Shown here piece by piece: positions 1-60,680 of a stretch of 60,680 bases of DNA; position 1 is the stretch's first letter; the number at the start of each line of letters is the position of its first letter. The notes beneath the pieces were generated by a model, which ran no database searches, was not told where the DNA came from, and saw only the letters and a program-made list of their open reading frames with translations. The stretch lies in contig QUFP01000026.1 of assembly GCA_003478935.1 (NCBI GenBank), positions 1-60,680 of the forward strand, written 5' to 3'. The position numbers and the translations under genes were made by a program. The DNA comes from Firmicutes bacterium AF25-13AC (GTDB lineage Bacteria > Bacillota > Clostridia > Lachnospirales > Lachnospiraceae).

Positions 1-99
1 CTATTGCTTTTTTAGTAAAAAGTATTTATACTGTGATCTGGAATAAAAAATATATGATTCTTGCTAATGATCAAACAATGCTGCATTCGCATATTTTTA

Positions 100-111
100 T
101 GAATAGTTACA
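100..111. repeat. Possible end of a GTAACTATTCAG-type repeat
   Basis: ATGAATAGTTAC matches 11 of the 12 outer bases of the right end of the 143-bp inverted-repeat element at 34393-34535. No matching left end is visible upstream in the window, so this may be a degenerate copy or chance. The rest of 1-138 holds no gene I can support. Confidence 0.25.
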
Positions 112-138
112 TTTTTGTATAGAAAGGGGTATTTTAAC

Positions 139-1182
139 ATGGTCAGTACTACTGCAAATTTTTTATCTAATTTTTTGTCAGGTATGACTTCTGCATCAAA
201 AGTTTCCGTATCAGCGATGCGACGTTTAATCGAACATGCCAATCCACTCATTACCCCTCTCTTTGATCCTGAACCGCCGCTTTCTCTTCCTGCAGCACTT
301 TCAATATCAGACATCCGCATTTTTGATGCTAACTTTGCACCGACTGACGGCTATTGCCTTCTCCTCATCACAGAAGGACGAGGTTTTTTAGAGTTCACCA
401 AAAATACCGCACAGAATATAACTAAGGATGACACTGATCATAATAATTTCGACCATTATTCTTTAAAAAAATACTCTCTGTTTTTCTTTCCGCTCTCGAA
501 GCGCTGGCGTCTATACCTAGAAAATGCACCGTGGAAGTTTTATCTATTCTTTCTCTCAGGATCATCTATTTCTTATTATAATAAACTATTCTCCGATTCA
601 GTGAAAGAGCCTTTTGTAATTTCTGGTTCTTCTATGCTGCCTGTACAGCTTTCTCATCTGTATGATGCTCTTTCAAACTGCAAGAATGATCCACTTTGGC
701 TAGACGAACAGCTTACCAGCCTTTTATGCTTAACTATAAAAGAGGCTCGCTGCCATGCGCAGTCGAGCCTCCCATATATGATTCCTTCTTATTTAATTTC
801 TATTCGTAATTCGTTTCATAAAAATTTTGCCAAACCTTTTTCGCTGGCAGAATTAGAAACTCAATACGAAATCAGTCGTTTCCGTATTGCCCATGAATTT
901 ACAGCAGCTTTTGGGCAGTCACCAATTGCCTACCTAAATTGTCTTCGCCTGCAAAAAGCATGTGAGCTTTTAACGTGTAGTGATGACCGTATCGGAGAAA
1001 TCAGCACAGCCGTAGGATTCGAAAACACGAATCATTTTATTAATCTGTTTCGAAGACAATACGGTATGACACCTGGTACATATAGAAAACACCACAAGCA
1101 ATATATTACTTCTGAGCGTCGATCTGCTTCTGAGCTTCCTCGCGAATGGTCTCCCAACCAGCCTTCTCAAGCTCTTCATTAA
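139..1182 (+). CDS. AraC family transcriptional regulator
   Basis: A DNA-binding transcription activator with a C-terminal AraC/XylS double helix-turn-helix (about residues 220-320; IGEISTAVGFENTNHFINLF and RQYGMTPGTYRK are the typical second HTH and tail). The N-terminal 200 residues would be the ligand-sensing part and are only weakly recognisable as a cupin-like AraC arm. I chose ATG 139 because AGAAAGGGG lies 9 bases upstream; an in-frame ATG at 115 has no such site. It converges on the oligosaccharide importer downstream and is the obvious candidate regulator of that operon (inference). The last ~25 residues, past YRKHHKQ, lie antisense to the 3' end of the binding-protein gene and look like a read-through tail rather than a conserved domain. 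Confidence 0.88.
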   Translation: MVSTTANFLSNFLSGMTSASKVSVSAMRRLIEHANPLITPLFDPEPPLSLPAALSISDIRIFDANFAPTDGYCLLLITEGRGFLEFTKNTAQNITKDDTDHNNFDHYSLKKYSLFFFPLSKRWRLYLENAPWKFYLFFLSGSSISYYNKLFSDSVKEPFVISGSSMLPVQLSHLYDALSNCKNDPLWLDEQLTSLLCLTIKEARCHAQSSLPYMIPSYLISIRNSFHKNFAKPFSLAELETQYEISRFRIAHEFTAAFGQSPIAYLNCLRLQKACELLTCSDDRIGEISTAVGFENTNHFINLFRRQYGMTPGTYRKHHKQYITSERRSASELPREWSPNQPSQALH

Positions 1183-2530
1183 TGGTTTCTACCATTTCTC
1201 TAGGCTCTCTTGCGCCAGTAAACAGTTCTGAATAGTACTTCTCATATACGGCACGGCAGTTTGCAAGCTCTGTCTCGATCTCAGAGGTATCAAGGTTGAA
1301 ACCGATCATAACAGATGGTTTTGCATTCTCGTTTAACTCTTTTACTTCATCCCACTGATTGAAATCAACATCATCAGTCTGAGTTACGTTGAAGAAAGTA
1401 CCCTGTGTATATCCAGCCATCTTCCAATCTGTGCTCAGGCGATGTACCTTATTATCCTCGGTGTACTCGAAGTCAACGCCTTCTGCACCGTAGTAGAACC
1501 AGTCACGTACCTTAGAATCAGTATTAACAAGATTCAACAGCTCAAGTGCCTTATCTGGATGCTCACATCCTGAGTAGATACCATTGATAGAACCACGAAC
1601 AGTTGTATTGGATACAACAGTATCGCCGTACTGAACTGCTGTACAGTTTTCAACACCATTGTTTGGTCCCCATGTTGTCTTTGCAGCGCCACTCCAGCCC
1701 TGTGCTGCGAAGAATGTTGCATACTTACTGGAATCATCTGCTGTCGGAGCGTCTCCATTGATGATGCCTTCCTGATACATCTGGTGAATAATATCCAGCT
1801 TAGAAAGAAGTTCTTCATCATTTAATGGATTTACAACAGTCATAGTCTCATCATCATACTTTACGCCGATTGCCGGAAGACCAGAACTTAAATCATCATA
1901 AGATAAATTCAGCAGGAAGTTTGCACCGTTCTTGGACATGAAGTACGGAGATCCGCCCTCACCTTCCTTAATTGTCTTTAATGCTGTGTAAAGAGACTCA
2001 AAATCAGTTACCTTCTCAACATCGATCTCATACTTATCTGCAATATCCTGATCCCATACAAAGAACTCTGAAAGGGAGCTGTCCTTGTAGGTCGGTACGC
2101 CGTAAACTTTACCATCAATTTCTACTGCATTCCAGTAATCCTCTGGAATCATCTTATACAGCTCTGGTGCATTCTCTTCAAGCATATCTGTGATATCAAG
2201 AAGTACGCCTGTGCTTACCTCTGAGCCATAACGGTTCTGATCGGTAAACAGGATATCAAAATACTCACCTGAGTTTGTGATAACATTTCTTCTGTTATCC
2301 CAGTCGCCCCACGGTACGATTTCCATCTCTACATTCACACCGATCTTCTCTTCCAGATATGGATTAATCTGATCAAGCCACTCGTCATAGGTCTTTGGCA
2401 TTCCGCCGCCAACCTGAATCCACTTTAAAGTTACCGGATCCTCTGCAGCGTTTGCACTTACCACGCCTGCCATCATTCCAGTTGTCATAGCAACGGAAAG
2501 TCCGAGTGTTAAAATCTGTCTCTTTTTCAT
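1106..2530 (-). CDS. Extracellular solute-binding protein of oligosaccharide ABC importer
   Basis: Captures an oligosaccharide outside the membrane and delivers it to the two permeases encoded just upstream. 474 residues with a Sec signal peptide (about residues 1-29, ending SANAAED; no lipobox cysteine). The length and C-terminal run (EELEKAGWETIREEAQKQID) fit the YtcQ/LplA-like binding proteins with a DUF3502-type tail. ATG is preceded by AAGGAGGAAACAATA. It is last in the order permease, permease, binding protein and is separated from the second permease by 249 bp that contain a copy of the 174-bp repeat. No ATPase is encoded nearby, as is usual for this subfamily, which borrows a shared MsmX-type ATPase (family knowledge). 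The substrate is unknown. The gene overlaps the convergent AraC gene by 77 bp. Confidence 0.9.
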   Translation of the reverse strand: MKKRQILTLGLSVAMTTGMMAGVVSANAAEDPVTLKWIQVGGGMPKTYDEWLDQINPYLEEKIGVNVEMEIVPWGDWDNRRNVITNSGEYFDILFTDQNRYGSEVSTGVLLDITDMLEENAPELYKMIPEDYWNAVEIDGKVYGVPTYKDSSLSEFFVWDQDIADKYEIDVEKVTDFESLYTALKTIKEGEGGSPYFMSKNGANFLLNLSYDDLSSGLPAIGVKYDDETMTVVNPLNDEELLSKLDIIHQMYQEGIINGDAPTADDSSKYATFFAAQGWSGAAKTTWGPNNGVENCTAVQYGDTVVSNTTVRGSINGIYSGCEHPDKALELLNLVNTDSKVRDWFYYGAEGVDFEYTEDNKVHRLSTDWKMAGYTQGTFFNVTQTDDVDFNQWDEVKELNENAKPSVMIGFNLDTSEIETELANCRAVYEKYYSELFTGAREPREMVETINEELEKAGWETIREEAQKQIDAQK

Positions 2531-2579
2531 TATTGTTTCCTCCTTAAAATTGAAATATATTAAAATATTTTTTTATTTT

Positions 2580-2753
2580 CAACTGATACCCACGAATTGC
2601 TCCGTTGCTATGCAACTTTCGCAATTCTAAAAACATTCGGATTCACTGATTTTCTTCGAAAATCGTTGCATCCTCATGTTTTTGCGGGTTCCAAGCTCAA
2701 AAGTCTTATCGTGCAAGCACGAACGGCTTTTGGAGCTTTTGACCCTGGTATCA
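2580..2753 (+). repeat. 174-bp dispersed repeat, copy 1
   Basis: Matches the reverse complement of 57189-57362 over 174 bases with no gaps and about 14 mismatches (hand alignment). It can fold: GATTTTC-TTC-GAAAATC hairpin, the palindrome CGTGCAAGCACG, and a longer pairing between GGGTTCCAAGCTC and GAGCTTTTGACCC. It lies in the spacer between the second permease and the binding-protein gene. An ORF across it (2597-2905) is a by-product of the repeat, since a related peptide appears in the other copy. Confidence 0.85.
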
Positions 2754-2779
2754 AAATGTTTCAGTATGATTCTCTTACA

Positions 2780-3712
2780 TTATCCCTTTACTGCACCTAC
2801 TGTAAGACCAGAAATGAAATATCTCTGGAAGAATGGATAGCAGCATGCGATTGGAATGATGATGATAATAGCCATCGCCATTCGTGCACCTTCCTTTGGC
2901 ATTGAGTTCATATACTGTGCTGTACTAAGTCCAAGGGATGGATTATTTGCCATAACCTCGATATTTCTCTGTACGTGATCAAGCAATGCCTGTAAGGAAT
3001 ACAGATTTGTATTGCTGATGTACAAGGAAGACTGGAACCAATCATTCCAATAACCAAAGGTTAAGAACAATGCGATAGTTGCCATAAGCGGCTTTGATAA
3101 CGGAAGTGCAATCTTTCCAAAAATCTGAAACTGCGTCGCACCATCAATCTGTGCCGATTCAATAACTGATTCCGGAATATTTGTCTTAAAGAAAGTCTTA
3201 CATATTACAACATTAAATGAAGAAACACAAAGCGGTAAAATCAGCGACCAGATGCTGTTCTTCAAATTTAAAAGCTGTGTATTTACAACGTAAGATGAAA
3301 TCATACCACCATTGAAAATCATCGGGATGAATACAACCATTGTAAAAAAGCCATTCAGCTTATAGTTGCTTCTTGAAAGCACATATCCCATCAGCATTGT
3401 CAAAATAACACCAAGTGTCGTACCAACTGCTGTAACCAAAACAGAAACACCAAGTGCTCTAAGGATCATTTCACCCTCTCTAAACAAAAACTTGTATGCA
3501 TCAAGTGAATAAGATTCAGGAATAAACTGATATCCATTCATCTTAATTGACTGCTCTGAGGTGATCGAAATGATAAAGATGAACACGACCGGAATAATAC
3601 AAGTCAGTGCCAGAATCACAAACAAAATATTAAAAACAACATTCGTCGACTTTTTAATTTGGTTTAAATTAGAAGAATCTGCCAAATCAAGATCTTTTTT
3701 ATTTTTTGCCAT
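2780..3712 (-). CDS. Oligosaccharide ABC importer permease (LplC/YtcP type)
   Basis: Inner-membrane permease of 310 residues with about six hydrophobic segments and the binding-protein-dependent transport motif (about residues 190-210, ESAQIDGATQFQIFGKIALP, the EAA loop that docks on the ATPase). The C-terminus FISGLTVGAVKG is a signature of the LplC/YtcP branch. The start at 3712 is set by GGAGG eight bases upstream; the open frame extends 29 codons further but those codons overlap the previous gene. It begins 13 bases after the stop of the partner permease, so the two are co-transcribed and probably form a heterodimeric channel. Confidence 0.92.
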   Translation of the reverse strand: MAKNKKDLDLADSSNLNQIKKSTNVVFNILFVILALTCIIPVVFIFIISITSEQSIKMNGYQFIPESYSLDAYKFLFREGEMILRALGVSVLVTAVGTTLGVILTMLMGYVLSRSNYKLNGFFTMVVFIPMIFNGGMISSYVVNTQLLNLKNSIWSLILPLCVSSFNVVICKTFFKTNIPESVIESAQIDGATQFQIFGKIALPLSKPLMATIALFLTFGYWNDWFQSSLYISNTNLYSLQALLDHVQRNIEVMANNPSLGLSTAQYMNSMPKEGARMAMAIIIIIPIACCYPFFQRYFISGLTVGAVKG

Positions 3713-3725
3713 TTTCGTACCTCCA

Positions 3726-4673
3726 TCAAATAATCGCACTATCTTCATCGAACTTCTTAACAATTGCATTGGCAAGAATGATGGTGATACAACATGCAAC
3801 AGATTGGAAGAATGCTGCAGCAGATGTCATTCCTATTGTGGAAGAGCGCAGTGCATTGTATATATATGTGTCGATGGTTGCTGTTGTCTTAAAGATCGAA
3901 CCACTTGCTCCCTGTGAAAGCTGATAGAACAATCCAAAGTCAGAGTAGAAAATCTTACCAACATTCAAAATGAACATCATAATAATAACGTTCTTCAAAC
4001 ACGGCAGTGTAATGTGAAATACCTGCTGTCGCTTATTTGCACCATCCATAACGGCTGCTTCATAAAGAGTTGTATCAATACCAGAGATACTAGACAGATA
4101 AATAACCATATTGTATCCTGTTGATTTCCACAAATACATAAAAGTCAAAATAGCCGGCCATGCGCCTGCAGTCATGTACCACTGAATCGGCTGCTGTCCG
4201 CTGTTTCTTAACATGTTGTTAATCAAACCGTTGTTCTGATTTAAAAAGGCATCCAAAAAGTATGAAGCTACAACCCATGACATGAAGTATGGGAAAAACA
4301 TCATCGTCTGATATACCTTTGACGCTCTCTTATTGCGCATCAGGCTGATCATAATTGCAAGTCCTACAGAAACGACCATACCAAGTACAATAAATACAAG
4401 ATTGTATAAAATCGTATTTCGCAGAATTACGAACAAATCATTTGATTTAATTAAGAACATAAAGTTCTTAACACCGGCCCACTCACTGTGAATCAAATTG
4501 TAGATGAAGCTCTTTCCACCAATAACCTTGTAATTTTTGAATGCAATAATCAAGCCGAACATCGGCAAGAAACAAAACAAAATGTACCAGATCGTGGTAG
4601 GCAGCGCCATGATTGTTAACTCGGTGTCATTTTTCGTCCAGTGAGTTTTTTTCCTTTTTGTTGGTTTACTCAA
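3726..4673 (-). CDS. Oligosaccharide ABC importer permease (LplB/YteP type)
   Basis: First gene of the importer operon: 315 residues, about six membrane spans, with the EAA loop near residues 205-225 (YEAAVMDGANKRQQVFHITL). The N-terminus is basic (KPTKRKKTHWTK) and is followed by a WYILFCFLPMFGLIIAFKNY segment typical of LplB/YteP proteins, which work with an LplC partner and a shared ATPase. The start codon is TTG (4671-4673), supported by AAAAGGAGGAGAAAATC immediately upstream. A sigma-A-like promoter with an overlapping LacI-type operator lies about 155-185 bp upstream. Confidence 0.92.
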   Translation of the reverse strand: MSKPTKRKKTHWTKNDTELTIMALPTTIWYILFCFLPMFGLIIAFKNYKVIGGKSFIYNLIHSEWAGVKNFMFLIKSNDLFVILRNTILYNLVFIVLGMVVSVGLAIMISLMRNKRASKVYQTMMFFPYFMSWVVASYFLDAFLNQNNGLINNMLRNSGQQPIQWYMTAGAWPAILTFMYLWKSTGYNMVIYLSSISGIDTTLYEAAVMDGANKRQQVFHITLPCLKNVIIMMFILNVGKIFYSDFGLFYQLSQGASGSIFKTTATIDTYIYNALRSSTIGMTSAAAFFQSVACCITIILANAIVKKFDEDSAII

Positions 4674-4827
4674 GATTTTCTCCTCCTTTTTTCATTCTGG
4701 AACTCTTCACTTTTCTCTGTTTTTTTCAAACAGTCTGATTCAAAACCATTGTAAAACATCATTCTGAACATAAACTTTACACTAATTTAGAATTTTGTTT
4801 CCTTACCAATGGTTAACTCGTAGCTAA

Positions 4828-4856
4828 ATGTTAACACGTTTTCTCTGTCATGTCAA
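4828..4856 (-). promoter_or_regulatory. Promoter of the oligosaccharide importer with overlapping operator
   Basis: On the minus strand TTGACA (4851-4856), 17 bases, TAACAT (4828-4833). The palindrome TGTTAACA (4829-4836), within AACGTGTTAACATTT, overlaps the -10, as expected for repression by a LacI-family protein. The LacI gene at 5162-6175 is the nearest candidate (inference). Confidence 0.65.
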
Positions 4857-4996
4857 TAGGTTTTTTACTATTTTGCATATTATTTTTTGTTTTTTTTAGT
4901 TGTTATTTGTATAGAACGTGTATATATATTTCTCATGCCCATTTTTCCCCCGTCAAAAAGATAGTGTTTTGTTACCTTGTTACTTAACATTTTTAT

Positions 4997-5040
4997 GTTA
5001 ACATGTTACTTTTCTTTCATTTAACATGTTAACCGTTAAA
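4997..5040. promoter_or_regulatory. Cluster of TTAACATGTTAA operator-like palindromes
   Basis: TAACATGTTA at 4999-5008, the perfect 12-bp palindrome TTAACATGTTAA at 5021-5032, and TTAACCGTTAA at 5029-5039. These share TTAAC/GTTAA half-sites with the site that overlaps the importer -10 at 4829-4836, about 170-200 bp away, a spacing compatible with DNA looping. The bound protein is not known from the sequence. Confidence 0.5.
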
Positions 5041-5070
5041 TTTTACTTCAATTTGTAACTTTTCAACAAC

Positions 5071-5106
5071 AAAAGAGCAGGTATTTTCCCATACCTGCTC
5101 TTTTTA
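5071..5106 (-). terminator. Bidirectional terminator after the LacI regulator
   Basis: Perfect 12-bp stem AAGAGCAGGTAT / ATACCTGCTCTT with the loop TTTCCC, flanked by A and T runs on both sides. It lies about 55 bp past the LacI stop codon. Confidence 0.88.
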
Positions 5107-5116
5107 ATATTTTGCG

Positions 5117-5154
5117 ACTATTCAAAACTTTGCAAATTGCATTCCGAATAGTTA
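5117..5154. repeat. Degenerate GTAACTATTC-type inverted repeat
   Basis: ACTATTC (5117-5123) and GAATAGTTA (5146-5154) face each other around a short AT-rich core. The arms resemble the ends of the 143-bp element at 34393-34535, so this may be an internally deleted relative, or simply a small hairpin. Confidence 0.35.
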
Positions 5155-5161
5155 TTTATTT

Positions 5162-6175
5162 TTATATTAGCGCTCTTACACTCTCTCCGTCAATCAGATT
5201 TCCACTTATGATGCTAAGACGCCCCGGTCCCTTATCGAGTCCTTTAACTCTCGAGATAATGCGCTCTGCCGCCGCCTTTGCCATTTCCGGCATATCAACG
5301 CCATATGTTGTAATAGCCACATCGCATACCGGCATAAAGACAAAGTTATCATAACCAACAACTGAAACATCCTCCGGCACACGGTAGCCGTTTCCTTCTA
5401 GTTCATGAATAAGCACACTTGCTGTCTGATCACAATTGCATACAAATGCCGTTGGCATATCCTTTGGCAGCTTGGGCTCTATGATCTCCATAGTACCTGG
5501 TGTGCGATCCTCAACAATCCATTCTTCACGTTCTTCAAGACCGTACTGGCGAATCGCCTTTAAATATCCAAAGTACCTATCCGCAATGCTGTTACTTGAT
5601 TTTACGCTTCCGACATAGGCAATCTTTTTATGACCTTTCTTAATTAGATGTCTTGTTGCTGTGTACATGCCATAAAAATTATTTGAAATGACACAGTCTA
5701 CATCAAACTCTGCTGCAAAAAAGTCCAGAAAAATCATCGGCATTCCAGCTTCTTTCTCAAGCATTCTTAAGTATGCTCTGCTGATCTCTCCCATTATTAT
5801 AAGTCCATCAATTCTATGATCACTGACCATAACCGGCAGCACTGTATTTTTTTCTTCATCTGGCTTCAACACGCAGAATGCCAAAAGACAATTGTGAGCC
5901 GCACACGCAGTGGCAAGTTCCTGATAAAGCCTCCAATAAAACGATGATCCATTTCCCAGATAACGTTCCTGCACAAGCACGCCAATATTTACTGCCGTTT
6001 TTGCCATTATCTGCGTTCCTGGTGCATGATAGCCCATCTCAGATGCCATCTCCTTAATTTTTTCGCGAAGCTCTTCGCTGACACCACGCTGATTGGCAAG
6101 TGCATTGGAAACTGTTACTGTGCTGACACCAAGCTTTTCTGCTATATCGGACAGACGTACTGCTTTTCGTGCCAT
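5162..6175 (-). CDS. LacI family transcriptional regulator
   Basis: Sugar-responsive repressor of 337 residues. The N-terminal HTH (about residues 6-27, VRLSDIAEKLGVSTVTVSNA) is followed by the hinge and a periplasmic-binding-protein-like effector domain (about 60-337; VISNNFYGMYTATRHLIKKG and VGYDNFVFMP are family landmarks). ATG 6175 follows GGAGGTGTATTT. It has its own promoter (6269-6297) and terminator. It lies directly upstream of the operator-rich promoter of the oligosaccharide importer, so that operon is its likely target; the effector sugar cannot be deduced. Confidence 0.93.
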   Translation of the reverse strand: MARKAVRLSDIAEKLGVSTVTVSNALANQRGVSEELREKIKEMASEMGYHAPGTQIMAKTAVNIGVLVQERYLGNGSSFYWRLYQELATACAAHNCLLAFCVLKPDEEKNTVLPVMVSDHRIDGLIIMGEISRAYLRMLEKEAGMPMIFLDFFAAEFDVDCVISNNFYGMYTATRHLIKKGHKKIAYVGSVKSSNSIADRYFGYLKAIRQYGLEEREEWIVEDRTPGTMEIIEPKLPKDMPTAFVCNCDQTASVLIHELEGNGYRVPEDVSVVGYDNFVFMPVCDVAITTYGVDMPEMAKAAAERIISRVKGLDKGPGRLSIISGNLIDGESVRALI

Positions 6176-6268
6176 AAATACACCTCCACTCTATCCTTAT
6201 ATATAATTATAGTTGTAGCAACACAAATAACCCCGAATCTGTATCGCCACGTCTTTTAATTTATTTTA

Positions 6269-6297
6269 AGTATAGAATGCTTTAATAAATCTGTCAA
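6269..6297 (-). promoter_or_regulatory. Promoter of the LacI regulator
   Basis: Minus strand TTGACA (6292-6297), 17 bases, TATACT (6269-6274), a near-consensus sigma-A promoter about 95 bp upstream of the LacI start. The palindrome GTGAATTAAATTCAC lies just upstream, at about 6298-6312. Confidence 0.75.
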
Positions 6298-6308
6298 GTG
6301 AATTTAAT

Positions 6309-7775
6309 TCACATATTTTTCGCACCTTTAATTTTAAAAGTGCCTTTTCCATTTCGTTTCACATCGTAGAGCATGTTGTCCGCACTTCTGCACAGCGAAA
6401 CAAAATCCTCCCCTCCGCCAATAAAGGCTACTCCTCCTGCACTGGCAGACACCGTGACATGCTCACCGCCCGACATTATCAAATGAGAAATTTCTCTTTG
6501 AAATTCGTCCATATATCTATGAGCATCATCTGACGCAGCATTCTTTATGTAAACAACAAACTCATCTCCTCCATAGCGGCCAAGAATACTATCCTTAGGG
6601 AAACATTTTTTCATAGCAGCTGCAAAATGCTTTAGGCACAAATCTCCATTAGCGTGACCATATTTATCATTATAATCCTTAAAGTTATCCACATCAATAA
6701 AAATAAAAACGCCCGATATCCTCTTTAAAAGAGTTTCATCCACAGCTGCCTGAAATGCTCTGCGGTTAAAAAGCCCTGTGAGTGCATCAGTATCAGACAA
6801 TCCTTTATAAATTTCCTTATCCTTCTTTTCCATAAGAAGAATTGTCAGCATATACAATATCGTAAATAACACGAGAATGCTTCCATACACACCACCCCAA
6901 GCTGAAAAATACTGTGTAATATTAGAAATTTTTTTATTTGCCAGCTGTACTATAATATACCATCCCGGCATACTCGAAATACTTCGATATGAAATAGTTG
7001 CATCCTCGCCTCTGACATTTGCTGTAAATCTGCCTTCTTTTACCCCCATGCGCATATCAAGCACCCAATCATTGTAAGAATATCCATCGTAATAGCGAAA
7101 ATATTTTTGCTGAAGAAGCAGATTATTCCATATACCTGATGTTGATTCTTTACCGCTAATACATGTAATATAATTTTCCGAATCTGACTTTAGCAGATGA
7201 ACGCTGACTTTGCCCTGTAAAAGCTCATAAATCCCAAGCTTTTTTAAATTTTCTATCATAACAGATACATAAAGTGCATCTATTCTGTCATCATCTGGCG
7301 CCATAGCAACAACCGTCATAACCATACCACCATTCTTACTTGACTGATATGGTTCAGAAATAAATGATTCTTCTGCTTTTTTTACCTGTTCATCTAATCC
7401 ATTCTTTTTAAGATCAGCCACCGCACAGGCACCGCCATAGATCTCACCGTCTTTCATAAAAAAACCTATATCACAAAAAACAGTCTGATCAAGATCGCGC
7501 TCCAAACGCGCTAGTATCTCCTCTGGCTTTTTCTCCTCTATATTTCGTACTGTTTTGACATTTTCCTTTGCATAGCTTTGAAGATAATCTATAGTTTCAT
7601 TCATCTTTTCAGCATATAATCCACTGATTAACTCCAAATGCTCTGTATTATAATCCTTTGCAATCTTCGTTAGATGAAAATAGGCTATTACAATTACAGC
7701 AGTACACACTACTAGATATAATATGAGCATTCCTCTTCTCTTTTTTTTGCTCCTTCTTCGATCCTTCACGGTCAT
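6309..7775 (-). CDS. Membrane Cache-type sensor diguanylate cyclase (GGDEF)
   Basis: 488-residue membrane protein predicted to make cyclic di-GMP. A transmembrane helix (about 14-33), an extracellular sensor of about 250 residues with the pattern of a double Cache domain, a second helix (about 292-315) and a GGDEF domain (about 326-485; DALTGL at 330-335, intact GGDEF at 402-406). No RxxD inhibitory site is seen at the usual position (PKDS instead), so product inhibition may be absent. There is no EAL or HD-GYP domain. Its ATG overlaps the stop of the upstream binding lipoprotein (ATGA, 7772-7775) and has GGGAGGGA before it, indicating translational coupling. The pair probably forms a sugar-responsive signalling unit (inference). 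Confidence 0.92.
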   Translation of the reverse strand: MTVKDRRRSKKKRRGMLILYLVVCTAVIVIAYFHLTKIAKDYNTEHLELISGLYAEKMNETIDYLQSYAKENVKTVRNIEEKKPEEILARLERDLDQTVFCDIGFFMKDGEIYGGACAVADLKKNGLDEQVKKAEESFISEPYQSSKNGGMVMTVVAMAPDDDRIDALYVSVMIENLKKLGIYELLQGKVSVHLLKSDSENYITCISGKESTSGIWNNLLLQQKYFRYYDGYSYNDWVLDMRMGVKEGRFTANVRGEDATISYRSISSMPGWYIIVQLANKKISNITQYFSAWGGVYGSILVLFTILYMLTILLMEKKDKEIYKGLSDTDALTGLFNRRAFQAAVDETLLKRISGVFIFIDVDNFKDYNDKYGHANGDLCLKHFAAAMKKCFPKDSILGRYGGDEFVVYIKNAASDDAHRYMDEFQREISHLIMSGGEHVTVSASAGGVAFIGGGEDFVSLCRSADNMLYDVKRNGKGTFKIKGAKNM

Positions 7776-8830
7776 TCCCTCCCACTAAGATAATCCGCAT
7801 CAATCAGTACCACTCCAGTATCAAAATACTTTTGTTCATACCTGCTTCCACTTACAAAATCATATAAAGCAGTAAGACCAAGATATCCCATTTGATCCTG
7901 TCTCTGCATAAGTGTTCCTGCAAAATAATCCGGATTTTGAATGATCTGAACCGTAATATCTGCCATGTCAAAACCAACTAAAACAATATCTTTTCTATTT
8001 TCTTCTAAAAGCTCACCTGCTATGCCGATGGTTGATGTATTGTTACACCCAAAAATACCTTTCAGGTTTTCATGCTGATCAATAAGCTTCTTCGCATCAG
8101 ACTGCGCTTTTTCTACATTACCGCCGTTTAAGTAAATGTCCTGTGCAATCTCCCATTTTGCCGGTGAATGCAAAGACCAGTATTCTAAAAAACCTGATAC
8201 GCGATTTATCATCGCCTGTGACGTATCAGATGACAGCATAATTCCTACTTCAAGCTCCTCTGACGGCAAATTGCCTGCTTCCTTTAATAAACCAAGCATT
8301 TCCTTTGCCGCCATCTGTCCTGCATTTACATTATCTGTCATATAGCAGGCATCAAATTCGCATTGATTAATGGAAGAATCAATCAATGCCACATATATCC
8401 CACTCTCCCTTGCTTTTTTACAGCTTTCCACAAGCTCATCCGAGGTTGCCGGTGCAAGCAAAATTCCACTCGCACCGCTTTCTATTGCTTCATCAATCAA
8501 TTTAATCTGACCTTCAATATCAGTCTCATTGTCGATTCCGCCAAGATATACAGATGCATCTATTTCATTTGCCGCTTTTGATACGCCTTCTATCACCGTC
8601 TCCCAGTAGACTCCATGGTAATTCTTTAAAATTACATAAAAGCTTTTATCACTGTCAGAATCTGAAATACATGTATACTCCACTATAGAAGACTGTGCTT
8701 TTAAGCTTGTATCAACCTTCTTTTGGCATCCGATTGCTGTCCAAAAAAGGATTGTAGACACGACAATCATCAAAAAATATACTTTTTTATAATTTTCGCG
8801 CGCATTTTGTTCTGTTTTTCGAGTTTTCAT
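7772..8830 (-). CDS. Sugar-binding lipoprotein (RbsB-like), signalling partner of GGDEF protein
   Basis: 352-residue periplasmic-binding-protein fold (Peripla_BP_4/RbsB type) anchored as a lipoprotein: a hydrophobic segment ending in TAIGC (Cys35) after a basic N-terminus. Landmarks include the core run IKLIDEAIESGASGILLAP and ALIDSSINQC; GIFGCNNTSTIGIAGELLEE is typical of sugar binders. ATG 8830 follows GGGGGAAGGA; an in-frame ATG 11 codons earlier lacks a site. No permease or ATPase follows. The next gene, overlapping by 4 bp, is a Cache-GGDEF protein, so this binder probably presents a ligand to that sensor rather than to a transporter (inference). It has its own strong promoter. Confidence 0.9.
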   Translation of the reverse strand: MKTRKTEQNARENYKKVYFLMIVVSTILFWTAIGCQKKVDTSLKAQSSIVEYTCISDSDSDKSFYVILKNYHGVYWETVIEGVSKAANEIDASVYLGGIDNETDIEGQIKLIDEAIESGASGILLAPATSDELVESCKKARESGIYVALIDSSINQCEFDACYMTDNVNAGQMAAKEMLGLLKEAGNLPSEELEVGIMLSSDTSQAMINRVSGFLEYWSLHSPAKWEIAQDIYLNGGNVEKAQSDAKKLIDQHENLKGIFGCNNTSTIGIAGELLEENRKDIVLVGFDMADITVQIIQNPDYFAGTLMQRQDQMGYLGLTALYDFVSGSRYEQKYFDTGVVLIDADYLSGRE

Positions 8831-8893
8831 TCCTTCCCCCACACGAATATAGTCTAATTGCACTATTTTTATAATGCAAAACTCTTCTTAACT

Positions 8894-8921
8894 ATTATAG
8901 CGCACGGAGTTTTTATGTCAA
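8894..8921 (-). promoter_or_regulatory. Promoter of the lipoprotein-GGDEF operon
   Basis: Minus strand TTGACA (8916-8921), 16 bases, TATAAT (8894-8899). Both hexamers are perfect consensus. Confidence 0.82.
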
Positions 8922-8978
8922 TTTATTTTTTTCGCTCTCCTCGTGCTGTTCACTCGCCCCACTCTAAATTCGCAAAAC

Positions 8979-9024
8979 AAAAAAGCACCGACCCCAGAGC
9001 TCATATGTCTCCAAAACCGGTACT
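8979..9024 (-). terminator. Terminator after tRNA-Lys
   Basis: On the minus strand AGTACCG pairs with CGGTGCT (one G-U pair), followed by TTTTTT. It lies immediately 3' of the tRNA. Confidence 0.75.
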
Positions 9025-9027
9025 TGA

Positions 9028-9100
9028 TGCGCCTCCAGGGGTTCGAACCCTGGACACCCTGATTAAGAGTCAGGTGCTCTACCAACTGAGCTAGAAGCGC
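9028..9100 (-). tRNA. tRNA-Lys(CUU)
   Basis: Full cloverleaf on the minus strand: acceptor GCGCTTC / GAGGCGC (one T-G pair), anticodon stem CCTGA / TCAGG with the loop CTCTTAA (anticodon CTT, reads AAG), T arm CAGGG-TTCGAAC-CCCTG, discriminator A. The 3' CCA is not encoded. It has its own promoter and terminator. Confidence 0.97.
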
Positions 9101-9138
9101 GTTTTTATTTTGTATGTTGTTCTCATCAACATGTGCTT

Positions 9139-9167
9139 AGTATAATACAACACGCGATAAAAGTCAA
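9139..9167 (-). promoter_or_regulatory. Promoter of tRNA-Lys
   Basis: Minus strand TTGACT (9162-9167), 17 bases, TATACT (9139-9144), about 38 bp upstream of the tRNA 5' end. Confidence 0.82.
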
Positions 9168-9173
9168 GCAAAT

Positions 9174-9250
9174 TTGACAAAATCTTACGTTTTCTTTACA
9201 TATTCATTAAGTTTTACAAAACAATCGGGAAAGATTTCAGATTTTGTCAA
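9174..9250. repeat. Long-loop inverted repeat downstream of the 5'-nucleotidase
   Basis: TTGACAAAATC (9174-9184) is the exact reverse complement of GATTTTGTCAA (9240-9250), with 55 bp between. Nearby GGGAAAGA/TCTTTCCC also pair. No U-run follows, so a terminator is not clear. Confidence 0.3.
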
Positions 9251-9312
9251 CATTTTATACAATTAGCTTCATCTGTATTCTTTCCCAATTGACATTTATT
9301 ATACACCTATTT

Positions 9313-9765
9313 TCAATTTTTCTCAGAATCAATGGCAACTGTGCCATGTGTACGGAAATAATCCATTATAATCTCTACCATCTCTGTATTAATTTCCTTT
9401 ACCAATGGGCATGTTGGATACATCGGATAGCCACCTGCACCACTATAACGGTAATTATTCATGCACAGTGTAAACTCATCATCAGGCTGCACTGGCTTTC
9501 CCTGGTAACACAGATTCTGAATGCGACTTCCCATCGGTGCCTCTGGGTGGATCTCCCACGTAACACCTGCAAAGTAATCATAATTATAATGCTCGACCTT
9601 CGGAGAAGGAAGCTCTTTGCTACTACTACTTTGCCGTTTTCGTCGATCTCGAAATATTCTGCGGCACGTTCCATAGCTGCTCTTAACTTCTCTCCTGTGA
9701 TACGGCATACTACAAGAGTATTGGGGAATGGATATGTGGCAATTATATCTCTTGTTGTTACACAA
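9313..9765 (-). CDS. 5'-nucleotidase, C-terminal fragment (frameshifted)
   Basis: C-terminal part of the same gene as 9459-10850. From about ELPSPKVEHYNYDYFAGVTW onward it is the normal 5'-nucleotidase C-terminal domain (MNNYRYSGAGGYPMY matches the conserved substrate-pocket region); residues before that in this frame are out-of-frame. The two frames join near 9613-9620, where one extra base would give a continuous product of about 512 residues. A natural protein ends here in SEKN and TGA at 9313. Confidence 0.7.
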   Translation of the reverse strand: MCNNKRYNCHISIPQYSCSMPYHRREVKSSYGTCRRIFRDRRKRQSSSSKELPSPKVEHYNYDYFAGVTWEIHPEAPMGSRIQNLCYQGKPVQPDDEFTLCMNNYRYSGAGGYPMYPTCPLVKEINTEMVEIIMDYFRTHGTVAIDSEKN

Positions 9766-10850
9766 GCATTAAAGCCCACAATATCATTTGCAAGTCCAAC
9801 TATGGACAGCTGTGCCCCAGATACATCAAGCTGTATGCGATTAATCAAATCGGCAATACCACTTCCTTCTAATGCCATTTTCACCTTGTCCTCTGGGTAA
9901 AGCGGTCTGCTTAGATGACCAAGCGGCTCATCAAGCCACTCCTGTACCTTAGCCTCCACAAAACTGTACTTCCCACACAATTCCTTTGCATTATCAGGGT
10001 TTGGCTGAACCTTCTTTGAATTGATGGAGGTAATTGCTGCCGGATAAACTGCGTTTTCCAAAGCAAATGCTTCCTTCTCAAGATCAATCTCTACATAGGC
10101 ATATTCTCTGCCATTTGCAAGCGGCTGAAGTGTGTAAGTGCCGTTAACCATTCTTCCTGCCACCGGCATGTGCTGATGACCTGTTAATAGTACATCAAAG
10201 CCAAGCTCAGTACAGATTTTGTAACCTATATTCTCAGTCGTCTCTGACAAACGTTTTCCAGTCTCTAAATCACTCTCAAAGCCGCCATGATAAATACATA
10301 TCGTTAGATCAACCTTGCCCTGTAAATCTTCTAATGCTTTTTTTGCAGCCTCAAACGGATCAACCACCTGAATGCCAACAAGATTTTCTTTTTTCTCCCA
10401 CACATTGATATAATCAGTTACGATACCGACTAGTCCTACCTTCACACCGTTTTTCATCGTGTGAATCATATGCGGATAAAGAATATTTCCCTCGCTGTCA
10501 AGCACATTCTCACATACACAAATACCTTTATGGTTATTGCGGTAAATGGCCTGATATTCCTGACCATAGTTAAAATCATGATTTCCAAGCGTATAGAAGT
10601 CATATCCACAGTCATTTACCATCTGTGCAATATATTCGCAGCTTCCAAGAATATTTCTGCTGTAGTAGGCATATGCAGAGCCCTGAAGCATATCGCCTCC
10701 ATCAATCACAAGTGTATCGTCATCCTTTTTGTATTCAGACGCACACGCAAACAGACCCATCTGTTTTACCTCTTGGTCACCATATGATGTCGGATAGAAA
10801 TATCCGTGTACATCTGACGTATAATAGATTTTTACTTTTCTTTTTTCCAT
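9459..10850 (-). CDS. Metallophosphoesterase/5'-nucleotidase, N-terminal part (frameshifted)
   Basis: UshA/YfkN-like nucleotidase that hydrolyses nucleotides or related phosphoesters. Metal-binding motifs are present: SDVHG (13-17), GGDMLQGS (about 51-58), GNHDFNYG and GHQHMP. No signal peptide, so it is probably cytosolic, unlike secreted UshA. The C-terminal substrate domain starts in this frame (about residue 340 on) but after KVVVAK the frame becomes nonsense; the correct continuation is in 9313-9765. Inserting one base near 9613-9620 restores the gene, so it is probably intact in the organism. It starts 7 bp after surE and ends the Ugp-like transport operon, suggesting use of imported phosphoesters or nucleotides (inference). 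Confidence 0.85.
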   Translation of the reverse strand: MEKRKVKIYYTSDVHGYFYPTSYGDQEVKQMGLFACASEYKKDDDTLVIDGGDMLQGSAYAYYSRNILGSCEYIAQMVNDCGYDFYTLGNHDFNYGQEYQAIYRNNHKGICVCENVLDSEGNILYPHMIHTMKNGVKVGLVGIVTDYINVWEKKENLVGIQVVDPFEAAKKALEDLQGKVDLTICIYHGGFESDLETGKRLSETTENIGYKICTELGFDVLLTGHQHMPVAGRMVNGTYTLQPLANGREYAYVEIDLEKEAFALENAVYPAAITSINSKKVQPNPDNAKELCGKYSFVEAKVQEWLDEPLGHLSRPLYPEDKVKMALEGSGIADLINRIQLDVSGAQLSIVGLANDIVGFNACVTTRDIIATYPFPNTLVVCRITGEKLRAAMERAAEYFEIDENGKVVVAKSFLLRRSSIIIMITLQVLRGRSTQRHRWEVAFRICVTRESQCSLMMSLHCA

Positions 10851-10857
10851 TATTTAC

Positions 10858-11586
10858 CTAATCCTTTTGATATCCAAGTGCCGCGCAGCGCACAGAACCT
10901 ATGGATATGAAATTATTAAGAAGCGCACTGATATCAGTACCTTCCTCTGCCTTTTCTGTCATTACACCCTTTGAGCGAAGTGAGAAACTTCCGTCTGCAT
11001 GATTTGTACGCACATAGTCGTCCTGATAAAACTGGTGCTTTGCAGGGATACGATCACGCAAGATTCCCTTACACTCTGAAATTTTACAGCCTGGAAAGTT
11101 CACATTCCAAATGCGATCCATTGAAAGATTTTCATCAAGAAGCTCTTTTACAATCGAAATAAGATATGCGTCTGCAGTCTCCCAGCTTGTATCATTTTTG
11201 TTAGAAAAAGCAAATGAACGGATGCCATTTGCAAGCGCCTCCATTGCTGCACCAACAGTTCCTGAGTAAAGAATATCAATTCCAGTGTTATAACCACTGT
11301 TAATTCCTGAAAATACAACATCTGGCTTTTCTGGCATCAAAAACTCAAGTGCTACCTTTACACAATCTGCAGGAGTTCCGCCCACACTATAGGCACGCAC
11401 GCCATCTAAATCATAGCATTCAGGTGTTACTTCAATATCTTCAAATAAAGTAATTCTCTGTGACATCGCGCTGCACTGGCTCTTTGGTGCCACAACCCAC
11501 ACCTTGCCAAGCTGCATAGAAAGTTCAGCCAGCTTTCGTATACCAGGAGCTTTTATTCCATCATCATTTACAATTAAAATTCTCAT
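10858..11586 (-). CDS. surE: 5'/3'-nucleotidase SurE
   Basis: 242-residue SurE-family phosphatase, which dephosphorylates nucleoside monophosphates with a divalent metal. The N-terminus MRILIVNDDGIKAPGIRKLA carries the paired metal-binding aspartates (D8, D9), and VVAPKSQCSAMSQ, VFSGINSGYNTGIDILYSGT and the conserved NVNFPG follow in the usual order. ATG follows AGGAGCGACATCAA. It sits between the MBL hydrolase and the 5'-nucleotidase in one operon. Two unrelated nucleotidases side by side behind a Ugp-type importer suggest scavenging of phosphorylated compounds. Confidence 0.95.
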   Translation of the reverse strand: MRILIVNDDGIKAPGIRKLAELSMQLGKVWVVAPKSQCSAMSQRITLFEDIEVTPECYDLDGVRAYSVGGTPADCVKVALEFLMPEKPDVVFSGINSGYNTGIDILYSGTVGAAMEALANGIRSFAFSNKNDTSWETADAYLISIVKELLDENLSMDRIWNVNFPGCKISECKGILRDRIPAKHQFYQDDYVRTNHADGSFSLRSKGVMTEKAEEGTDISALLNNFISIGSVRCAALGYQKD

Positions 11587-11603
11587 TTGATGTCGCTCCT
11601 ATT

Positions 11604-12950
11604 TTAATTCTTCTTTAAGATCATCTCGCCATTTTCAAAAGCAAAGCAATCACCATACTCTGGCAGGATGCGCTTATCTGCATGTGCGGTATTTACCTGC
11701 TCCGGACGGAAGCTGTGAAGCGGAACGAGAATATGCGGTGCAATGGTATCCAGCATAGTTCTTAAATAGTATGGTCTGGAGTGACCTCCGATTCCAATAT
11801 TCATGTATGGAATGTTCATATGATCTAAAATACGGTGCATCTTTCCAAAAGAAGGATCATAATCGCCAAGCGGCGCACCATCCATATGAATATAAAGTGT
11901 AATTACAGAACTTAAATCCATCAACTCATAAAAATTTACGTAGTCCTGCTGTAAAATATATTTTGACGGATTAGAAAGAAGTTCCTCTCTTGTGATAATA
12001 CTCCAGCCACGCTCCTCTGCCTTCTTAGCATCAGCACCAACGCTGTTTTCATACATCAAAATCTCATCCTCTGGATAGAATGTCTGCACATAATCTGCCT
12101 GAATACCGTCCATGACAAGCTTTCTTCCAGTCTTTTGTGCTGTCATGATCAAATGATGAAGACGCTCTACATTTCTATTATATGGGTTAACAATAATAAG
12201 TCCCTTCTGCTCTGTGGACTCCTTACATATCATATCTTGTAACCATTCCTCGCTTCTTTCTGGCTCTTCTGGCTTAGTAAGAGAAAGTATATCCACATCA
12301 TCAAAGCTTACTGTAACACCCTCGGTAATAAGCACATCCACACCCTTCATTTTCTGTCCAAACGCTTTTGTAATCTCTGGATGGAAGCCATGGAAACGAT
12401 AATCTCCTGTATAGCAAATCGTTCCTCCCGGTGTCGTAATTCGATATCCGCATGCACCGACCACATCATGATCTATTGCCTCTACTTCAACTGTAATATC
12501 ACCTACGGTAAAGCTTTCACCATATGAGATGCCGATGCAGTTTTTATGGCCCTTTACCTGAATATCACCGCAAGCCTCAAGTCTGCGATATAGCTTTAAA
12601 GAATCCTCACTCATATAAACTGGAAGATTCTGATCAAGCATGCCAAGACCTCCCATATGATCGATATGCATATGAGAAATCACAAAAAAGTTTTTCTTCT
12701 TGTCGTTTTCAAAGCTTACAAGGCCTAATGTTTTTGCCGTTTCTTCATCATAAATGCCATCCTGTGAAGCTAACACTCCAAGACGTGCATAATCTGCCGC
12801 GCACTCGTTATAGCGCACTGCAATCTTATCATCCATGCGATCCATTACTGCAAATCCGAAATCAAACATGCATCTTGCCTCATCTGTTTCAACTACAACA
12901 AACGTGCCGCCGATTTCTCTTAATCCATTATAAAATGTTAATGTTGTCAT
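11604..12950 (-). CDS. MBL-fold metallo-hydrolase (beta-CASP/RNase J-like)
   Basis: 448-residue metallo-beta-lactamase-fold enzyme. The zinc motif HMHIDH (about residues 93-98) and a later GDYRFHG motif, resembling the GDFRxHG of RNase J/beta-CASP nucleases, are present. The central part (about 220-330) would be the beta-CASP-like insertion. LVPLHSFRPEQVN near residue 410 resembles the final metal-ligand motif. It is shorter than RNase J (about 550), so it may act on a small phosphodiester or an RNA; the substrate is unknown. The neighbours are a Ugp-type importer and two nucleotidases. ATG follows AAGGAAAGGAAAATTT. Confidence 0.82.
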   Translation of the reverse strand: MTTLTFYNGLREIGGTFVVVETDEARCMFDFGFAVMDRMDDKIAVRYNECAADYARLGVLASQDGIYDEETAKTLGLVSFENDKKKNFFVISHMHIDHMGGLGMLDQNLPVYMSEDSLKLYRRLEACGDIQVKGHKNCIGISYGESFTVGDITVEVEAIDHDVVGACGYRITTPGGTICYTGDYRFHGFHPEITKAFGQKMKGVDVLITEGVTVSFDDVDILSLTKPEEPERSEEWLQDMICKESTEQKGLIIVNPYNRNVERLHHLIMTAQKTGRKLVMDGIQADYVQTFYPEDEILMYENSVGADAKKAEERGWSIITREELLSNPSKYILQQDYVNFYELMDLSSVITLYIHMDGAPLGDYDPSFGKMHRILDHMNIPYMNIGIGGHSRPYYLRTMLDTIAPHILVPLHSFRPEQVNTAHADKRILPEYGDCFAFENGEMILKKN

Positions 12951-13024
12951 AAATTTTCCTTTCCTTAAAAGATGAAAAAGGAGCTGCCATTAACTGACAG
13001 CCCCTGTATGTCCCTACTTTTAAC

Positions 13025-14308
13025 TTATTCAGCTACGGAAGAAGACTCCTCTTCTGCAGCAACACCGTCAACGCCTAACTTATCGTTGAGCTCAGTTACA
13101 AGATTCTCAAGAACTTCTTCTGGTTCAAGCTCGTCCAGAATAGAATCCTCTAAAACAGTGCTTACAGTATTCATTACATCATAGCTGCCATCAAATACTG
13201 GCTGAGCAAAGAAGTATGGAGACTGCTCATATGCAGACTTATAGTTGTTGGTCTTATCCTCGTCCATGAACTTCTTAAATTCATCTGTCTCATATGCAGA
13301 CTTTCTTACTGGCAGATATCCTGTCTCTTCAGACCACTGGATAGTGGAATCAACGCTTGTCAGATACTTCATGTATTCCCATGCAGCATTCTGCTTGTTT
13401 TCATCGGTGCTGAACATATAAATGTTAGTACCTGCCTGATTAACGGCCTTTTCCTTGTTGCCAGGAACTGGTGCTACGCCAAGCTCCCATCCATCTGCAG
13501 TGATGTAAGAAACACCAGTACAAGAACCGATGTAACCGCCGATCATCTGATTGGAGATAACATTGGAGAAGTAGCTGTCCTCACCTACAAGACGTGCATA
13601 GCCGCTGTTGTAAAGGTTCATGATATAGGAAACTGTCTCAAGACCTGCCTCATTATCAAACAGAGCGCCGTCCTCACTTACGTACTCGCAGTCATTCTGA
13701 TGCAGAGATGCCTCTAAGAAGCCTGAAAGATCATCTACACCAAGAATTTCAATATCCTTTGCTTCCTTTAACTTCTTTCCTGCCTCAGTCAGCTCATCCC
13801 ATGTGGTCGGTACATCAATGCCAACCTCATCAAACAGAGTCTTATTGTAGAAGTAAACGTAAGTACTCTTGTTGAATGGTACACATGCAACAAAGCCATA
13901 TACTTCGCACTCATCCTTGTAGCTGTCGATCAGATCATCATAATCGAAATCCTCATCGGTAACGAAATCATCCAGCGGAACGATCTTATCAGTATAAGCA
14001 GTTACCCAGTTGTTATAGCCCTGTGACAGATCCGGCAAAGTATCTGCAGCTGCATTTGCTGTCAGCTTTGTGCTTAAGTCACTGTAGTTACCCTGATTTA
14101 CAAGTGTAACAGTGATGCCGTACTCATTCTCCTCATTGAACTTATCAGTAAGAGCTGTCAGAGATTCTTCCTGCTTACCGTTCATTGCATGCCAGAATGT
14201 GATCTCACATGGCTCAATGGTCTTTGCCTCGTCTGCAAATGTCGGAACAGCCATTGCACCAACCATAGACATTGACATTAAAACTGCACTTACTTTTCTT
14301 AACTTCAT
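13025..14308 (-). CDS. Extracellular solute-binding protein (UgpB-like)
   Basis: 427-residue binding protein of a carbohydrate/glycerol-3-phosphate-type ABC importer. Sec signal at residues 1-25 (ends PTFADEAK, no lipobox cysteine), then the family 1 core beginning ITFWHAMNGKQEESL, which resembles the FWH start of UgpB. The acidic C-terminus (EEESSSVAE) is unusual. The start at 14308 is supported by GAAAGGAGAAATTC upstream; the open frame runs 17 codons further without a site. It follows the UgpE-like permease and precedes the MBL hydrolase. The ligand might be a glycerophosphodiester or a sugar; the phosphatases downstream favour a phosphorylated ligand, but that is inference. Confidence 0.9.
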   Translation of the reverse strand: MKLRKVSAVLMSMSMVGAMAVPTFADEAKTIEPCEITFWHAMNGKQEESLTALTDKFNEENEYGITVTLVNQGNYSDLSTKLTANAAADTLPDLSQGYNNWVTAYTDKIVPLDDFVTDEDFDYDDLIDSYKDECEVYGFVACVPFNKSTYVYFYNKTLFDEVGIDVPTTWDELTEAGKKLKEAKDIEILGVDDLSGFLEASLHQNDCEYVSEDGALFDNEAGLETVSYIMNLYNSGYARLVGEDSYFSNVISNQMIGGYIGSCTGVSYITADGWELGVAPVPGNKEKAVNQAGTNIYMFSTDENKQNAAWEYMKYLTSVDSTIQWSEETGYLPVRKSAYETDEFKKFMDEDKTNNYKSAYEQSPYFFAQPVFDGSYDVMNTVSTVLEDSILDELEPEEVLENLVTELNDKLGVDGVAAEEESSSVAE

Positions 14309-14414
14309 GAATTTCTCCTTTCTTTTGCCCGCTTTGGGCATGGGGACTAAATAGTACATTTGTACTCTCTATAGAATCCGGATTTCCGGTTTCTAACATA
14401 ATAATCACAACAAG

Positions 14415-15251
14415 TTATCCCTTGATACCACTCTGTGTAACACCCTCGATGACGTATTTTCGAAGAATCAGGTAAACGACAACAATTGGAAGTACTAAAA
14501 TACAAGATGCTGCCATTATAAGCTCATATGACGAACCGTTCTCTGTCTGAAACTGCATCAGTCCGTATGAAAGAACACGCATCTCCTTGCTGTTTGTAAC
14601 AAGTAACGGCCACATAAAAGAGTTCCAGCATCCGATTGCATTTAAGATACATACCGTGGTAATCGGACTCTTATTAATCGGAATCATGATCTTGATCAAA
14701 TACTTAAAATCATTACATTTATCAACCTTTGCAGCCAGATAAAGTGCATCTGGTACCTGTGAAAAGAACTGTGTCAGCAGGTAAATATAGAATACACTCG
14801 CTAAATACGGAACGATCATTGCCTGATAAGTATTGATCCATTTTAACTTCGTGATGGTAATGAAGTTTGTAATAATTAACATTTCTCCAGGAATCATAAG
14901 TGTAGCTAACATTAACGAAAGCATAATCTTCTTTCCTGGAAAATTCAAACGTGCAAATGCATAAGCAGCAAGTACAGTAGTCACGAGCACTCCTGCTGTA
15001 GAAATGATAGTAACGACCAAAGTGTTAAAAATATAGCGTGGAAATGGAGCAGACTTCCAAGCCTCAGCAAAGTTTGAAAACTGCGGTACCTTCGGGAAAA
15101 GGGAAGGCGGAATGGCCGTGATCTCCGCTGATGTCTTTAGTGATGACAAAATCATCCACAAAAACGGAAGAAGCGTAAAGATTGCACCTGCAATCAATAT
15201 GGCATATTTTAACACCTCTGCAACAACATTTACAATTTTTCTTTTATTCAT
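14415..15251 (-). CDS. ABC importer permease (UgpE-like)
   Basis: 278-residue permease with six predicted membrane spans and an EAA-type loop near residues 175-195 (ALYLAAKVDKCNDFKYLIKI). The canonical EAA..DGA is degenerate here (LAAKVDKC). The C-terminus ends VIEGVTQSGIKG, as in MalG/UgpE proteins. It begins 8 bases after the UgpA-like gene and precedes the binding protein, so the order is ATPase, UgpA, UgpE, UgpB. Confidence 0.9.
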   Translation of the reverse strand: MNKRKIVNVVAEVLKYAILIAGAIFTLLPFLWMILSSLKTSAEITAIPPSLFPKVPQFSNFAEAWKSAPFPRYIFNTLVVTIISTAGVLVTTVLAAYAFARLNFPGKKIMLSLMLATLMIPGEMLIITNFITITKLKWINTYQAMIVPYLASVFYIYLLTQFFSQVPDALYLAAKVDKCNDFKYLIKIMIPINKSPITTVCILNAIGCWNSFMWPLLVTNSKEMRVLSYGLMQFQTENGSSYELIMAASCILVLPIVVVYLILRKYVIEGVTQSGIKG

Positions 15252-15259
15252 CTTTTCTC

Positions 15260-16099
15260 TTATCCATCCTTTCTTCCTGTCAGCTTCCTCTGAACGAAGG
15301 TAAGGACTAGAATAATTCCAAATAAAACAACTGCTGATGCAGATGCTTCACCATATTCATACTGATTGTAAAACTTATCGTACAAATAGTAAACAACGGT
15401 AATCGCACTGTTTGCTGGACCTGCCTTTGAGGCAAATAAAGAATACACTTCATTATAAACCTTAAATGCATTTATCATACCCATGACAAGCGCGTATGAT
15501 ACCATAGGCATAATACCAGGAAGTGTGATCTTTGTAAAGACTCTCCACTTCGGTGTTGAGTCAACCTTTGCAGCATTATACAAATCAGGTGAAATGGTCT
15601 GAAGTCCTGCTAAAAAGATTAAAATATCAAATGCCATGCTTTTCCAGATGCTAAAAATAATAAGTGCCGGAAGCGCATACTGCTTCTTGTTCAGCCACGG
15701 AATTGCTTTGATGCCAAACCATGAAAGGATCTGATTTAACAGACCATAATGCTCGTTAAATATCCATCTCCAAACAATACCAATTGCAATAACACTTGTA
15801 ACATATGGCAGAAAGTAAAGTGTCTGGAAAAATCCCTGAAACTTGATCTTACTATTTAATAAAACAGCTATCAAAAGAGATAATGCAATAGAACACGGAA
15901 CTACAAATGCAACATAAATTCCAGTATTAGTCAATGCCTTAATGAAGTATTTATCCTTGAAAATACTTACATAATTACTAAAGCCCACTGATGAATACGT
16001 ACCGTTTATCATGTTGTAATCTTCCATGAAGCTCATAATAAAAGCACGAATCAACGGATAAATCGTAAATAAAAGAATGACAATTAATGCGGGCATCAA
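15260..16099 (-). CDS. ABC importer permease (UgpA-like), start disrupted
   Basis: 279-residue permease partner of the UgpE-like protein, with six membrane spans and an EAA loop near 190-210 (YNAAKVDSTPKWRVFTKITL, again a degenerate loop). In this frame the only start is TTG/ATG at 16099/16096, which would cut off the usual N-terminus. Upstream in the same frame the DNA encodes YGKEKHEGYLYL, a normal leader, and an ATG with a GGAGAA site lies at 16129-16131 in another frame. One extra A in the A-rich stretch near 16119-16128 would join them to give MEKKKHEGYLYLMPALIV. A weak GAAGG does precede the TTG, so an internal start cannot be excluded. Confidence 0.88.
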   Translation of the reverse strand: MMPALIVILLFTIYPLIRAFIMSFMEDYNMINGTYSSVGFSNYVSIFKDKYFIKALTNTGIYVAFVVPCSIALSLLIAVLLNSKIKFQGFFQTLYFLPYVTSVIAIGIVWRWIFNEHYGLLNQILSWFGIKAIPWLNKKQYALPALIIFSIWKSMAFDILIFLAGLQTISPDLYNAAKVDSTPKWRVFTKITLPGIMPMVSYALVMGMINAFKVYNEVYSLFASKAGPANSAITVVYYLYDKFYNQYEYGEASASAVVLFGIILVLTFVQRKLTGRKDG

Positions 16100-16144
16100 A
16101 TAAAGATAGCCTTCATGCTTTTCTTTTCCATAGGGTTCTCCTTA

Positions 16145-17188
16145 TTAATATTTTCCTACTGTCTTTCCTGTCTGGTCAAACAAAAGGATCTGGTTGTCAC
16201 GAATAGTTACACAAAATTCAGTGCCGACACTAACCTGCATATCGGAATGAACTAACACGCGAAGTTCTTCTTTTGCAAGTGCTACGCGAAGCTGTAACTC
16301 TCTTCCTGTCATGCGCACATGAGTTGCCTTAACTAAAATACCGTTTTCTGATACATTAAAGGCCTCTGGACGAACACCAGCCTTGTAGTTGCCATCAGCT
16401 GCCTTGCAGCCCTCACGAAGAACGACATCACCACACATAATCTTTCCGCCCTTAACAGTTACATCAAAGATATTGATCTGCGGAGTACCAAGAAACTGTG
16501 CAACAAACAAATTACCCGGATTTAAGTACATCTTCTGCGGTACCTCAAACTGCTGTACAACGCCCTTTTCCATAACTGCAATACGGTCAGATATACTCAT
16601 CGCCTCTTCCTGATCGTGAGTTACAAAAATTGTGGTGATACCAACCTCCTGCTGGATGCGGCGAATCTCTTCACGTGTCTCAACACGAAGTTTTGCATCA
16701 AGATTTGAGAGTGGCTCATCTAAAAGTAGTACCTCTGGCTTCTTTACAAGTGCTCTTGCAATTGCAACACGCTGCTGCTGACCACCTGAAAGAGCCTTAG
16801 GCTTTCTGTCCATCAGATGATCAAGCTGTACAAGCTTTGCCATCTCCTGGGCACGCTCTCTTGCCTCTGCTTTAGGAACCTTACGGTTAATTAACGGGAA
16901 CATGATGTTGTCCGCAACAGTCATATGCGGATACAGTGCATAGTTCTGGAATACAAGGCCGATCTCACGATCCTCAGGTGCAACCTTTGTTACATCTTTT
17001 CCTCCAAAATAAATGTGTCCAGAAGTCGGATCATTCAAACCAGCAAGCATGAATAGTGTGGTGGATTTTCCACAGCCAGATGGTCCGAGCAGACCAACCA
17101 ACTCACCATCTGCAATGTTCAAGTTCATGTTGTCAACAGCTTTGAAGTCTCCATATGCCTTCGTCAGATTCTCAATTTTAATCTCCAT
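16145..17188 (-). CDS. ugpC: ABC importer ATP-binding protein (UgpC/MsmX type)
   Basis: 347-residue ATPase that powers the importer. Walker A GPSGCGKST (about 35-43), Q-loop FQNYALYPHMTV, signature LSGGQQQR, Walker B LLLDEPLSNLD, and the switch histidine in FVTHDQEEA. The last ~110 residues form a TOBE domain, as in MalK/UgpC/MsmX. ATG follows GAGGTAAGA. It is the only importer ATPase in the window, while the two LplBC-type importers lack one; MsmX-type ATPases commonly serve several importers, so this protein might energise those too (inference). It is first in the operon, with a leader of about 170 bp upstream containing TATAAT-like sequences. Confidence 0.95.
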   Translation of the reverse strand: MEIKIENLTKAYGDFKAVDNMNLNIADGELVGLLGPSGCGKSTTLFMLAGLNDPTSGHIYFGGKDVTKVAPEDREIGLVFQNYALYPHMTVADNIMFPLINRKVPKAEARERAQEMAKLVQLDHLMDRKPKALSGGQQQRVAIARALVKKPEVLLLDEPLSNLDAKLRVETREEIRRIQQEVGITTIFVTHDQEEAMSISDRIAVMEKGVVQQFEVPQKMYLNPGNLFVAQFLGTPQINIFDVTVKGGKIMCGDVVLREGCKAADGNYKAGVRPEAFNVSENGILVKATHVRMTGRELQLRVALAKEELRVLVHSDMQVSVGTEFCVTIRDNQILLFDQTGKTVGKY

Positions 17189-17358
17189 TCTTACCTCAAT
17201 CTGCTGCCAGCGCAGCTTTTACCTACAGTTTTCGTGCCATATGCACGTTTTTTAACTTTCTCGTCTATAAATTATAATATATCTTTTGCAAAAAATCTAG
17301 TGGTATCCTATAGTTTTCGCTGTATTTTGAGTAAATTTTACTTTACAAGTTCATAATT

Positions 17359-18294
17359 TCATGCTTGCAAATATGCTTCAATTTTTTCTTTATTAAGCCC
17401 CTCTCCTATCGCGATAATGATCTGCTGACCATTTGCGATTGGATTTAGCTGGCGCTGTGCGGCAGTTGCATTTAATTCAAACCAACCATCTGGTGTCTCA
17501 AGAAAGCCCTTGATACGATGCACATGACCACAGGATGGATCGCCCAAAATTTGAGTTGCTGCATTCAAAATTTGTTCCTTTGTTAATGGCAGATTCATAA
17601 ATGAAAGTGAGGAAAATGATTTATCATCTTCGACATCACGCTTTTGCCAGCTCTCGGTGTGGTAGCCACATGTTAAAATACGATTCCAGTCATCGTTTGT
17701 AAGCTCATCCCATTTCTTCTTCATAACATCTTCTTCTGACAATTTTCTTGTACAAGAAATAGCTTCCATTGCGCGGTTTATATGCGGCAGAATAGTATCT
17801 GACTGTTCTTTTGATGATTCATCAAGCTTGCTTACAAAAACAAGACCTGCATCTGCTGCTTCTGATCCTAGAAGATACTCGGCATCCTTTGACATCTGCT
17901 CTGGCAGTCCTGCATCGGCAATCGCGATAACATTTCCTATCTCATACCATTTATCAAGCGGATCTTCTCTCAGTGCATCAAAAAACTCGTCCACATCAAA
18001 TATACCTGACGGTTCCACAATCACACGGTCATAGCCGCACATCCCCATCGCAATCAACTTTGTCTTTAAACGTCTGCGGTGGCAATCCTTATCGCAGCCG
18101 CCAGAAACCATTTCAAGTTCACATTGATCCCCCATCAGATCCTGTAAAAGCATCATATCTACATTGACAGCACCATAATCATTTTCCAAAATTCCAATGT
18201 TTTTACCGCTGTCAATCAAATATTTTGCATACTTCTTTATGAAAGTAGTCTTTCCTGAACCAAGAAAGCCTGTAATCAAATCAATTTTAACCAT
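17359..18294 (-). CDS. COG0523 (CobW/YeiR-type) GTP-binding protein
   Basis: 311-residue G3E-family GTPase, probably a metal chaperone or metal-enzyme maturation factor. The P-loop GFLGSGKTT is at 9-17. The usual CxCC metal motif is replaced by GGCDKDC (Cys67, Cys71). Switch region VIVEPSGIFDVDEF follows, and the guanine-specificity motif appears as SKLDE (VFVSKLDESS). The C-terminal domain is short. AAGGAGG precedes ATG 18294. It is divergent from the SdpR-like gene. The metal is not predictable from sequence. Confidence 0.9.
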   Translation of the reverse strand: MVKIDLITGFLGSGKTTFIKKYAKYLIDSGKNIGILENDYGAVNVDMMLLQDLMGDQCELEMVSGGCDKDCHRRRLKTKLIAMGMCGYDRVIVEPSGIFDVDEFFDALREDPLDKWYEIGNVIAIADAGLPEQMSKDAEYLLGSEAADAGLVFVSKLDESSKEQSDTILPHINRAMEAISCTRKLSEEDVMKKKWDELTNDDWNRILTCGYHTESWQKRDVEDDKSFSSLSFMNLPLTKEQILNAATQILGDPSCGHVHRIKGFLETPDGWFELNATAAQRQLNPIANGQQIIIAIGEGLNKEKIEAYLQA

Positions 18295-18334
18295 GGTTAG
18301 TTCCTCCTTACTTTGTGATGCACCCCTATTATAC

Positions 18335-18390
18335 TTGACTTTTGCTTGTTTGTGGTATAGAATCTATTTAAAATAATTTTTAAATAGATT
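18335..18390 (+). promoter_or_regulatory. SdpR promoter with 13-bp palindromic operator
   Basis: TTGACT (18335-18340), 17 bases, TAGAAT (18358-18363), followed at once by a perfect inverted repeat AATCTATTTAAAA / TTTTAAATAGATT with a 4-base spacer (18361-18390). The palindrome covers the -10 end and the start region, so an ArsR-type repressor bound here would block its own transcription. Confidence 0.8.
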
Positions 18391-18403
18391 TGAGGTGATA
18401 AGA

Positions 18404-18682
18404 TTGGCCGTTGCAGAAGTGCTAGATGCTCTTGCAGATAAGAATCGGCGCAATATTTTGCTAAAGTTAAAGGAAGGAAAAATCAGCTCAGGTGATCTGG
18501 CAATTGCTCTTGGCATAACGCCACAGGCACTCTCCTATCATCTGGCGAAATTAAAAAAAGCAGACTTGATCTACGAGACACGCGAAAAGAACTTTATTTA
18601 TTATGAACTTGATCTTTCGATTTTGGACGAAACGATCTTGTGGATTACTCAATTGAGAGGAGAGAAAAACAATGAAAAATAA
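18404..18682 (+). CDS. sdpR: ArsR-family autorepressor, SdpR-like
   Basis: About 92-residue winged-helix ArsR-type regulator (EVLDALADKNRRNILLKL helix 1, then GDLAIALGITPQALSYHLAKLKKADLI, the HTH). No metal-binding cysteine motif is present, as in SdpR-type autorepressors. I chose TTG 18404 because GAGG lies 8 bases upstream; GTG 18395 would overlap that site. It overlaps the following SdpI-like gene by 11 bp. In Bacillus subtilis SdpR represses sdpRI until SdpI binds toxin and sequesters it; the same gene order here suggests the same logic. Confidence 0.88.
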   Translation: MAVAEVLDALADKNRRNILLKLKEGKISSGDLAIALGITPQALSYHLAKLKKADLIYETREKNFIYYELDLSILDETILWITQLRGEKNNEK

Positions 18683-19097
18683 GAAATTACTCACGGCGCT
18701 GTATATTATTTTAATGTTTCTTCCACTGATTGCGGTTGTAGTGGCTTATCCATTCCTGCCAGATAAGATACCTGCACACTATGGAATAGACAATCAAGTT
18801 ACGCGTTGGGGAAATAAATCTGAGACTTTTATTTTTCCTATTATTACAATATTCTTTGGATTTTTTATGTATATTGCAGCCCAAAGTACCGCCGAACAAG
18901 AAAAGAAAGAAAGCGGTAGCAAAAAAAATAACAGCACGATCACTTTTATAGCCGGAATTTTAAGTATCATGGTATTTGATATTTTGACCTTCTATTTTCT
19001 CTATGCCGATTTTCACCAGGTAGAAAACCTAAATGATGTGCCATTCTCCCTCACGAAAATTTCATTTGGCATTCTCGGAATTGCCTCATCATTCTAG
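18672..19097 (+). CDS. sdpI: SdpI-like immunity membrane protein, N-terminal part (frameshifted)
   Basis: DUF1648-type domain (PFLPDKIPAHYGIDNQVTRW, about 27-46) between membrane helices at about 5-25 and 55-72, then two more helices. This matches the N-terminal half of SdpI, the membrane protein that confers immunity to the SDP peptide and signals to SdpR. The frame ends at TAG right after GILGIASSF. One extra T near 19094-19096 would continue it into the 19106-19351 frame as SFLGNIMPKLKRN, the natural sequence. Full length would be about 226 residues. Confidence 0.85.
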   Translation: MKNKKLLTALYIILMFLPLIAVVVAYPFLPDKIPAHYGIDNQVTRWGNKSETFIFPIITIFFGFFMYIAAQSTAEQEKKESGSKKNNSTITFIAGILSIMVFDILTFYFLYADFHQVENLNDVPFSLTKISFGILGIASSF

Positions 19098-19105
19098 GAA
19101 ATATC

Positions 19106-19351
19106 ATGCCGAAACTAAAGCGAAATTCCATTATCGGCCTTCGCACCCCATGGAGCATGAAAAACGTTGTCGTTTGGAAAAAAAGCCAGCGGTTCTGCGG
19201 TATTTTATTCATGTTGTCAGGTATCATCATTCTGATATTATGTTTCTTATTAGAAGGAACTTTACTAACGGTTGTTTCTCTGGTATTGTTAGTCAGTGCT
19301 GCAGTTGTAGGTGGTATTTATTCTTACTTGATAGCACAAAAAGAAGCTTGA
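19106..19351 (+). CDS. SdpI-like protein, C-terminal part
   Basis: 81 residues continuing the SdpI-like gene: MPKLKRNSIIGLRTPWSMKN is the diagnostic SdpI family motif (N..G.RTPW), then two membrane helices. The apparent ATG is internal to the natural protein; no ribosome binding site precedes it. See 18672-19097. Confidence 0.82.
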   Translation: MPKLKRNSIIGLRTPWSMKNVVVWKKSQRFCGILFMLSGIIILILCFLLEGTLLTVVSLVLLVSAAVVGGIYSYLIAQKEA

Positions 19352-19402
19352 TTGGAGCCACCGGGACAGTAAAATAGCCAGCGTACCTGTCACCGTGGGC
19401 AA

Positions 19403-19443
19403 AAGAAGCAGGAGAAAATCGTCTCGATTTTCTCCTGCTTCTT
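19403..19443. terminator. Bidirectional terminator between sdpI and aspS
   Basis: 18-bp perfect stem with the loop GTCTC (19421-19425); arms 19403-19420 and 19426-19443. It lies between convergent genes and has short T-rich tails on each strand. Confidence 0.85.
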
Positions 19444-19461
19444 AATATACAAGAAAACAAC

Positions 19462-21225
19462 TTACTCGTCTTTCTTGTCCTCTACGATTTTAATATGAAC
19501 ATCTGCCAGCTGCTTCTCGCTTACTGTAGCCGGTGCGCCCATCATAACATCCTGTGCATTCTTATTCATTGGGAATGGAATAATTTCACGAATGCTGTCC
19601 TCACCTGCAATCAGCATGATCATACGGTCAACACCTGGTGCAATTCCTGCATGCGGCGGAGCACCATAGCAGAATGCGTTATACATAGCCGGGAATTTTG
19701 CCTTTACATCTTCCTCGCCGAGACCAACTAACTGGAATGCCTTAACCATAATCTCTGGATCGTGGTTACGAACAGCGCCTGATGAAAGCTCTACGCCGTT
19801 GCAGACTAAATCATACTGGTAAGCAAGAATATCAAGCGGATTCATAGTCTCAAGTGCCTGTAAACCACCCTGCGGCATAGAGAATGGATTATGGCAGAAC
19901 TCTAATTCGCCAGACTCCTCACCGATCTCATACATCGGGAAGTCAACAACCCAGCAGAACTCATAGCAATCCTTCTTCATATAGCCTTCGAATGAAGTAC
20001 CGATTGTCTTACGGATGACACCTGCTGTCTTCTGAGCAGTCTTTAAGTCACCTGCAGACAGTGCAACGAAATCACCTGCCTTTAAGCCAAGTGCGCTCAC
20101 AACTGCATCCTTGTGATCAACAACAAACTTGGAGATTCCTCCAGTCAGCTCGCCCTTGTCATCTAAACGGAACCAATATGCCTTCTGACCGCTTACTACC
20201 TCAACATCAGCACACATCTTATCGATCTGCTTTCTGGTACCCTTGAAGTTTTCAGCAACGACTGCCTTTACCTTATTTCCTGCAAATGGACCAAAGCCAC
20301 ATTCTGCAAGCACTTCTGTAGCATCCTGAACGATCAGGCTGATACGAAGATCCGGCTTATCAGAACCATACTTGTCCATTGCCTCAAGATATGGGATTCT
20401 CTTAAACGGCGGCTTTGATGCCTCATGGTAAATACCATACTTTGCAAAGATTGGTGGAAGAACATCCTCAAGAATCTCAAATACGTCTTCCTGATCAGCA
20501 AATGCCATCTCCATATCAAGCTGATAAAACTCACCCGGAGAACGGTCTGCTCTTGCATCCTCATCACGGAAGCACGGAGCAATCTGGAAATAACGGTCAA
20601 TTCCAGAGGTCATAAGAAGCTGCTTGAACTGCTGCGGAGCCTGTGGAAGAGCATAAAACTTGCCCGGATGATTTCTTGCCGGAACAAGATAATCTCTTGC
20701 ACCCTCTGGAGAAGAACATGTAAGGATTGGTGTTGTGATTTCCATAAAATCATGACCAATCATAGAAGCACGAAGATCTGCAACAACCTTGCTTCTCAAA
20801 ACAATCTTCGACTTAACCTGCGGATTTCTCAGATCCAGATAACGATATTTCAGACGAACATTCTCATCTGCTTCCTTTGAATGGTTAATCTGGAACGGAA
20901 GCTCGTTGTAACGGCACTTTCCAAGAACTGTAAGCTTACTTGGAACTACCTCGATCTCTCCTGTTGGAAGATTTGCGTTCTTAGAACTGCGCTCTCTTAC
21001 AGTTCCAATAATTTCGATTGTAGACTCATAGTTGATAGAAGACAGCTGCTCCATGATTTCCTCTGTCTCTACTACAATCTGTGTCGTTCCGTAAAAGTCT
21101 CTCAAAATCAAAAATCCAAGATTCTTGCTGACCTTACGGAGATTTTCATACCAGCCGACAAGCTTTACTTCCTCGCCGACATTTGCCAGTCTTAACTGGC
21201 CACAATTGTGTGTACGTCCCTGCAT
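19462..21225 (-). CDS. aspS: Aspartyl-tRNA synthetase
   Basis: 587-residue class II synthetase of the bacterial type, which charges tRNA with aspartate. N-terminal anticodon-binding OB fold (about 1-105), the catalytic core with the motif 2 loop QAPQQFKQLLMTSGIDRYFQ and FRDEDARADR, the bacterial GAD insertion (about 290-405), and motif 3 GIAPGVDRMIMLIAG near the C-terminus. I chose ATG 21225 (MQGRTHNCGQ), with AAAGGATATAATACC upstream; the open frame upstream is an artefact overlapping the signal peptidase gene. It has its own promoter and no T-box-like leader. Confidence 0.96.
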   Translation of the reverse strand: MQGRTHNCGQLRLANVGEEVKLVGWYENLRKVSKNLGFLILRDFYGTTQIVVETEEIMEQLSSINYESTIEIIGTVRERSSKNANLPTGEIEVVPSKLTVLGKCRYNELPFQINHSKEADENVRLKYRYLDLRNPQVKSKIVLRSKVVADLRASMIGHDFMEITTPILTCSSPEGARDYLVPARNHPGKFYALPQAPQQFKQLLMTSGIDRYFQIAPCFRDEDARADRSPGEFYQLDMEMAFADQEDVFEILEDVLPPIFAKYGIYHEASKPPFKRIPYLEAMDKYGSDKPDLRISLIVQDATEVLAECGFGPFAGNKVKAVVAENFKGTRKQIDKMCADVEVVSGQKAYWFRLDDKGELTGGISKFVVDHKDAVVSALGLKAGDFVALSAGDLKTAQKTAGVIRKTIGTSFEGYMKKDCYEFCWVVDFPMYEIGEESGELEFCHNPFSMPQGGLQALETMNPLDILAYQYDLVCNGVELSSGAVRNHDPEIMVKAFQLVGLGEEDVKAKFPAMYNAFCYGAPPHAGIAPGVDRMIMLIAGEDSIREIIPFPMNKNAQDVMMGAPATVSEKQLADVHIKIVEDKKDE

Positions 21226-21277
21226 AGGTATTATATCCTTTCTAGACCACCTGTAGATTCTAGCTTTTTTCGTTACG

Positions 21278-21306
21278 ATTATATCATTCACGTTCTTTAA
21301 AGTCAA
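21278..21306 (-). promoter_or_regulatory. Promoter of aspS
   Basis: Minus strand TTGACT (21301-21306), 17 bases, TATAAT (21278-21283), about 53 bp upstream of the aspS start. Confidence 0.8.
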
Positions 21307-21341
21307 TAAGCCTCCGGGGCACGATGTGTGAACTGTATGGC

Positions 21342-21950
21342 TCACTTCTTTTGTTCTCGTTCTGCCCGAAGTGCCTGAATCGCTTCTTTGACCGCTGCCT
21401 CCTCTTCCTCTTTTGCAATCGTTTTTGCAAGACGAACTGTATGGACAAGGTTTGTAATCAATATTGCTGCCAGCGGAATCAAAATGAGCGGAATAAAGAT
21501 TAACGGATTTGCTGCTAGACGCGAAAGCTTTCCAAGAAAAAGCGATGACCAAATCACTTTTCCAATCAAATAGCGTGACTGCGCATCATATAAATCTGCT
21601 GCATTATTCGCATCTCCCTTTGTCGTGTAGATGTAATTGTCTCCATCTTGGCTAATCGAAACCACGCGGTGCGTGTTGACTGCTCCCTCAAGTGCCGGAT
21701 CAGTTGAGTAAAAGGAGATCACATCTCCCTCCATGATTTCTTTTGGATCTGTTTTTTTTACTACAAGCAGTGTGTCAGTCGCATATGTTGGTTCCATACT
21801 TCCTGTCGTGATACGAAGCATTGTAAAGCCAAAAATATTAGGTGGCTTTCCAGGCTCAGTAAAAAGAACCATACACAAAATTACAATTGCTGCCGCTATG
21901 ACAAGAACAGAAAGCGTATTTATGACACCGCAGATTATCTTTCTTATCAT
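21342..21950 (-). CDS. sipW: Signal peptidase I, SipW/ER type (second copy)
   Basis: 202-residue membrane peptidase. N-terminal helix (about 7-30), catalytic region with TTGSMEPT (Ser51) and NTHRVV (His94), the Ser-His arrangement of SipW and ER signal peptidases rather than the Ser-Lys dyad, and KGDANN (about 111-116). A second hydrophobic stretch (about 148-168) and a charged Glu/Ala-rich tail follow. It is the last gene of the exported-protein operon; its ATG overlaps the stop of the coiled-coil gene by one base. It differs strongly from the other copy at 25674, so the two probably divide substrates or act sequentially (inference). Confidence 0.93.
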   Translation of the reverse strand: MIRKIICGVINTLSVLVIAAAIVILCMVLFTEPGKPPNIFGFTMLRITTGSMEPTYATDTLLVVKKTDPKEIMEGDVISFYSTDPALEGAVNTHRVVSISQDGDNYIYTTKGDANNAADLYDAQSRYLIGKVIWSSLFLGKLSRLAANPLIFIPLILIPLAAILITNLVHTVRLAKTIAKEEEEAAVKEAIQALRAEREQKK

Positions 21951-23707
21951 TATTTGTTTTCATCCTCTTTCTGATCTGATTTATCATGCTCGTCATTGTC
22001 AGCATTTACAATATCAGTTGAAGTATCTGCAGCCGCTTTACGGCCTCGAAGTGCATTTACAATATAGTGTGACAGTGAGTTTGCCTTTGCTTTTTCAAGT
22101 GCTTTCTCCTTGTCAATGCGGTCTTTTTCTGCCTGCTCGAGTGCTTGTTTGAGCTTTGCCTGAAGCTCTTCTATTTTTTTAGCAGACTCAGTTTCGATGT
22201 GCTCAATGTGCTCACTTGCCTCTTTGTTGGTGCGGTCAATTGCATCATTGGACTGACTCTGAATCGACTCAATCTGCTCTTTCGACTGACTTTGAATCGA
22301 CTCGATTTGAGCTGCAGTTTCGCTTTGAATGGATTCGATTCGCTCTTTTGCCTGACGTTCAATCAAATCAATCTGGGCCTTCGACTCGCTCTTGGCAGTT
22401 TCAATCTGGGCTGCTGCCTCTTCTCTTGCCTGTGCAACCTGTCTTTCTGCCTCGCTCTGCGTGCTCTCAACCGTCTTTCTCGCCTCGTCCTTGGTTGCCT
22501 CTAGCTGCTCTTTTAGACTCTGTGCTTCACTTTTAGCTGCTTTTAATTCTACTTCAGCATTTTTCTTTGCTTCCTCAGCTTCGCTCTGGACTGCCTCGAC
22601 TGCCTGCTTTGCCTCATTCTCAGCATTGTCAATTGCAAGTCTTGCCTCGGCATCGGCTTTTTCTATTGCCGCCTGAAGCTCTTCTTTTGCTTTCTTCTCC
22701 TCGACAAGCTTTGCCTCTAGTGCATTTTTTTGCTCCTCGATCTGGGCACGCTTTTGTTCTAGCTCGTCCATCTGCTGAGTCAGTGCGTCAAGCTGCCATT
22801 CTAGATCAGATGCTGACTGCTGAAGCTCAGCAAGGCTATTTTCAAGTTCTTCTCGATTCGCTGTCTCCTCTGCTAACTTTGCCTCGGCATCAAGCTGAGC
22901 CTGTGTGACCTCCTCGATAAAGACCTTTCTCACTTCGACATCTGGGATATCACAGTTATCCACAATTTCTTCCTGAATTTTTTTGATAAACTTTGGTTTA
23001 ACTGGCCTACGTTTTTTCATTGCAATCTCGGTAAGCTTTCTAGGATCTGATTCAAGAAGACTCTTAAATATCGTGTAATTTGTAATCAAGTTGATGTACA
23101 TCTGAGTCTGATACTCTTCATCAAACTCAAGTGCCGTATCCTGCTCCTCTATGCTGTAGCCCACCTCATCGTAGCTTTCGATAAACTGCCACAGCTTGTA
23201 GCAATTTCTATAATCTGGATCCTTCATCATCAAATTTGTTCGCTGAATCGGACTTCTTACCTTCGCACAGCCATTCATAATATCGCAAAAAGAGCTGGCG
23301 CGAAGTGTTCTTGACATACGGCGCACACGGTCGATTCTCTTAAAAAGATCCATGTTGTCATTGTCATTTTCGGCAAAACTCTGGCGGTTTTTGACAGTCA
23401 TCTCAACCTTGTAGGAAATCTCTTCGTAGGCATCGTCTATTTTGCTCTCCATACACATCGTATTGCATGTCTCATCGCCTGTAGACCAGAAAATGACATC
23501 CGTTCTCTTATCAACAAATGCAAAGAGACGCTGAATCAGATGATAGACAAAACGATTCTCATACAAATCAAAGCTTTCTTCTGTTGTTACATTTAAAACC
23601 TCGTTGGCTGTATGTCGCCCTTTGCATTTGTTGTAATAACTGCGTATTCTGGCTAAGGTGACGCACACTGTCTGCTGTGATCTTCCTGGCCAATGCCACT
23701 GGAACAA
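21950..23707 (-). CDS. DUF2357-like protein with long coiled coil, main part (frameshifted)
   Basis: Real sequence begins near residue 39 (VLNVTTEESFDLYENRFVYH), which resembles the DUF2357 region of McrC-like partners of AAA ATPases. Residues before that are out of frame. An alpha-helical middle (to about 260) is followed by about 280 residues of Glu/Ala/Gln/Lys-rich coiled coil (about 264-545, with repeated IESIQSQS-type heptads), then a basic segment and an acidic tail. No PD-(D/E)xK nuclease motif is visible. The start of the gene lies in 23568-23954; two single-base insertions (near 23602-23606 and 23621-23623) join the frames as LLQQMQKGDIQPNEVLNV, giving about 668 residues. It is probably cytosolic and partners the upstream AAA ATPase. 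Confidence 0.75.
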   Translation of the reverse strand: MFQWHWPGRSQQTVCVTLARIRSYYNKCKGRHTANEVLNVTTEESFDLYENRFVYHLIQRLFAFVDKRTDVIFWSTGDETCNTMCMESKIDDAYEEISYKVEMTVKNRQSFAENDNDNMDLFKRIDRVRRMSRTLRASSFCDIMNGCAKVRSPIQRTNLMMKDPDYRNCYKLWQFIESYDEVGYSIEEQDTALEFDEEYQTQMYINLITNYTIFKSLLESDPRKLTEIAMKKRRPVKPKFIKKIQEEIVDNCDIPDVEVRKVFIEEVTQAQLDAEAKLAEETANREELENSLAELQQSASDLEWQLDALTQQMDELEQKRAQIEEQKNALEAKLVEEKKAKEELQAAIEKADAEARLAIDNAENEAKQAVEAVQSEAEEAKKNAEVELKAAKSEAQSLKEQLEATKDEARKTVESTQSEAERQVAQAREEAAAQIETAKSESKAQIDLIERQAKERIESIQSETAAQIESIQSQSKEQIESIQSQSNDAIDRTNKEASEHIEHIETESAKKIEELQAKLKQALEQAEKDRIDKEKALEKAKANSLSHYIVNALRGRKAAADTSTDIVNADNDEHDKSDQKEDENK

Positions 23708-23954
23708 CTTCTTCAGTCGTTGCGATGAAACGGCGCGGCTTATCCACGATATTAAAAATCGACGTCAGACCTTCTTCTACAACTGTAAGCCACCGTTCAT
23801 CCACCACCTTGTGAAGGACGCGATTGTTTTGACGAATCGTGTTATTTCCTGCCTGAACAATCTCAAACAGGTATTGGAAATACCTGTCATTTTCCAGAGT
23901 TCGTTCTACTTTATTCGTATATTTCGTATATAAATCATTGATCGTATTTGCCAT
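23568..23954 (-). CDS. DUF2357-like protein, N-terminal part (frameshifted)
   Basis: First about 112 residues of the coiled-coil gene: MANTINDLYTKYTNKVERTL to SVRHLSQNTQLLQQMQ are in the natural frame and the rest is out of frame. The run PRRFIATTEEVVPVALARKI, followed by a hydrophilic SVRHLSQNTQ, resembles the part of DUF2357 proteins just before the conserved ENRF segment. It starts 27 bp after the AAA ATPase ends. Confidence 0.72.
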   Translation of the reverse strand: MANTINDLYTKYTNKVERTLENDRYFQYLFEIVQAGNNTIRQNNRVLHKVVDERWLTVVEEGLTSIFNIVDKPRRFIATTEEVVPVALARKITADSVRHLSQNTQLLQQMQRATYSQRGFKCNNRRKL

Positions 23955-23981
23955 CCTGACTCCCCAAAGTTAAAAGAACTG

Positions 23982-24212
23982 TTAGTACAAATTTTGTATA
24001 CGTCTCAAGTATGCCTTACTATCCTGCATTTCAGCTTTTCCAAACAGCTTATCAATATAAGTAATCAGCCCTGTAATCTCGTCTCTTACAAATGTGACGT
24101 TCATGCTTTCAAATTTCTTAAGAACCTTACGCGCAACGATATAATCCATGCCTCCCAGCTCAGTTCCGCCGCAGGCTACATAAACTGGGATGAAATCATA
24201 AAGCTGCTTCAT
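23982..24212 (-). CDS. McrB-like AAA ATPase, C-terminal part (frameshifted)
   Basis: 76 residues that continue the AAA ATPase 24209-25348. Near 24234-24239 one missing base would give RFQLSFGNRIMKQLYDF across the junction. The segment is helical (KVLKKFESMNVTFVRDEITG) and would be the lid and tail of the ATPase. It ends 27 bp before the DUF2357-like gene. Confidence 0.72.
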   Translation of the reverse strand: MKQLYDFIPVYVACGGTELGGMDYIVARKVLKKFESMNVTFVRDEITGLITYIDKLFGKAEMQDSKAYLRRIQNLY

Positions 24213-25348
24213 AATACGGTTTCCAAAGGAAAGCTGAAACGTGTGATAAGATAATTATCGAGTTTTTGCATTTTATCCATAAGCTCATCACTAATTGGAT
24301 AATCCACCTGTGCCTTTTGAAACAGATATTCCAAATGCTCTGCCGTAACATTACAGTGCGGCTGAACTTCACACTCAAATGCATCGGCACGCTCATTTAA
24401 TTCTATTGGCATCGCACGGTCATATACCTTATCAGTAATCGTGAAGGTGGAATCATCATTATTTGCTGTTCCGATAAACCATGTAGAATCAGCCACATGA
24501 ATTTTACCGCCATCCATCTTAATTGGATCGCCATCCCATGCTGTAGGCACAAGGTCAAGCACCCACTCGTCCTTATTTGGCATTTCAAGGACAGAAAGCA
24601 TTTCAGCAAAATAATACTCAATTCGTGCCAGGTTCATCTCATCAAGCACAATAAGCGTTGGGTCTGGTCTGTAGTTCGCCTCATACAGCGCACGCAAAAA
24701 CTCAGTCTCGTTAAAACGCTTTGAAAACTCATTGAAATAACCAAGCAGCTCCGTGCGATCACGAAATGATGGCTGTACCGATACAATAGTTGACGGATTG
24801 GACAGATAACGACTAAACGAATATGGAAGACTAGTTTTACCAGTACCTGAGATACCTTCCAAAATCAGAAGCTTGCTGGCTGCCATACCTGCAACAAAAC
24901 GGCGCACAATCTCAGGTGTGTAGTAAAGTTTCATCTGGCTGGCTGCATATCGGCGGTATCCTTCTGCAAACTCCTGAAGCGAAATCTCGTTATCATATTC
25001 AGGAGGTGTAAGCGCTGCATACTTTTCATCCACAAGTGTTAATTTCGGGAAACGATGCTCAATGTTAAGCTTCGCTTCGGATAAAACAGCCTGAACAATT
25101 GGTGCTCCTGCACCACCTGCTCCTGCTGAAAGCTTTCCATGGGACTGTGCCGCTGCCGCTGCAAGCGCTGCAGTTCCTGGAAGCGGCATATTTGGATTGG
25201 CTGCGCTTGCAGCAGATGCGCTGTTTGTAACGGCATCAACTGTTGGAATCACATCATCTGTAAGCGCCGATGCACCCATATACGGAATGCGCTCAGTTCC
25301 GCCCATCGCATTAACCTTAAGTGCTAAAATGCTGTTTTTCTCATCCAT
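24209..25348 (-). CDS. McrB-like AAA+ ATPase, main part (frameshifted)
   Basis: 379 residues in frame. An Ala/Gly-rich low-complexity segment (about 41-85) precedes an AAA_5/McrB-like module: Walker A GISGTGKT (165-172), Walker B LIVLDEMN (232-239), sensor I WFIGTANND (290-298), and a DRAMPIEL arginine-containing segment (about 310-317). Such ATPases drive remodelling of a partner complex. The partner here is probably the DUF2357-like coiled-coil protein. ATG 25348 has only a poor site; the same frame stays open upstream with a coiled-coil-like sequence (DNATLYKEIGRLNKQVL), so the true start may be further up. The last residues after NYLITRF are out of frame and continue in 23982-24212. Confidence 0.85.
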   Translation of the reverse strand: MDEKNSILALKVNAMGGTERIPYMGASALTDDVIPTVDAVTNSASAASAANPNMPLPGTAALAAAAAQSHGKLSAGAGGAGAPIVQAVLSEAKLNIEHRFPKLTLVDEKYAALTPPEYDNEISLQEFAEGYRRYAASQMKLYYTPEIVRRFVAGMAASKLLILEGISGTGKTSLPYSFSRYLSNPSTIVSVQPSFRDRTELLGYFNEFSKRFNETEFLRALYEANYRPDPTLIVLDEMNLARIEYYFAEMLSVLEMPNKDEWVLDLVPTAWDGDPIKMDGGKIHVADSTWFIGTANNDDSTFTITDKVYDRAMPIELNERADAFECEVQPHCNVTAEHLEYLFQKAQVDYPISDELMDKMQKLDNYLITRFSFPLETVL

Positions 25349-25368
25349 CAGTGACAGAACCTGCTTAT

Positions 25369-25671
25369 TTAAGCGTCCAATCTCCTTGTAAAGCGTTGCA
25401 TTGTCACTCTTATCTGTTTTAGCTGATGGCGAAGAATCGCATGACGCACAATAATTACAAGAAGTAAAATTGGAATCGCAATTAAAATCAGCATTAAGAT
25501 TACAGAGAGAATTTTTCCTGTAATGCTAAGCGTTGGAAAATATGTAAAAAAGATATTAAAATACTGTACCCAGCCGGTGATAAATAACGTCAAAAAACCT
25601 GCCAGCCATGTCACAATATTGTAAACGACCTGAGACAAAACTTCATAGGCAAATTTTAAGAATTCACTCAC
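25369..25671 (-). CDS. Small membrane protein of the SipW operon
   Basis: 100 residues with two hydrophobic segments (about 17-35 and 52-75) and a basic C-terminal tail (RHQLKQIRVTMQRFTRR). I do not recognise a family. It begins 2 bases after the upstream signal peptidase and is followed at once by the AAA ATPase, so it is surely co-transcribed. It could anchor the ATPase complex to the membrane (inference only). Confidence 0.72.
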   Translation of the reverse strand: MSEFLKFAYEVLSQVVYNIVTWLAGFLTLFITGWVQYFNIFFTYFPTLSITGKILSVILMLILIAIPILLLVIIVRHAILRHQLKQIRVTMQRFTRRLDA

Positions 25672-25673
25672 AA

Positions 25674-26408
25674 TTACTCCTTCCCGCTTTTGCTCTCATC
25701 AGATACTTGCTTTGCTTTTTCAAGGTCTGCCTGCGCCTGTGCACGAATTGCCTCTGCCTCCTCACGCATACGCTTTGCCTCTGCAAGTGCCGCCTCTGCG
25801 TCCTTTGCTGCCTGCATATTTGCACTCTCCTGCTCTTTTGCAGTCTCAACTGCAATTGCCTTCTTTAAGTTAATGCTTATAGTAATCAGATGATATACCT
25901 GATAAATAAAGAACAGCAACATCGGAAGCACGATTACAATCAAGAAACCTGTACTTCCTGATAAAAAGTCCATTACTTTTCCGATCTTTGGAATACTTGT
26001 CACATATTTTCCGACAATATCACCATCGGAAATCACATGCTGATCTGCAATACCATTATTGTTATCACCGATTGTCGTATAGCTTCTTGCATCTCCTACT
26101 GCCTCAATGCTCTTGATACGGTGCGTGTTAAGTGTATATTCGTTGTTTATGATTGTGTGGAAACAGATGATATCTCCTTCCTTTAACGTCTGTGGATCGC
26201 ACTTTTTGATCACAATCAAGTCTCCAGTCTCAAATGTCGGTGCCATTGAATCAGATTTTACTACTAACGGCGTATACCCAAAGAGATTTGATACGTTCTG
26301 GTTATCCCTGGTTGCCATTGTCGTAAAAGCATAAAGCGCTGCCACCAAAATAACTGCCCACAGGATCACACTTAATAATACATTTGCTGTTCGTTTAACT
26401 GCATTCAT
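25674..26408 (-). CDS. sipW: Signal peptidase I, SipW/ER type (first copy)
   Basis: 244-residue membrane peptidase: helix at about 10-29, KSDSMAPT (Ser54), LNTHRI (His96), IGDNNN, then a second helix (about 150-175) and a Glu/Ala-rich coiled tail of about 65 residues. Ser-His chemistry as in SipW, which in Bacillus processes TasA and TapA. It follows the four exported proteins, whose AWF-type signals match SipW-class substrates, and it is the likely processing enzyme for them. The long cytoplasmic coiled tail is unusual for SipW and may contact the ATPase/coiled-coil partners. Confidence 0.93.
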   Translation of the reverse strand: MNAVKRTANVLLSVILWAVILVAALYAFTTMATRDNQNVSNLFGYTPLVVKSDSMAPTFETGDLIVIKKCDPQTLKEGDIICFHTIINNEYTLNTHRIKSIEAVGDARSYTTIGDNNNGIADQHVISDGDIVGKYVTSIPKIGKVMDFLSGSTGFLIVIVLPMLLFFIYQVYHLITISINLKKAIAVETAKEQESANMQAAKDAEAALAEAKRMREEAEAIRAQAQADLEKAKQVSDESKSGKE

Positions 26409-26455
26409 TTTCTTTTTTGTCCTCTCATTTTTGTTGCTTCGTAATGTTAATTAGC

Positions 26456-26472
26456 GTTCACGTGATGTGAAC
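26456..26472 (-). promoter_or_regulatory. Small stem-loop between exported protein 4 and signal peptidase
   Basis: GTTCAC-GTGAT-GTGAAC in the 68-bp spacer, the only sizeable gap inside the operon between the exported proteins and the enzymes. It has no U-run; it may tune downstream expression or mRNA stability. Confidence 0.35.
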
Positions 26473-26476
26473 TATA

Positions 26477-27274
26477 TTAATGGTCAAAGGCCTGATTCGA
26501 GGAATCTGTTCCTGTGAAACGAAGCCTAATCGCATACTCAGCCGATTTTAATTCATCTGTACATAGCGGGTCTGTTCCTTCTAACCAGATATGTACCAAA
26601 ACTGCCTTATCCTCACCTTCATTAAGCGAAAACATGGCATTATTTTCATTTAATATCATTTGTTCTGACGGCAATAGACCAAAGGTTCTTGCAGACGTTG
26701 TCTTTGTCATCGTATCACCTAATCCCGGATCATACACATAACATATACCGTCAGCCTCAAATGAAATACGCATTGCCTCAGAAAGCGATGATGTATCTGA
26801 CAAAATTTCAGTTCCGTCTCTGATGTTTTTCGAACTGTCTGCACTCGTCAAATGTACTATCATATCCTTCGCTGCCATAAAGTGAAGCGTAAACTCCAGA
26901 TATGCACCGCTTTTTGCTGACGCAGCCGCCCCGTTTTCAAAAGTAAAGCTGCGCTGATCAATCGTCGTAACAGGTTCTAGCGGTACTTCCTTCATTGAAA
27001 AACCCTTTTCCTTTTGAATGCGCGATGCAATCTCTTCAAATGACAGCGTTTTTTTGTATGCTTCAATTGTATCATGTGCATCAAGATCCATTCTAAGATC
27101 CACACCTGATATAATATCAAGACTCATTGTGCGCACCCTCGCTCTATCTGCAATCGAAAACCATGCAACTGTCGTTGCAGTCACTGCAACAAGTGCCAAC
27201 AATAGTAACAAGATAGATGTGCGTACCCGAGAACGCATAGAGTCAGATTGTTTTTGCGAATTTCTCTCCTTCAT
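26477..27274 (-). CDS. SipW-type exported protein 4 (VAWF signal, LEGTDPLC motif)
   Basis: 265-residue exported protein. A basic N-terminus, hydrophobic helix (about 20-37) and VAWFS (36-40), the alternate signal recognised by SipW-class peptidases. Then about 200 residues predicted beta-rich, with EPVTT, a YLEFTLHF strand, EAMRISF and a C-terminal IWLEGTDPLC (about 229-238). These match motifs in the three upstream genes, so it is the most divergent member of a four-gene paralogous family. It is likely a secreted surface or fibre subunit, by analogy with TasA/camelysin (inference). Its start shares one base with the stop of the preceding gene. Confidence 0.85.
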   Translation of the reverse strand: MKERNSQKQSDSMRSRVRTSILLLLLALVAVTATTVAWFSIADRARVRTMSLDIISGVDLRMDLDAHDTIEAYKKTLSFEEIASRIQKEKGFSMKEVPLEPVTTIDQRSFTFENGAAASAKSGAYLEFTLHFMAAKDMIVHLTSADSSKNIRDGTEILSDTSSLSEAMRISFEADGICYVYDPGLGDTMTKTTSARTFGLLPSEQMILNENNAMFSLNEGEDKAVLVHIWLEGTDPLCTDELKSAEYAIRLRFTGTDSSNQAFDH

Positions 27275-28134
27275 TATCTGTCTCCTTTCCGGCCGGAAAT
27301 GCCATAAAAGGCCAGATACAAATCCGCCTCATTGTGAGTGATTGATTCAGAGCAATCTGGATCGCACCCCTCCAGGTAAAAATAAACATCAACTGTATAA
27401 ATCTGGTTTAAATTCATCACACAGAGCGGTTTTTGCGGGACACTCATATCTGATGCACTAAATGAAACCGTATAATCGGTGACTAAAACACTTGGATCTG
27501 CCACAGCCTGCACACCACTTTTATTCCATGAAAGTACCTGTCCAAAACCAAGCGTGACACCGCCGACAACTGTATTAAAAATCTGCTGTCCTGATGCGTT
27601 TTGTGACTCTGACAGACGAAGAATTACAGAGGAAGTGTAGTCGTTGTTAAAAACAAGTCCAAGTCTGGCAGCATTTAACAGCGTTCCATTTACATCTTTT
27701 CCAAGAAGACCATCTGTCTGATCAAGATAAAGAGAAAGTGTCGTGTCTGATGATAATCCCTGTGCCAGCGCACGCAGATAGATTCTTCCGTGATAATAAT
27801 ACTGCTCATCAGTGACAGGCTCAAAAGTCACCGCCATATCTGACACAGTCGATGGCGCATAGACAAAATTCGTCAAATCTGCCGTAGAGACAGGCAAAAG
27901 ATTAGTCAGTGAAGTCTGATTGACCTGCGCAATCGCAACAGGTGACGCATTGGAAAAAGTGCTGCCGTCACTGCTGATTTGAAGTTCTAAGCTCTCTTCT
28001 GCTGTGCGCGCCGATGCCCTTGTTGTTGAAACTTCCTGATTAGATGTAAACCATGCATAAGTAGCCGCAGTTAATGAAAGAAGCGCTGCGATTGCTGTGA
28101 CACACAAAAACCAATTTCGAAACGCCTGCTTCAT
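27274..28134 (-). CDS. SipW-type exported protein 3 (YAWF signal, LEGCDPDC motif)
   Basis: 286-residue exported protein. Hydrophobic helix then ATYAWFTS (24-31), the SipW-class processing region. The mature part carries LLPVST (79-84), YYHGRIYLRA, AARLGLVF and the C-terminal YLEGCDPDC (about 253-261) ending in a YLAFYG strand. The paired cysteines of the motif suggest a disulphide or metal site outside the cell. It overlaps the upstream gene by 4 bp (ATGA). Confidence 0.87.
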   Translation of the reverse strand: MKQAFRNWFLCVTAIAALLSLTAATYAWFTSNQEVSTTRASARTAEESLELQISSDGSTFSNASPVAIAQVNQTSLTNLLPVSTADLTNFVYAPSTVSDMAVTFEPVTDEQYYYHGRIYLRALAQGLSSDTTLSLYLDQTDGLLGKDVNGTLLNAARLGLVFNNDYTSSVILRLSESQNASGQQIFNTVVGGVTLGFGQVLSWNKSGVQAVADPSVLVTDYTVSFSASDMSVPQKPLCVMNLNQIYTVDVYFYLEGCDPDCSESITHNEADLYLAFYGISGRKGDR

Positions 28135-28991
28135 TTTGCTCCTCCCTTCTGTGATTCATCCACTCCAACAAACGCGAGCATAAGTCCAGCATCCTTATTT
28201 TGCACTGGATTAAAGCACTGCTCATCACATCCTTCAAGATAAAGCCAATATTCTACTGATGCCACTTCATCGGTCTCTAGCGAGACAAGAACAGATGCGC
28301 CTGCATCATATTTGTCTGAACTATTTTTATAAGCCATATATTGAGAAATCGAGGTGGATGGGTCAGACACGTAAGCAGCCTGTCCGCCTGATGATATCGA
28401 CGAAACTACAGCGGATGAAGCCGGTATTGTTGCCCTTGACTGTGCTCCTGCAACAGCTCCTAGCTCATCCAGCCAAAAAAGATATGTATTTGTACCAGAA
28501 TTCGATGTGATACGAATGCCAAGACGCATTGCAGCAAGCGCCTGTGCATCGCTTCCAACATTTAAATTTTCCGCATCAAAATACACATCACACGGTGCAT
28601 TCTCACACTTTAAGTAAACGGTTCCGTGAAGTGCATCTTCATCCACCTGACTATCCGCCGCTTCATAGAGAACAGCAATTCCGTCCTTATTTTGTGCAAT
28701 TGCATGGTAAAAATGATCCAGATCTGCTGTCGAGAGTGGCTTTAACGTGTCTGGATTCCCCTCTAGAACTAGCTCACAGCTCTTGTCAAATAGTCCCAAA
28801 CGCGACGCGGAAATCAAAAGTGACGCATCACCATTACTTATTGACCCACCCATCGGTGTTACATTCGTAGAGACCATTCCTGACAGCGTAAACCATGCAT
28901 AGACAGAGCCGCCTGCTGCACAAAAAATCAGCACAGTCAAAAATATAACAGCCCGAAGTCGTTTTTTTAATTTTTTGACATCATCATTCAT
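28131..28991 (-). CDS. SipW-type exported protein 2 (YAWF signal, LEGCDEQC motif)
   Basis: 286-residue member of the same family: helix at about 13-29, YAWFT (31-35), LKPLSTADL (PLST equivalent to PVST), GTVYLKC, AAMRLGIRI, and the C-terminal YLEGCDEQC (about 251-259) with LMLAFVG. An additional cysteine pair (CENAPC) occurs in the middle. It starts 28 bp after the first paralogue ends. Confidence 0.87.
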   Translation of the reverse strand: MNDDVKKLKKRLRAVIFLTVLIFCAAGGSVYAWFTLSGMVSTNVTPMGGSISNGDASLLISASRLGLFDKSCELVLEGNPDTLKPLSTADLDHFYHAIAQNKDGIAVLYEAADSQVDEDALHGTVYLKCENAPCDVYFDAENLNVGSDAQALAAMRLGIRITSNSGTNTYLFWLDELGAVAGAQSRATIPASSAVVSSISSGGQAAYVSDPSTSISQYMAYKNSSDKYDAGASVLVSLETDEVASVEYWLYLEGCDEQCFNPVQNKDAGLMLAFVGVDESQKGGAK

Positions 28992-29019
28992 GACCTCTCC
29001 CTTCCCTTTTGTTTAATTA

Positions 29020-29916
29020 TTAATCTGTCTTCACTCCGGCAAACGACACTGCCAAATTTCTAAGCGTTTGTCTGCAAAGATTTGAAGTACAATCTTCATC
29101 ACAGCCTTCCAGCCAAATGTAAAGCTCAATTTCAACAGATTCACCAACACTTCCATCATCAGCACCTGATATCGTACAAAGCCGCAGTGAATCATCCTTG
29201 CGCTTCACAGCACCAGTCTCTTTATTGTAGATACAATACTCATCTGATGTATATGGTGTAAATGGCACTGTTGTGCCATCCTTGCGTGAAGCATCAAGCA
29301 CATAGCCCTCCTGCCCTGTTGCCGTGTTATACTCTGCTTCTGGATTTTTTTTATCGCTTATTGAAAAGATATATTCATTATCATGTGCCTGATGCTCTCC
29401 CACTTTATGAACAACTAGTCCCAAGCGAATTGCTGAAGAAATAGGTGAAGCTTCATCACTGTCCTCAAATCCAATATCTGACAGATATATATCAAGTGTT
29501 CCTCCTGTTGTTCTTAAAAACAGACTTGTATGATAATAATCATTTTGCTCTCCATTTCCAAAAATGCTTGCTGCAAGTCCTGTTTTTGTCTGATAGCCTG
29601 ATGCAAACTCCGTCACCTTCTGAAAGCCAGCACTAATTTTATTTGTTGAGACAGGCACAAGCTGTCCTGAAAAGCTTTCTAAAACAGCTGATGAGCCATA
29701 CACGCCATTATATGCATTACTGATTTGAAGATTGACGCCTGCACCTGCCGCCATACGTACATTTGTCGTATGCTGACTTGTATTATAAATATACCAGGCA
29801 TATGTTGCAGAAACCACCGCCAGAAATGTAATCAAAAGTGCCAACAACGCCCCTGTAAATTTTCGCTTTAATCTTTTTGCCTCCACAGCATTCTCCCGCT
29901 GCTGCAATGTTTCCAT
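29020..29916 (-). CDS. SipW-type exported protein 1 (YAWY signal, LEGCDEDC motif)
   Basis: 298-residue first gene of the operon. Charged N-terminus (to about 20), helix (about 22-37), ATYAWY (37-42), then LVPVST (86-91), YYHTSLFLR, AIRLGLVV and the C-terminal WLEGCDEDC (about 268-276) followed by LAVSFAG. Longest of the four paralogues, with a third cysteine near the end (SNLCRQ). Promoter at 29961-29989. Confidence 0.88.
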   Translation of the reverse strand: METLQQRENAVEAKRLKRKFTGALLALLITFLAVVSATYAWYIYNTSQHTTNVRMAAGAGVNLQISNAYNGVYGSSAVLESFSGQLVPVSTNKISAGFQKVTEFASGYQTKTGLAASIFGNGEQNDYYHTSLFLRTTGGTLDIYLSDIGFEDSDEASPISSAIRLGLVVHKVGEHQAHDNEYIFSISDKKNPEAEYNTATGQEGYVLDASRKDGTTVPFTPYTSDEYCIYNKETGAVKRKDDSLRLCTISGADDGSVGESVEIELYIWLEGCDEDCTSNLCRQTLRNLAVSFAGVKTD

Positions 29917-29960
29917 TTACTTGGCTGACCCCCTTCAAAATCAAATTTTTTCACGGTATT

Positions 29961-29989
29961 ATGGTATCATAGCCAACTTGTTTTTTCAA
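29961..29989 (-). promoter_or_regulatory. Promoter of the SipW/AAA operon
   Basis: Minus strand TTGAAA (29984-29989), 17 bases, TACCAT (29961-29966), about 45 bp upstream of the first gene. GAAGGGGGTCAGCCAAGTAA supplies the ribosome binding site. Confidence 0.6.
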
Positions 29990-30028
29990 GGGCGATGATG
30001 TGTTAAGTTTAAAAATATCAAAAAAGAT

Positions 30029-30215
30029 TACAGTTCACGCTTCATGTTACGAAAGCCCATCGGTGTAATGGTTTCGTCGCCGGACCAAACTCCGCAGGTT
30101 CCTTTTACACTCTTTATTATCAAACATTATCTTGAAAGACCTGCTCCAAGTGTCCGGCTCGTGAAAGCCATTCACCTTAGGGCCTAGCTGCAAATATTTG
30201 GCATGACGCGTAAAC
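30029..30215 (-). ncRNA. Candidate structured RNA of about 190 nt
   Basis: GC-richer island in an otherwise AT-rich spacer, with nested complementary segments: GCCGGAC (30079-30085) with GTCCGGC (30152-30158); inside it GCAGGT (30094-30099) with ACCTGC (30139-30144) across a symmetric internal loop; and a separate hairpin CGAAA..CCAT / ATGG-TTTCG (30050-30076). The minus strand is favoured because TCTTTTTTG follows the region, but the pairings also exist on the plus strand and no clear own promoter is seen. I do not recognise the family; about 200 nt and multi-stem would fit raiA-type RNA among others. Short open frames in three phases run through it without a convincing product. Confidence 0.4.
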
Positions 30216-30218
30216 GAT

Positions 30219-30251
30219 AAAAAAACGGCCCATGGTTTCCACCCCGGACCG
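30219..30251 (-). terminator. Terminator after the GH88 gene
   Basis: On the minus strand CGGTCC pairs with GGGCCG (one G-U) enclosing GTGG-AAA-CCAT, followed by TTTTTTT. The G-U pair would be a C-A mismatch on the plus strand, which fixes the orientation. Confidence 0.85.
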
Positions 30252-30278
30252 CTTACTTTAATATTCAGTTGTAAAAAA

Positions 30279-31400
30279 TTACCAGATGAACAGCTCGTCT
30301 CCTGTCAGCTTCCAGATTGCCTCGATGAAGTAGTAATCTGCGTAGATCATTGGGAAGTTATGATCTGGCTCGTTGTAAGCTGCTGTACATTTCTCAAGAA
30401 GCTCGTCTACGTTTGGATCGTAGTTACAGCCCTTCTCATCAATTGCCTTCAGAAGTCTGATTGCTGCATCCATGTACTTCTGCTTCTTCCAGTTCTTTGT
30501 TACCTTGCTCAGCTCGATAAGACCACATGCTGCAATTGCTCCTGCAGTATCATCTCTCCAATCACAAGATGGATCCTGATAGAAGTCTACCGGAATCAGG
30601 CCGCTCTCCGGAATACAGGAGATGAAGTAATCAGCAACGCGCTCTGCTGTCTCTAAGTAACGCTCCTTCTTTGTATGCATATAGCTTAAGGTAAAGCCGT
30701 ACAGTGCCCAGCCCTGTCCTCTTGTCCAAGAAGAACCATAGGACATACCCTGTCCACCGTAAGATCCATTACAATCACCTGTTACAGGATCAAACTCAAC
30801 GATATGGCGTGAAGAACCATCCGGACGGATAAATACCTTTGCAGCAGTATCAGCATGGTTCATAGCGATATGTAAGAAGCTCGGATTTCCACTCTCCTCA
30901 TATGCCCAGTACAGAAGCGGCAGGTTCATCATACAGTCAATGATTGCCCATCCATCTACCTGATGATCTGGTCTGGAGTTCCATGCAACAATAAATTCAC
31001 CCTTTGCATTGTAACGGCCTGCCAAGTTGGAGGCTGCAAGCATACCTCTGTTTTTGGACTCCTTAGAGCCAAACAGACGATAGTTTGCTACTGCAGTCGG
31101 CAGCCAACGGAAACCACTATCATGATCCATTACGCTAGAATCAAGTAATACAGAATCCATCTTCTTCTCAAGATTTTCTGCAACCTCTTTATAAATCGGC
31201 TCTTTTGTTGCCTGATACAACTGCCACATCATACCGCCCCAGAAACCATTGGTCCACCATCCGAGTCTTGTCTCAGAAAGATCATCAAACACACCATTCT
31301 TTGCGATATAAGGAACCTTGTTTACACTTCTCTTGATTACTTCAATTTCTTTTTCCTTAATCTTCTTGGCAACTTCCTGTGCCCATGCCTTGTTGTCCAT
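30279..31400 (-). CDS. Unsaturated glucuronyl hydrolase (GH88)
   Basis: 373-residue (alpha/alpha)6-barrel hydrolase that cleaves the unsaturated uronic acid from oligosaccharides made by polysaccharide lyases. Family motifs in order: LGWWTNGFWGGMMW, MDHDSGFRW (Asp92/94), DGWAIIDCMMNLPLLYW (Asp149/155), GMSYGSSWTRGQGWALYGF, DDTAGAIAACGLIEL. No signal peptide: cytoplasmic, as usual. It lies downstream of a heparinase II/III family lyase in the same direction, so the two form a glycosaminoglycan-like or uronate polysaccharide pathway. GH105 is the main alternative but the motifs fit GH88 better. Confidence 0.9.
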   Translation of the reverse strand: MDNKAWAQEVAKKIKEKEIEVIKRSVNKVPYIAKNGVFDDLSETRLGWWTNGFWGGMMWQLYQATKEPIYKEVAENLEKKMDSVLLDSSVMDHDSGFRWLPTAVANYRLFGSKESKNRGMLAASNLAGRYNAKGEFIVAWNSRPDHQVDGWAIIDCMMNLPLLYWAYEESGNPSFLHIAMNHADTAAKVFIRPDGSSRHIVEFDPVTGDCNGSYGGQGMSYGSSWTRGQGWALYGFTLSYMHTKKERYLETAERVADYFISCIPESGLIPVDFYQDPSCDWRDDTAGAIAACGLIELSKVTKNWKKQKYMDAAIRLLKAIDEKGCNYDPNVDELLEKCTAAYNEPDHNFPMIYADYYFIEAIWKLTGDELFIW

Positions 31401-31511
31401 AACGTTTCTCCTTTTTAATCTCTATTTTTTTATTAAAACAACAGCAAGCCTTTCTTCACCAGATGATATCGCTATTGCTTTCTAGCGTAAAAATTTTTAC
31501 CACCCAGGCAA

Positions 31512-33263
31512 TTACTTATCTGGCTGTTCCAGATAAAAATACATTTTGCAGTCTGCATTTTGTTCATTATGCAAAACTTCCCAGCTGATGCGATTAACCA
31601 GCTCATCTTGTGCTTCATGGTTGACGTGCGGCTCTTTTGTAACTAAAACAGCTCCGGCTGCCTCGCCAAACTCAATAACAAGTTTGTGTCTTTCTCCATG
31701 AATTACCACTTTATTTTTGTGATCCTGACCTGTGTGTACTGTTACTGGATAGCGTGTTACCAGATTTTCAAGAACCGGCACGCATTCATCACATACAACA
31801 TGATCTCTTACAGTAAATGAACCTGTTTCTTTTTCAAATGATATTTCTCGCAAAACAGTATCCACACCAGATACGTCATATGCCTTCGCAAAGGAAATTA
31901 AAATAGTATTCTCATCCTTTCGCTCAAATGCATCTGCGCGATACTTTGATCCAGCCTTCTGATCTACACCGCCGATAATTGGCATGTTATGGCCTTTTCC
32001 GCGTGTACAGAAAATTTCATAGCGTTCATCTGAGAAATACTTCTTTGTGTATTCACCTGAACCTAAATCCTCTAAAAGTTCCTCTCCATCTGCCAGATAT
32101 AAGAAACTTCCTACATCATTATGGTTATGAGGTTCATCATTATTTCCACCCTTAGCAACCAATGCTGTATTATCTTTACCTCTAAGAATACACCACTGCG
32201 CATCTTTTAAAAAATCAGTACCTTCTTCTAAAAGTGGCTTTGGCTCCTCTACTATCTTCTTTTCAACATCTTCCAGATAATTCTTAGTCCAATACCATCC
32301 TGTATACAGCTCGTTCCAGTTCCAGCAACGATCTCCTGAAAAGCCTCTTGCGTAGATTGGATCCGGGAACCTAATATCCTTGTAAAGATTTGCCAGACAG
32401 CATGTCAATCCCATTGGATATTCTCCATTGCTGCTTCCATCTGAAAAGCTGATCGTGCGGCCATGTGAAAAATAACACATTTCCTGGAAATGAGCAATTT
32501 TCTCTACCTTCTTTAATGCCATCATATCATGAGCCGGATCACGTAATCTCTGATCCATAGCAAAGACTACCATGTTCATAAAGCCATATACCCAGTAGCC
32601 AAGGCCTTCTTCACAGACACCATCATCGCCAAAACCAGCAAGATAATAAGTTTCAATAGCATAGCGAATACGCTCTAAAAAAGCATCTTTCTCTGGTCCA
32701 TCCTCTAACAGATATATCGCTGTACTTCCAATATTTCCACAGCAAACTGCATTCCAGTTATTCGTTGCACCCTCCCACCAATACGCTGGTGCCTTCGCAC
32801 TCATAAACGGTGTCAGAATACGCCGAAATACTTCCTTGCGAATACATTCCTTTGTCTCCTCAGACAGCTCATCTTTAAGCAGCGTATATAGATGTGCCAA
32901 CGTATGTCCTGTCTCACTTGCAGTAAGATCAATAGTCATACGCCAGTTTGGATTCTCCAGACGCTTTACGTGTGCAGAGAGTGCCCAGCATTCCTCTGAG
33001 CAAATTCCTTTTATAACATACTCAAGCTTTTCAATATCTTCTTTCTTATGCCAGATCACACTTGCAAGGCCAAATGTAGATAAAAACTCTCTTCTCTTGA
33101 AGTAGCCTTCCTCATAGCGCAGACGATTTCCTGTAATCTCATATTCGTCAAACAATTCTCTTGAAAGCTCTGGCATCATTTCATCTCTTAGCTGATTTGA
33201 AATGTCGCGCACTTCGTTTTCATAATGTTTAGCATAATTCTTGATTTTATCAAGCATTTTCAT
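31512..33263 (-). CDS. Heparinase II/III family polysaccharide lyase
   Basis: 583-residue protein with an N-terminal alpha-barrel (about 1-330; WWEGATNNWNAVCCGNIG and GVCEEGLGYWVYGF are typical) and a C-terminal beta-sandwich (about 340-583; NNDEPHNHNDVGSFLYL has the conserved His/Asn/Asp of heparinase II/III-like lyases). No signal peptide, so it probably acts on imported oligosaccharides in the cytoplasm. ATG 33263 (MKMLDKIKNY) has no strong binding site; a GGGGAGG-ATG further upstream starts only a 7-codon frame. Divergent from the AraC gene at 33535 that probably controls it. Confidence 0.85.
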   Translation of the reverse strand: MKMLDKIKNYAKHYENEVRDISNQLRDEMMPELSRELFDEYEITGNRLRYEEGYFKRREFLSTFGLASVIWHKKEDIEKLEYVIKGICSEECWALSAHVKRLENPNWRMTIDLTASETGHTLAHLYTLLKDELSEETKECIRKEVFRRILTPFMSAKAPAYWWEGATNNWNAVCCGNIGSTAIYLLEDGPEKDAFLERIRYAIETYYLAGFGDDGVCEEGLGYWVYGFMNMVVFAMDQRLRDPAHDMMALKKVEKIAHFQEMCYFSHGRTISFSDGSSNGEYPMGLTCCLANLYKDIRFPDPIYARGFSGDRCWNWNELYTGWYWTKNYLEDVEKKIVEEPKPLLEEGTDFLKDAQWCILRGKDNTALVAKGGNNDEPHNHNDVGSFLYLADGEELLEDLGSGEYTKKYFSDERYEIFCTRGKGHNMPIIGGVDQKAGSKYRADAFERKDENTILISFAKAYDVSGVDTVLREISFEKETGSFTVRDHVVCDECVPVLENLVTRYPVTVHTGQDHKNKVVIHGERHKLVIEFGEAAGAVLVTKEPHVNHEAQDELVNRISWEVLHNEQNADCKMYFYLEQPDK

Positions 33264-33449
33264 TTTTCAAACATATTCAACACAAGACTGTTGTTTTTAT
33301 GCATTACATCAATCAACTATGTCCTGTATTTTTCATCCTCCCCTTTTGATTATTATATATTTTTTCCATATAAAGTATTTATATTAGTTATCTGTTTGTA
33401 TGTTATATTCAAACAGTATTCTTTTTTCATTTTCTTTTATCATACATCA

Positions 33450-33478
33450 TTGACAAACTTGATGCAATAACATAAACT
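33450..33478 (+). promoter_or_regulatory. Promoter of the AraC regulator
   Basis: TTGACA (33450-33455), 17 bases, TAAACT (33473-33478), in the 271-bp divergent spacer. The opposite strand carries TATAAT-like sequence near 33350 for the lyase gene without a good -35, as expected of an activator-dependent promoter. Confidence 0.6.
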
Positions 33479-33534
33479 AGTAAAAAAACTAACATATCCT
33501 ATCATGTAACTATCCAGAAGGAGGTATATGTTTC

Positions 33535-34317
33535 ATGATCAAGGCAATTACAGGAGGCTACATTAACATTCACCCAAGCACTTTTCGAATGAGCCGTCCT
33601 AAGGGACTCCCTCATTTTGTACTGCTCGTTATTCGTTCACACGGAAGCTTTGATATCGGTTCAGAGCATTTTTCCGTTGAGCCTCCGCAAATAATTATCT
33701 TAGCACCACACACACCAAATTATTATGGAAATCCAGACGGTGATTATGTAAATGACTGGCTTCACTTTGATACTGATGAACCCAAGCTAATTGAACGCTT
33801 AAATGCGATCAGCAACCATCCGTTCTCAGTTGAAGACACTGATATTTTTTCCTTCTGCATCCGTCATATTCTACTAGAACTTTCCTTTGGACAGCCTGGC
33901 TTAAAGGATGAAAATATGCGTGCTCTGTTTACCTTTTTATTTAACAGCCTTTCTACAGCACATGCATCTTTCAAAAGCCGTACATATATCACACCTCTTG
34001 AAAATCAGCTTAAACAGCTTCACCTTGAAATTTCTAATTCACTTGAACAAAAGCATTCGATTGCACGATGTGCCAAGCAGCTTAATATAAGTGAATCATA
34101 TTTTCAGCTTATCTATAAAAAGCTGTTTGGCATTTCCTTTCAGCAGGATCTGATTCTTATGCGTGTGACACGAGCGAGATTCAATCTGTCTACCAGCAAT
34201 CTTTCTCTCTCCCAGATTGCTGAATTTTGCGGATATAACAATGAAGTGCACTTCTATCGTCAATTTAAGAAGCTGACTGGGGTAACACCTGCACAATACC
34301 GGAAGCATCCATTTTAA
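33535..34317 (+). CDS. AraC family transcriptional regulator
   Basis: 260-residue activator: an N-terminal cupin-like sensor (about 20-100; DYVNDWLHFDTDEP) and a C-terminal AraC double HTH (about 165-258; IARCAKQLNISESYFQLIYK and LSQIAEFCGYNNEVHFYRQF). ATG 33535 follows GAAGGAGG. It is divergent from the lyase/GH88 pair and likely activates it in response to an oligosaccharide (inference). Confidence 0.93.
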   Translation: MIKAITGGYINIHPSTFRMSRPKGLPHFVLLVIRSHGSFDIGSEHFSVEPPQIIILAPHTPNYYGNPDGDYVNDWLHFDTDEPKLIERLNAISNHPFSVEDTDIFSFCIRHILLELSFGQPGLKDENMRALFTFLFNSLSTAHASFKSRTYITPLENQLKQLHLEISNSLEQKHSIARCAKQLNISESYFQLIYKKLFGISFQQDLILMRVTRARFNLSTSNLSLSQIAEFCGYNNEVHFYRQFKKLTGVTPAQYRKHPF

Positions 34318-34327
34318 GAGACACAAA

Positions 34328-34370
34328 AGCAGAGGCAAATCTTTTTACCGATTTTGCCTCTGCCTTTTTA
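34328..34370 (+). terminator. Terminator after AraC
   Basis: GCAGAGGCAAATC pairs with GATTTTGCCTCTGC with one bulged base, followed by CTTTTTA. Confidence 0.85.
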
Positions 34371-34392
34371 TCTAATTTATTTTTGTATATTC

Positions 34393-34535
34393 GTAACTAT
34401 TCAGAACCACATTCGCAAAATCGCATCTTCGATGCTTCTATTTTGCTCATGTGGTTACCTCGCCATATAAAATTGCTATTCTGTCTGAATGCAAGCATTC
34501 ACAGAAAGCAATTTTGCATGGCTCTGAATAGTTAC
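34393..34535. repeat. 143-bp element with 13-bp terminal inverted repeats (MITE-like)
   Basis: The ends are exact inverted repeats: GTAACTATTCAGA (34393-34405) and TCTGAATAGTTAC (34523-34535). The inside folds into two long hairpins: AACCACAT..GCAAAAT with ATTTTGC..ATGTGGTT, enclosing GCATCTTCGATGC; and AATTGCTATTCTGTCTGAATGC with GCATTCACAGAAAGCAATT (small bulges). It encodes no protein. It sits between the AraC terminator and the hisC stop. Confidence 0.82.
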
Positions 34536-34542
34536 ATATTCT

Positions 34543-35610
34543 TTATGCCTGCGGTAAAATTTCCTTTAACGCTGCCTCTAGTGCCTGCATCTGCTCATCA
34601 GTACCGATTGTGATACGCAGATAATTATCAATACCTGGTTTATTAAAATAACGAACAAAAATATTTCTAGCCTTTAATGCTGCAAAAATCTCCTTTGCGG
34701 GCATGCTCTTGTGTGCTGCAAAGATAAAGTTTGACTTGGAGTCTGGGAAAGAAAAGCCAAGCGCTGCCAATGCTTTCTTTGTCTTTTCACGAGTTTCACA
34801 AATTTTTTTTACATGTTCCTCAAAATAAGCTTTATCATTTACAGCCTCAACACCGCAAAGAAGCGCAGCACGGCTCATTGTATAGGAATTAAAAGAATAT
34901 TTTACATCATTAAGTGCTTTAATCAGTTCTTTATTTCCCATCGCATAGCCAATACGCATTCCAGCCATTGAACGTGACTTTGAGAAAGTCTGAACAACAA
35001 GCAGATTTGGATACTTTTCAATCAGAGTGCGTGCTGATGGGCCATCTGCAAAATCCACATAGGCTTCATCGACAATGACAACAACATCTGTGTTCTTCTG
35101 TAAAATTTCCTCAAATGTCTCAAGCGGCTCATACACTCCAGTCGGTGCATTCGGATTTGGAATGACAATACCGCCATTTTCTTTGAAATAGTCTTCCTTT
35201 TTGATCATCATCTGATCATCAAGCGCACATGTCACATATGGGATACGGTACAAATCAGCCCAAACATCATAGAATGAATAAGTTACATCTGGAAATAGAA
35301 TCGGTTTTCCAGAATTAAAAAATGTCAGAAAGCTCATACTTAAAACATCATCAGAACCAATTCCCACAAAGATCTGATCCTCTGCTAACTCATAGTAATC
35401 TGCCAGTGCTTTTACAAGACAGCCATTTGTCGGGTCTGGATAAAGACGCAACAGATCTGCGTCCATGCTCTTTAACACGCGCGCTACACCAGGTGCAGGT
35501 GAATAGGGATTTTCATTTGTGTTTAGCTTTATCACGTTTGGATTTTGTGGCTGTTCTCCCGGAACATACGGCACTACTTTTCTGATATTCTTTTCCAATG
35601 CTTCTGTCAT
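34543..35610 (-). CDS. hisC: Histidinol-phosphate aminotransferase
   Basis: 355-residue fold-type I PLP aminotransferase. LNTNENPYSPAPGV, the PLP lysine in VVQTFSKSRSMAGMRIGY and the phosphate-binding arginine segment NNYLRITIGT-like ending (IDNYLRITIGTDEQM) fit HisC, which transfers an amino group from glutamate to imidazole acetol phosphate in histidine synthesis. ATG follows AGGAGGAATAAAGAA. No other his genes are near, so a broader aromatic/phosphoserine role cannot be ruled out. It follows the VanZ gene by 98 bp. Confidence 0.92.
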   Translation of the reverse strand: MTEALEKNIRKVVPYVPGEQPQNPNVIKLNTNENPYSPAPGVARVLKSMDADLLRLYPDPTNGCLVKALADYYELAEDQIFVGIGSDDVLSMSFLTFFNSGKPILFPDVTYSFYDVWADLYRIPYVTCALDDQMMIKKEDYFKENGGIVIPNPNAPTGVYEPLETFEEILQKNTDVVVIVDEAYVDFADGPSARTLIEKYPNLLVVQTFSKSRSMAGMRIGYAMGNKELIKALNDVKYSFNSYTMSRAALLCGVEAVNDKAYFEEHVKKICETREKTKKALAALGFSFPDSKSNFIFAAHKSMPAKEIFAALKARNIFVRYFNKPGIDNYLRITIGTDEQMQALEAALKEILPQA

Positions 35611-35708
35611 TTCTTTATTCCTCCTGCTGTCCTATATGATGTCTTGTCTTTGGCATCTTTGCTTTCATGTTTTTGCTTTGATGCCTTATTTTATCTTATT
35701 TTTATATA

Positions 35709-36290
35709 TTACTTTTCTGTCTGCCTCTGCATTTTTCTTGCAAATTTTCTTACTATAAGCACCATGGCCACCAGTGCCAGCAGACATCCAACTGCTGCTC
35801 CTGAGCTGTCTATGCACACATCTCTTACCTGCGGGGAACGCTCTCCGGTAAACATCTGGTGAAACTCATCACTTGCTGCATAAAGCGTACCTGTGATCCA
35901 AGCAATAAACCAGATGTGGCGTAGGCGAAGCTTCATTATATGCATATTTTCCTTTTGCGGCACCTGAAAAATCTTCGGTCTCCACTCATAATAAAATAAA
36001 AAAAGAAGCACGCCCAGAATCATGTATTCTGTAAAATGCGCTCCCTTGCGTACAAAAAATGTGACCATCTCCCGAAATCTGATCTGTTCGCTCTTTGCAA
36101 GGCTGTTAAAATCAGGTTTTACTACGGCAATCACCCGTTCTACTACCCGACCGCTCGTCTCAGACGACGCAGCGCCGTCCTGACTAGAGAACATGAAAAT
36201 CACGCCCATCCATCCAAGCACCAGCGCTGCCAGCAATATCACACGATATTTTCTTTTCATCATTATTTTATTTGTCGATGTACTTTCCAT
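35709..36290 (-). CDS. VanZ family membrane protein
   Basis: About 193 residues, four hydrophobic segments, with the VanZ hallmarks [21 protein letters not shown] and [20 protein letters not shown]. VanZ confers low-level teicoplanin resistance in enterococci, but the family's general function is unknown. The start is uncertain: M1 (36290) overlaps rfbA by 23 bp; MM at 36261-36258 would avoid that, and neither has a good ribosome binding site. Confidence 0.87.
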
Positions 36291-37149
36291 TCATGACATC
36301 TAACAGATAAGCACCGTACTGATTCTTCTTATAGATCTCATAAATCTCCATTAACTGCTCCTTTGTGATCCATCCATTTAAGTATGCGATCTCCTCCAGA
36401 CAAGCAATCTTTCTGTGCTGATGTGTCTCAACGGTACGCACAAAGTTAGTTGCATCTACTAAAGACTCATGTGTACCAGTATCAAGCCATGTAAATCCCT
36501 GTCCCAAAAGCTCAACATTTAATTCACCGTTCTCCAGATAAATGCGGTTCAGATCAGTAATTTCAAGCTCTCCTCTTGCAGATGGCTTTAAGTTCTTTGC
36601 ATACTCAACAACACGGTTATCATAGAAATAAAGACCAGTTACACAATAGTTGCTCTTTGGATGTGCCGGCTTTTCTTCGATAGAGATTGCCTTTCCATTC
36701 TTATCAAACTCAACAATACCAAAACGCTCCGGATCGTCTACATAATAGCCGAATACAGTAGCACCGACTTTGCGGTCTGCTGCTTCCTTTAATCTCTTTG
36801 TCAGACCATGACCTGCAAAAATGTTATCGCCAAGAACCATTGCTACATTATCATTGCCAATAAAATCAGCGCCGATAATAAATGCCTGAGCCAGTCCGTC
36901 TGGGCTTGGCTGCACAGCATAAGACAGCTCGATTCCAAACTGATGACCATCACCTAAAAGTGCCTCAAATCTCGGTGTATCATCTGGTGTAGAGATGATT
37001 AAGATCTCGCGGATTCCTGCGTTCATAAGAACAGACAGTGGATAATAAATCATCGGCTTATCATAAATTGGAAGCAGCTGCTTTGATGTTACTCTGGTCA
37101 GCGGATACAGTCTTGTACCACTGCCGCCTGCTAAAATAATTCCCTTCAT
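36268..37149 (-). CDS. rfbA: Glucose-1-phosphate thymidylyltransferase
   Basis: 293-residue nucleotidyltransferase making dTDP-glucose, first step of dTDP-rhamnose synthesis. The nucleotide-binding [11 protein letters not shown] (8-18), [16 protein letters not shown], the catalytic [16 protein letters not shown] segment ([16 protein letters not shown]) and GDNIFAG are diagnostic. The partners rfbB, rfbC and rfbD are absent from this window. AAAGGTAAATGAAAC precedes the ATG. Confidence 0.95.
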
Positions 37150-37282
37150 TGTTTCATTTACCTTTCTTTTTGTCTTGCTTTCTTTGACAAACTATAGCTT
37201 TTAAGCCAATATTTGCCTGATAGCTTCTATTCGCAGTATAGCATAAGCGTTACTGGTTGTAAAGGAAAACGTAACCACTGAA

Positions 37283-39049
37283 CTACATGTACTTTGCTAC
37301 TCCATTTGTCACAGTATAACGCAATCCATCATGATATATAATTCCATTATACTTCCAGTTTAAAATTCCCTTTTGTACATAATACCAAGTTCCGTAATAA
37401 TTCGTCAAACCTGTATAATTCCAGTTCAGTATACCCTTCTGTACATAATACCAAATACCATAATAATTCGTCAGACCTATATATCCCCAATCTAGGCGTC
37501 CGCCTTTTACATAATACCAAGTTCCGTAATAATTCGTCAAACCTGTATAATTCCAATTCAGTATACCCCTCTGTACATAATACCAAGTACCATAATAATT
37601 TGTCAGACCTGTATAGTTCCAATTGAGTATACCTTTTTCTACATAATACCATGTTTCATAATACTTTGTCAGACCTGTATATCCCCAATCCAAGCGTCCG
37701 CCTTTTACATAATACCATGTCCCATAGTAATTTGTCAGACCTGTATAATTCCAGTTGAGTACACCTTTTTCTACATAATACCATGTCCCATAGTACAATG
37801 TCAGACCCGTGTAACTCGTACATATCTCACCATTTTTATAATACTTCCAGACTCCATTTTCATCTAATGCCAACCCTTCTGGATATTTTTTCTGTGGTGT
37901 TGTTTCCTGCTCTGATGTAGGTTGTTCGACCGAAGAATCTCCCTCTGGTGTTGTTTCCTGCGTACTTGACTCAGTTTCTTCTGACGTTGTCTCCTCTGGC
38001 TCTGTCTCTTCTGGTGTTGTTTCTGGAATCGTCTCTGGTGTTGTTTCTTCTGATGTCGTTTTCTCTTTATCCTCAAAAGTTTTAGGTGACATCGGATATA
38101 AAGTCATAAATTCGTCAGTACGGTAATCATCCAATCTTACATGGCCTAAAAAATCGTTCTCACTACAAAGAAAATATCCATACAAATCTTTTCCTGCATC
38201 CCAAGTTGAATCCAAATTATAATAGACTCCATTTAATTCAGCAATATTCCACGCATGAAGTGCACCATTTCCTGTTCCTGGAATCACACGCACGTCAACA
38301 CCACTTTCAAGCAGCAATCTGTACAATAGCACAGCATATCCCTGACAAACTGCCGTGCCTTCAACCAGCGCTCCATATGCAGAAAACTGTTTTAAATACT
38401 CCGTATTGCCCACATGTGCATAATCATATGAAACATTCTGACAGATCCAATTATAAATTGTTTTTATTTTACTGTAGGAATCCATTGAATTTATACCAAG
38501 ACTCCCAAGTAGATCGCTTACTGCTGTACTGACTGCTGCTTCTTGTGCACTATCTGTCATATAAACAACATCCATAAAAATAAGATAACAATATCGAGAT
38601 CCAGATGCTACAAGATACCGCGTGACTTTATACTGCCGATACTGAAACTTCAAATAATCTCCTTCAATCGGATTTTTTGTATGTACAAAAAGTGCATTCT
38701 TAATCACATCACCCGCTCTATCAATTGGCTGATCGCAATAAAAACCAAATTCAATATGCGTCTCTCTATTCACAAACGCATTTCTAAGATATGCAATTCC
38801 CAAATCAAAATTTTCTAATCTGGGACCTGATGTTTCTGGAACCTTTGTTTGCTGTGCACTTTCAAATGTAACTTCCGTGCTAGTCTCACTATTAAAACCA
38901 TATAGCGGATTGCTCTCACTTTCCACTGCACATTCTATAGCAAACTCTTGTGTACTCTGTATTTCCTGCGCCTGTATCATACTATTTGGCACAGACAATA
39001 CTAGCATAACGATTGCCATAATCAGTGCCCACCTCTTTTTTTTCCTCAT
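37283..39049 (-). CDS. Secreted transglutaminase-like protein with C-terminal 22-residue repeats
   Basis: 588 residues: signal peptide (1-27, MIQAQ), a unique N-terminal region, a transglutaminase/papain-like core with the triad Cys235 (TAVCQGYAV), His265 (LHAWNIA) and Asp280 (YYNLDSTWD), a Glu/Thr/Pro-rich linker (about 330-395), and seven tandem 22-residue repeats (414-567) with the consensus TGLTNYYGTWYYVxxGxLxW plus degenerate end units. The repeats resemble the aromatic-rich glucan/choline-binding repeats that attach proteins to cell-surface polymers. No LPxTG or membrane anchor follows, so retention probably depends on the repeats. Probably acts in crosslinking or proteolysis at the cell wall; the substrate is unknown. 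Promoter 39095-39123. Confidence 0.9.
   Translation of the reverse strand: MRKKKRWALIMAIVMLVLSVPNSMIQAQEIQSTQEFAIECAVESESNPLYGFNSETSTEVTFESAQQTKVPETSGPRLENFDLGIAYLRNAFVNRETHIEFGFYCDQPIDRAGDVIKNALFVHTKNPIEGDYLKFQYRQYKVTRYLVASGSRYCYLIFMDVVYMTDSAQEAAVSTAVSDLLGSLGINSMDSYSKIKTIYNWICQNVSYDYAHVGNTEYLKQFSAYGALVEGTAVCQGYAVLLYRLLLESGVDVRVIPGTGNGALHAWNIAELNGVYYNLDSTWDAGKDLYGYFLCSENDFLGHVRLDDYRTDEFMTLYPMSPKTFEDKEKTTSEETTPETIPETTPEETEPEETTSEETESSTQETTPEGDSSVEQPTSEQETTPQKKYPEGLALDENGVWKYYKNGEICTSYTGLTLYYGTWYYVEKGVLNWNYTGLTNYYGTWYYVKGGRLDWGYTGLTKYYETWYYVEKGILNWNYTGLTNYYGTWYYVQRGILNWNYTGLTNYYGTWYYVKGGRLDWGYIGLTNYYGIWYYVQKGILNWNYTGLTNYYGTWYYVQKGILNWKYNGIIYHDGLRYTVTNGVAKYM
37349..37810 (-). repeat. Seven in-frame 66-bp tandem repeats
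   Basis: Codes residues 414-567 of the transglutaminase-like protein. Units alternate between two types, one ending in an LNWNY-like form and one in GGRLDWGY; units 2 and 5 are identical at protein level, suggesting duplication in blocks. Copy number is likely to vary between strains. Confidence 0.9.
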
Positions 39050-39094
39050 AAACTACTCACTCCTTCCTTTTGCAGCATATATCTTTCTGATTTT

Positions 39095-39123
39095 ACTGTA
39101 TCTCAGAGTTGCAAAAAAGTCAA
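39095..39123 (-). promoter_or_regulatory. Promoter of the transglutaminase-like gene
   Basis: Minus strand TTGACT (39118-39123), 17 bases, TACAGT (39095-39100), followed by AAGGAAGGAGTGAGTAGTT before the ATG. Confidence 0.6.
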
Positions 39124-39152
39124 TTTCTATATATATTTTACTGCTCATTTTA

Positions 39153-39161
39153 TGCTATACT
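39153..39161 (+). promoter_or_regulatory. Extended -10 of the ABC exporter operon
   Basis: TGC-TATACT (39153-39161) is an extended -10; no good -35 is seen. It lies about 58 bp before the ATPase start, divergent from the transglutaminase promoter. Confidence 0.45.
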
Positions 39162-39218
39162 ATTTTTGTTACAGTCAACAAGTTTGCTGCAAAATGCCTC
39201 GCAGCAGAATGGAGTCTT

Positions 39219-39893
39219 ATGTTATCTATACAATCTATTTCAAAATCTTATAAAAAACAGCAGGTTTTGCAAAATGTATCGTTTGATGCTGCACCTGGCG
39301 AATGCATTGGCTTACTCGGTCCTAACGGCTGCGGAAAGTCTACACTTTTGCATATTCTTTCAGGAACAGATACGCCAGACAGCGGAACTATTCTATTTGA
39401 TGGAAAGAATCTGTTAAAAAACCCATCTCTGCAGTCCACAAAAATCGGATATGTGGCTCAAAACAACCCACTTTTCCCTGATATGACTGCCATGGATCAC
39501 TTGAAATTATGGTACAGCGCTACCGAATATTCCATTGAAGATGATTTAAAGGATGGTTTTCTATCCATATTAAAAATTGAACCTTTCCTCCACAAAAAAG
39601 CAAAGACACTCTCTGGCGGCATGCAAAAGCGCCTAAGCATTGCCTGCGCACTTGCATCGCGCCCAACGCTTTTACTTCTTGATGAACCTGATGCTGCACT
39701 AGATCTTGTCTGCAAGGAGGATATACGCGAATATATTCGTTTATACTGTGCTCAGGGAAATACCGTTCTTCTTGCTACACATGAAGAGGCTGATTTTGAT
39801 TTATGCAGCAAACTGATTCTGTTAAAGGACGGTCATGCAAGAACACTTGCAGCCGACACACCAGTAAAGGAGATTATTGAATACTTATCATGA
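39219..39893 (+). CDS. ABC exporter ATP-binding protein
   Basis: 224-residue ATPase: Walker A GPNGCGKST (about 33-41), Q-loop VAQNNPLFPDMTA, signature LSGGMQKRLSIA, Walker B LLLLDEPDAALD, switch histidine ATHEEAD. Start ATG 39219 is preceded by GGAG; the frame open back to 38877 lies antisense to the transglutaminase gene and is not coding. Followed, with a 4-bp overlap, by two membrane components. Probably an ABC-2 exporter; the substrate is unknown, and its small size fits peptide, lipid or drug efflux. Confidence 0.93.
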   Translation: MLSIQSISKSYKKQQVLQNVSFDAAPGECIGLLGPNGCGKSTLLHILSGTDTPDSGTILFDGKNLLKNPSLQSTKIGYVAQNNPLFPDMTAMDHLKLWYSATEYSIEDDLKDGFLSILKIEPFLHKKAKTLSGGMQKRLSIACALASRPTLLLLDEPDAALDLVCKEDIREYIRLYCAQGNTVLLATHEEADFDLCSKLILLKDGHARTLAADTPVKEIIEYLS

Positions 39894-41260
39894 GTTTTAC
39901 TTTAAATTCAAATGATTCAAAACGCGGCAAGCCTTTTTTTGATTCTGATTTACGTCGTTGTTACCTAGCCTTTACCTGGAAACGCTGCTTTGGAAGGCTC
40001 GGAAAGCTTTTGTGCGGCCTCGCTCTTTTAGGCATCATCTGCGCAGCAGCCATATATGGCCTTTCATTCGTCAATCAAAAAAATGACACTGCAGCCGCTT
40101 CACATTTTAACGTTGTCTTCGTTATGCCCAAAAATGCAGGACTTCATTATTCACTTGCACTCGGCATGGTCTCAAACATGGAAAGCTTATCCTCGATGGT
40201 CACAATTAAACAAACCACCTCTGAGGACGAAGCAAAAGCCATGCTCGATTCAGGTGAGGTTAAGGCAGCCGTCATTATCCCAGAAGGCATGATCCACACT
40301 ATCATGAGCGGCACGAATGATCTTCCTGCCCGCATCATTTATCCTGGTGAGCCAAGCATTGAGACAGTAATCTTTCGTCAAATTGTTGACAGCCTCTCCC
40401 AGATGGTAGCAAGCTCTCAAACTGGAGTCTATGCGCTGTATGAAATCTATAATGACTTTGATGCTACCGAAAAACAGCAGGATAAAGCAAATACACAGCT
40501 AAACGATTTATATATAAATTCTGTTTTGGAGCGTAATGCACTGTTTCAAATTGTTGGAAGCGACAGCAAAGAGAACAACCTTTTAGATGAAGAAGTCTCT
40601 TCTGACACCACACCTGCCACAGATTTCGTTCTTGTTGGCTATCTATGCAGCGGACTGGCTCTTTTGTTCTTGCTGTCGGGCATAAATCTGTGCTTTTTCT
40701 TTGTTGCGCCAAACCGCGCCGTCTTACCTGCACTCTCGCGCCTTGGCCTCTCTGATTCGTTTTGCCTTCTTGCAGATTTCTTTGCAGCAGTCATCTGTCA
40801 ATGGCTCATTTTTTCAATTGGCTGCCTCTTAATCGGTACAATTGGAAGCACAGCACATATTGTTCCTGTCTTTTTGATTGGGCGCGCAATTGTTTCTTGC
40901 TTTGTATGCGCATTTTTTTCATGCGCGCTTGAACTTTTTATCTGCCGCATCTGCCATGGCAAGCAGGCCTGTATGATAACCACATTTGCTGTATCTCTTC
41001 TTGTAATGTATGCCTCAGGCTGTCTGATTCCTTCTGCATTCTTGCCGGATATGCTTCGCCGCATAAGTGCCGCACTGCCTGGAGGCCAATTAAAAAATAT
41101 GATATTCTGGCAATTTGGTCAAAGCGTTTCCAGTTTTGACATCATTATTCTGATTATAGAAGGAATCCTTTTGATAATCGTTGCGCTCCTTGCTGGCACG
41201 TTCAAAAAAGGTAAGCTGACGCACTCTCTCAGAGAAAGGAGCAAGTATGAAGAAAAATAA
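39890..41260 (+). CDS. ABC exporter permease 1 (ABC-2 type)
   Basis: 456 residues: one membrane helix near the N-terminus (about 40-62), an extracytoplasmic stretch of about 180 residues, then about six helices (about 245-445). This matches ABC-2 permeases of the YhgE/NatB kind. Its ATG overlaps the ATPase stop (ATGA). Confidence 0.85.
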   Translation: MSFTLNSNDSKRGKPFFDSDLRRCYLAFTWKRCFGRLGKLLCGLALLGIICAAAIYGLSFVNQKNDTAAASHFNVVFVMPKNAGLHYSLALGMVSNMESLSSMVTIKQTTSEDEAKAMLDSGEVKAAVIIPEGMIHTIMSGTNDLPARIIYPGEPSIETVIFRQIVDSLSQMVASSQTGVYALYEIYNDFDATEKQQDKANTQLNDLYINSVLERNALFQIVGSDSKENNLLDEEVSSDTTPATDFVLVGYLCSGLALLFLLSGINLCFFFVAPNRAVLPALSRLGLSDSFCLLADFFAAVICQWLIFSIGCLLIGTIGSTAHIVPVFLIGRAIVSCFVCAFFSCALELFICRICHGKQACMITTFAVSLLVMYASGCLIPSAFLPDMLRRISAALPGGQLKNMIFWQFGQSVSSFDIIILIIEGILLIIVALLAGTFKKGKLTHSLRERSKYEEK

Positions 41261-42332
41261 AAATTTAAAATTACTTCGTGCCTGGTTCTCATTCCTTGCC
41301 CGCTATACAAGAAAGAAAAAATCACTCTGGTGTATGGCCGCTATTCTTCTTGTTATTGGCATTGCTGCGGCACAAAATGCAGACCGCCACGAAATCATCC
41401 GCATTGGATTATACTGTGCCAATCCTGATGAAATGACCGAAGCTATGCTTACTAATCTTGAATCACTTGATGATGGATTGTATCGTTTTTACCGATCTTC
41501 ATCACTAGATTACATGCAGGAAGATATTAATCTTCGAAAAGCAGAGTGCGGTTATGAATTTCCAAATGATTTAGAGTCACAGATGCAGGCTGGCAAAGAC
41601 GGATGTATCAGCGTTTACACTTCTCCTTCAACTGTTCTTACAGCTGTTGTAAACGAAGCTGTCTACAATGCAATTTTTCAAGAATATGCAAAGACAATGC
41701 TTGCTGATTTTATTGCATCTTACGATGTCGTCTCAGTAAAAACAGCGGATGAACTAAAAGCACTTGTCGATGAGCACTATGAATATGAAAAGGAAAATAC
41801 ACCAGTCTTTCATGTTGTGTATGAGGATATTCCAGAAAACTTCTATGACGATCAGGCACTATTTCAAATTCCAGTTCGCGGACTTGCCGTACTTTTTATA
41901 ATGCTGACTGCACTTGCCGGCAGCTCCCAGTTTCGCCACGACGCAAAAAAGGGACGCTTCCTTCTTCGCCGTCCAGACGAAAAATGGTTTGTCCCTTTTT
42001 TGTATAGCTATCTTCCAGCTCTGTTTCTTTCTGTTTTTGGTTTGCTTGCACTTATCATCGGCTCTGTCGCCCCAGTAAATGTAACGCTTATCGCAGAGCT
42101 TGCACTTTTGATTGTTTTTTCTGCGCTGTGTAGCATCCTCTGTACACTTTTAGGCCAGATCATAAAATCATCGCTCGCCTTTGATGCGCTGATTCCAGTG
42201 ATTTTACTATTTTGTCTTTTGTACTCTCCGGTTTTAATGGATCTTGGAGATTTCATTCCAGGGTACAAAGTTTTGTCGTGGCTTGCGCCGACGAAATGGT
42301 ATTTTACTTTACATGAAGTAATTTTAAGCTAG
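41247..42332 (+). CDS. ABC exporter permease 2 (ABC-2 type)
   Basis: 361 residues with the same layout as the preceding gene: N-terminal helix (about 28-45), external domain (about 46-205), then six helices to the end. Overlaps permease 1 by 14 bp; AAAGGAGCAAGT precedes the ATG. The two probably form a heterodimer. The gene ends inside the convergent ligase gene by 9 bp. Confidence 0.85.
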   Translation: MKKNKNLKLLRAWFSFLARYTRKKKSLWCMAAILLVIGIAAAQNADRHEIIRIGLYCANPDEMTEAMLTNLESLDDGLYRFYRSSSLDYMQEDINLRKAECGYEFPNDLESQMQAGKDGCISVYTSPSTVLTAVVNEAVYNAIFQEYAKTMLADFIASYDVVSVKTADELKALVDEHYEYEKENTPVFHVVYEDIPENFYDDQALFQIPVRGLAVLFIMLTALAGSSQFRHDAKKGRFLLRRPDEKWFVPFLYSYLPALFLSVFGLLALIIGSVAPVNVTLIAELALLIVFSALCSILCTLLGQIIKSSLAFDALIPVILLFCLLYSPVLMDLGDFIPGYKVLSWLAPTKWYFTLHEVILS

Positions 42333-43274
42333 ATTCTGCTGTGCAACCAGATGCTCAGCACCATATTTCTTTCGAAGGGCCGGCTTTTCGATCTTTCCGG
42401 TTGCATTGCGCGGCACTTCGGCAAAGATAACTTTCTTTGGTCTCTTATAGCGAGGCAGCTTCTGACAGTACTCATTAATCTCTTCTTCTGTGCATTCCAT
42501 ACCATCTTTTACTTGAATGACAGCTCCCGTGATCTCACCAAGACGGCTGTCAGGCAGTCCAATGACTGCGACATCCTGCACCTTCTCATAGGCACTTAGG
42601 AAATTCTCAATCTGAACTGGATAGATATTCTCACCACCGCTGACGACGACATCTTTCTTTCGGTCAACGAGGAAGTAGAAGCCATCCTCGTCCTGCATTG
42701 CCATATCTCCAGTGTAGAGCCAACCGTTTTTGAGTGTCTCAGCTGTCGCTTTCGGATCGTTATAGTAGCAAGTCATCACACCAGGACCCTTGACACAAAG
42801 CTCACCAACCTCGCCCTGCTTGACCTCGTTGCCACTTTCATCGACAATTTTACAGGACCAGCGATAACCTGGAATACCGATGGAACCAACTTTATCAATG
42901 TTATCAAGTCCAAGATGCACACAGCCAGGACCGGTGGACTCAGACAAGCCATAATTGGTATCATACTTGTGGTGTGGAAAATACTGCTTCCAGCGGCGAA
43001 TTAATGACGGTGGAACCGGCTGGGCACCAATGTGCATCAGTCTCCACTGGTCAAGCTTATAGTCTTCTAGCTTGATATCTCCTCTGTCAAGAGCGGCTAA
43101 AATATCCTGAGTCCACGGAACCAAAAGCCAGACAATTGTGCACTGCTCCTTTGAGACAGCATCGAGAATAATCTCTGGTGTGGTACCTTTCAAAAGGACT
43201 GCCTTGCTTCCTGCATATAAGCTGCCCATCCAGTGAAATTTTGCTCCGGTATGGTACAGAGGCGGGATGCACAA
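42324..43274 (-). CDS. Acyl-CoA ligase (AMP-forming), C-terminal part (frameshifted)
   Basis: Carries the C-terminal half of an ANL-superfamily ligase: TNYGLSESTGPGCVH (A5-type), YTGDMAMQDEDGFYFLVDRKKD and the catalytic lysine segment PRNATGKIEKPALR. The natural N-terminal half is 43190-43957. The frames join at about 43289-43291 with one missing base (TSRDDVFLCIPPLYHTG). Substrate probably an arylacetic acid, given iorAB. Confidence 0.85.
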   Translation of the reverse strand: MCIPPLYHTGAKFHWMGSLYAGSKAVLLKGTTPEIILDAVSKEQCTIVWLLVPWTQDILAALDRGDIKLEDYKLDQWRLMHIGAQPVPPSLIRRWKQYFPHHKYDTNYGLSESTGPGCVHLGLDNIDKVGSIGIPGYRWSCKIVDESGNEVKQGEVGELCVKGPGVMTCYYNDPKATAETLKNGWLYTGDMAMQDEDGFYFLVDRKKDVVVSGGENIYPVQIENFLSAYEKVQDVAVIGLPDSRLGEITGAVIQVKDGMECTEEEINEYCQKLPRYKRPKKVIFAEVPRNATGKIEKPALRKKYGAEHLVAQQNLA

Positions 43275-43957
43275 AAAGACATCATCACGCTGGTCAAATG
43301 GTGCTTTTGCTCCATCTGTGCCGCCTGAGACAAGCTCTCGTGATTATGTAAAATGGCCTTTGGAAATCCGGTCGTACCAGATGAAAAATAGATTGCCGCA
43401 TCATCCTCTTCCTCAAGTCGAACAAGAGGCGCCTGGCTTGAGCAGTCTGCAACCAGCTCCCTATAGCTCTCTGCAAAGGTTGGACAACCATCTCCGACAT
43501 AGATTAGCAGACGACCTTTTTGCAGCTCATCGGCAATTGACTCAATTCGACCAATAAATTCAGAGCCAAAGAACAGAATATGAACCTGAGCCAAATCGGC
43601 ACAGTATTGAATCTCGTCTGCTGAGAAACGGAAGTTAAACGGAACCGCAATTGCGCCCGTCTTTAAAATTCCAAAATAAATCGGAAGCCATTCCAGACAG
43701 TTGAACATCAAAATCGCAACACGATCTCCTTTTTTGATGCCACGGCTTAAAAGCATGTTGGCAACACGGTTCGCCTTCTCATCAAAAACGCTCCATGTAA
43801 TCTCTCTTCGATAGGCAACTGGGGAGGTCTGCTGAACCAGATCATACTCCTTCCAAGTTGTCTTTCTTGTATCCTTCATCAGCGGATTTAGCTCCACCAA
43901 AGCGACCTCATCTCCGTACAATTTATGATTTCGCTCCAGCAAATCAGTTACAGGCAT
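43190..43957 (-). CDS. Acyl-CoA ligase (AMP-forming), N-terminal part (frameshifted)
   Basis: N-terminal half: the AMP-binding loop YFSSGTTGFPKAILHNH is intact; from about residue 223 (after HHLTS) the frame is wrong. Joined product would be about 540 residues. The gene follows iorB by 18 bp in the same direction, so it may activate arylacetates or take the arylacetyl-CoA end of the pathway; the direction is not decidable from sequence. AAAGGGGAAAAAGAAA precedes ATG 43957. Confidence 0.85.
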   Translation of the reverse strand: MPVTDLLERNHKLYGDEVALVELNPLMKDTRKTTWKEYDLVQQTSPVAYRREITWSVFDEKANRVANMLLSRGIKKGDRVAILMFNCLEWLPIYFGILKTGAIAVPFNFRFSADEIQYCADLAQVHILFFGSEFIGRIESIADELQKGRLLIYVGDGCPTFAESYRELVADCSSQAPLVRLEEEDDAAIYFSSGTTGFPKAILHNHESLSQAAQMEQKHHLTSVMMSFCASRLCTIPEQNFTGWAAYMQEARQSF

Positions 43958-43975
43958 TTTCTTTTTCCCCTTTGT

Positions 43976-44563
43976 TTAGTTTTCGCCATCCAGCTTTGTA
44001 TTTCGTCCCAGAAGGAAGGCTTTCTGGTTGATCTCAAGAAACTTCTTTGGCACACATGCCTCAATCGCAGCCTGCCAATGTTCAAGTGGAATGTCATAGT
44101 GTCTTGATAGGCGACCAAGAAGGACCAAATTGACAGCCTTCTCAGAGCCTGCCTCTCTTGCAAGTGTCAGACAATCCATCGCATCCACATTTGCACCAGC
44201 TGCTTTCATCTTCTCGATTAAGTCCTGCGGATAGACAGTTGCCCCTGTCACAACCGGCATCGGATCAATCTGCTGTGTGTTGACAACCACTGTGCCATCT
44301 GGCTTTAAATAATCCAGATAGCGGGCTGCCTCAAGCTTTTCAAAGGAGACAATCAAATCTGCCTCGCCCTTATCTATAATCGGTGAATACACCTTCTCGC
44401 CAAATCTCACATAGGTGACAACACTTCCGCCTCTCTGGCTCATACCGTGCACTTCAGAAACCTTTACATCATAGCCTTCATTTAGTAAAAGCCATCCCAA
44501 AAGCTTACTTGCCAGTAACGATCCCTGTCCGCCGACACCGACGATCATAATATTCTTTGTCAT
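43976..44563 (-). CDS. iorB: Indolepyruvate ferredoxin oxidoreductase, beta subunit
   Basis: 195-residue gamma-domain subunit of 2-oxoacid:ferredoxin oxidoreductases. MIVGVGGQGSLLASKLLGWL and VSEVHGMSQRGGSVVTYVR are diagnostic of IorB. With IorA it oxidatively decarboxylates indole-, phenyl- or hydroxyphenyl-pyruvate to the arylacetyl-CoA, reducing ferredoxin. GGAGGTAACAAA precedes the ATG; 4 bp separate it from iorA. Confidence 0.95.
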   Translation of the reverse strand: MTKNIMIVGVGGQGSLLASKLLGWLLLNEGYDVKVSEVHGMSQRGGSVVTYVRFGEKVYSPIIDKGEADLIVSFEKLEAARYLDYLKPDGTVVVNTQQIDPMPVVTGATVYPQDLIEKMKAAGANVDAMDCLTLAREAGSEKAVNLVLLGRLSRHYDIPLEHWQAAIEACVPKKFLEINQKAFLLGRNTKLDGEN

Positions 44564-44567
44564 TTTG

Positions 44568-46325
44568 TTACCTCCCTAATGCACCTGGACGACACAACTT
44601 ACTGCAGACACCACAGCCAACACACTGTGTTGCATCAATCATTGCCTTTTTGCCTCGAATGCTGATTGCCGGACAGCCTAGCTTCATGCAGGCGCGACAG
44701 CCAACACATTTCTCCTGATCGACAACAAGAGCCGGCTTATGCTTTACATATTTTAACAGTGCACACGGACGACGACTGATGATAACAGACGGCTCTGGGG
44801 TTGCAAGCTCTTCCTTTACGGCGCGGTCACACGCATCCAAATCATATGGATCAACAACTGTGACACGGCGAATGCCCATCGCACGGCACAGACTCTCCAA
44901 ATCAATCTTTCCGGCCGGATCGCCCTTGATATTATAGCCTGTCGTTGGGTTTTGCTGATGTCCAGTCATTCCAGTAATTGAGTTGTCCAAAATGATGACG
45001 GTGGAGTTACTCTGATTGTATGCGATATTCGCAAGTCCAGTCATTCCAGAATGCATAAATGTGGAATCACCGATTACTGCAACTGTTCTCTTCTCGCTCT
45101 CTTCTCCGAGCGCCTTGTTAAAGCCATGGATTGCGCTGACAGATGCACCCATGCAAAGTGTCATATCAATGGAAGATAACGGCGCAGCTGCACCAAGCGT
45201 ATAGCAGCCGATATCGCCAAGCACGGTACATTTATTCTTTGACAATGTATAGAATAATCCACGGTGTGGACATCCAGCGCACATCACCGGCGGACGACCT
45301 GGAATCTCCTCATCAAGTTTTCTGCCAGATGGAATCGTTCCTATTAGTTCAGCAAGCTTTGGAAATGCTTTACTTAGCTTTTCTGCAAGCAGATTTTGTG
45401 AAAACTCACCTGTCATCGGAAGTACATCTTTTCCGTGAACCGAAAGACCTAAGCTCTTGCAGTAGGTTTCAATCACTGGATCAAGCTCTTCCACAACCAG
45501 CAACAGCTCTTTTCCCTTGGCAAAGTCTAATAGTAACTTTTCTGGAAGCGGATTGACCATTCCCAACTTTAAAATGCTGACGTGATCGCCAAAAATCTCC
45601 TTCACATACTGGTAGGAGGTTGAAGAAGTGATGATTCCGACTGGCTCACTTCCCTTTTCCACGCGATTTAGCGAGCTAGTATTGGAAAACTCAGCCAGAC
45701 GTGCCGTTCTCTCCTCAACAAACGGGTGACGCGCAATCGCATTGGCCGGTGTCATGACATACTTCCTGATATTTTTTTCGTACAGCTTTGTCGGTGGACA
45801 GACACGCTCTTTCGTATCAACAATACTCTGTGAATGCGCAATTCTTGTGCACATGCGAATGATAACTGGTGTGTCAAACTCCTCTGAAATTTCATAAGCT
45901 GCCTTTGCAAACTCACAGGTTTCTGCAGAATCTGCTGGCTCTAGCATCGGCACCTTTGCTGCGATTGCATAGTGTCTGGAATCCTGCTCATTTTGAGATG
46001 AATGCATCGCTGGATCATCTGCCACACAGATAATCAGTCCACCGTTTACTCCAGTATAGGAGCAAGTAAAAAGCGGATCTGCTGCAACATTTAAACCTAC
46101 ATGTTTCATACCACAGAAGCTTCTTTTTCCTGCTAGCGATGCGCCGAACGCTGTCTCTAGCGCAACCTTTTCATTTGGTGCCCACTCGCAGTAAATTTCC
46201 TCAAACTTGACCGCTTCCTCTGTCACCTCTGTGCTCGGAGTTCCCGGATAGCTTGATACAATACTGCAGCCGCCCTCATACAGACCTCTTGCGAGTGCCT
46301 TGTTTCCTAACATTAGCTGTCTCAT
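44568..46325 (-). CDS. iorA: Indolepyruvate ferredoxin oxidoreductase, alpha subunit
   Basis: 585-residue TPP-dependent subunit. N-terminal pyrimidine-binding domain (GNKALARGLYEGGCS, SYPGTPSTEV), TPP-binding domain (about 360-520, GDIGCYTLG and GDSTFMHSGMTG with Asp-Ser in the metal site), and a ferredoxin-like tail with two 4Fe-4S motifs, CVGCRACMKLGCP and CVGCGVCSKLC. Together with iorB and the ligase it indicates fermentation of aromatic amino acids. Confidence 0.96.
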   Translation of the reverse strand: MRQLMLGNKALARGLYEGGCSIVSSYPGTPSTEVTEEAVKFEEIYCEWAPNEKVALETAFGASLAGKRSFCGMKHVGLNVAADPLFTCSYTGVNGGLIICVADDPAMHSSQNEQDSRHYAIAAKVPMLEPADSAETCEFAKAAYEISEEFDTPVIIRMCTRIAHSQSIVDTKERVCPPTKLYEKNIRKYVMTPANAIARHPFVEERTARLAEFSNTSSLNRVEKGSEPVGIITSSTSYQYVKEIFGDHVSILKLGMVNPLPEKLLLDFAKGKELLLVVEELDPVIETYCKSLGLSVHGKDVLPMTGEFSQNLLAEKLSKAFPKLAELIGTIPSGRKLDEEIPGRPPVMCAGCPHRGLFYTLSKNKCTVLGDIGCYTLGAAAPLSSIDMTLCMGASVSAIHGFNKALGEESEKRTVAVIGDSTFMHSGMTGLANIAYNQSNSTVIILDNSITGMTGHQQNPTTGYNIKGDPAGKIDLESLCRAMGIRRVTVVDPYDLDACDRAVKEELATPEPSVIISRRPCALLKYVKHKPALVVDQEKCVGCRACMKLGCPAISIRGKKAMIDATQCVGCGVCSKLCRPGALGR

Positions 46326-46404
46326 TTATCTATTTTTCCTTTCATTGCCGCGTTGGCGCGGTAAACTATTGCACTTTAAATCAGTAAATGCCGTTAGATA
46401 CAAT

Positions 46405-46439
46405 AATACCACTTTTCGCAGCTTGCGTAAAGTGGTATT
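46405..46439 (-). terminator. Terminator after araR
   Basis: AATACCACTTT pairs with AAAGTGGTATT (11 bp) with the small inner stem CGCA/TGCG in the loop, about 8 bp after the araR stop. The U-tract is weak on the minus strand; GAAATTTTT follows on the plus strand. Confidence 0.6.
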
Positions 46440-46446
46440 GAAATTT

Positions 46447-47544
46447 TTACCTAGATTTGCAAGATTCCCTCTCGATTAGCTCTGGCTCTATGACGATCTG
46501 ACGGTCGGCGAGGGAGAGTGTTTTTTCCTGCATCAGATCTAACAAAAGCTTTGCTGCGATTTCCCCTAACTTTTCGTGCGGATGAGCGATGGTTGTCAGG
46601 CCAACTTGATAATTTTCGGCTAGAAAGGAATTGTCGTATCCGGTTACGGAGATGTCTTCTGGTACGCGAAGTCCAAGCTGAGACAATGTCTGAATTGTCT
46701 TGATTGCAATCTGGTCGTTGTAGCAGACAACGCTGTCAAACTTTATTCCTGACGCTGCCATTGCACGCAGTCTTGCAAATGGTTTAACAGCACGATCTTC
46801 TGTGTGAAACCAAATGATCCTGTCGGGATCGTAGAAAACTCCGTACTCTTGAAGCGCTTTTGCATACCCGCGATGCCTTTCTATTCCCTGCCTGTCATCT
46901 GCCTTAAACATACCAAGTATTTTCCGATGTCCCAAGGAGAGCAAATATTTTGTGATTAAATATCCACCTTTAAAATCGTCCATCATCACATATGGGCGGT
47001 CACTTAATTGTTCCATTGTTCCCTGAATAAACACATATGGGATATGGAATTCGTCTAATTTTTTGTATAGAGCAATATGACGACAGTAAATCTCACTCTT
47101 ACTTGGTTCAATAATCAGACCTTCGATATCCTTTGAAAGAAGCTCCTCCAGGCATTTTCCTTCTGCGCTGGAGGAATTTTTTGTATTCTTTAAGATAATA
47201 CTGTAGCCATTCTCTGTCATAACTTGATCAATTCCCTGAATAACAGACGGAAAAATATAATCTGACAAATATGTCGTCACAACAGCGATATTACGAGATG
47301 TCTTTGTATGACGTCCCATCTCTGAACAAAATGTTCCTTTGCCGTGAACAGCATAAATATAGCCTTCATGCTCCAAAATTGCGAGTGCCTTTCTAACTGT
47401 ATGACGGCTCACCTGATAAAAAGCAGCCAGTTCATTCTCCGACGACATTTTATCACCTGCCTGATAAGTACCATCTACTATTTTTTGTTTCAGTTCATTC
47501 ATTAACTTCCAGTATTTAGATTCTTGGCTGTCTGGGTTTGCCAT
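46447..47544 (-). CDS. araR: GntR/LacI chimeric regulator, AraR-like
   Basis: 365 residues: GntR-type winged helix (about 10-75; AGDKMSSENELAAFYQVSRH and TVRKALAILEHEGYIYAVHG) fused to a LacI/PBP-like effector domain (about 90-365; SVTGYDNSFLAENYQVGLTT). This fusion is the architecture of the arabinose repressor AraR. Start at 47544 (MANPDSQES) with AAGGAG 8 bases upstream. It lies downstream of the beta-glucuronidase operon in the same direction but is separated by a strong terminator. The effector may be arabinose or another plant sugar. Confidence 0.9.
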   Translation of the reverse strand: MANPDSQESKYWKLMNELKQKIVDGTYQAGDKMSSENELAAFYQVSRHTVRKALAILEHEGYIYAVHGKGTFCSEMGRHTKTSRNIAVVTTYLSDYIFPSVIQGIDQVMTENGYSIILKNTKNSSSAEGKCLEELLSKDIEGLIIEPSKSEIYCRHIALYKKLDEFHIPYVFIQGTMEQLSDRPYVMMDDFKGGYLITKYLLSLGHRKILGMFKADDRQGIERHRGYAKALQEYGVFYDPDRIIWFHTEDRAVKPFARLRAMAASGIKFDSVVCYNDQIAIKTIQTLSQLGLRVPEDISVTGYDNSFLAENYQVGLTTIAHPHEKLGEIAAKLLLDLMQEKTLSLADRQIVIEPELIERESCKSR

Positions 47545-47611
47545 ATTATTTTCTCCTTCAAACAATCACTTTTTTCCTAGCTTATCATTTGTCCTTTCTT
47601 TTTGCAACAAA

Positions 47612-47662
47612 AAACACCAAAGACAAACTAAAACCTTACGATTTCACCTGTCTTTGGTGTTT
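47612..47662 (-). terminator. Terminator of the glucuronidase operon
   Basis: 14-bp perfect stem AAACACCAAAGACA / TGTCTTTGGTGTTT (47612-47625, 47649-47662), followed on the minus strand by T residues (TTTTTTG). Confidence 0.9.
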
Positions 47663-47712
47663 CTTTCATTCATTCTTATGTCTTATTCTTTTTCCTTTTT
47701 AACAGGCGCTGT

Positions 47713-49494
47713 TTATTTTTCCAGCCAACGCTTTCTGATTGCAAATGCTGCTGCCTTTGGCTGACGCTGTCTGGTGAAAATTCCCTTCTTGTTGCCATCA
47801 ATACGGCGAAGGCCGAAGCTCGTCATGAAATCTGCAAATGCCCAGATCTGCTCACCAGCCACGAAATCGCAGGAATCAATTGCACGATTGTTTTCCTCAA
47901 GATAAGTCACCTGATACTCTTCTGAGAAGATTACCTCTGGAAGCTTATGCATTCCGGCAATCGTATCTGCTCCGTACTCAGTGACAATTACTGGCTTATG
48001 ATATTTTGCATGCCAATCTTCAAGATCCTTCTTCATCATCGGATAGATTGTCTCAATTCTTCCTGTACATATGTACCAAGAGAAGTAACGGTTGATGCAA
48101 ATCACATCAAACAGCTGAGAGATCTTGTCTTCCTGAACATCTACACACATAACACCTGTAACTGGACGTGTATCATCAAGTGAGCGTATCTGCTTTACAA
48201 CCTCTGTGAAATAAGGCAGTGCGTTTTCTTCGTTGGAATTTGGCTCGTTTGTCACACTCCACATAACAACACAAGGATGGTTCTTATCACGCTGATAGAG
48301 TTCCTTTAGTACTGTCTTATGATGCTCTAGTGTCTTTTCATTAACACGCTCTTTTGTGAAGATATCAGGTGCACCCGGCATAAACATGTTCATACCAACT
48401 GCTGGAACTTCATCAATAATGACAAAGCCCTGACGGTCTGCTAGCTGCATCATTTCTTCAGAGTACGGATAATGAGATGTACGGAAGGAGTTTGCACCCA
48501 TCCACTTTAACAGCTCAGCATCTCTTACGTTAAGCGCCTGATCCAGACCCTTTCCGCGAATATCGCTGTCCTCATGCTTACCAAAGCCCTTAAAGTAGAA
48601 GCGCTTTCCATTGATCTTAAACTCTTTTTCAGTAACTTCAATTGTTCTCACACCAAATGGCAGTGTGTAATAATCTGTATTCTCAGCAGAATTTTCCCCA
48701 TATGTAATATCAAACTGATACAGATATGCTGCACCTGGTTCCCACAGATGAGCATTGTTAATAATAATTTTTCCCTTTCGACCCTCGCCGTGCGCAACTA
48801 CTTCCCCTTGTTCGTCGCGAATCACAACATGTACTGGCTGCTCACTAGAAGCTCCAGCTGTTTCGATTTCATATGATACAATTCCGTCAACACCCTCGAT
48901 TGTTGTCTTTACAGTAACGTCTGATACATATGACAGAGGCGTTGTGTAGAGACGAACAGGACGATGGATACCAGAATAGTTAAAGAAATCGAAGAAATAT
49001 TCCTGCTCCCAATGTCCCTCTGGATAGAGCCAGTTTTTAACAAATTTGTACTCACCGCTTGGAATGCAGCTCCAGTCAAGAAGATTGCTGACAGCTACTG
49101 TCAAACGATTCTTTCCCTCATGCACCTTATCGGTGATATCTGCCTCAAACGGAAGGAAACCGCCCTTATGACGTGCAATCTCCTCACCATTTAAATAGAC
49201 AACTGCATGCTGAGTAACACTGCCAAAACGAATTACAATTCGCTGATCCTTTGTCCACGCACGAGGAATCACAGCATCGGTCTCATACCACACCCAACCG
49301 ACATGATCGCGTAACTCTTTATCGGTTGTGATATCATTGTAGCTTGCTGGAACTGGCATATCGATAAAATTCGAAAGTGGCTTTTCATACCACTTTTCCT
49401 CAAAACCTTCTTCCATGCGATTTTCTTTTTTGAATCGCCATATGCCGTCTAAGCTCTTTACCTGACGGATCTCATTATCAACTGGATATAGCAT
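47713..49494 (-). CDS. uidA: Beta-glucuronidase (GH2)
   Basis: 593-residue GH2 enzyme that releases glucuronic acid (and often galacturonic acid) from glycosides. Sugar-binding, Ig-like and TIM-barrel domains in order; acid/base Glu in MWSVTNEPNS, nucleophile in VTEYGADT, and the NxK uronate-recognition motif GNKKGIFTR (Asn568, Lys570) that separates glucuronidases from galactosidases. The active-site loop between GMNMF and NEKTLEHHK is shorter than in E. coli, suggesting a mini-loop class (inference). Start ATG 49494 follows AAAGGAGAAAAAACAA. It sits last in an operon with an importer. Confidence 0.94.
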   Translation of the reverse strand: MLYPVDNEIRQVKSLDGIWRFKKENRMEEGFEEKWYEKPLSNFIDMPVPASYNDITTDKELRDHVGWVWYETDAVIPRAWTKDQRIVIRFGSVTQHAVVYLNGEEIARHKGGFLPFEADITDKVHEGKNRLTVAVSNLLDWSCIPSGEYKFVKNWLYPEGHWEQEYFFDFFNYSGIHRPVRLYTTPLSYVSDVTVKTTIEGVDGIVSYEIETAGASSEQPVHVVIRDEQGEVVAHGEGRKGKIIINNAHLWEPGAAYLYQFDITYGENSAENTDYYTLPFGVRTIEVTEKEFKINGKRFYFKGFGKHEDSDIRGKGLDQALNVRDAELLKWMGANSFRTSHYPYSEEMMQLADRQGFVIIDEVPAVGMNMFMPGAPDIFTKERVNEKTLEHHKTVLKELYQRDKNHPCVVMWSVTNEPNSNEENALPYFTEVVKQIRSLDDTRPVTGVMCVDVQEDKISQLFDVICINRYFSWYICTGRIETIYPMMKKDLEDWHAKYHKPVIVTEYGADTIAGMHKLPEVIFSEEYQVTYLEENNRAIDSCDFVAGEQIWAFADFMTSFGLRRIDGNKKGIFTRQRQPKAAAFAIRKRWLEK

Positions 49495-49557
49495 TTGTTT
49501 TTTCTCCTTTCTAAAACAGCTCCTTTCAGGCAATCACCCAAAAGGAGCATTTGTTCG

Positions 49558-50460
49558 TTAACCCTTTACAGCACCGATCATAACACCCTTTACAAAGTAC
49601 TTCTGAATAAATGGATAGATACAAAGTACAGGAACCGTTGTCAAAATAATGGTAGAATATTTGATAGCCTCTGCAAACTGATTGACCTGGTCATTTTCTG
49701 CAGCTGCTGAGTTCAAAACATTTGAGTTTGCAATTAAGATTGCTCTCATGATATTCTGAATTGGAAGCTTCTCATTGTCCTTCAGATAAATGGATGCATT
49801 GAACCATGCATTCCAGTGGCCAACACCATAGTAAAGAAGAAGTACAGCCAGTGTTGCCTTAATTAGCGGAACAATGATACGGAACAGAATGATTACATCA
49901 TTTGCACCATCAATATAAGCAGATTCCTTAAGAGATTCCGGAACGGATTCAATCGCCGTCTTACAGATGATGGAATTGTACACACTCAGAGCACCTGGAA
50001 GAATCAATGCCCACAGAGAATTGTACAGTCCTAAGTCACGAATGTTCAAGTAAGCAGGAATCATACCACCTGAGAAGAACATCGTAAACATAATCAATCC
50101 CTGAAGAAGCGGTTTAAACATAACATCCTTTGATGCCATAAAGTATCCGGCAAACAATGTCATCAAAATATTGATCGGCAATGATACCGCCAGAATAATC
50201 AGCGTATTGGTATATCCAGAAAGAAGAAGTGGATGAGAAAACGCCAACTTATAAGCACCAAATGTCATTTCATGTGGCCACAGCAAAATACCCGGATGGG
50301 AAACCAGATAGGTGTTCGATGTCATGGATGCACAAAATACATACCAGATCGGATACAGAGTGATAATACAAAGACAAATCAAAATCGCACTATTGATAAC
50401 GACAAATATCTTATCTCCCAAGGAGGTCTTCATTTTTTGTTTTTTTACTTTCGTTCTCAT
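49558..50460 (-). CDS. Oligosaccharide ABC importer permease (LplC/YtcP type)
   Basis: 300-residue permease, six spans, EAA loop LKESAYIDGANDVIILFRII near 185-205, C-terminus FVKGVMIGAVKG as in the LplC branch. Start at 50460 (MRTKVKKQK) with GAGGAGG upstream. Pairs with the LplB-type permease just upstream. Confidence 0.92.
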   Translation of the reverse strand: MRTKVKKQKMKTSLGDKIFVVINSAILICLCIITLYPIWYVFCASMTSNTYLVSHPGILLWPHEMTFGAYKLAFSHPLLLSGYTNTLIILAVSLPINILMTLFAGYFMASKDVMFKPLLQGLIMFTMFFSGGMIPAYLNIRDLGLYNSLWALILPGALSVYNSIICKTAIESVPESLKESAYIDGANDVIILFRIIVPLIKATLAVLLLYYGVGHWNAWFNASIYLKDNEKLPIQNIMRAILIANSNVLNSAAAENDQVNQFAEAIKYSTIILTTVPVLCIYPFIQKYFVKGVMIGAVKG

Positions 50461-50479
50461 TTTTAAATTCCTCCTCTCA

Positions 50480-51439
50480 TTAGAATAAACCTGCATCAGT
50501 TGCTTTCTTACTGATCAGATTGGTCAGCATCAAGAAGCAGACATTGATGATTGTATTAAACAATCCGATTGCAGTCGACTTCGAATACATCGGATTTCCA
50601 CTTCCACCAAATGACAGACGATAGGTATAAGTAGAGATAACATCAGCAGTTGCATAGGTTGCTGAGTTGTACAGAAGAAGAATCTTCTCGTAGCCGACAT
50701 TCAAAATATTACCCATACGAAGGATAAACAGAATCATAATGGTAGGAACAAGACCTGGCAGTGTAATGTGAAGCATCTGCTGGAAACGGTTTGCACCATC
50801 CACACGAGCTGCCTCGTACTGCTCCTGATCGATACTAGAAAGAGCTGCTAAGTAAATGATAGAGTTCCAACCAATACCAGACCAAATATCAGATAATACA
50901 TAGATCGTTCTAAAATATTTTGGATTTGCCAAGAAGTTTTGTCCCCTGCCTCCGAACATTTCCACGATCTGAGAGAACATACCATCCTGCATACAGAAGG
51001 TCTTTAATAGTCCACATAAAACAACCATAGAAATAAAGTATGGCATATAGGTGATTGTCTGAACCGTTCTCTTAAATGCACTGTTTCTTACTTCATTAAT
51101 CATCAGCGCCAGAATAATTGGTGCTGGGAAGCCGAACAAAATCGTAAGACCACTAATTAAAAATGTATTTTTCAGTAATCGTCCAAAGTACGGATCTGTA
51201 AAGAAATTCAAAAACCACTTATACCACGGATTAGACCAATTTGATCCCTCAATTCCTCTGGTAATCTTATAATCCTTAAATGCGATTACCAGTCCATACA
51301 TCGGCTTATAACAGAAAAGTAACAGATAAATCAAAACCGGAAGCAACATAATATACTTCCATTTATTTTTATGCCAATCTCTTTTTAGTCGTTTTGATAA
51401 CGGCGGCTTTGGCCTTTTCGCTACTGCATTTGCTTTCAT
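50480..51439 (-). CDS. Oligosaccharide ABC importer permease (LplB/YteP type)
   Basis: 319-residue permease with a basic amphipathic N-terminus (KRPKPPLSKRLKRDWHKNKW), then six membrane spans and the EAA loop YEAARVDGANRFQQMLHITL (about 205-225). AAAGGAGGCGCTT precedes the ATG. Its partner is 49558-50460; a stem-loop separates it from the binding-protein gene. Confidence 0.92.
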   Translation of the reverse strand: MKANAVAKRPKPPLSKRLKRDWHKNKWKYIMLLPVLIYLLLFCYKPMYGLVIAFKDYKITRGIEGSNWSNPWYKWFLNFFTDPYFGRLLKNTFLISGLTILFGFPAPIILALMINEVRNSAFKRTVQTITYMPYFISMVVLCGLLKTFCMQDGMFSQIVEMFGGRGQNFLANPKYFRTIYVLSDIWSGIGWNSIIYLAALSSIDQEQYEAARVDGANRFQQMLHITLPGLVPTIMILFILRMGNILNVGYEKILLLYNSATYATADVISTYTYRLSFGGSGNPMYSKSTAIGLFNTIINVCFLMLTNLISKKATDAGLF

Positions 51440-51489
51440 AAGCGCCTCCTTTTCGGATTTGCAAAAGTCTAATTTTTCTCCTAATAGTA

Positions 51490-51522
51490 CCGGCAGTGGA
51501 AAATTACTTTTTCCACTGCCGG
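51490..51522 (-). promoter_or_regulatory. Intra-operon stem-loop after the binding-protein gene
   Basis: 14-bp perfect stem CCGGCAGTGGAAAA / TTTTCCACTGCCGG with a 5-base loop, in the 157-bp spacer between the binding protein and the first permease. No U-run follows on either strand. Such hairpins commonly protect the upstream mRNA so that the binding protein is made in excess; that role is inference. Confidence 0.65.
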
Positions 51523-51596
51523 AAAAGGCATACTATTTCATTTCAGAATACACTTTTACTCATCCGATCTATTCTGTAATAAAATTAAGTCTTAGA

Positions 51597-53219
51597 TTAA
51601 CGCTCCAGATATCTGTCATATGCAGCCTGACGAATCTCAAGAACACGAGACAGGTTGTAGGACTCCAGGTCACTCTTATACTGCTCCCATACTGCATCAT
51701 CATCAATATCCTGAGATCCAGTCAAGAAGGATGCAAAACTCTCAGAAACGAAAGTCGGAATATTCTGAGCGATCTCATCCAGCTCATCAGACTCTTCTAC
51801 TGTGAAGCTTACACCAACTGGGAATCTCCAACCGCTGGTAACTTCTCTGTTCTTATCTTCATCATCATAGATGTAATACCAAGTATCATTTGCATCGATT
51901 GCTGTCTGGCTGTTCTTCTGATACAGAAGGTTTGTAGCCTGAATACAGCAGCTGCCCCATGTCGCGCCATTGTACTTTGTCATAGGGTCAGTATCTGGAT
52001 CATCCTTTACAAGGCTTGTGAACTGTGGAACACCGTCCTCATCATACTCCCATGATACACCCTCATCGCCATAGTTCCAGTAAAGCATACCCTCTTCTGT
52101 ATATGCATAATTAAGCATCTCTAAGCAAAGCTTCATGGTATCTTCATCTGCTGTTGTTGTGATAACAATGGTGTGCTTTCCGATTCCAGGACCACCAAAG
52201 ATACTTGATAAGGAACCATCATCTGCTGTCGGATATGGAATACCAATCCATGTTCCCTCATTGCCTGCTGCTTCCTCTTCCTTGTTCCAGTTATTCAGCT
52301 GTCCCATGGAAGTGTAGCTGATTCCGCACTTGCCGTTATGAATCTTATCCTTAATTGTTGTGTCATCCTCAGTCAGCATATCCTGATCAATCAAACCGTC
52401 TTCCCACATCTTGTTCAGCCAGCTGACATAATCACGCCACTCATCCTCAGATGCTGCCAAACCTACCTTGCCATCCTTAACATAATAACCATAGTTGGTA
52501 CCTACACTAACACAGCCATATGCACCGAATGCACCACAGATACCCATATCGTTGAAACGTACACTTGCGGAGGTATCAAATGTTGCGCCATACTTCTCAT
52601 TGAATACACGAATTACATTCTCAAACTCAGAGATTGTCTTCGGAACTTCAAGACCACACTCATCCAACCAGTCCTTACGAACAACTGGACCTTCGTAGCT
52701 GTCATTCCAACCACCATCCTCGCGGAAGAATCCGAAGGTATAGTAACGACCCTGATCATCCTTCATTGCCTTATCGTATGCTGGATTGGTCTGCAAAAAT
52801 GCATAATAATCAGGTGCATACTCCTGAATATAATCGGTTAAATCCCAGATAATGCCATCATCAATATACTGAGATGCATTCTCCATTACATAGCACTGCA
52901 TGATATTCGGAAGACTTGACGGATCTGCCATCAATGTGTTTGTGAATGTACCTGCGTCAGAACCAGTTGTTGGGAAGCTCCAGTCAATATTTACACCCAG
53001 ATGCTTTGCAAGACCTACATGGAATGGAGATTCGGATGCATCCTTAAACTTCTCATGAGGGACAATACCTTCCTGTGCATACCAAGAAACGCTCTCAATA
53101 TCTGTCTGAAGCGGATAAGTGATGCTGCTTCCTTCCTTTGTCTCTTCTGCTACTGCAGGCATAGCGAACATTGATGCTGCCATCGCTGTCATTGTGATGG
53201 CACTAACCATCTTCTTCAT
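51597..53219 (-). CDS. Extracellular solute-binding protein of oligosaccharide importer
   Basis: 540-residue binding protein, long like LplA/YtcQ-type proteins of pectic oligosaccharide importers. Signal peptide 1-25 (MAASMFAMPAVAEE, no lipobox). The frame as written begins at 53219 with GGGAGG 16-17 bases upstream, too far. A better-placed ATG at 53228-53230 is out of frame by one base; an extra A in the A7 run 53221-53227 would give MKKNMKKMVSAITMTAMAAS. I therefore suspect a sequencing deletion. Precedes the two permeases. Confidence 0.9.
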   Translation of the reverse strand: MKKMVSAITMTAMAASMFAMPAVAEETKEGSSITYPLQTDIESVSWYAQEGIVPHEKFKDASESPFHVGLAKHLGVNIDWSFPTTGSDAGTFTNTLMADPSSLPNIMQCYVMENASQYIDDGIIWDLTDYIQEYAPDYYAFLQTNPAYDKAMKDDQGRYYTFGFFREDGGWNDSYEGPVVRKDWLDECGLEVPKTISEFENVIRVFNEKYGATFDTSASVRFNDMGICGAFGAYGCVSVGTNYGYYVKDGKVGLAASEDEWRDYVSWLNKMWEDGLIDQDMLTEDDTTIKDKIHNGKCGISYTSMGQLNNWNKEEEAAGNEGTWIGIPYPTADDGSLSSIFGGPGIGKHTIVITTTADEDTMKLCLEMLNYAYTEEGMLYWNYGDEGVSWEYDEDGVPQFTSLVKDDPDTDPMTKYNGATWGSCCIQATNLLYQKNSQTAIDANDTWYYIYDDEDKNREVTSGWRFPVGVSFTVEESDELDEIAQNIPTFVSESFASFLTGSQDIDDDAVWEQYKSDLESYNLSRVLEIRQAAYDRYLER

Positions 53220-53554
53220 GTTTTTTTCATGTTTTTTCCTCCCTTTCATGACAAAACATAATGGAAATCCAATACCAATATCTGCAATAAGAATTGGGCT
53301 TGTTTTTCAATTTTTAAAACCATTTTTTTCTATTTCGTTTGATTTTCATTTTGTTATTTGTCACATTTTCATCATTTAAAAATTGCGCTGCAACTATGAT
53401 TATGAATTTTTCACAATCTTTTCTCATTTTTCCCAAAACGTTTTGTTTGATTATATTATATCAGCACTTTTTTATAAAACATTGCTTTTTAGGTGCAAAA
53501 TATGTGTTTTTGTGCTCTTAAGAAGCGATAGTCTCATCAATATCAACATTATTG
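53220..53554. promoter_or_regulatory. Promoter region of the galactan importer, with palindromic operator
   Basis: No gene seen. On the minus strand TATAAT (53455-53460) is followed by the perfect 12-bp palindrome CAAAACGTTTTG (53434-53445), which has the central CG of LacI/CcpA-type operators. No strong -35 accompanies it, as expected if the AraC protein upstream activates. Confidence 0.5.
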
Positions 53555-54520
53555 TTAATTTTTAAGCTCTTTATTTATAAATTTAGCTTCATCATGTATG
53601 TAGATGCATCTGCTATCACGGTCTATGGCTGCATCGGCTGCATTTAGCTTCACCGTGTATATGGATGCATCATTTTTCCCATATTGTTTTGGCGAGCATC
53701 CGAATGTTTTCGTGAAACTTTTTATGAAATGTGCATAATCTTTAAATCCACTCTCATAACATGCCTCTGTTACAGATGCACCTTCTACAAGAAGCTTTTG
53801 TGAATATACAAGACGCTTTGATATCACATAATTCCACAATCCATATCCTGTACTTTTTTTAAAAGCATGACTTAAATAATAACGGCTGACATTTAAAGCA
53901 TCTGCAATATCCTGCACAGAAATATCCTCCGTCATATGTGCATTGACGTACTCAAGTGCTTCACCGACAAGACCTGCCACACTTTCCCAAGCTCCAGACC
54001 CTTCTGCCTGACGCATTTTCTGTGAAATCTGAAGAAGCAGTATCTGAAACCACGCAGAACCTAAAAGATCTGCTCCAAATTCCTTTTTCTTCCACATTTT
54101 TTTCATCTGCAGCTGATTGCTGACAAACTGTGCCATCTCTTCCTCTGAAAGATGAAGTATATGCGCTCTATTCTTATGAAACACTCTTAAAAGATTTGTC
54201 TGTGCCGTTGACAGCTCCTTTAACATGCTGTCTGACACATGAATTACAATGCGTTCATACTCAGCATTATCTAAAATAAAAATACGATGAATCTCACGCG
54301 GATTAACAATCACCACATCACCATACTCAAGTTTTTTCCTTCTTCCTTCAATCCAACACTCCGCATTTCCTCGGATAAATACTAATAACTCATAATGATT
54401 AGAATGAATATGCAGTCCCCATTGCTGCAACGTTGTAGTAGGATGCTCAATTTCAAAGTTATGCTGAAAATCCGTCACCTCATAGGACTGACATTTCTCT
54501 TCAATTTCATATTCATCCAT
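53555..54520 (-). CDS. AraC family transcriptional regulator (cupin-HTH)
   Basis: 321 residues. Cupin-type sensor (about 40-110; LHIHSNHYELLVFIRGNAEC) and AraC double HTH (about 220-310; ISVQDIADALNVSRYYLSHA and TEACYESGFKDYAHFIKSFT). A linker of about 100 residues is in between. Start ATG 54520 with AAAGGGG upstream. Directly upstream of the importer operon and downstream of the GH2/GH35/GH53 genes, so it is the best candidate local activator. Confidence 0.93.
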   Translation of the reverse strand: MDEYEIEEKCQSYEVTDFQHNFEIEHPTTTLQQWGLHIHSNHYELLVFIRGNAECWIEGRRKKLEYGDVVIVNPREIHRIFILDNAEYERIVIHVSDSMLKELSTAQTNLLRVFHKNRAHILHLSEEEMAQFVSNQLQMKKMWKKKEFGADLLGSAWFQILLLQISQKMRQAEGSGAWESVAGLVGEALEYVNAHMTEDISVQDIADALNVSRYYLSHAFKKSTGYGLWNYVISKRLVYSQKLLVEGASVTEACYESGFKDYAHFIKSFTKTFGCSPKQYGKNDASIYTVKLNAADAAIDRDSRCIYIHDEAKFINKELKN

Positions 54521-54643
54521 AAAAAAAGCCCCTTTCCTCAAAATTTGCATTCTGTCAACTATATTATGATATTGAGGTCAAAAACTTTTTTGTCCCCAAC
54601 TAATGCCCAAGATTTTTTTCTAATACGGCACCATATTATGGTT

Positions 54644-54672
54644 ATTATACAAATTTTTGAAGAAAAAGGCAA
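54644..54672 (-). promoter_or_regulatory. Promoter of the AraC regulator
   Basis: Minus strand TTGCCT (54667-54672), 17 bases, TATAAT (54644-54649), in the spacer after the GH2 gene. Confidence 0.6.
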
Positions 54673-54696
54673 TTTTTTTTAAGTTTCAAACATCAT

Positions 54697-57162
54697 TTAG
54701 CATGCTTGAATAGTTGCACTTGCATTTGTAAGTATATTATCTGATGAAGTTACTGTAAGCTTTAGTTCTCCCTTGTTTTGTCCTGCACGAATAACTGCAT
54801 AAGCCATTCCATTAAATGCATGACGCCCCTTAGTTTCCTTCCACTGCTCATGACACGCTGGATCACCATTGTCAATTCCGATGATCTCGCCGTCACCTTC
54901 TAATGCGAAATCAAGCTGTGGGCTTGCATCCAAAACAATACGTCCTTTACTATCTACAATACGAATTTCAGCCTGCACAACACTTCTTCCATCGGCATCT
55001 ACACTTGTCTTATCAACTGTAAGCTTAATTGCTGCTGCCTCGCCTGTTGTTTCTACATTATAACGGCATACCTCTTTTCCGTCATGGTATCCGACTACCT
55101 CAATTTTTCCAGGCTCAAATGGAACATCCCAGCTCAAGAACAGATCATCTGTATTGGCTGGTCTGCGATAACGGTCAAAATGACCATAGCGCTCAGTCAT
55201 TCCATAACATGGAAATCCCTTTGACTTCACACCAAAAGAACGACCATTTACAAAAAGCTCAGCATCCTCGCAGTTCGTATAACAGATGACAGGCAACACC
55301 GTTCCCTTTTCCAGTTTTAAATTCCAATGCGGACACAGATATGCAAATTTTTCATTCTGATTCCATACACTTTTATAAAAATAGAATGCATCTTTTTCAA
55401 AACCACACGTATCCAGACAACCACAGCCTGCTGAACGCTGCGGCCAGTTTGCTTCACCCAGATAATCAATGCCTGTCCACATATAATCACCGGCAACAAA
55501 ATCATGAACCATTGTATAGCGAAGCAGCTTACCTACAGTCACTGCCGCTGTATAATATGGCTTGTTCCAGAAGGATCCAGGATCCACCTCAAAGTTGTAG
55601 TCGCTTCGAATATATCCGGCTGACGGATTTTCTGTTCCGATCACACAGCGATCCAAATGCTCCTCGCGGTCAGCATCGTACAAAAGCTCAGCGCGTTCTC
55701 TCCATCGGCCTACATAATTGTAGCCGACTACATCTATTTTATCCATAAATGCATCACGAGCCGAATATGGTTCTGCCGCAATCTGATCATGCGCAAGTGT
55801 CACCTTTCTGGTAGGATCAATGGTATGACAGTAGCCACTCAATTCGACTGCAAGCTCCTCGCCGCCTACTACGACCTCCTCTGGAATCTCATTTCCAATG
55901 CTCCAAAGCACGATGCCCGGATGATTACGATCTCGATACAGCATTGTCTTTAAATCCCATTCATGACATGCATCAAAATACATAGAATATCCATGACTTT
56001 CATGAGTATTTGATCCAATTTCCTTTGCCTTCATCAAACGCCACTCATCAAATGCTTCATCCATAACATAAAATCCAAGCTCATCACAAAGATCAAGAAG
56101 TGCTTCATCTGGCGGATTGTGTGAACAGCGTACAGAATTAACGCCCATATCCTTTAGCTTTTCGAGGCGACGTCTCCAAATTTCCGGTGGCACTGCTGCA
56201 CCGACACATCCACCATCGTGATGCAGACAAACACCATTTAGCTTTACATGCTTTCCATTAATTAAAAATCCCTTCTTTGCATCAAATTTGATATTGCGAA
56301 ATCCTACTTTATCAGTGCGCTCATCAATTACAGTGTCATTTTTCTTTAAAATGGTTGTCAGCTCATACAAATACGGTGTTTCATGATCCCAAAGTACTGG
56401 ATTTTCAACTTGAATAGACAGTGACGTCTGCAATTGACAAAGTGTCTTCGGCACATCTTCATCCATTCCAGATAAAATAGCTGCATCTAAATCAGCTTCC
56501 ATCCAATCATTTTTCAGTTCAATATTCTTTTTTGCTATCTCTGCTCCATCATTATCCTTTAATACAAAATTCAAACTTAATGAATCATCATTTTTCATAC
56601 ATTCTGACGTATGAAGCGTTGTGCTGATATTAAGATTTCCTTCATCTGTTGTCAAATACATACCATAGCGAGCAACGTGAATCGGATGACGCTTTTCTAA
56701 CCACACATCTCTTGTAATACCTGAACCAGAATACCATCGTGAACCTGGCTGCATGGAGTTGTCCACACGAACAAGAATCTCGTTTTCTCCTTCATGCACA
56801 AGTGCAGTGATATCCACCTCAAATGGGGTATAACCATAGATATGACCACCTGCATAAGTGCCGTTTACAAAGACACTGCTCTTCATGTAAACGCCCTCAA
56901 AATACAAAATAATCTGTCTGCTTTTAATATCGTTCTCTGAAATGGTGATTGTTCTTTGATACCAGCCGATTCCAGCTTTCGCATAACCTCCTGATCCACA
57001 TGTATCTGATTCTGGATCAAACGGATAATCTGTACTCCAATCATGTGGCAGCGTTACGGCGCGAAAACCCTCAGATGGTGCTGTTTCCTCTTTTTCATTT
57101 CTCTCGTCCAGGCAGAATGTCCACCCTGTATGTAATCTATATTTTTCCATATTCCTAACCAT
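54697..57162 (-). CDS. Beta-galactosidase-like glycoside hydrolase (GH2)
   Basis: 821-residue GH2 enzyme: sugar-binding, Ig-like and TIM-barrel domains, then an extra C-terminal Ig-like region (about 700-821, DUF4982/GH2 C-terminal type). The acid/base Glu in LWSIGNEIPEE, and GTENPSAGY carries the likely nucleophile Glu. The GUS NxK motif is absent, so galactosidase activity is favoured. No signal peptide: cytosolic. Start 57162 (MVRNMEKYRL); 57150 (MEKYRL) is equally plausible as each has an imperfect AGG-type site. Confidence 0.9.
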   Translation of the reverse strand: MVRNMEKYRLHTGWTFCLDERNEKEETAPSEGFRAVTLPHDWSTDYPFDPESDTCGSGGYAKAGIGWYQRTITISENDIKSRQIILYFEGVYMKSSVFVNGTYAGGHIYGYTPFEVDITALVHEGENEILVRVDNSMQPGSRWYSGSGITRDVWLEKRHPIHVARYGMYLTTDEGNLNISTTLHTSECMKNDDSLSLNFVLKDNDGAEIAKKNIELKNDWMEADLDAAILSGMDEDVPKTLCQLQTSLSIQVENPVLWDHETPYLYELTTILKKNDTVIDERTDKVGFRNIKFDAKKGFLINGKHVKLNGVCLHHDGGCVGAAVPPEIWRRRLEKLKDMGVNSVRCSHNPPDEALLDLCDELGFYVMDEAFDEWRLMKAKEIGSNTHESHGYSMYFDACHEWDLKTMLYRDRNHPGIVLWSIGNEIPEEVVVGGEELAVELSGYCHTIDPTRKVTLAHDQIAAEPYSARDAFMDKIDVVGYNYVGRWRERAELLYDADREEHLDRCVIGTENPSAGYIRSDYNFEVDPGSFWNKPYYTAAVTVGKLLRYTMVHDFVAGDYMWTGIDYLGEANWPQRSAGCGCLDTCGFEKDAFYFYKSVWNQNEKFAYLCPHWNLKLEKGTVLPVICYTNCEDAELFVNGRSFGVKSKGFPCYGMTERYGHFDRYRRPANTDDLFLSWDVPFEPGKIEVVGYHDGKEVCRYNVETTGEAAAIKLTVDKTSVDADGRSVVQAEIRIVDSKGRIVLDASPQLDFALEGDGEIIGIDNGDPACHEQWKETKGRHAFNGMAYAVIRAGQNKGELKLTVTSSDNILTNASATIQAC

Positions 57163-57188
57163 TACCTTTCTAAATTTAAATCTTTATA

Positions 57189-57362
57189 TGATAGCAGGGT
57201 CAAAAGCTCCAAAAGCCGTTCGTGCTTGCACGATTAGGTTTTTGAGCTTGGACCCCGCAAAAACATGAGGATGCAGCGATTTTCAAGGAAAATCAGCGAA
57301 TCCGAATGTTTTTAGAATTGCGAAAGTTGCAGGGGGGCGGAGCAATTCGTGGGTATCAGTTG
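57189..57362 (-). repeat. 174-bp dispersed repeat, copy 2 (inverted)
   Basis: Reverse complement of 2580-2753, 174 bases with about 14 mismatches and no gaps. The hairpin GATTTTC-TTC-GAAAATC of copy 1 is GATTTTC-CTT-GAAAATC here: the stem is kept and only the loop changes. It lies between the GH35 stop and the GH2 start. An ORF across it (57283-57558) partly reads the repeat and is not real. Confidence 0.85.
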
Positions 57363-57418
57363 GGGGCAAAATACCTTTTGACCCCAACATCATTTTATTT
57401 ATATCGCAAACATAACTA

Positions 57419-58093
57419 TCAAGTAAACTGTTCTGTAAGCGTAACCGCCTCAATCCGGCATGCTTTTTTATCATCCATTTTTGGCCATTCCTGCAGGTAG
57501 ATATGATCACCCTCATGCAGCGGATGAAGTACTGCTGTGATTTTTGTCGGGAAGGCAAAATATCCCAAACTAAAGAGTGCCTTCTGGCCTGTATAGAAAT
57601 AATCGTTTACCTTTCTGCCATTTACAAAAAGTTCCATGCTTTCACATGCATAATCAAAGGAAAGAATGCAATCATAGCCTTCCTTACGGCCTTTTCCATT
57701 TTCCCTTGCATACTGCACGCTGATCTCATAGATCTTTTCGTCACCCTTTAATGTTTCTGGCTGACCGCAGCTGTTTACAAGCTTGCCAGAAAACTCCTCT
57801 GGTGCCTGAGCAGACTGCGCAAAGGAAACGCTCGTCTGTACATTTGCATTATTCTTTGCCTGGCTTCTCTTATAAACTGTAAACTCACCCTCGCCTGCAA
57901 TCTCCTTAAAATCTGACGGAAGTACATCTTTTGAAAGCTTTGGGAATGTACGAATAATCGTCTCCTCACCGCCAACTACACGAAGAGTACCGCTCTCTTC
58001 CCACACAAAATTATCTGATAATACAAGATATTCCTGATGATCCTTTAATGTAACTCTTGCTGCTGACAATGCGTCTGCACGGCTAAGATGCAT
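57419..58093 (-). CDS. Beta-galactosidase (GH35), C-terminal part (frameshifted)
   Basis: 224 residues that continue 58045-59571: beta-sandwich modules (about 60-200) with SMELFVNGRKVNDYFYTG typical of GH35 C-terminal domains. The natural run is VYGDKDPQFTWDGTPAKVMH across the junction near 58144-58148, where one base is missing. The ATG of this frame is internal. Confidence 0.8.
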   Translation of the reverse strand: MHLSRADALSAARVTLKDHQEYLVLSDNFVWEESGTLRVVGGEETIIRTFPKLSKDVLPSDFKEIAGEGEFTVYKRSQAKNNANVQTSVSFAQSAQAPEEFSGKLVNSCGQPETLKGDEKIYEISVQYARENGKGRKEGYDCILSFDYACESMELFVNGRKVNDYFYTGQKALFSLGYFAFPTKITAVLHPLHEGDHIYLQEWPKMDDKKACRIEAVTLTEQFT

Positions 58094-59571
58094 AACCTTC
58101 GCAGGTGTGCCATCCCATGTAAACTGCGGATCTTTATCACCGTAGATACGTATACATCCTCATCCTTGCATGAAAGCTTGCATAGAGGTGTTGCAAGTGC
58201 ACTCACCAAAACTGCATTTTTTAGCTTCATATTATATGGATAGAATGCGTACTCGCCGGACGCAATATTTGTTTTTGGAAAACGAACTGGCTCACCTTTT
58301 GTTTTTCCTTCAAGCACAACATCTTTATGATCATCCATTGTCAATCGTCTCTGATAGTTATTAACAAATACATAGCCATGTGTATCATCATGACGAACTG
58401 ATACACGAAGAGTATGTGTATCTCCCGGCTTAACAAAGTCTGGATCAATATCAGCTGGTAGAACAGCTAAATCAGCGCCAAAGTCCTGCAAAAAGTATGC
58501 AAGCAGACGAATTTCACGGTAATTGTCAGAGATCGTTCCATACTGACGAATCGGCGCATTAAAATCGTAGTTAATCTCTGGAAGATCATTTAAATATCCT
58601 GTCGCACGGCTCTCCTGAAGTGTGGAAAGCTTGCTGTCTGGATTGCTGCCGCCATGATACATGTAGTAGCCTAGCAGTCCAACACCGCTTCCAAGCTTTG
58701 TAAGCGACATCGCACCAACATCATTTCCAGAAACAATAGGACGTCTGTGCTTTGTCACCTGCAAACCGCCGCCAAGCTCTGCTGTAAGATATGGAAAATC
58801 ATCCTGATTGAATGTAACTGTATCGTCCACATGATGGTCACTTGCAATCAGTGCATCGTTTCTTATATGACTAAATACATAATTTGTGTTTGGCTCAATC
58901 TCGGTAATGCGCTGATCCCAAGGTGCTTCGCAGTAGCCACCCATAACAGGAAGAAGTCCTCCAGTCGCAGCACCGCCCCAGCCTGTTGCCGTGCAAAGCG
59001 GCAGATCAAAGCCAATCTCTCGTGCCATTGCTGTAAGTGTGCGCATATGCTGCTCACCCTTTTCTCCATTATATCCACCAACATGACCATACTCATTTTC
59101 AATCTGCATGCCAATCACCGGGCCGCCATCCTGATACAAAAAGCCTTTTGCCTGCTCATAGACCTTCTCCCAAAGACGTCTCACATATGCAAGATAAGCA
59201 GGGTCATCGCTTCTTAAATCAATTTCATCCTGCTTTTTTTGCAACCAGTCCGGGAATCCTCCGTTTCTTGCCTCTCCATGTACCCACGGACCAAGGCGAA
59301 GAAATACAGAAATTCCCACTTTCTTTGCTGCTTCCAAAAAATCATGAAGATTTCTATTTCCTGTAAAATCGAATTTTCCTTCCTCTTCCTCATGATGAAT
59401 CCAAATGACATAAACGGATGCAATCGACAAACCGCCTGCTTTCATTTTACGAAGAGATTCCTCCCATAAATCTGCACGATAGCGGCTAAAGTGAATCTCA
59501 CCCATCACTGGAAACCACGGCTTTTCATCTTTCGTCAGATATTTATTTGTAAAACCATACGTTGTGCTCAT
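58045..59571 (-). CDS. Beta-galactosidase (GH35), N-terminal catalytic part (frameshifted)
   Basis: GH35 TIM-barrel enzyme, exo-acting on terminal beta-galactose. GEIHFSRYRADLW, LRLGPWVHGEARNGGFPDWL, acid/base Glu160 in QIENEYGHVGG and nucleophile Glu265 in LTAELGGG are all present. No signal peptide: cytoplasmic. The frame is right to about residue 475 (CKDEDVYV), then shifts; the natural protein is about 715 residues. It lies between the GH53 and GH2 genes, consistent with final breakdown of galacto-oligosaccharides. Confidence 0.9.
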   Translation of the reverse strand: MSTTYGFTNKYLTKDEKPWFPVMGEIHFSRYRADLWEESLRKMKAGGLSIASVYVIWIHHEEEEGKFDFTGNRNLHDFLEAAKKVGISVFLRLGPWVHGEARNGGFPDWLQKKQDEIDLRSDDPAYLAYVRRLWEKVYEQAKGFLYQDGGPVIGMQIENEYGHVGGYNGEKGEQHMRTLTAMAREIGFDLPLCTATGWGGAATGGLLPVMGGYCEAPWDQRITEIEPNTNYVFSHIRNDALIASDHHVDDTVTFNQDDFPYLTAELGGGLQVTKHRRPIVSGNDVGAMSLTKLGSGVGLLGYYMYHGGSNPDSKLSTLQESRATGYLNDLPEINYDFNAPIRQYGTISDNYREIRLLAYFLQDFGADLAVLPADIDPDFVKPGDTHTLRVSVRHDDTHGYVFVNNYQRRLTMDDHKDVVLEGKTKGEPVRFPKTNIASGEYAFYPYNMKLKNAVLVSALATPLCKLSCKDEDVYVSTVIKIRSLHGMAHLRRLCILAVQTHCQQQELH

Positions 59572-59620
59572 GTTTTCTTTCCTCTCTGTCTTCTATTATT
59601 CGTCTTTATATCTATCTTCA

Positions 59621-60680
59621 TCAATCTTCCTTGTACAGCAAAAATCTTCTAACCATACCATAGACTGGAGGTGCACTGATCGTAAGTCCTGCTGTGAGTG
59701 TATCTCCTTCTTCAATTGAAAAATTGATTTTGCTTTCTTGCCACTCCTTTGTAGGATGAATCACAGCCTGAAACAGCTCACTGCTTTGAGTGTTAGTGTC
59801 CTTTGTTTTTTCTGCAAACAAATGAACCTCTACACCAGTAGTATCAGTTCCAGAATACTGCGCCTTCAATACATATCGTCCTGATGCCAGATTTTTCTTT
59901 TTCTGGCTGATATGAAATGTAAAGTTTTTTACACCCTCTACACGCACTGCATTGACAGGCGGCGCTGGAAATGGATCTTCAAATTCTGGATACAGCTGTA
60001 CATTTACTCCATCCTCACTGCTGCTTGTCTCCCACTGCGTCAGGCCATCATCCCAATTTGCATCTGCAAAAAGATTCTTCTCGCTCATCAGTTTCTCTAC
60101 AACCTCAATCTCCTGAACTACAGGTTTTGTCCACTCATCATCCAATTCATCAAACCCATCGAATCCATCAATTATGCCCTTTACAAAAATCGTGCCGATT
60201 TCATCAGCCTTAACTGCCCCTGCATTTTCCCATTTGACCTTGTGACTTTGAATGTTTCCATCGCGGTAAAGCACTTTTACTTCTTCCGGAAGCTGTACAT
60301 TTTGGTGTACCTGTACTGTAAGCAGCTGCGGTTTGTAAATCTTTGCTGGAAGTTCTGGCTTTGCATCACCTCTTACAAATTCAAAGGAATGAATTGCCTC
60401 CATTGCCTGTCCGCGCTCATCAAGTATTCCCATATTTTCTGCCCATCCGCCTTCATCGCCGCGCGGAATGCACAGTGGTTCCCAATAGTAAATTCCTCTT
60501 CCCATTTTATCAGGAAGAGATGCCATGATTGTATTGTCCATATCAAGCACCATACGCTGTCCCAATGGCGATGCCGCAAAGCCTGCAATCTTTTCCTGAG
60601 CTTCATCAATAAAGCCATTTTTGCTCTTTCGCCATGCATGTGCAGTCTCAGCAAGAATAATCAGCAAGAATAATCGCTTT
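59621..60680 (-). CDS. Endo-beta-1,4-galactanase (GH53), C-terminal part, runs off window
   Basis: Only the end of the gene is present. IILAETAHAWRK resembles the GH53 nucleophile segment (ETA), and GRGIYYWEPLCIP is the conserved WEP motif near the end of the GH53 barrel. Following this are an Ig-like domain (about 100-190; VKWENAGAVKADEIGTIFVK) and a beta-sandwich (about 200-345; carbohydrate-binding-like). GH53 endo-galactanases cut the type I galactan side chains of pectin. The N-terminus lies beyond 60680; a 13-bp duplication at 60650-60675 breaks the frame right at the edge. Confidence 0.8.
   Translation of the reverse strand, partial: KRLFLLIILAETAHAWRKSKNGFIDEAQEKIAGFAASPLGQRMVLDMDNTIMASLPDKMGRGIYYWEPLCIPRGDEGGWAENMGILDERGQAMEAIHSFEFVRGDAKPELPAKIYKPQLLTVQVHQNVQLPEEVKVLYRDGNIQSHKVKWENAGAVKADEIGTIFVKGIIDGFDGFDELDDEWTKPVVQEIEVVEKLMSEKNLFADANWDDGLTQWETSSSEDGVNVQLYPEFEDPFPAPPVNAVRVEGVKNFTFHISQKKKNLASGRYVLKAQYSGTDTTGVEVHLFAEKTKDTNTQSSELFQAVIHPTKEWQESKINFSIEEGDTLTAGLTISAPPVYGMVRRFLLYKED
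60650..60675. repeat. 13-bp tandem duplication at window edge
   Basis: AGCAAGAATAATC occurs twice in direct tandem (60650-60662, 60663-60675). With one copy the GH53 frame reads KAIILAETAHAW; with two it is shifted. Likely an assembly artefact at a contig end, or a recent slippage event. Confidence 0.7.

Follow-up and report, generated by a model that had tools for sequence, protein, structure and literature searches.

Why would an McrB-like AAA ATPase and its DUF2357 partner share an operon with SipW-type signal peptidases and exported proteins? The question is raised by a locus in the window analysed here, the whole 60,680-nucleotide stretch of contig QUFP01000026.1 from Firmicutes bacterium AF25-13AC. 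Our answer is that the operon probably encodes a nuclease-less, membrane-bound motor of McrBC descent that helps to export, process or assemble TasA-like surface fibres and is gated by c-di-GMP in Clostridia. Its features are as follows:

29961..29989, minus strand: weak candidate promoter-like site before EX1 (9/12 matches, TG ahead of the second hexamer)
29020..29916, minus strand: EX1, exported, SipW-type N-terminus, 298 aa; paralogue of EX2 and EX3 (orthologue L001:5618-6523)
28131..28991, minus strand: EX2, exported paralogue, 286 aa (open reading frame; BLASTP)
27274..28134, minus strand: EX3, exported paralogue, 286 aa, structure modelled
26477..27274, minus strand: EX4, exported, 265 aa, more distantly related to the other three (open reading frame; BLASTP)
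25674..26408, minus strand: SIG1, signal peptidase of the SipW/archaeal type, 244 aa; its C-terminal tail is charged (TIGR02228, PF10502)
23982..25671, minus strand: McrB-like AAA gene, predicted membrane-anchored, broken over three frames (tblastn of P0001)
21950..23954, minus strand: DUF2357 gene, similar to the N-terminal part of McrC, broken over two frames; its long tail looks like a coiled coil (tblastn of the L001 orthologue; fold)
21342..21950, minus strand: SIG2, second SipW/archaeal-type signal peptidase, 202 aa (TIGR02228, PF10502)

As the initial annotation described, the genes form a single co-directional run. It lies on the minus strand, 29916 to 21342, with gaps of 2-68 bp and overlaps of 1-4 bp: EX1 and EX2 are 28 bp apart, EX2 overlaps EX3 by 4 bp and EX3 overlaps EX4 by 1 bp, SIG1 follows EX4 after 68 bp and the ATPase gene follows SIG1 after 2 bp, and the DUF2357 gene overlaps SIG2, the last gene, by 1 bp. 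The region holds 33 promoter-like sites of the same kind where shuffled sequence averages 18.1, and the candidate before EX1 is therefore no proof of a promoter. At gathering score Rfam lists no c-di-GMP riboswitch in the window or in 17 loci (L001-L003, L005, L010, L016, L018, L021, L024, L028, L031, L038, L048, L058, L070, L084, L085), and such a riboswitch was rejected as the operon's control.

The ATPase and DUF2357 genes are broken in the window, and intact copies of both exist in relatives. P0001, an intact ATPase relative of 563 aa, aligns by tblastn to three successive frames, 25671-23985, with 99% identity over the aligned part; a near-identical protein, P0093, is listed on 1000 contigs. 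The DUF2357 gene occupies two frames over 23954-21950, with one break. Several further window genes likewise appear split across frames, and the breaks are therefore likely to be assembly noise. The tblastn alignment also disposes of an independent small protein with two membrane segments, proposed for the 100-aa open reading frame 25671-25369: this is the start of the ATPase, whose intact relatives (563-564 aa) carry membrane helices at the N-terminus.

The operon does include an AAA protein; the window frames score 20.8 bits on AAA_5, just below the cut-off of 22, and the nucleotide motifs are complete. An N-x-D-[DE]-[STA] pattern, also found in the window frame 24209-25348, occurs in 139/139 strongly matching ATPases, 6/6 of intermediate score and 44/49 weak ones; since it extends to the intermediate and weak proteins, it marks a wider NxD group and not CoCoPALM, the named McrBC type discussed below, alone. 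The classical NxxD[RK]S is in none. Hydropathy places an N-terminal transmembrane segment in 138 of the 139 strong ATPases versus 2 of 49 weak ones; the sole strong protein without it is cut by a contig end, and the set contains duplicates (L157 repeats L070, L187 repeats L011). In P0001 the helices lead into an Ala/Gly-rich linker, and a short heptad-like stretch after the ATPase membrane helices can be seen by eye. Pfam gives no match to an N-terminal nucleic-acid-binding domain on P0001, a result that does not exclude such a domain. The ATPase is thus predicted from hydropathy to be anchored in the cytoplasmic membrane by its N-terminal helices.

The partner resembles the N-terminal part of McrC. 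The DUF2357 protein predicted initially is indeed present: PF09823 scores 39.2 bits in the intact L001 orthologue and 32.0 in that of L048 (cut-off 23.3), and the broken window frames fall below the Pfam cut-off. The closest predicted fold is the N-terminal half of McrC, McrC chains taking ranks 1-4 and the match spanning at most residues 3-191 of E. coli McrC. Foldseek alone is indecisive, since it puts unrelated chains, kinesins included, first at probability <=0.18 and McrC (6hz4_M) at rank 8 with 0.84. Neither Pfam, which finds DUF2357 alone in L001 and L048, nor the fold reveals a nuclease domain, leaving room for a degenerate one; the protein appears from sequence and model to be a DUF2357 activator that has lost the McrC nuclease. 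A coiled coil is indicated indirectly by an SMC-type match to residues 270-541 of the window frame (15.7 bits), and the L001 orthologue carries a 300-residue tail. The idea of coiled-coil tails as a general scaffold falls, because the Bacilli homologues, at 361-410 aa, end near residue 370 and are too short to hold one.

Is this, then, a defence system, a relative of type IV restriction or abortive infection that uses the surface proteins as sensors or effectors? Its ancestry lies with McrB and McrC, and P0001 matches the PADLOC candidate PDC-M26A (E 4.8e-39) and a Deinococcus relative (1.6e-32); in Deinococcus and on a Priestia plasmid, the ATPase relatives adjoin DUF2357 genes. However, the DUF2357 orthologues scanned lack a Pfam nuclease, SipW-type and exported genes are linked to the pair, c-di-GMP-related genes recur, and 64/241 small Bacilli genomes carry the system. 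We give defence a slim chance.

Both SipW-like peptidases hold up, with 100.2 and 83.1 bits on TIGR02228 (cut-off 51.85) for SIG1 and SIG2, 24.9 and 23.8 on PF10502 (cut-off 22.9), and 32-33% identity to each other; scores of 98.8 and 90.3 on NF046067, the Bacillus SipW model (equivalog cut-off 190), suggest that they are SipW-type and not the Bacillus equivalog. In all four exported proteins a hydrophobic N-terminal segment leads into YAWY, YAWF, YAWF and VAWF, and A-W is conserved without exception across 52 sequences. Of the four proposed paralogues, EX1-EX3 are mutually related at about 1e-11 to 1e-18 by BLASTP, and EX4 shows weak similarity to them, at about 1e-3 to 1e-4 and mainly in a C-terminal motif. 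TIGR04088 scores 16.2 bits in EX3, below its cut-off of 19, and matches none of the other three; PF12389 (TasA/camelysin) reaches 11.1 bits (cut-off 22.5) in EX2 alone. The TasA fibre heads the fold list for the EX3 model, with pilus proteins next, at modest scores, and rows 1-22 are all fibre or pilus related; Foldseek alone, with TasA at rank 2 and probability 0.33, is indecisive. The EX3 model suggests that the EX proteins may be TasA-like beta-sandwich subunits. Sequence comparison with the PDB gave no meaningful relative of the AAA, DUF2357 or exported proteins.

Could the ATPase pair be a mere passenger next to an unrelated SipW/TasA-type operon? Strong ATPase matches occur in 25/397 genomes (one family), and the linked ATPases fall into a single clade. 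The ATPase adjoins a SipW-type peptidase, exported genes or both in 22 of these 25 genomes versus 0 of 16 weaker McrB places examined, and the exported profile occurs in 24/397 genomes, 21 of them among the 22 linked ones. The pair is thus not usually found alone, nor are the exported genes regularly elsewhere, and the proposed joining of the pair to an export and processing route is borne out. A loose signal pattern flags one open reading frame in each of the weak loci L108, L113 and L121, and likewise in L105 and L107; these are unmatched by exported profiles and were left out of the exported count. A peptidase lies beside the ATPase in 79/80, 20/21 and 29/30 loci (Lachnospiraceae, Ruminococcus, Christensenellaceae, Bacilli), and the genes often overlap. 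Although C. perfringens sipW-bsaABCRSD is described without such an ATPase in the sections of PMC7395162 used here, these counts rule out chance linkage and make a passenger very unlikely. In a sample of the phylum, 54/398 genomes match and the centre genome alone does so strongly, which makes the system a rarity beyond its home groups. Viral origin was set aside, as a scan of viral contigs that reaches close relatives only gave 0 relatives among 3 pattern matches.

How might a membrane-bound McrBC-type pair serve surface proteins? The NxD-clade AAA protein would pair with its DUF2357 activator and work with the SipW-type peptidases and the TasA-like subunits. The SipW-type signal would hold EX precursors in the membrane until the peptidases cut behind the conserved Ala (A-W/F), and the freed N-terminal strand could complete the next subunit, giving a surface fibre. 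The DUF2357 stalk may switch on the AAA ring and so deliver energy at the membrane, where the ring would gather, push out or remodel EX precursors and a membrane-anchored paralogue. Genes for EAL-like, HD-GYP-like or PilZ proteins lie inside the cluster in 40/101 loci, and we infer that the system of Clostridia may be gated by a c-di-GMP-related protein whose gene neighbours those for export. A more specific version, possible but doubtful, is a distinct Gram-positive fibre machine in which a nuclease-less membrane McrBC-derived helix ring powers and gates TasA-like processing and donor-strand assembly, with a lineage-specific c-di-GMP gate (degenerate EAL, HD-GYP or PilZ) acting on an anchored, uncut TasA-like base subunit.

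To our knowledge, TasA/BsaA-type fibres form without an ATPase, and we know of no energised version of the TasA/SipW route. The absence of an ATPase for such fibres, in keeping with the sections of PMC7395162 used here, favours regulation or quality control, the AAA/DUF2357 pair extracting or clearing uncut precursors or positioning the peptidases while a family of adhesins is displayed without a fibre. So do the diversity of the exported set, with four in the window, the frequency among loci of a paralogue without the cut motif, and very large surface proteins near loci (L058:16260-21305, 1682 aa, ricin-type lectin matches). With the TasA fibre and its fibre- and pilus-related company topping the EX3 fold list, we consider this alternative rather unlikely. 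If the fibre motor is real, an antiviral-type motor has become a surface-assembly engine in gut and rumen Clostridia and small-genome Bacilli, so that the TasA/SipW route would exist in an energised form; in Blautia and Ruminococcus, c-di-GMP would be connected with surface fibres, and a group counted as McrBC restriction would not be, or not only be, defence.

The window-type system shares an McrB-type AAA core, a DUF2357 activator and an McrC-like fold with McrBC type IV restriction, but it differs in its predicted membrane anchor, its export partners and the nuclease, none having been found. It is reminiscent of PcdA of Staphylococcus aureus, an McrB-family protein shifted from restriction to a cellular role, although PcdA, in the portions of PMC10602043 used, has EVE domains, no McrC-type partner and a role in cell division. 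With TasA/TapA/SipW (PMC9674648) and C. perfringens sipW-bsaA (PMC7395162) it has in common a SipW-type peptidase encoded next to exported proteins whose signals are putatively SipW-type, and the TasA fibre is the nearest match to the EX3 model; the window EX proteins, however, stay below the PF12389 cut-off, and the parts of those two papers used here do not mention an AAA/DUF2357 pair. The system had looked undescribed, but it is of the CoCoPALM type, a kind already published: the name was given briefly by Bell et al. 2024 (PMC11090510), who placed the group among McrBC systems and deferred it to a later publication. In their account the N-terminal transmembrane segment of its McrB is homologous to FtsB with a coiled coil, and its McrC homologue usually has a coiled coil as well. 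Shared with the window are an McrB of the NxD type that carries a transmembrane part at its N-terminus, a DUF2357 partner, with a coiled-coil-like tail in the window, and signal-peptidase-family neighbours. Unmentioned in the passages of that paper used here are exported TasA-like proteins, c-di-GMP genes and nuclease loss; relative to those passages, our analysis adds linkage counts, the McrC-like predicted fold of an apparently nuclease-less partner, the TasA-like predicted fold of an exported paralogue and the c-di-GMP-related neighbours.

Does the membrane-anchored McrB-like ATPase of this operon travel with SipW-type signal peptidases and exported proteins? In the window the operon occupies minus-strand positions 29916 to 21342, in the order EX1, EX2, EX3, EX4 (exported proteins), SIG1 (peptidase), AAA gene, DUF2357 gene and SIG2 (peptidase), between flanking genes that appear unrelated and were named by eye (glycosidase-like before, aspartyl-tRNA synthetase-like after). 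EX1-EX4 each open with hydrophobic residues, and the motifs that come next are YAWY, YAWF, YAWF and VAWF, respectively. Four exported paralogues and two SipW-type peptidases had been proposed in the initial annotation: both peptidases score above the cut-off of the archaeal-type signal peptidase model and EX1-EX3 are mutually paralogous, but EX4 is a weak relative. The supposed separate 2-TM protein proves to be the start of the ATPase, for intact relatives, mostly 563-564 aa, carry its sequence at their N-terminus. In the window three frames are needed to cover the ATPase and two to cover the DUF2357 protein. Relatives show 98-99% identity throughout the matches listed (120 of 8000 scored), one being on 1000 contigs, so intact copies are common. 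The closest genome_contigs relatives among the matches listed, at 79-80%, are L001, from Blautia sp. MSJ-19, and L002, from a Lachnospiraceae assembly. Several further window genes seem frame-split, which suggests that the broken frames are assembly noise. These genes, and three matches to Clostridiales-1 RNA (RF01699), are:

2584-2753, minus strand: Clostridiales-1 RNA
9313-10850: seemingly frame-split gene
34398-34530, minus strand: Clostridiales-1 RNA
42324-43957: seemingly frame-split gene
57189-57358, plus strand: Clostridiales-1 RNA
57419-59571: seemingly frame-split gene

Scanning genome_contigs with the intact 563-aa relative P0001 gave 135 matching stretches, of which 109 are relatives. 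Among the best 80, a sample biased by its ranking on similarity, co-directional genes no further than 8 kb away include a DUF2357 gene in 79 loci, an S26 peptidase in 79 and the exported family in 76. The family of the Blautia genome was sampled with 397 genomes; 43 of these have ATPase matches, 25 strong (E < 1e-90) and 18 weak (E 1e-8 to 1e-24). The strong loci read were L001 and those of 24 further genomes; the weak ones were 16 places in 15 genomes, G019, G303 and G384 being left aside. The joining of ATPase and export genes proposed in the initial annotation holds up: peptidase and/or exported genes adjoin the ATPase in 22 of the 25 strong genomes (in L094, cut by a contig edge, the exported gene alone is visible), whereas the 16 weak McrB places gave no match to either profile and one DUF2357 relative (L114). 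The other three strong loci, L105-L107, have neither gene. Under a strict rule (same strand, 8 kb), 20 of the 21 loci L084-L104 score for DUF2357, 20 for the peptidase and 20 for the exported gene. In a phylum sample, 29 weak loci with about 1.5 kb of flank hold no peptidase and nine DUF2357 relatives. Nor are exported genes regularly encoded elsewhere without the ATPase: their profile, which like that of the peptidase was made from the loci themselves and so favours relatives, turns up in 24 of the 397 genomes. These include all but one (G090) of the 22 linked genomes, hence 21. In G166 and G342 it matches the N-terminal part only (model positions 5-43 and 7-64). G264 has an EX1-like gene standing alone (L124, 9543-10475), the sole full-length case without an ATPase in the 397 genomes.

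The association extends to other lineages, although the counts do not represent independent events, because the loci are related by descent and include some repeats. Within the order to which the L070 Bacilli genome belongs, 64 of 241 genomes match the ATPase, all the matching genomes being 0.8-1.9 Mb; the 30 Bacilli loci read have DUF2357 in 30 and a peptidase in 29. In the family to which R. flavefaciens YRD2003 (L011) belongs, 13 of 197 genomes match, 11 strongly, and the nine strong loci with a called ATPase ORF, which exclude L191 and L197, where the caller missed it, have DUF2357 in nine and peptidase and exported family in eight each. In 36 of the 80 loci (Bacilli-type, including L037, L048, L058 and L070) the AAA gene is closely preceded by members of two families, about 310 and 325 aa long; one member of each, when scanned, gave no Pfam match above cut-off. 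Many Bacilli loci close with very large genes similar to L058:16260-21305, which encodes a surface protein of 1682 aa with ricin-type lectin matches and is the last of its cluster. In many Ruminococcus loci (L006, L011, L015 and others) a very long tail brings the DUF2357-holding ORF to about 970-1035 aa.

An AAA-domain tree of 105 rows (22 rows from survey loci, 28 taken from among the remaining loci of the 80, and 6 mid and 49 weak matches) places the 50 linked ATPases in a single branch (93/91; 92% of 200 bootstrap trees). The tandem proteins of L105-L107, five in number, branch next to it (100/97), followed by a Deinococcus plasmid protein, the deeper order being unsure because of several long branches. 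A membrane stretch lies within the first 130 residues of 138/139 strong, 5/6 mid and 2/49 weak proteins. Walker A, Walker B, N-x-D and DR[AR] patterns occur in all 139 strong proteins, and N-x-D also in 44 of the 49 weak ones. L105 and L106 hold a membrane-anchored McrB, a DUF2357-type gene and a second McrB in tandem; L107 (G190) gives two matches, with one ORF called. No SipW-type peptidase was found at L105-L107. These sister loci too adjoin surface proteins (AgI/II_C2, 33.0 bits against a cut-off of 27.1; transglutaminase, 76.4; MBG, below cut-off), a hint that the whole branch serves the envelope.

Genes related to c-di-GMP occur in 27 + 12 + 1 = 40 of 101 loci (80 + 21), leaving uncounted G354, with a PilZ gene about 28 kb from the ATPase. 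Among unlabelled co-directional neighbours in L084-L104 (80 of 100 scanned), the commonest domains are HD_5 (9), HD (8) and EAL (5), with GGDEF matched twice. EAL-family genes, 27 in all, each stand immediately upstream of an exported gene, a peptidase and the ATPase. The 22 short EAL-family proteins of the first 80 loci are probably receptors, not enzymes, because they have neither the EAL nor the DDFG pattern. HD_5 relatives, in 12 loci, keep the HD-GYP pattern in 10 and stand directly before an exported-family gene in 11 and before PilZ in one; in L001 and L003, PilZ genes lie next to a membrane-anchored paralogue. The presence of different modules at one place suggests convergent gating by putative c-di-GMP modules. 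The window has no such gene, and the same searches found none in the Bacilli loci or at L105-L123; an Rfam search of the window and 17 loci at gathering score revealed no c-di-GMP riboswitch.

We favour, with some confidence, a membrane motor that helps to export, process or assemble TasA-like subunits, with which the ATPase would be in contact. No ATPase requirement is known for TasA-type fibres. BsaA produced in E. coli polymerises by itself (PMC7395162). Taken together, these two points mean that the task of the ATPase may instead be gating, anchoring or quality control, the main alternative, which we judge rather unlikely.

The motor reading concerns a system of a kind already in print, and not an undescribed one, as it had looked to the initial annotation: Bell et al. 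(2024, PMC11090510) name the CoCoPALM clade, NxD-group McrB proteins that carry a fused transmembrane and coiled-coil domain resembling FtsB and have signal peptidases among their neighbours, and put off its treatment to a later paper. A partial full-text literature search found no account of a CoCoPALM-type system other than theirs and its preprint. The AAA protein also matches the PADLOC candidate PDC-M26A (132.5 bits), as a role in defence would have it, but we consider such a role improbable. PcdA (PMC10602043) is a McrB protein that has gone from restriction to a cellular role, a precedent for McrB proteins working outside restriction.
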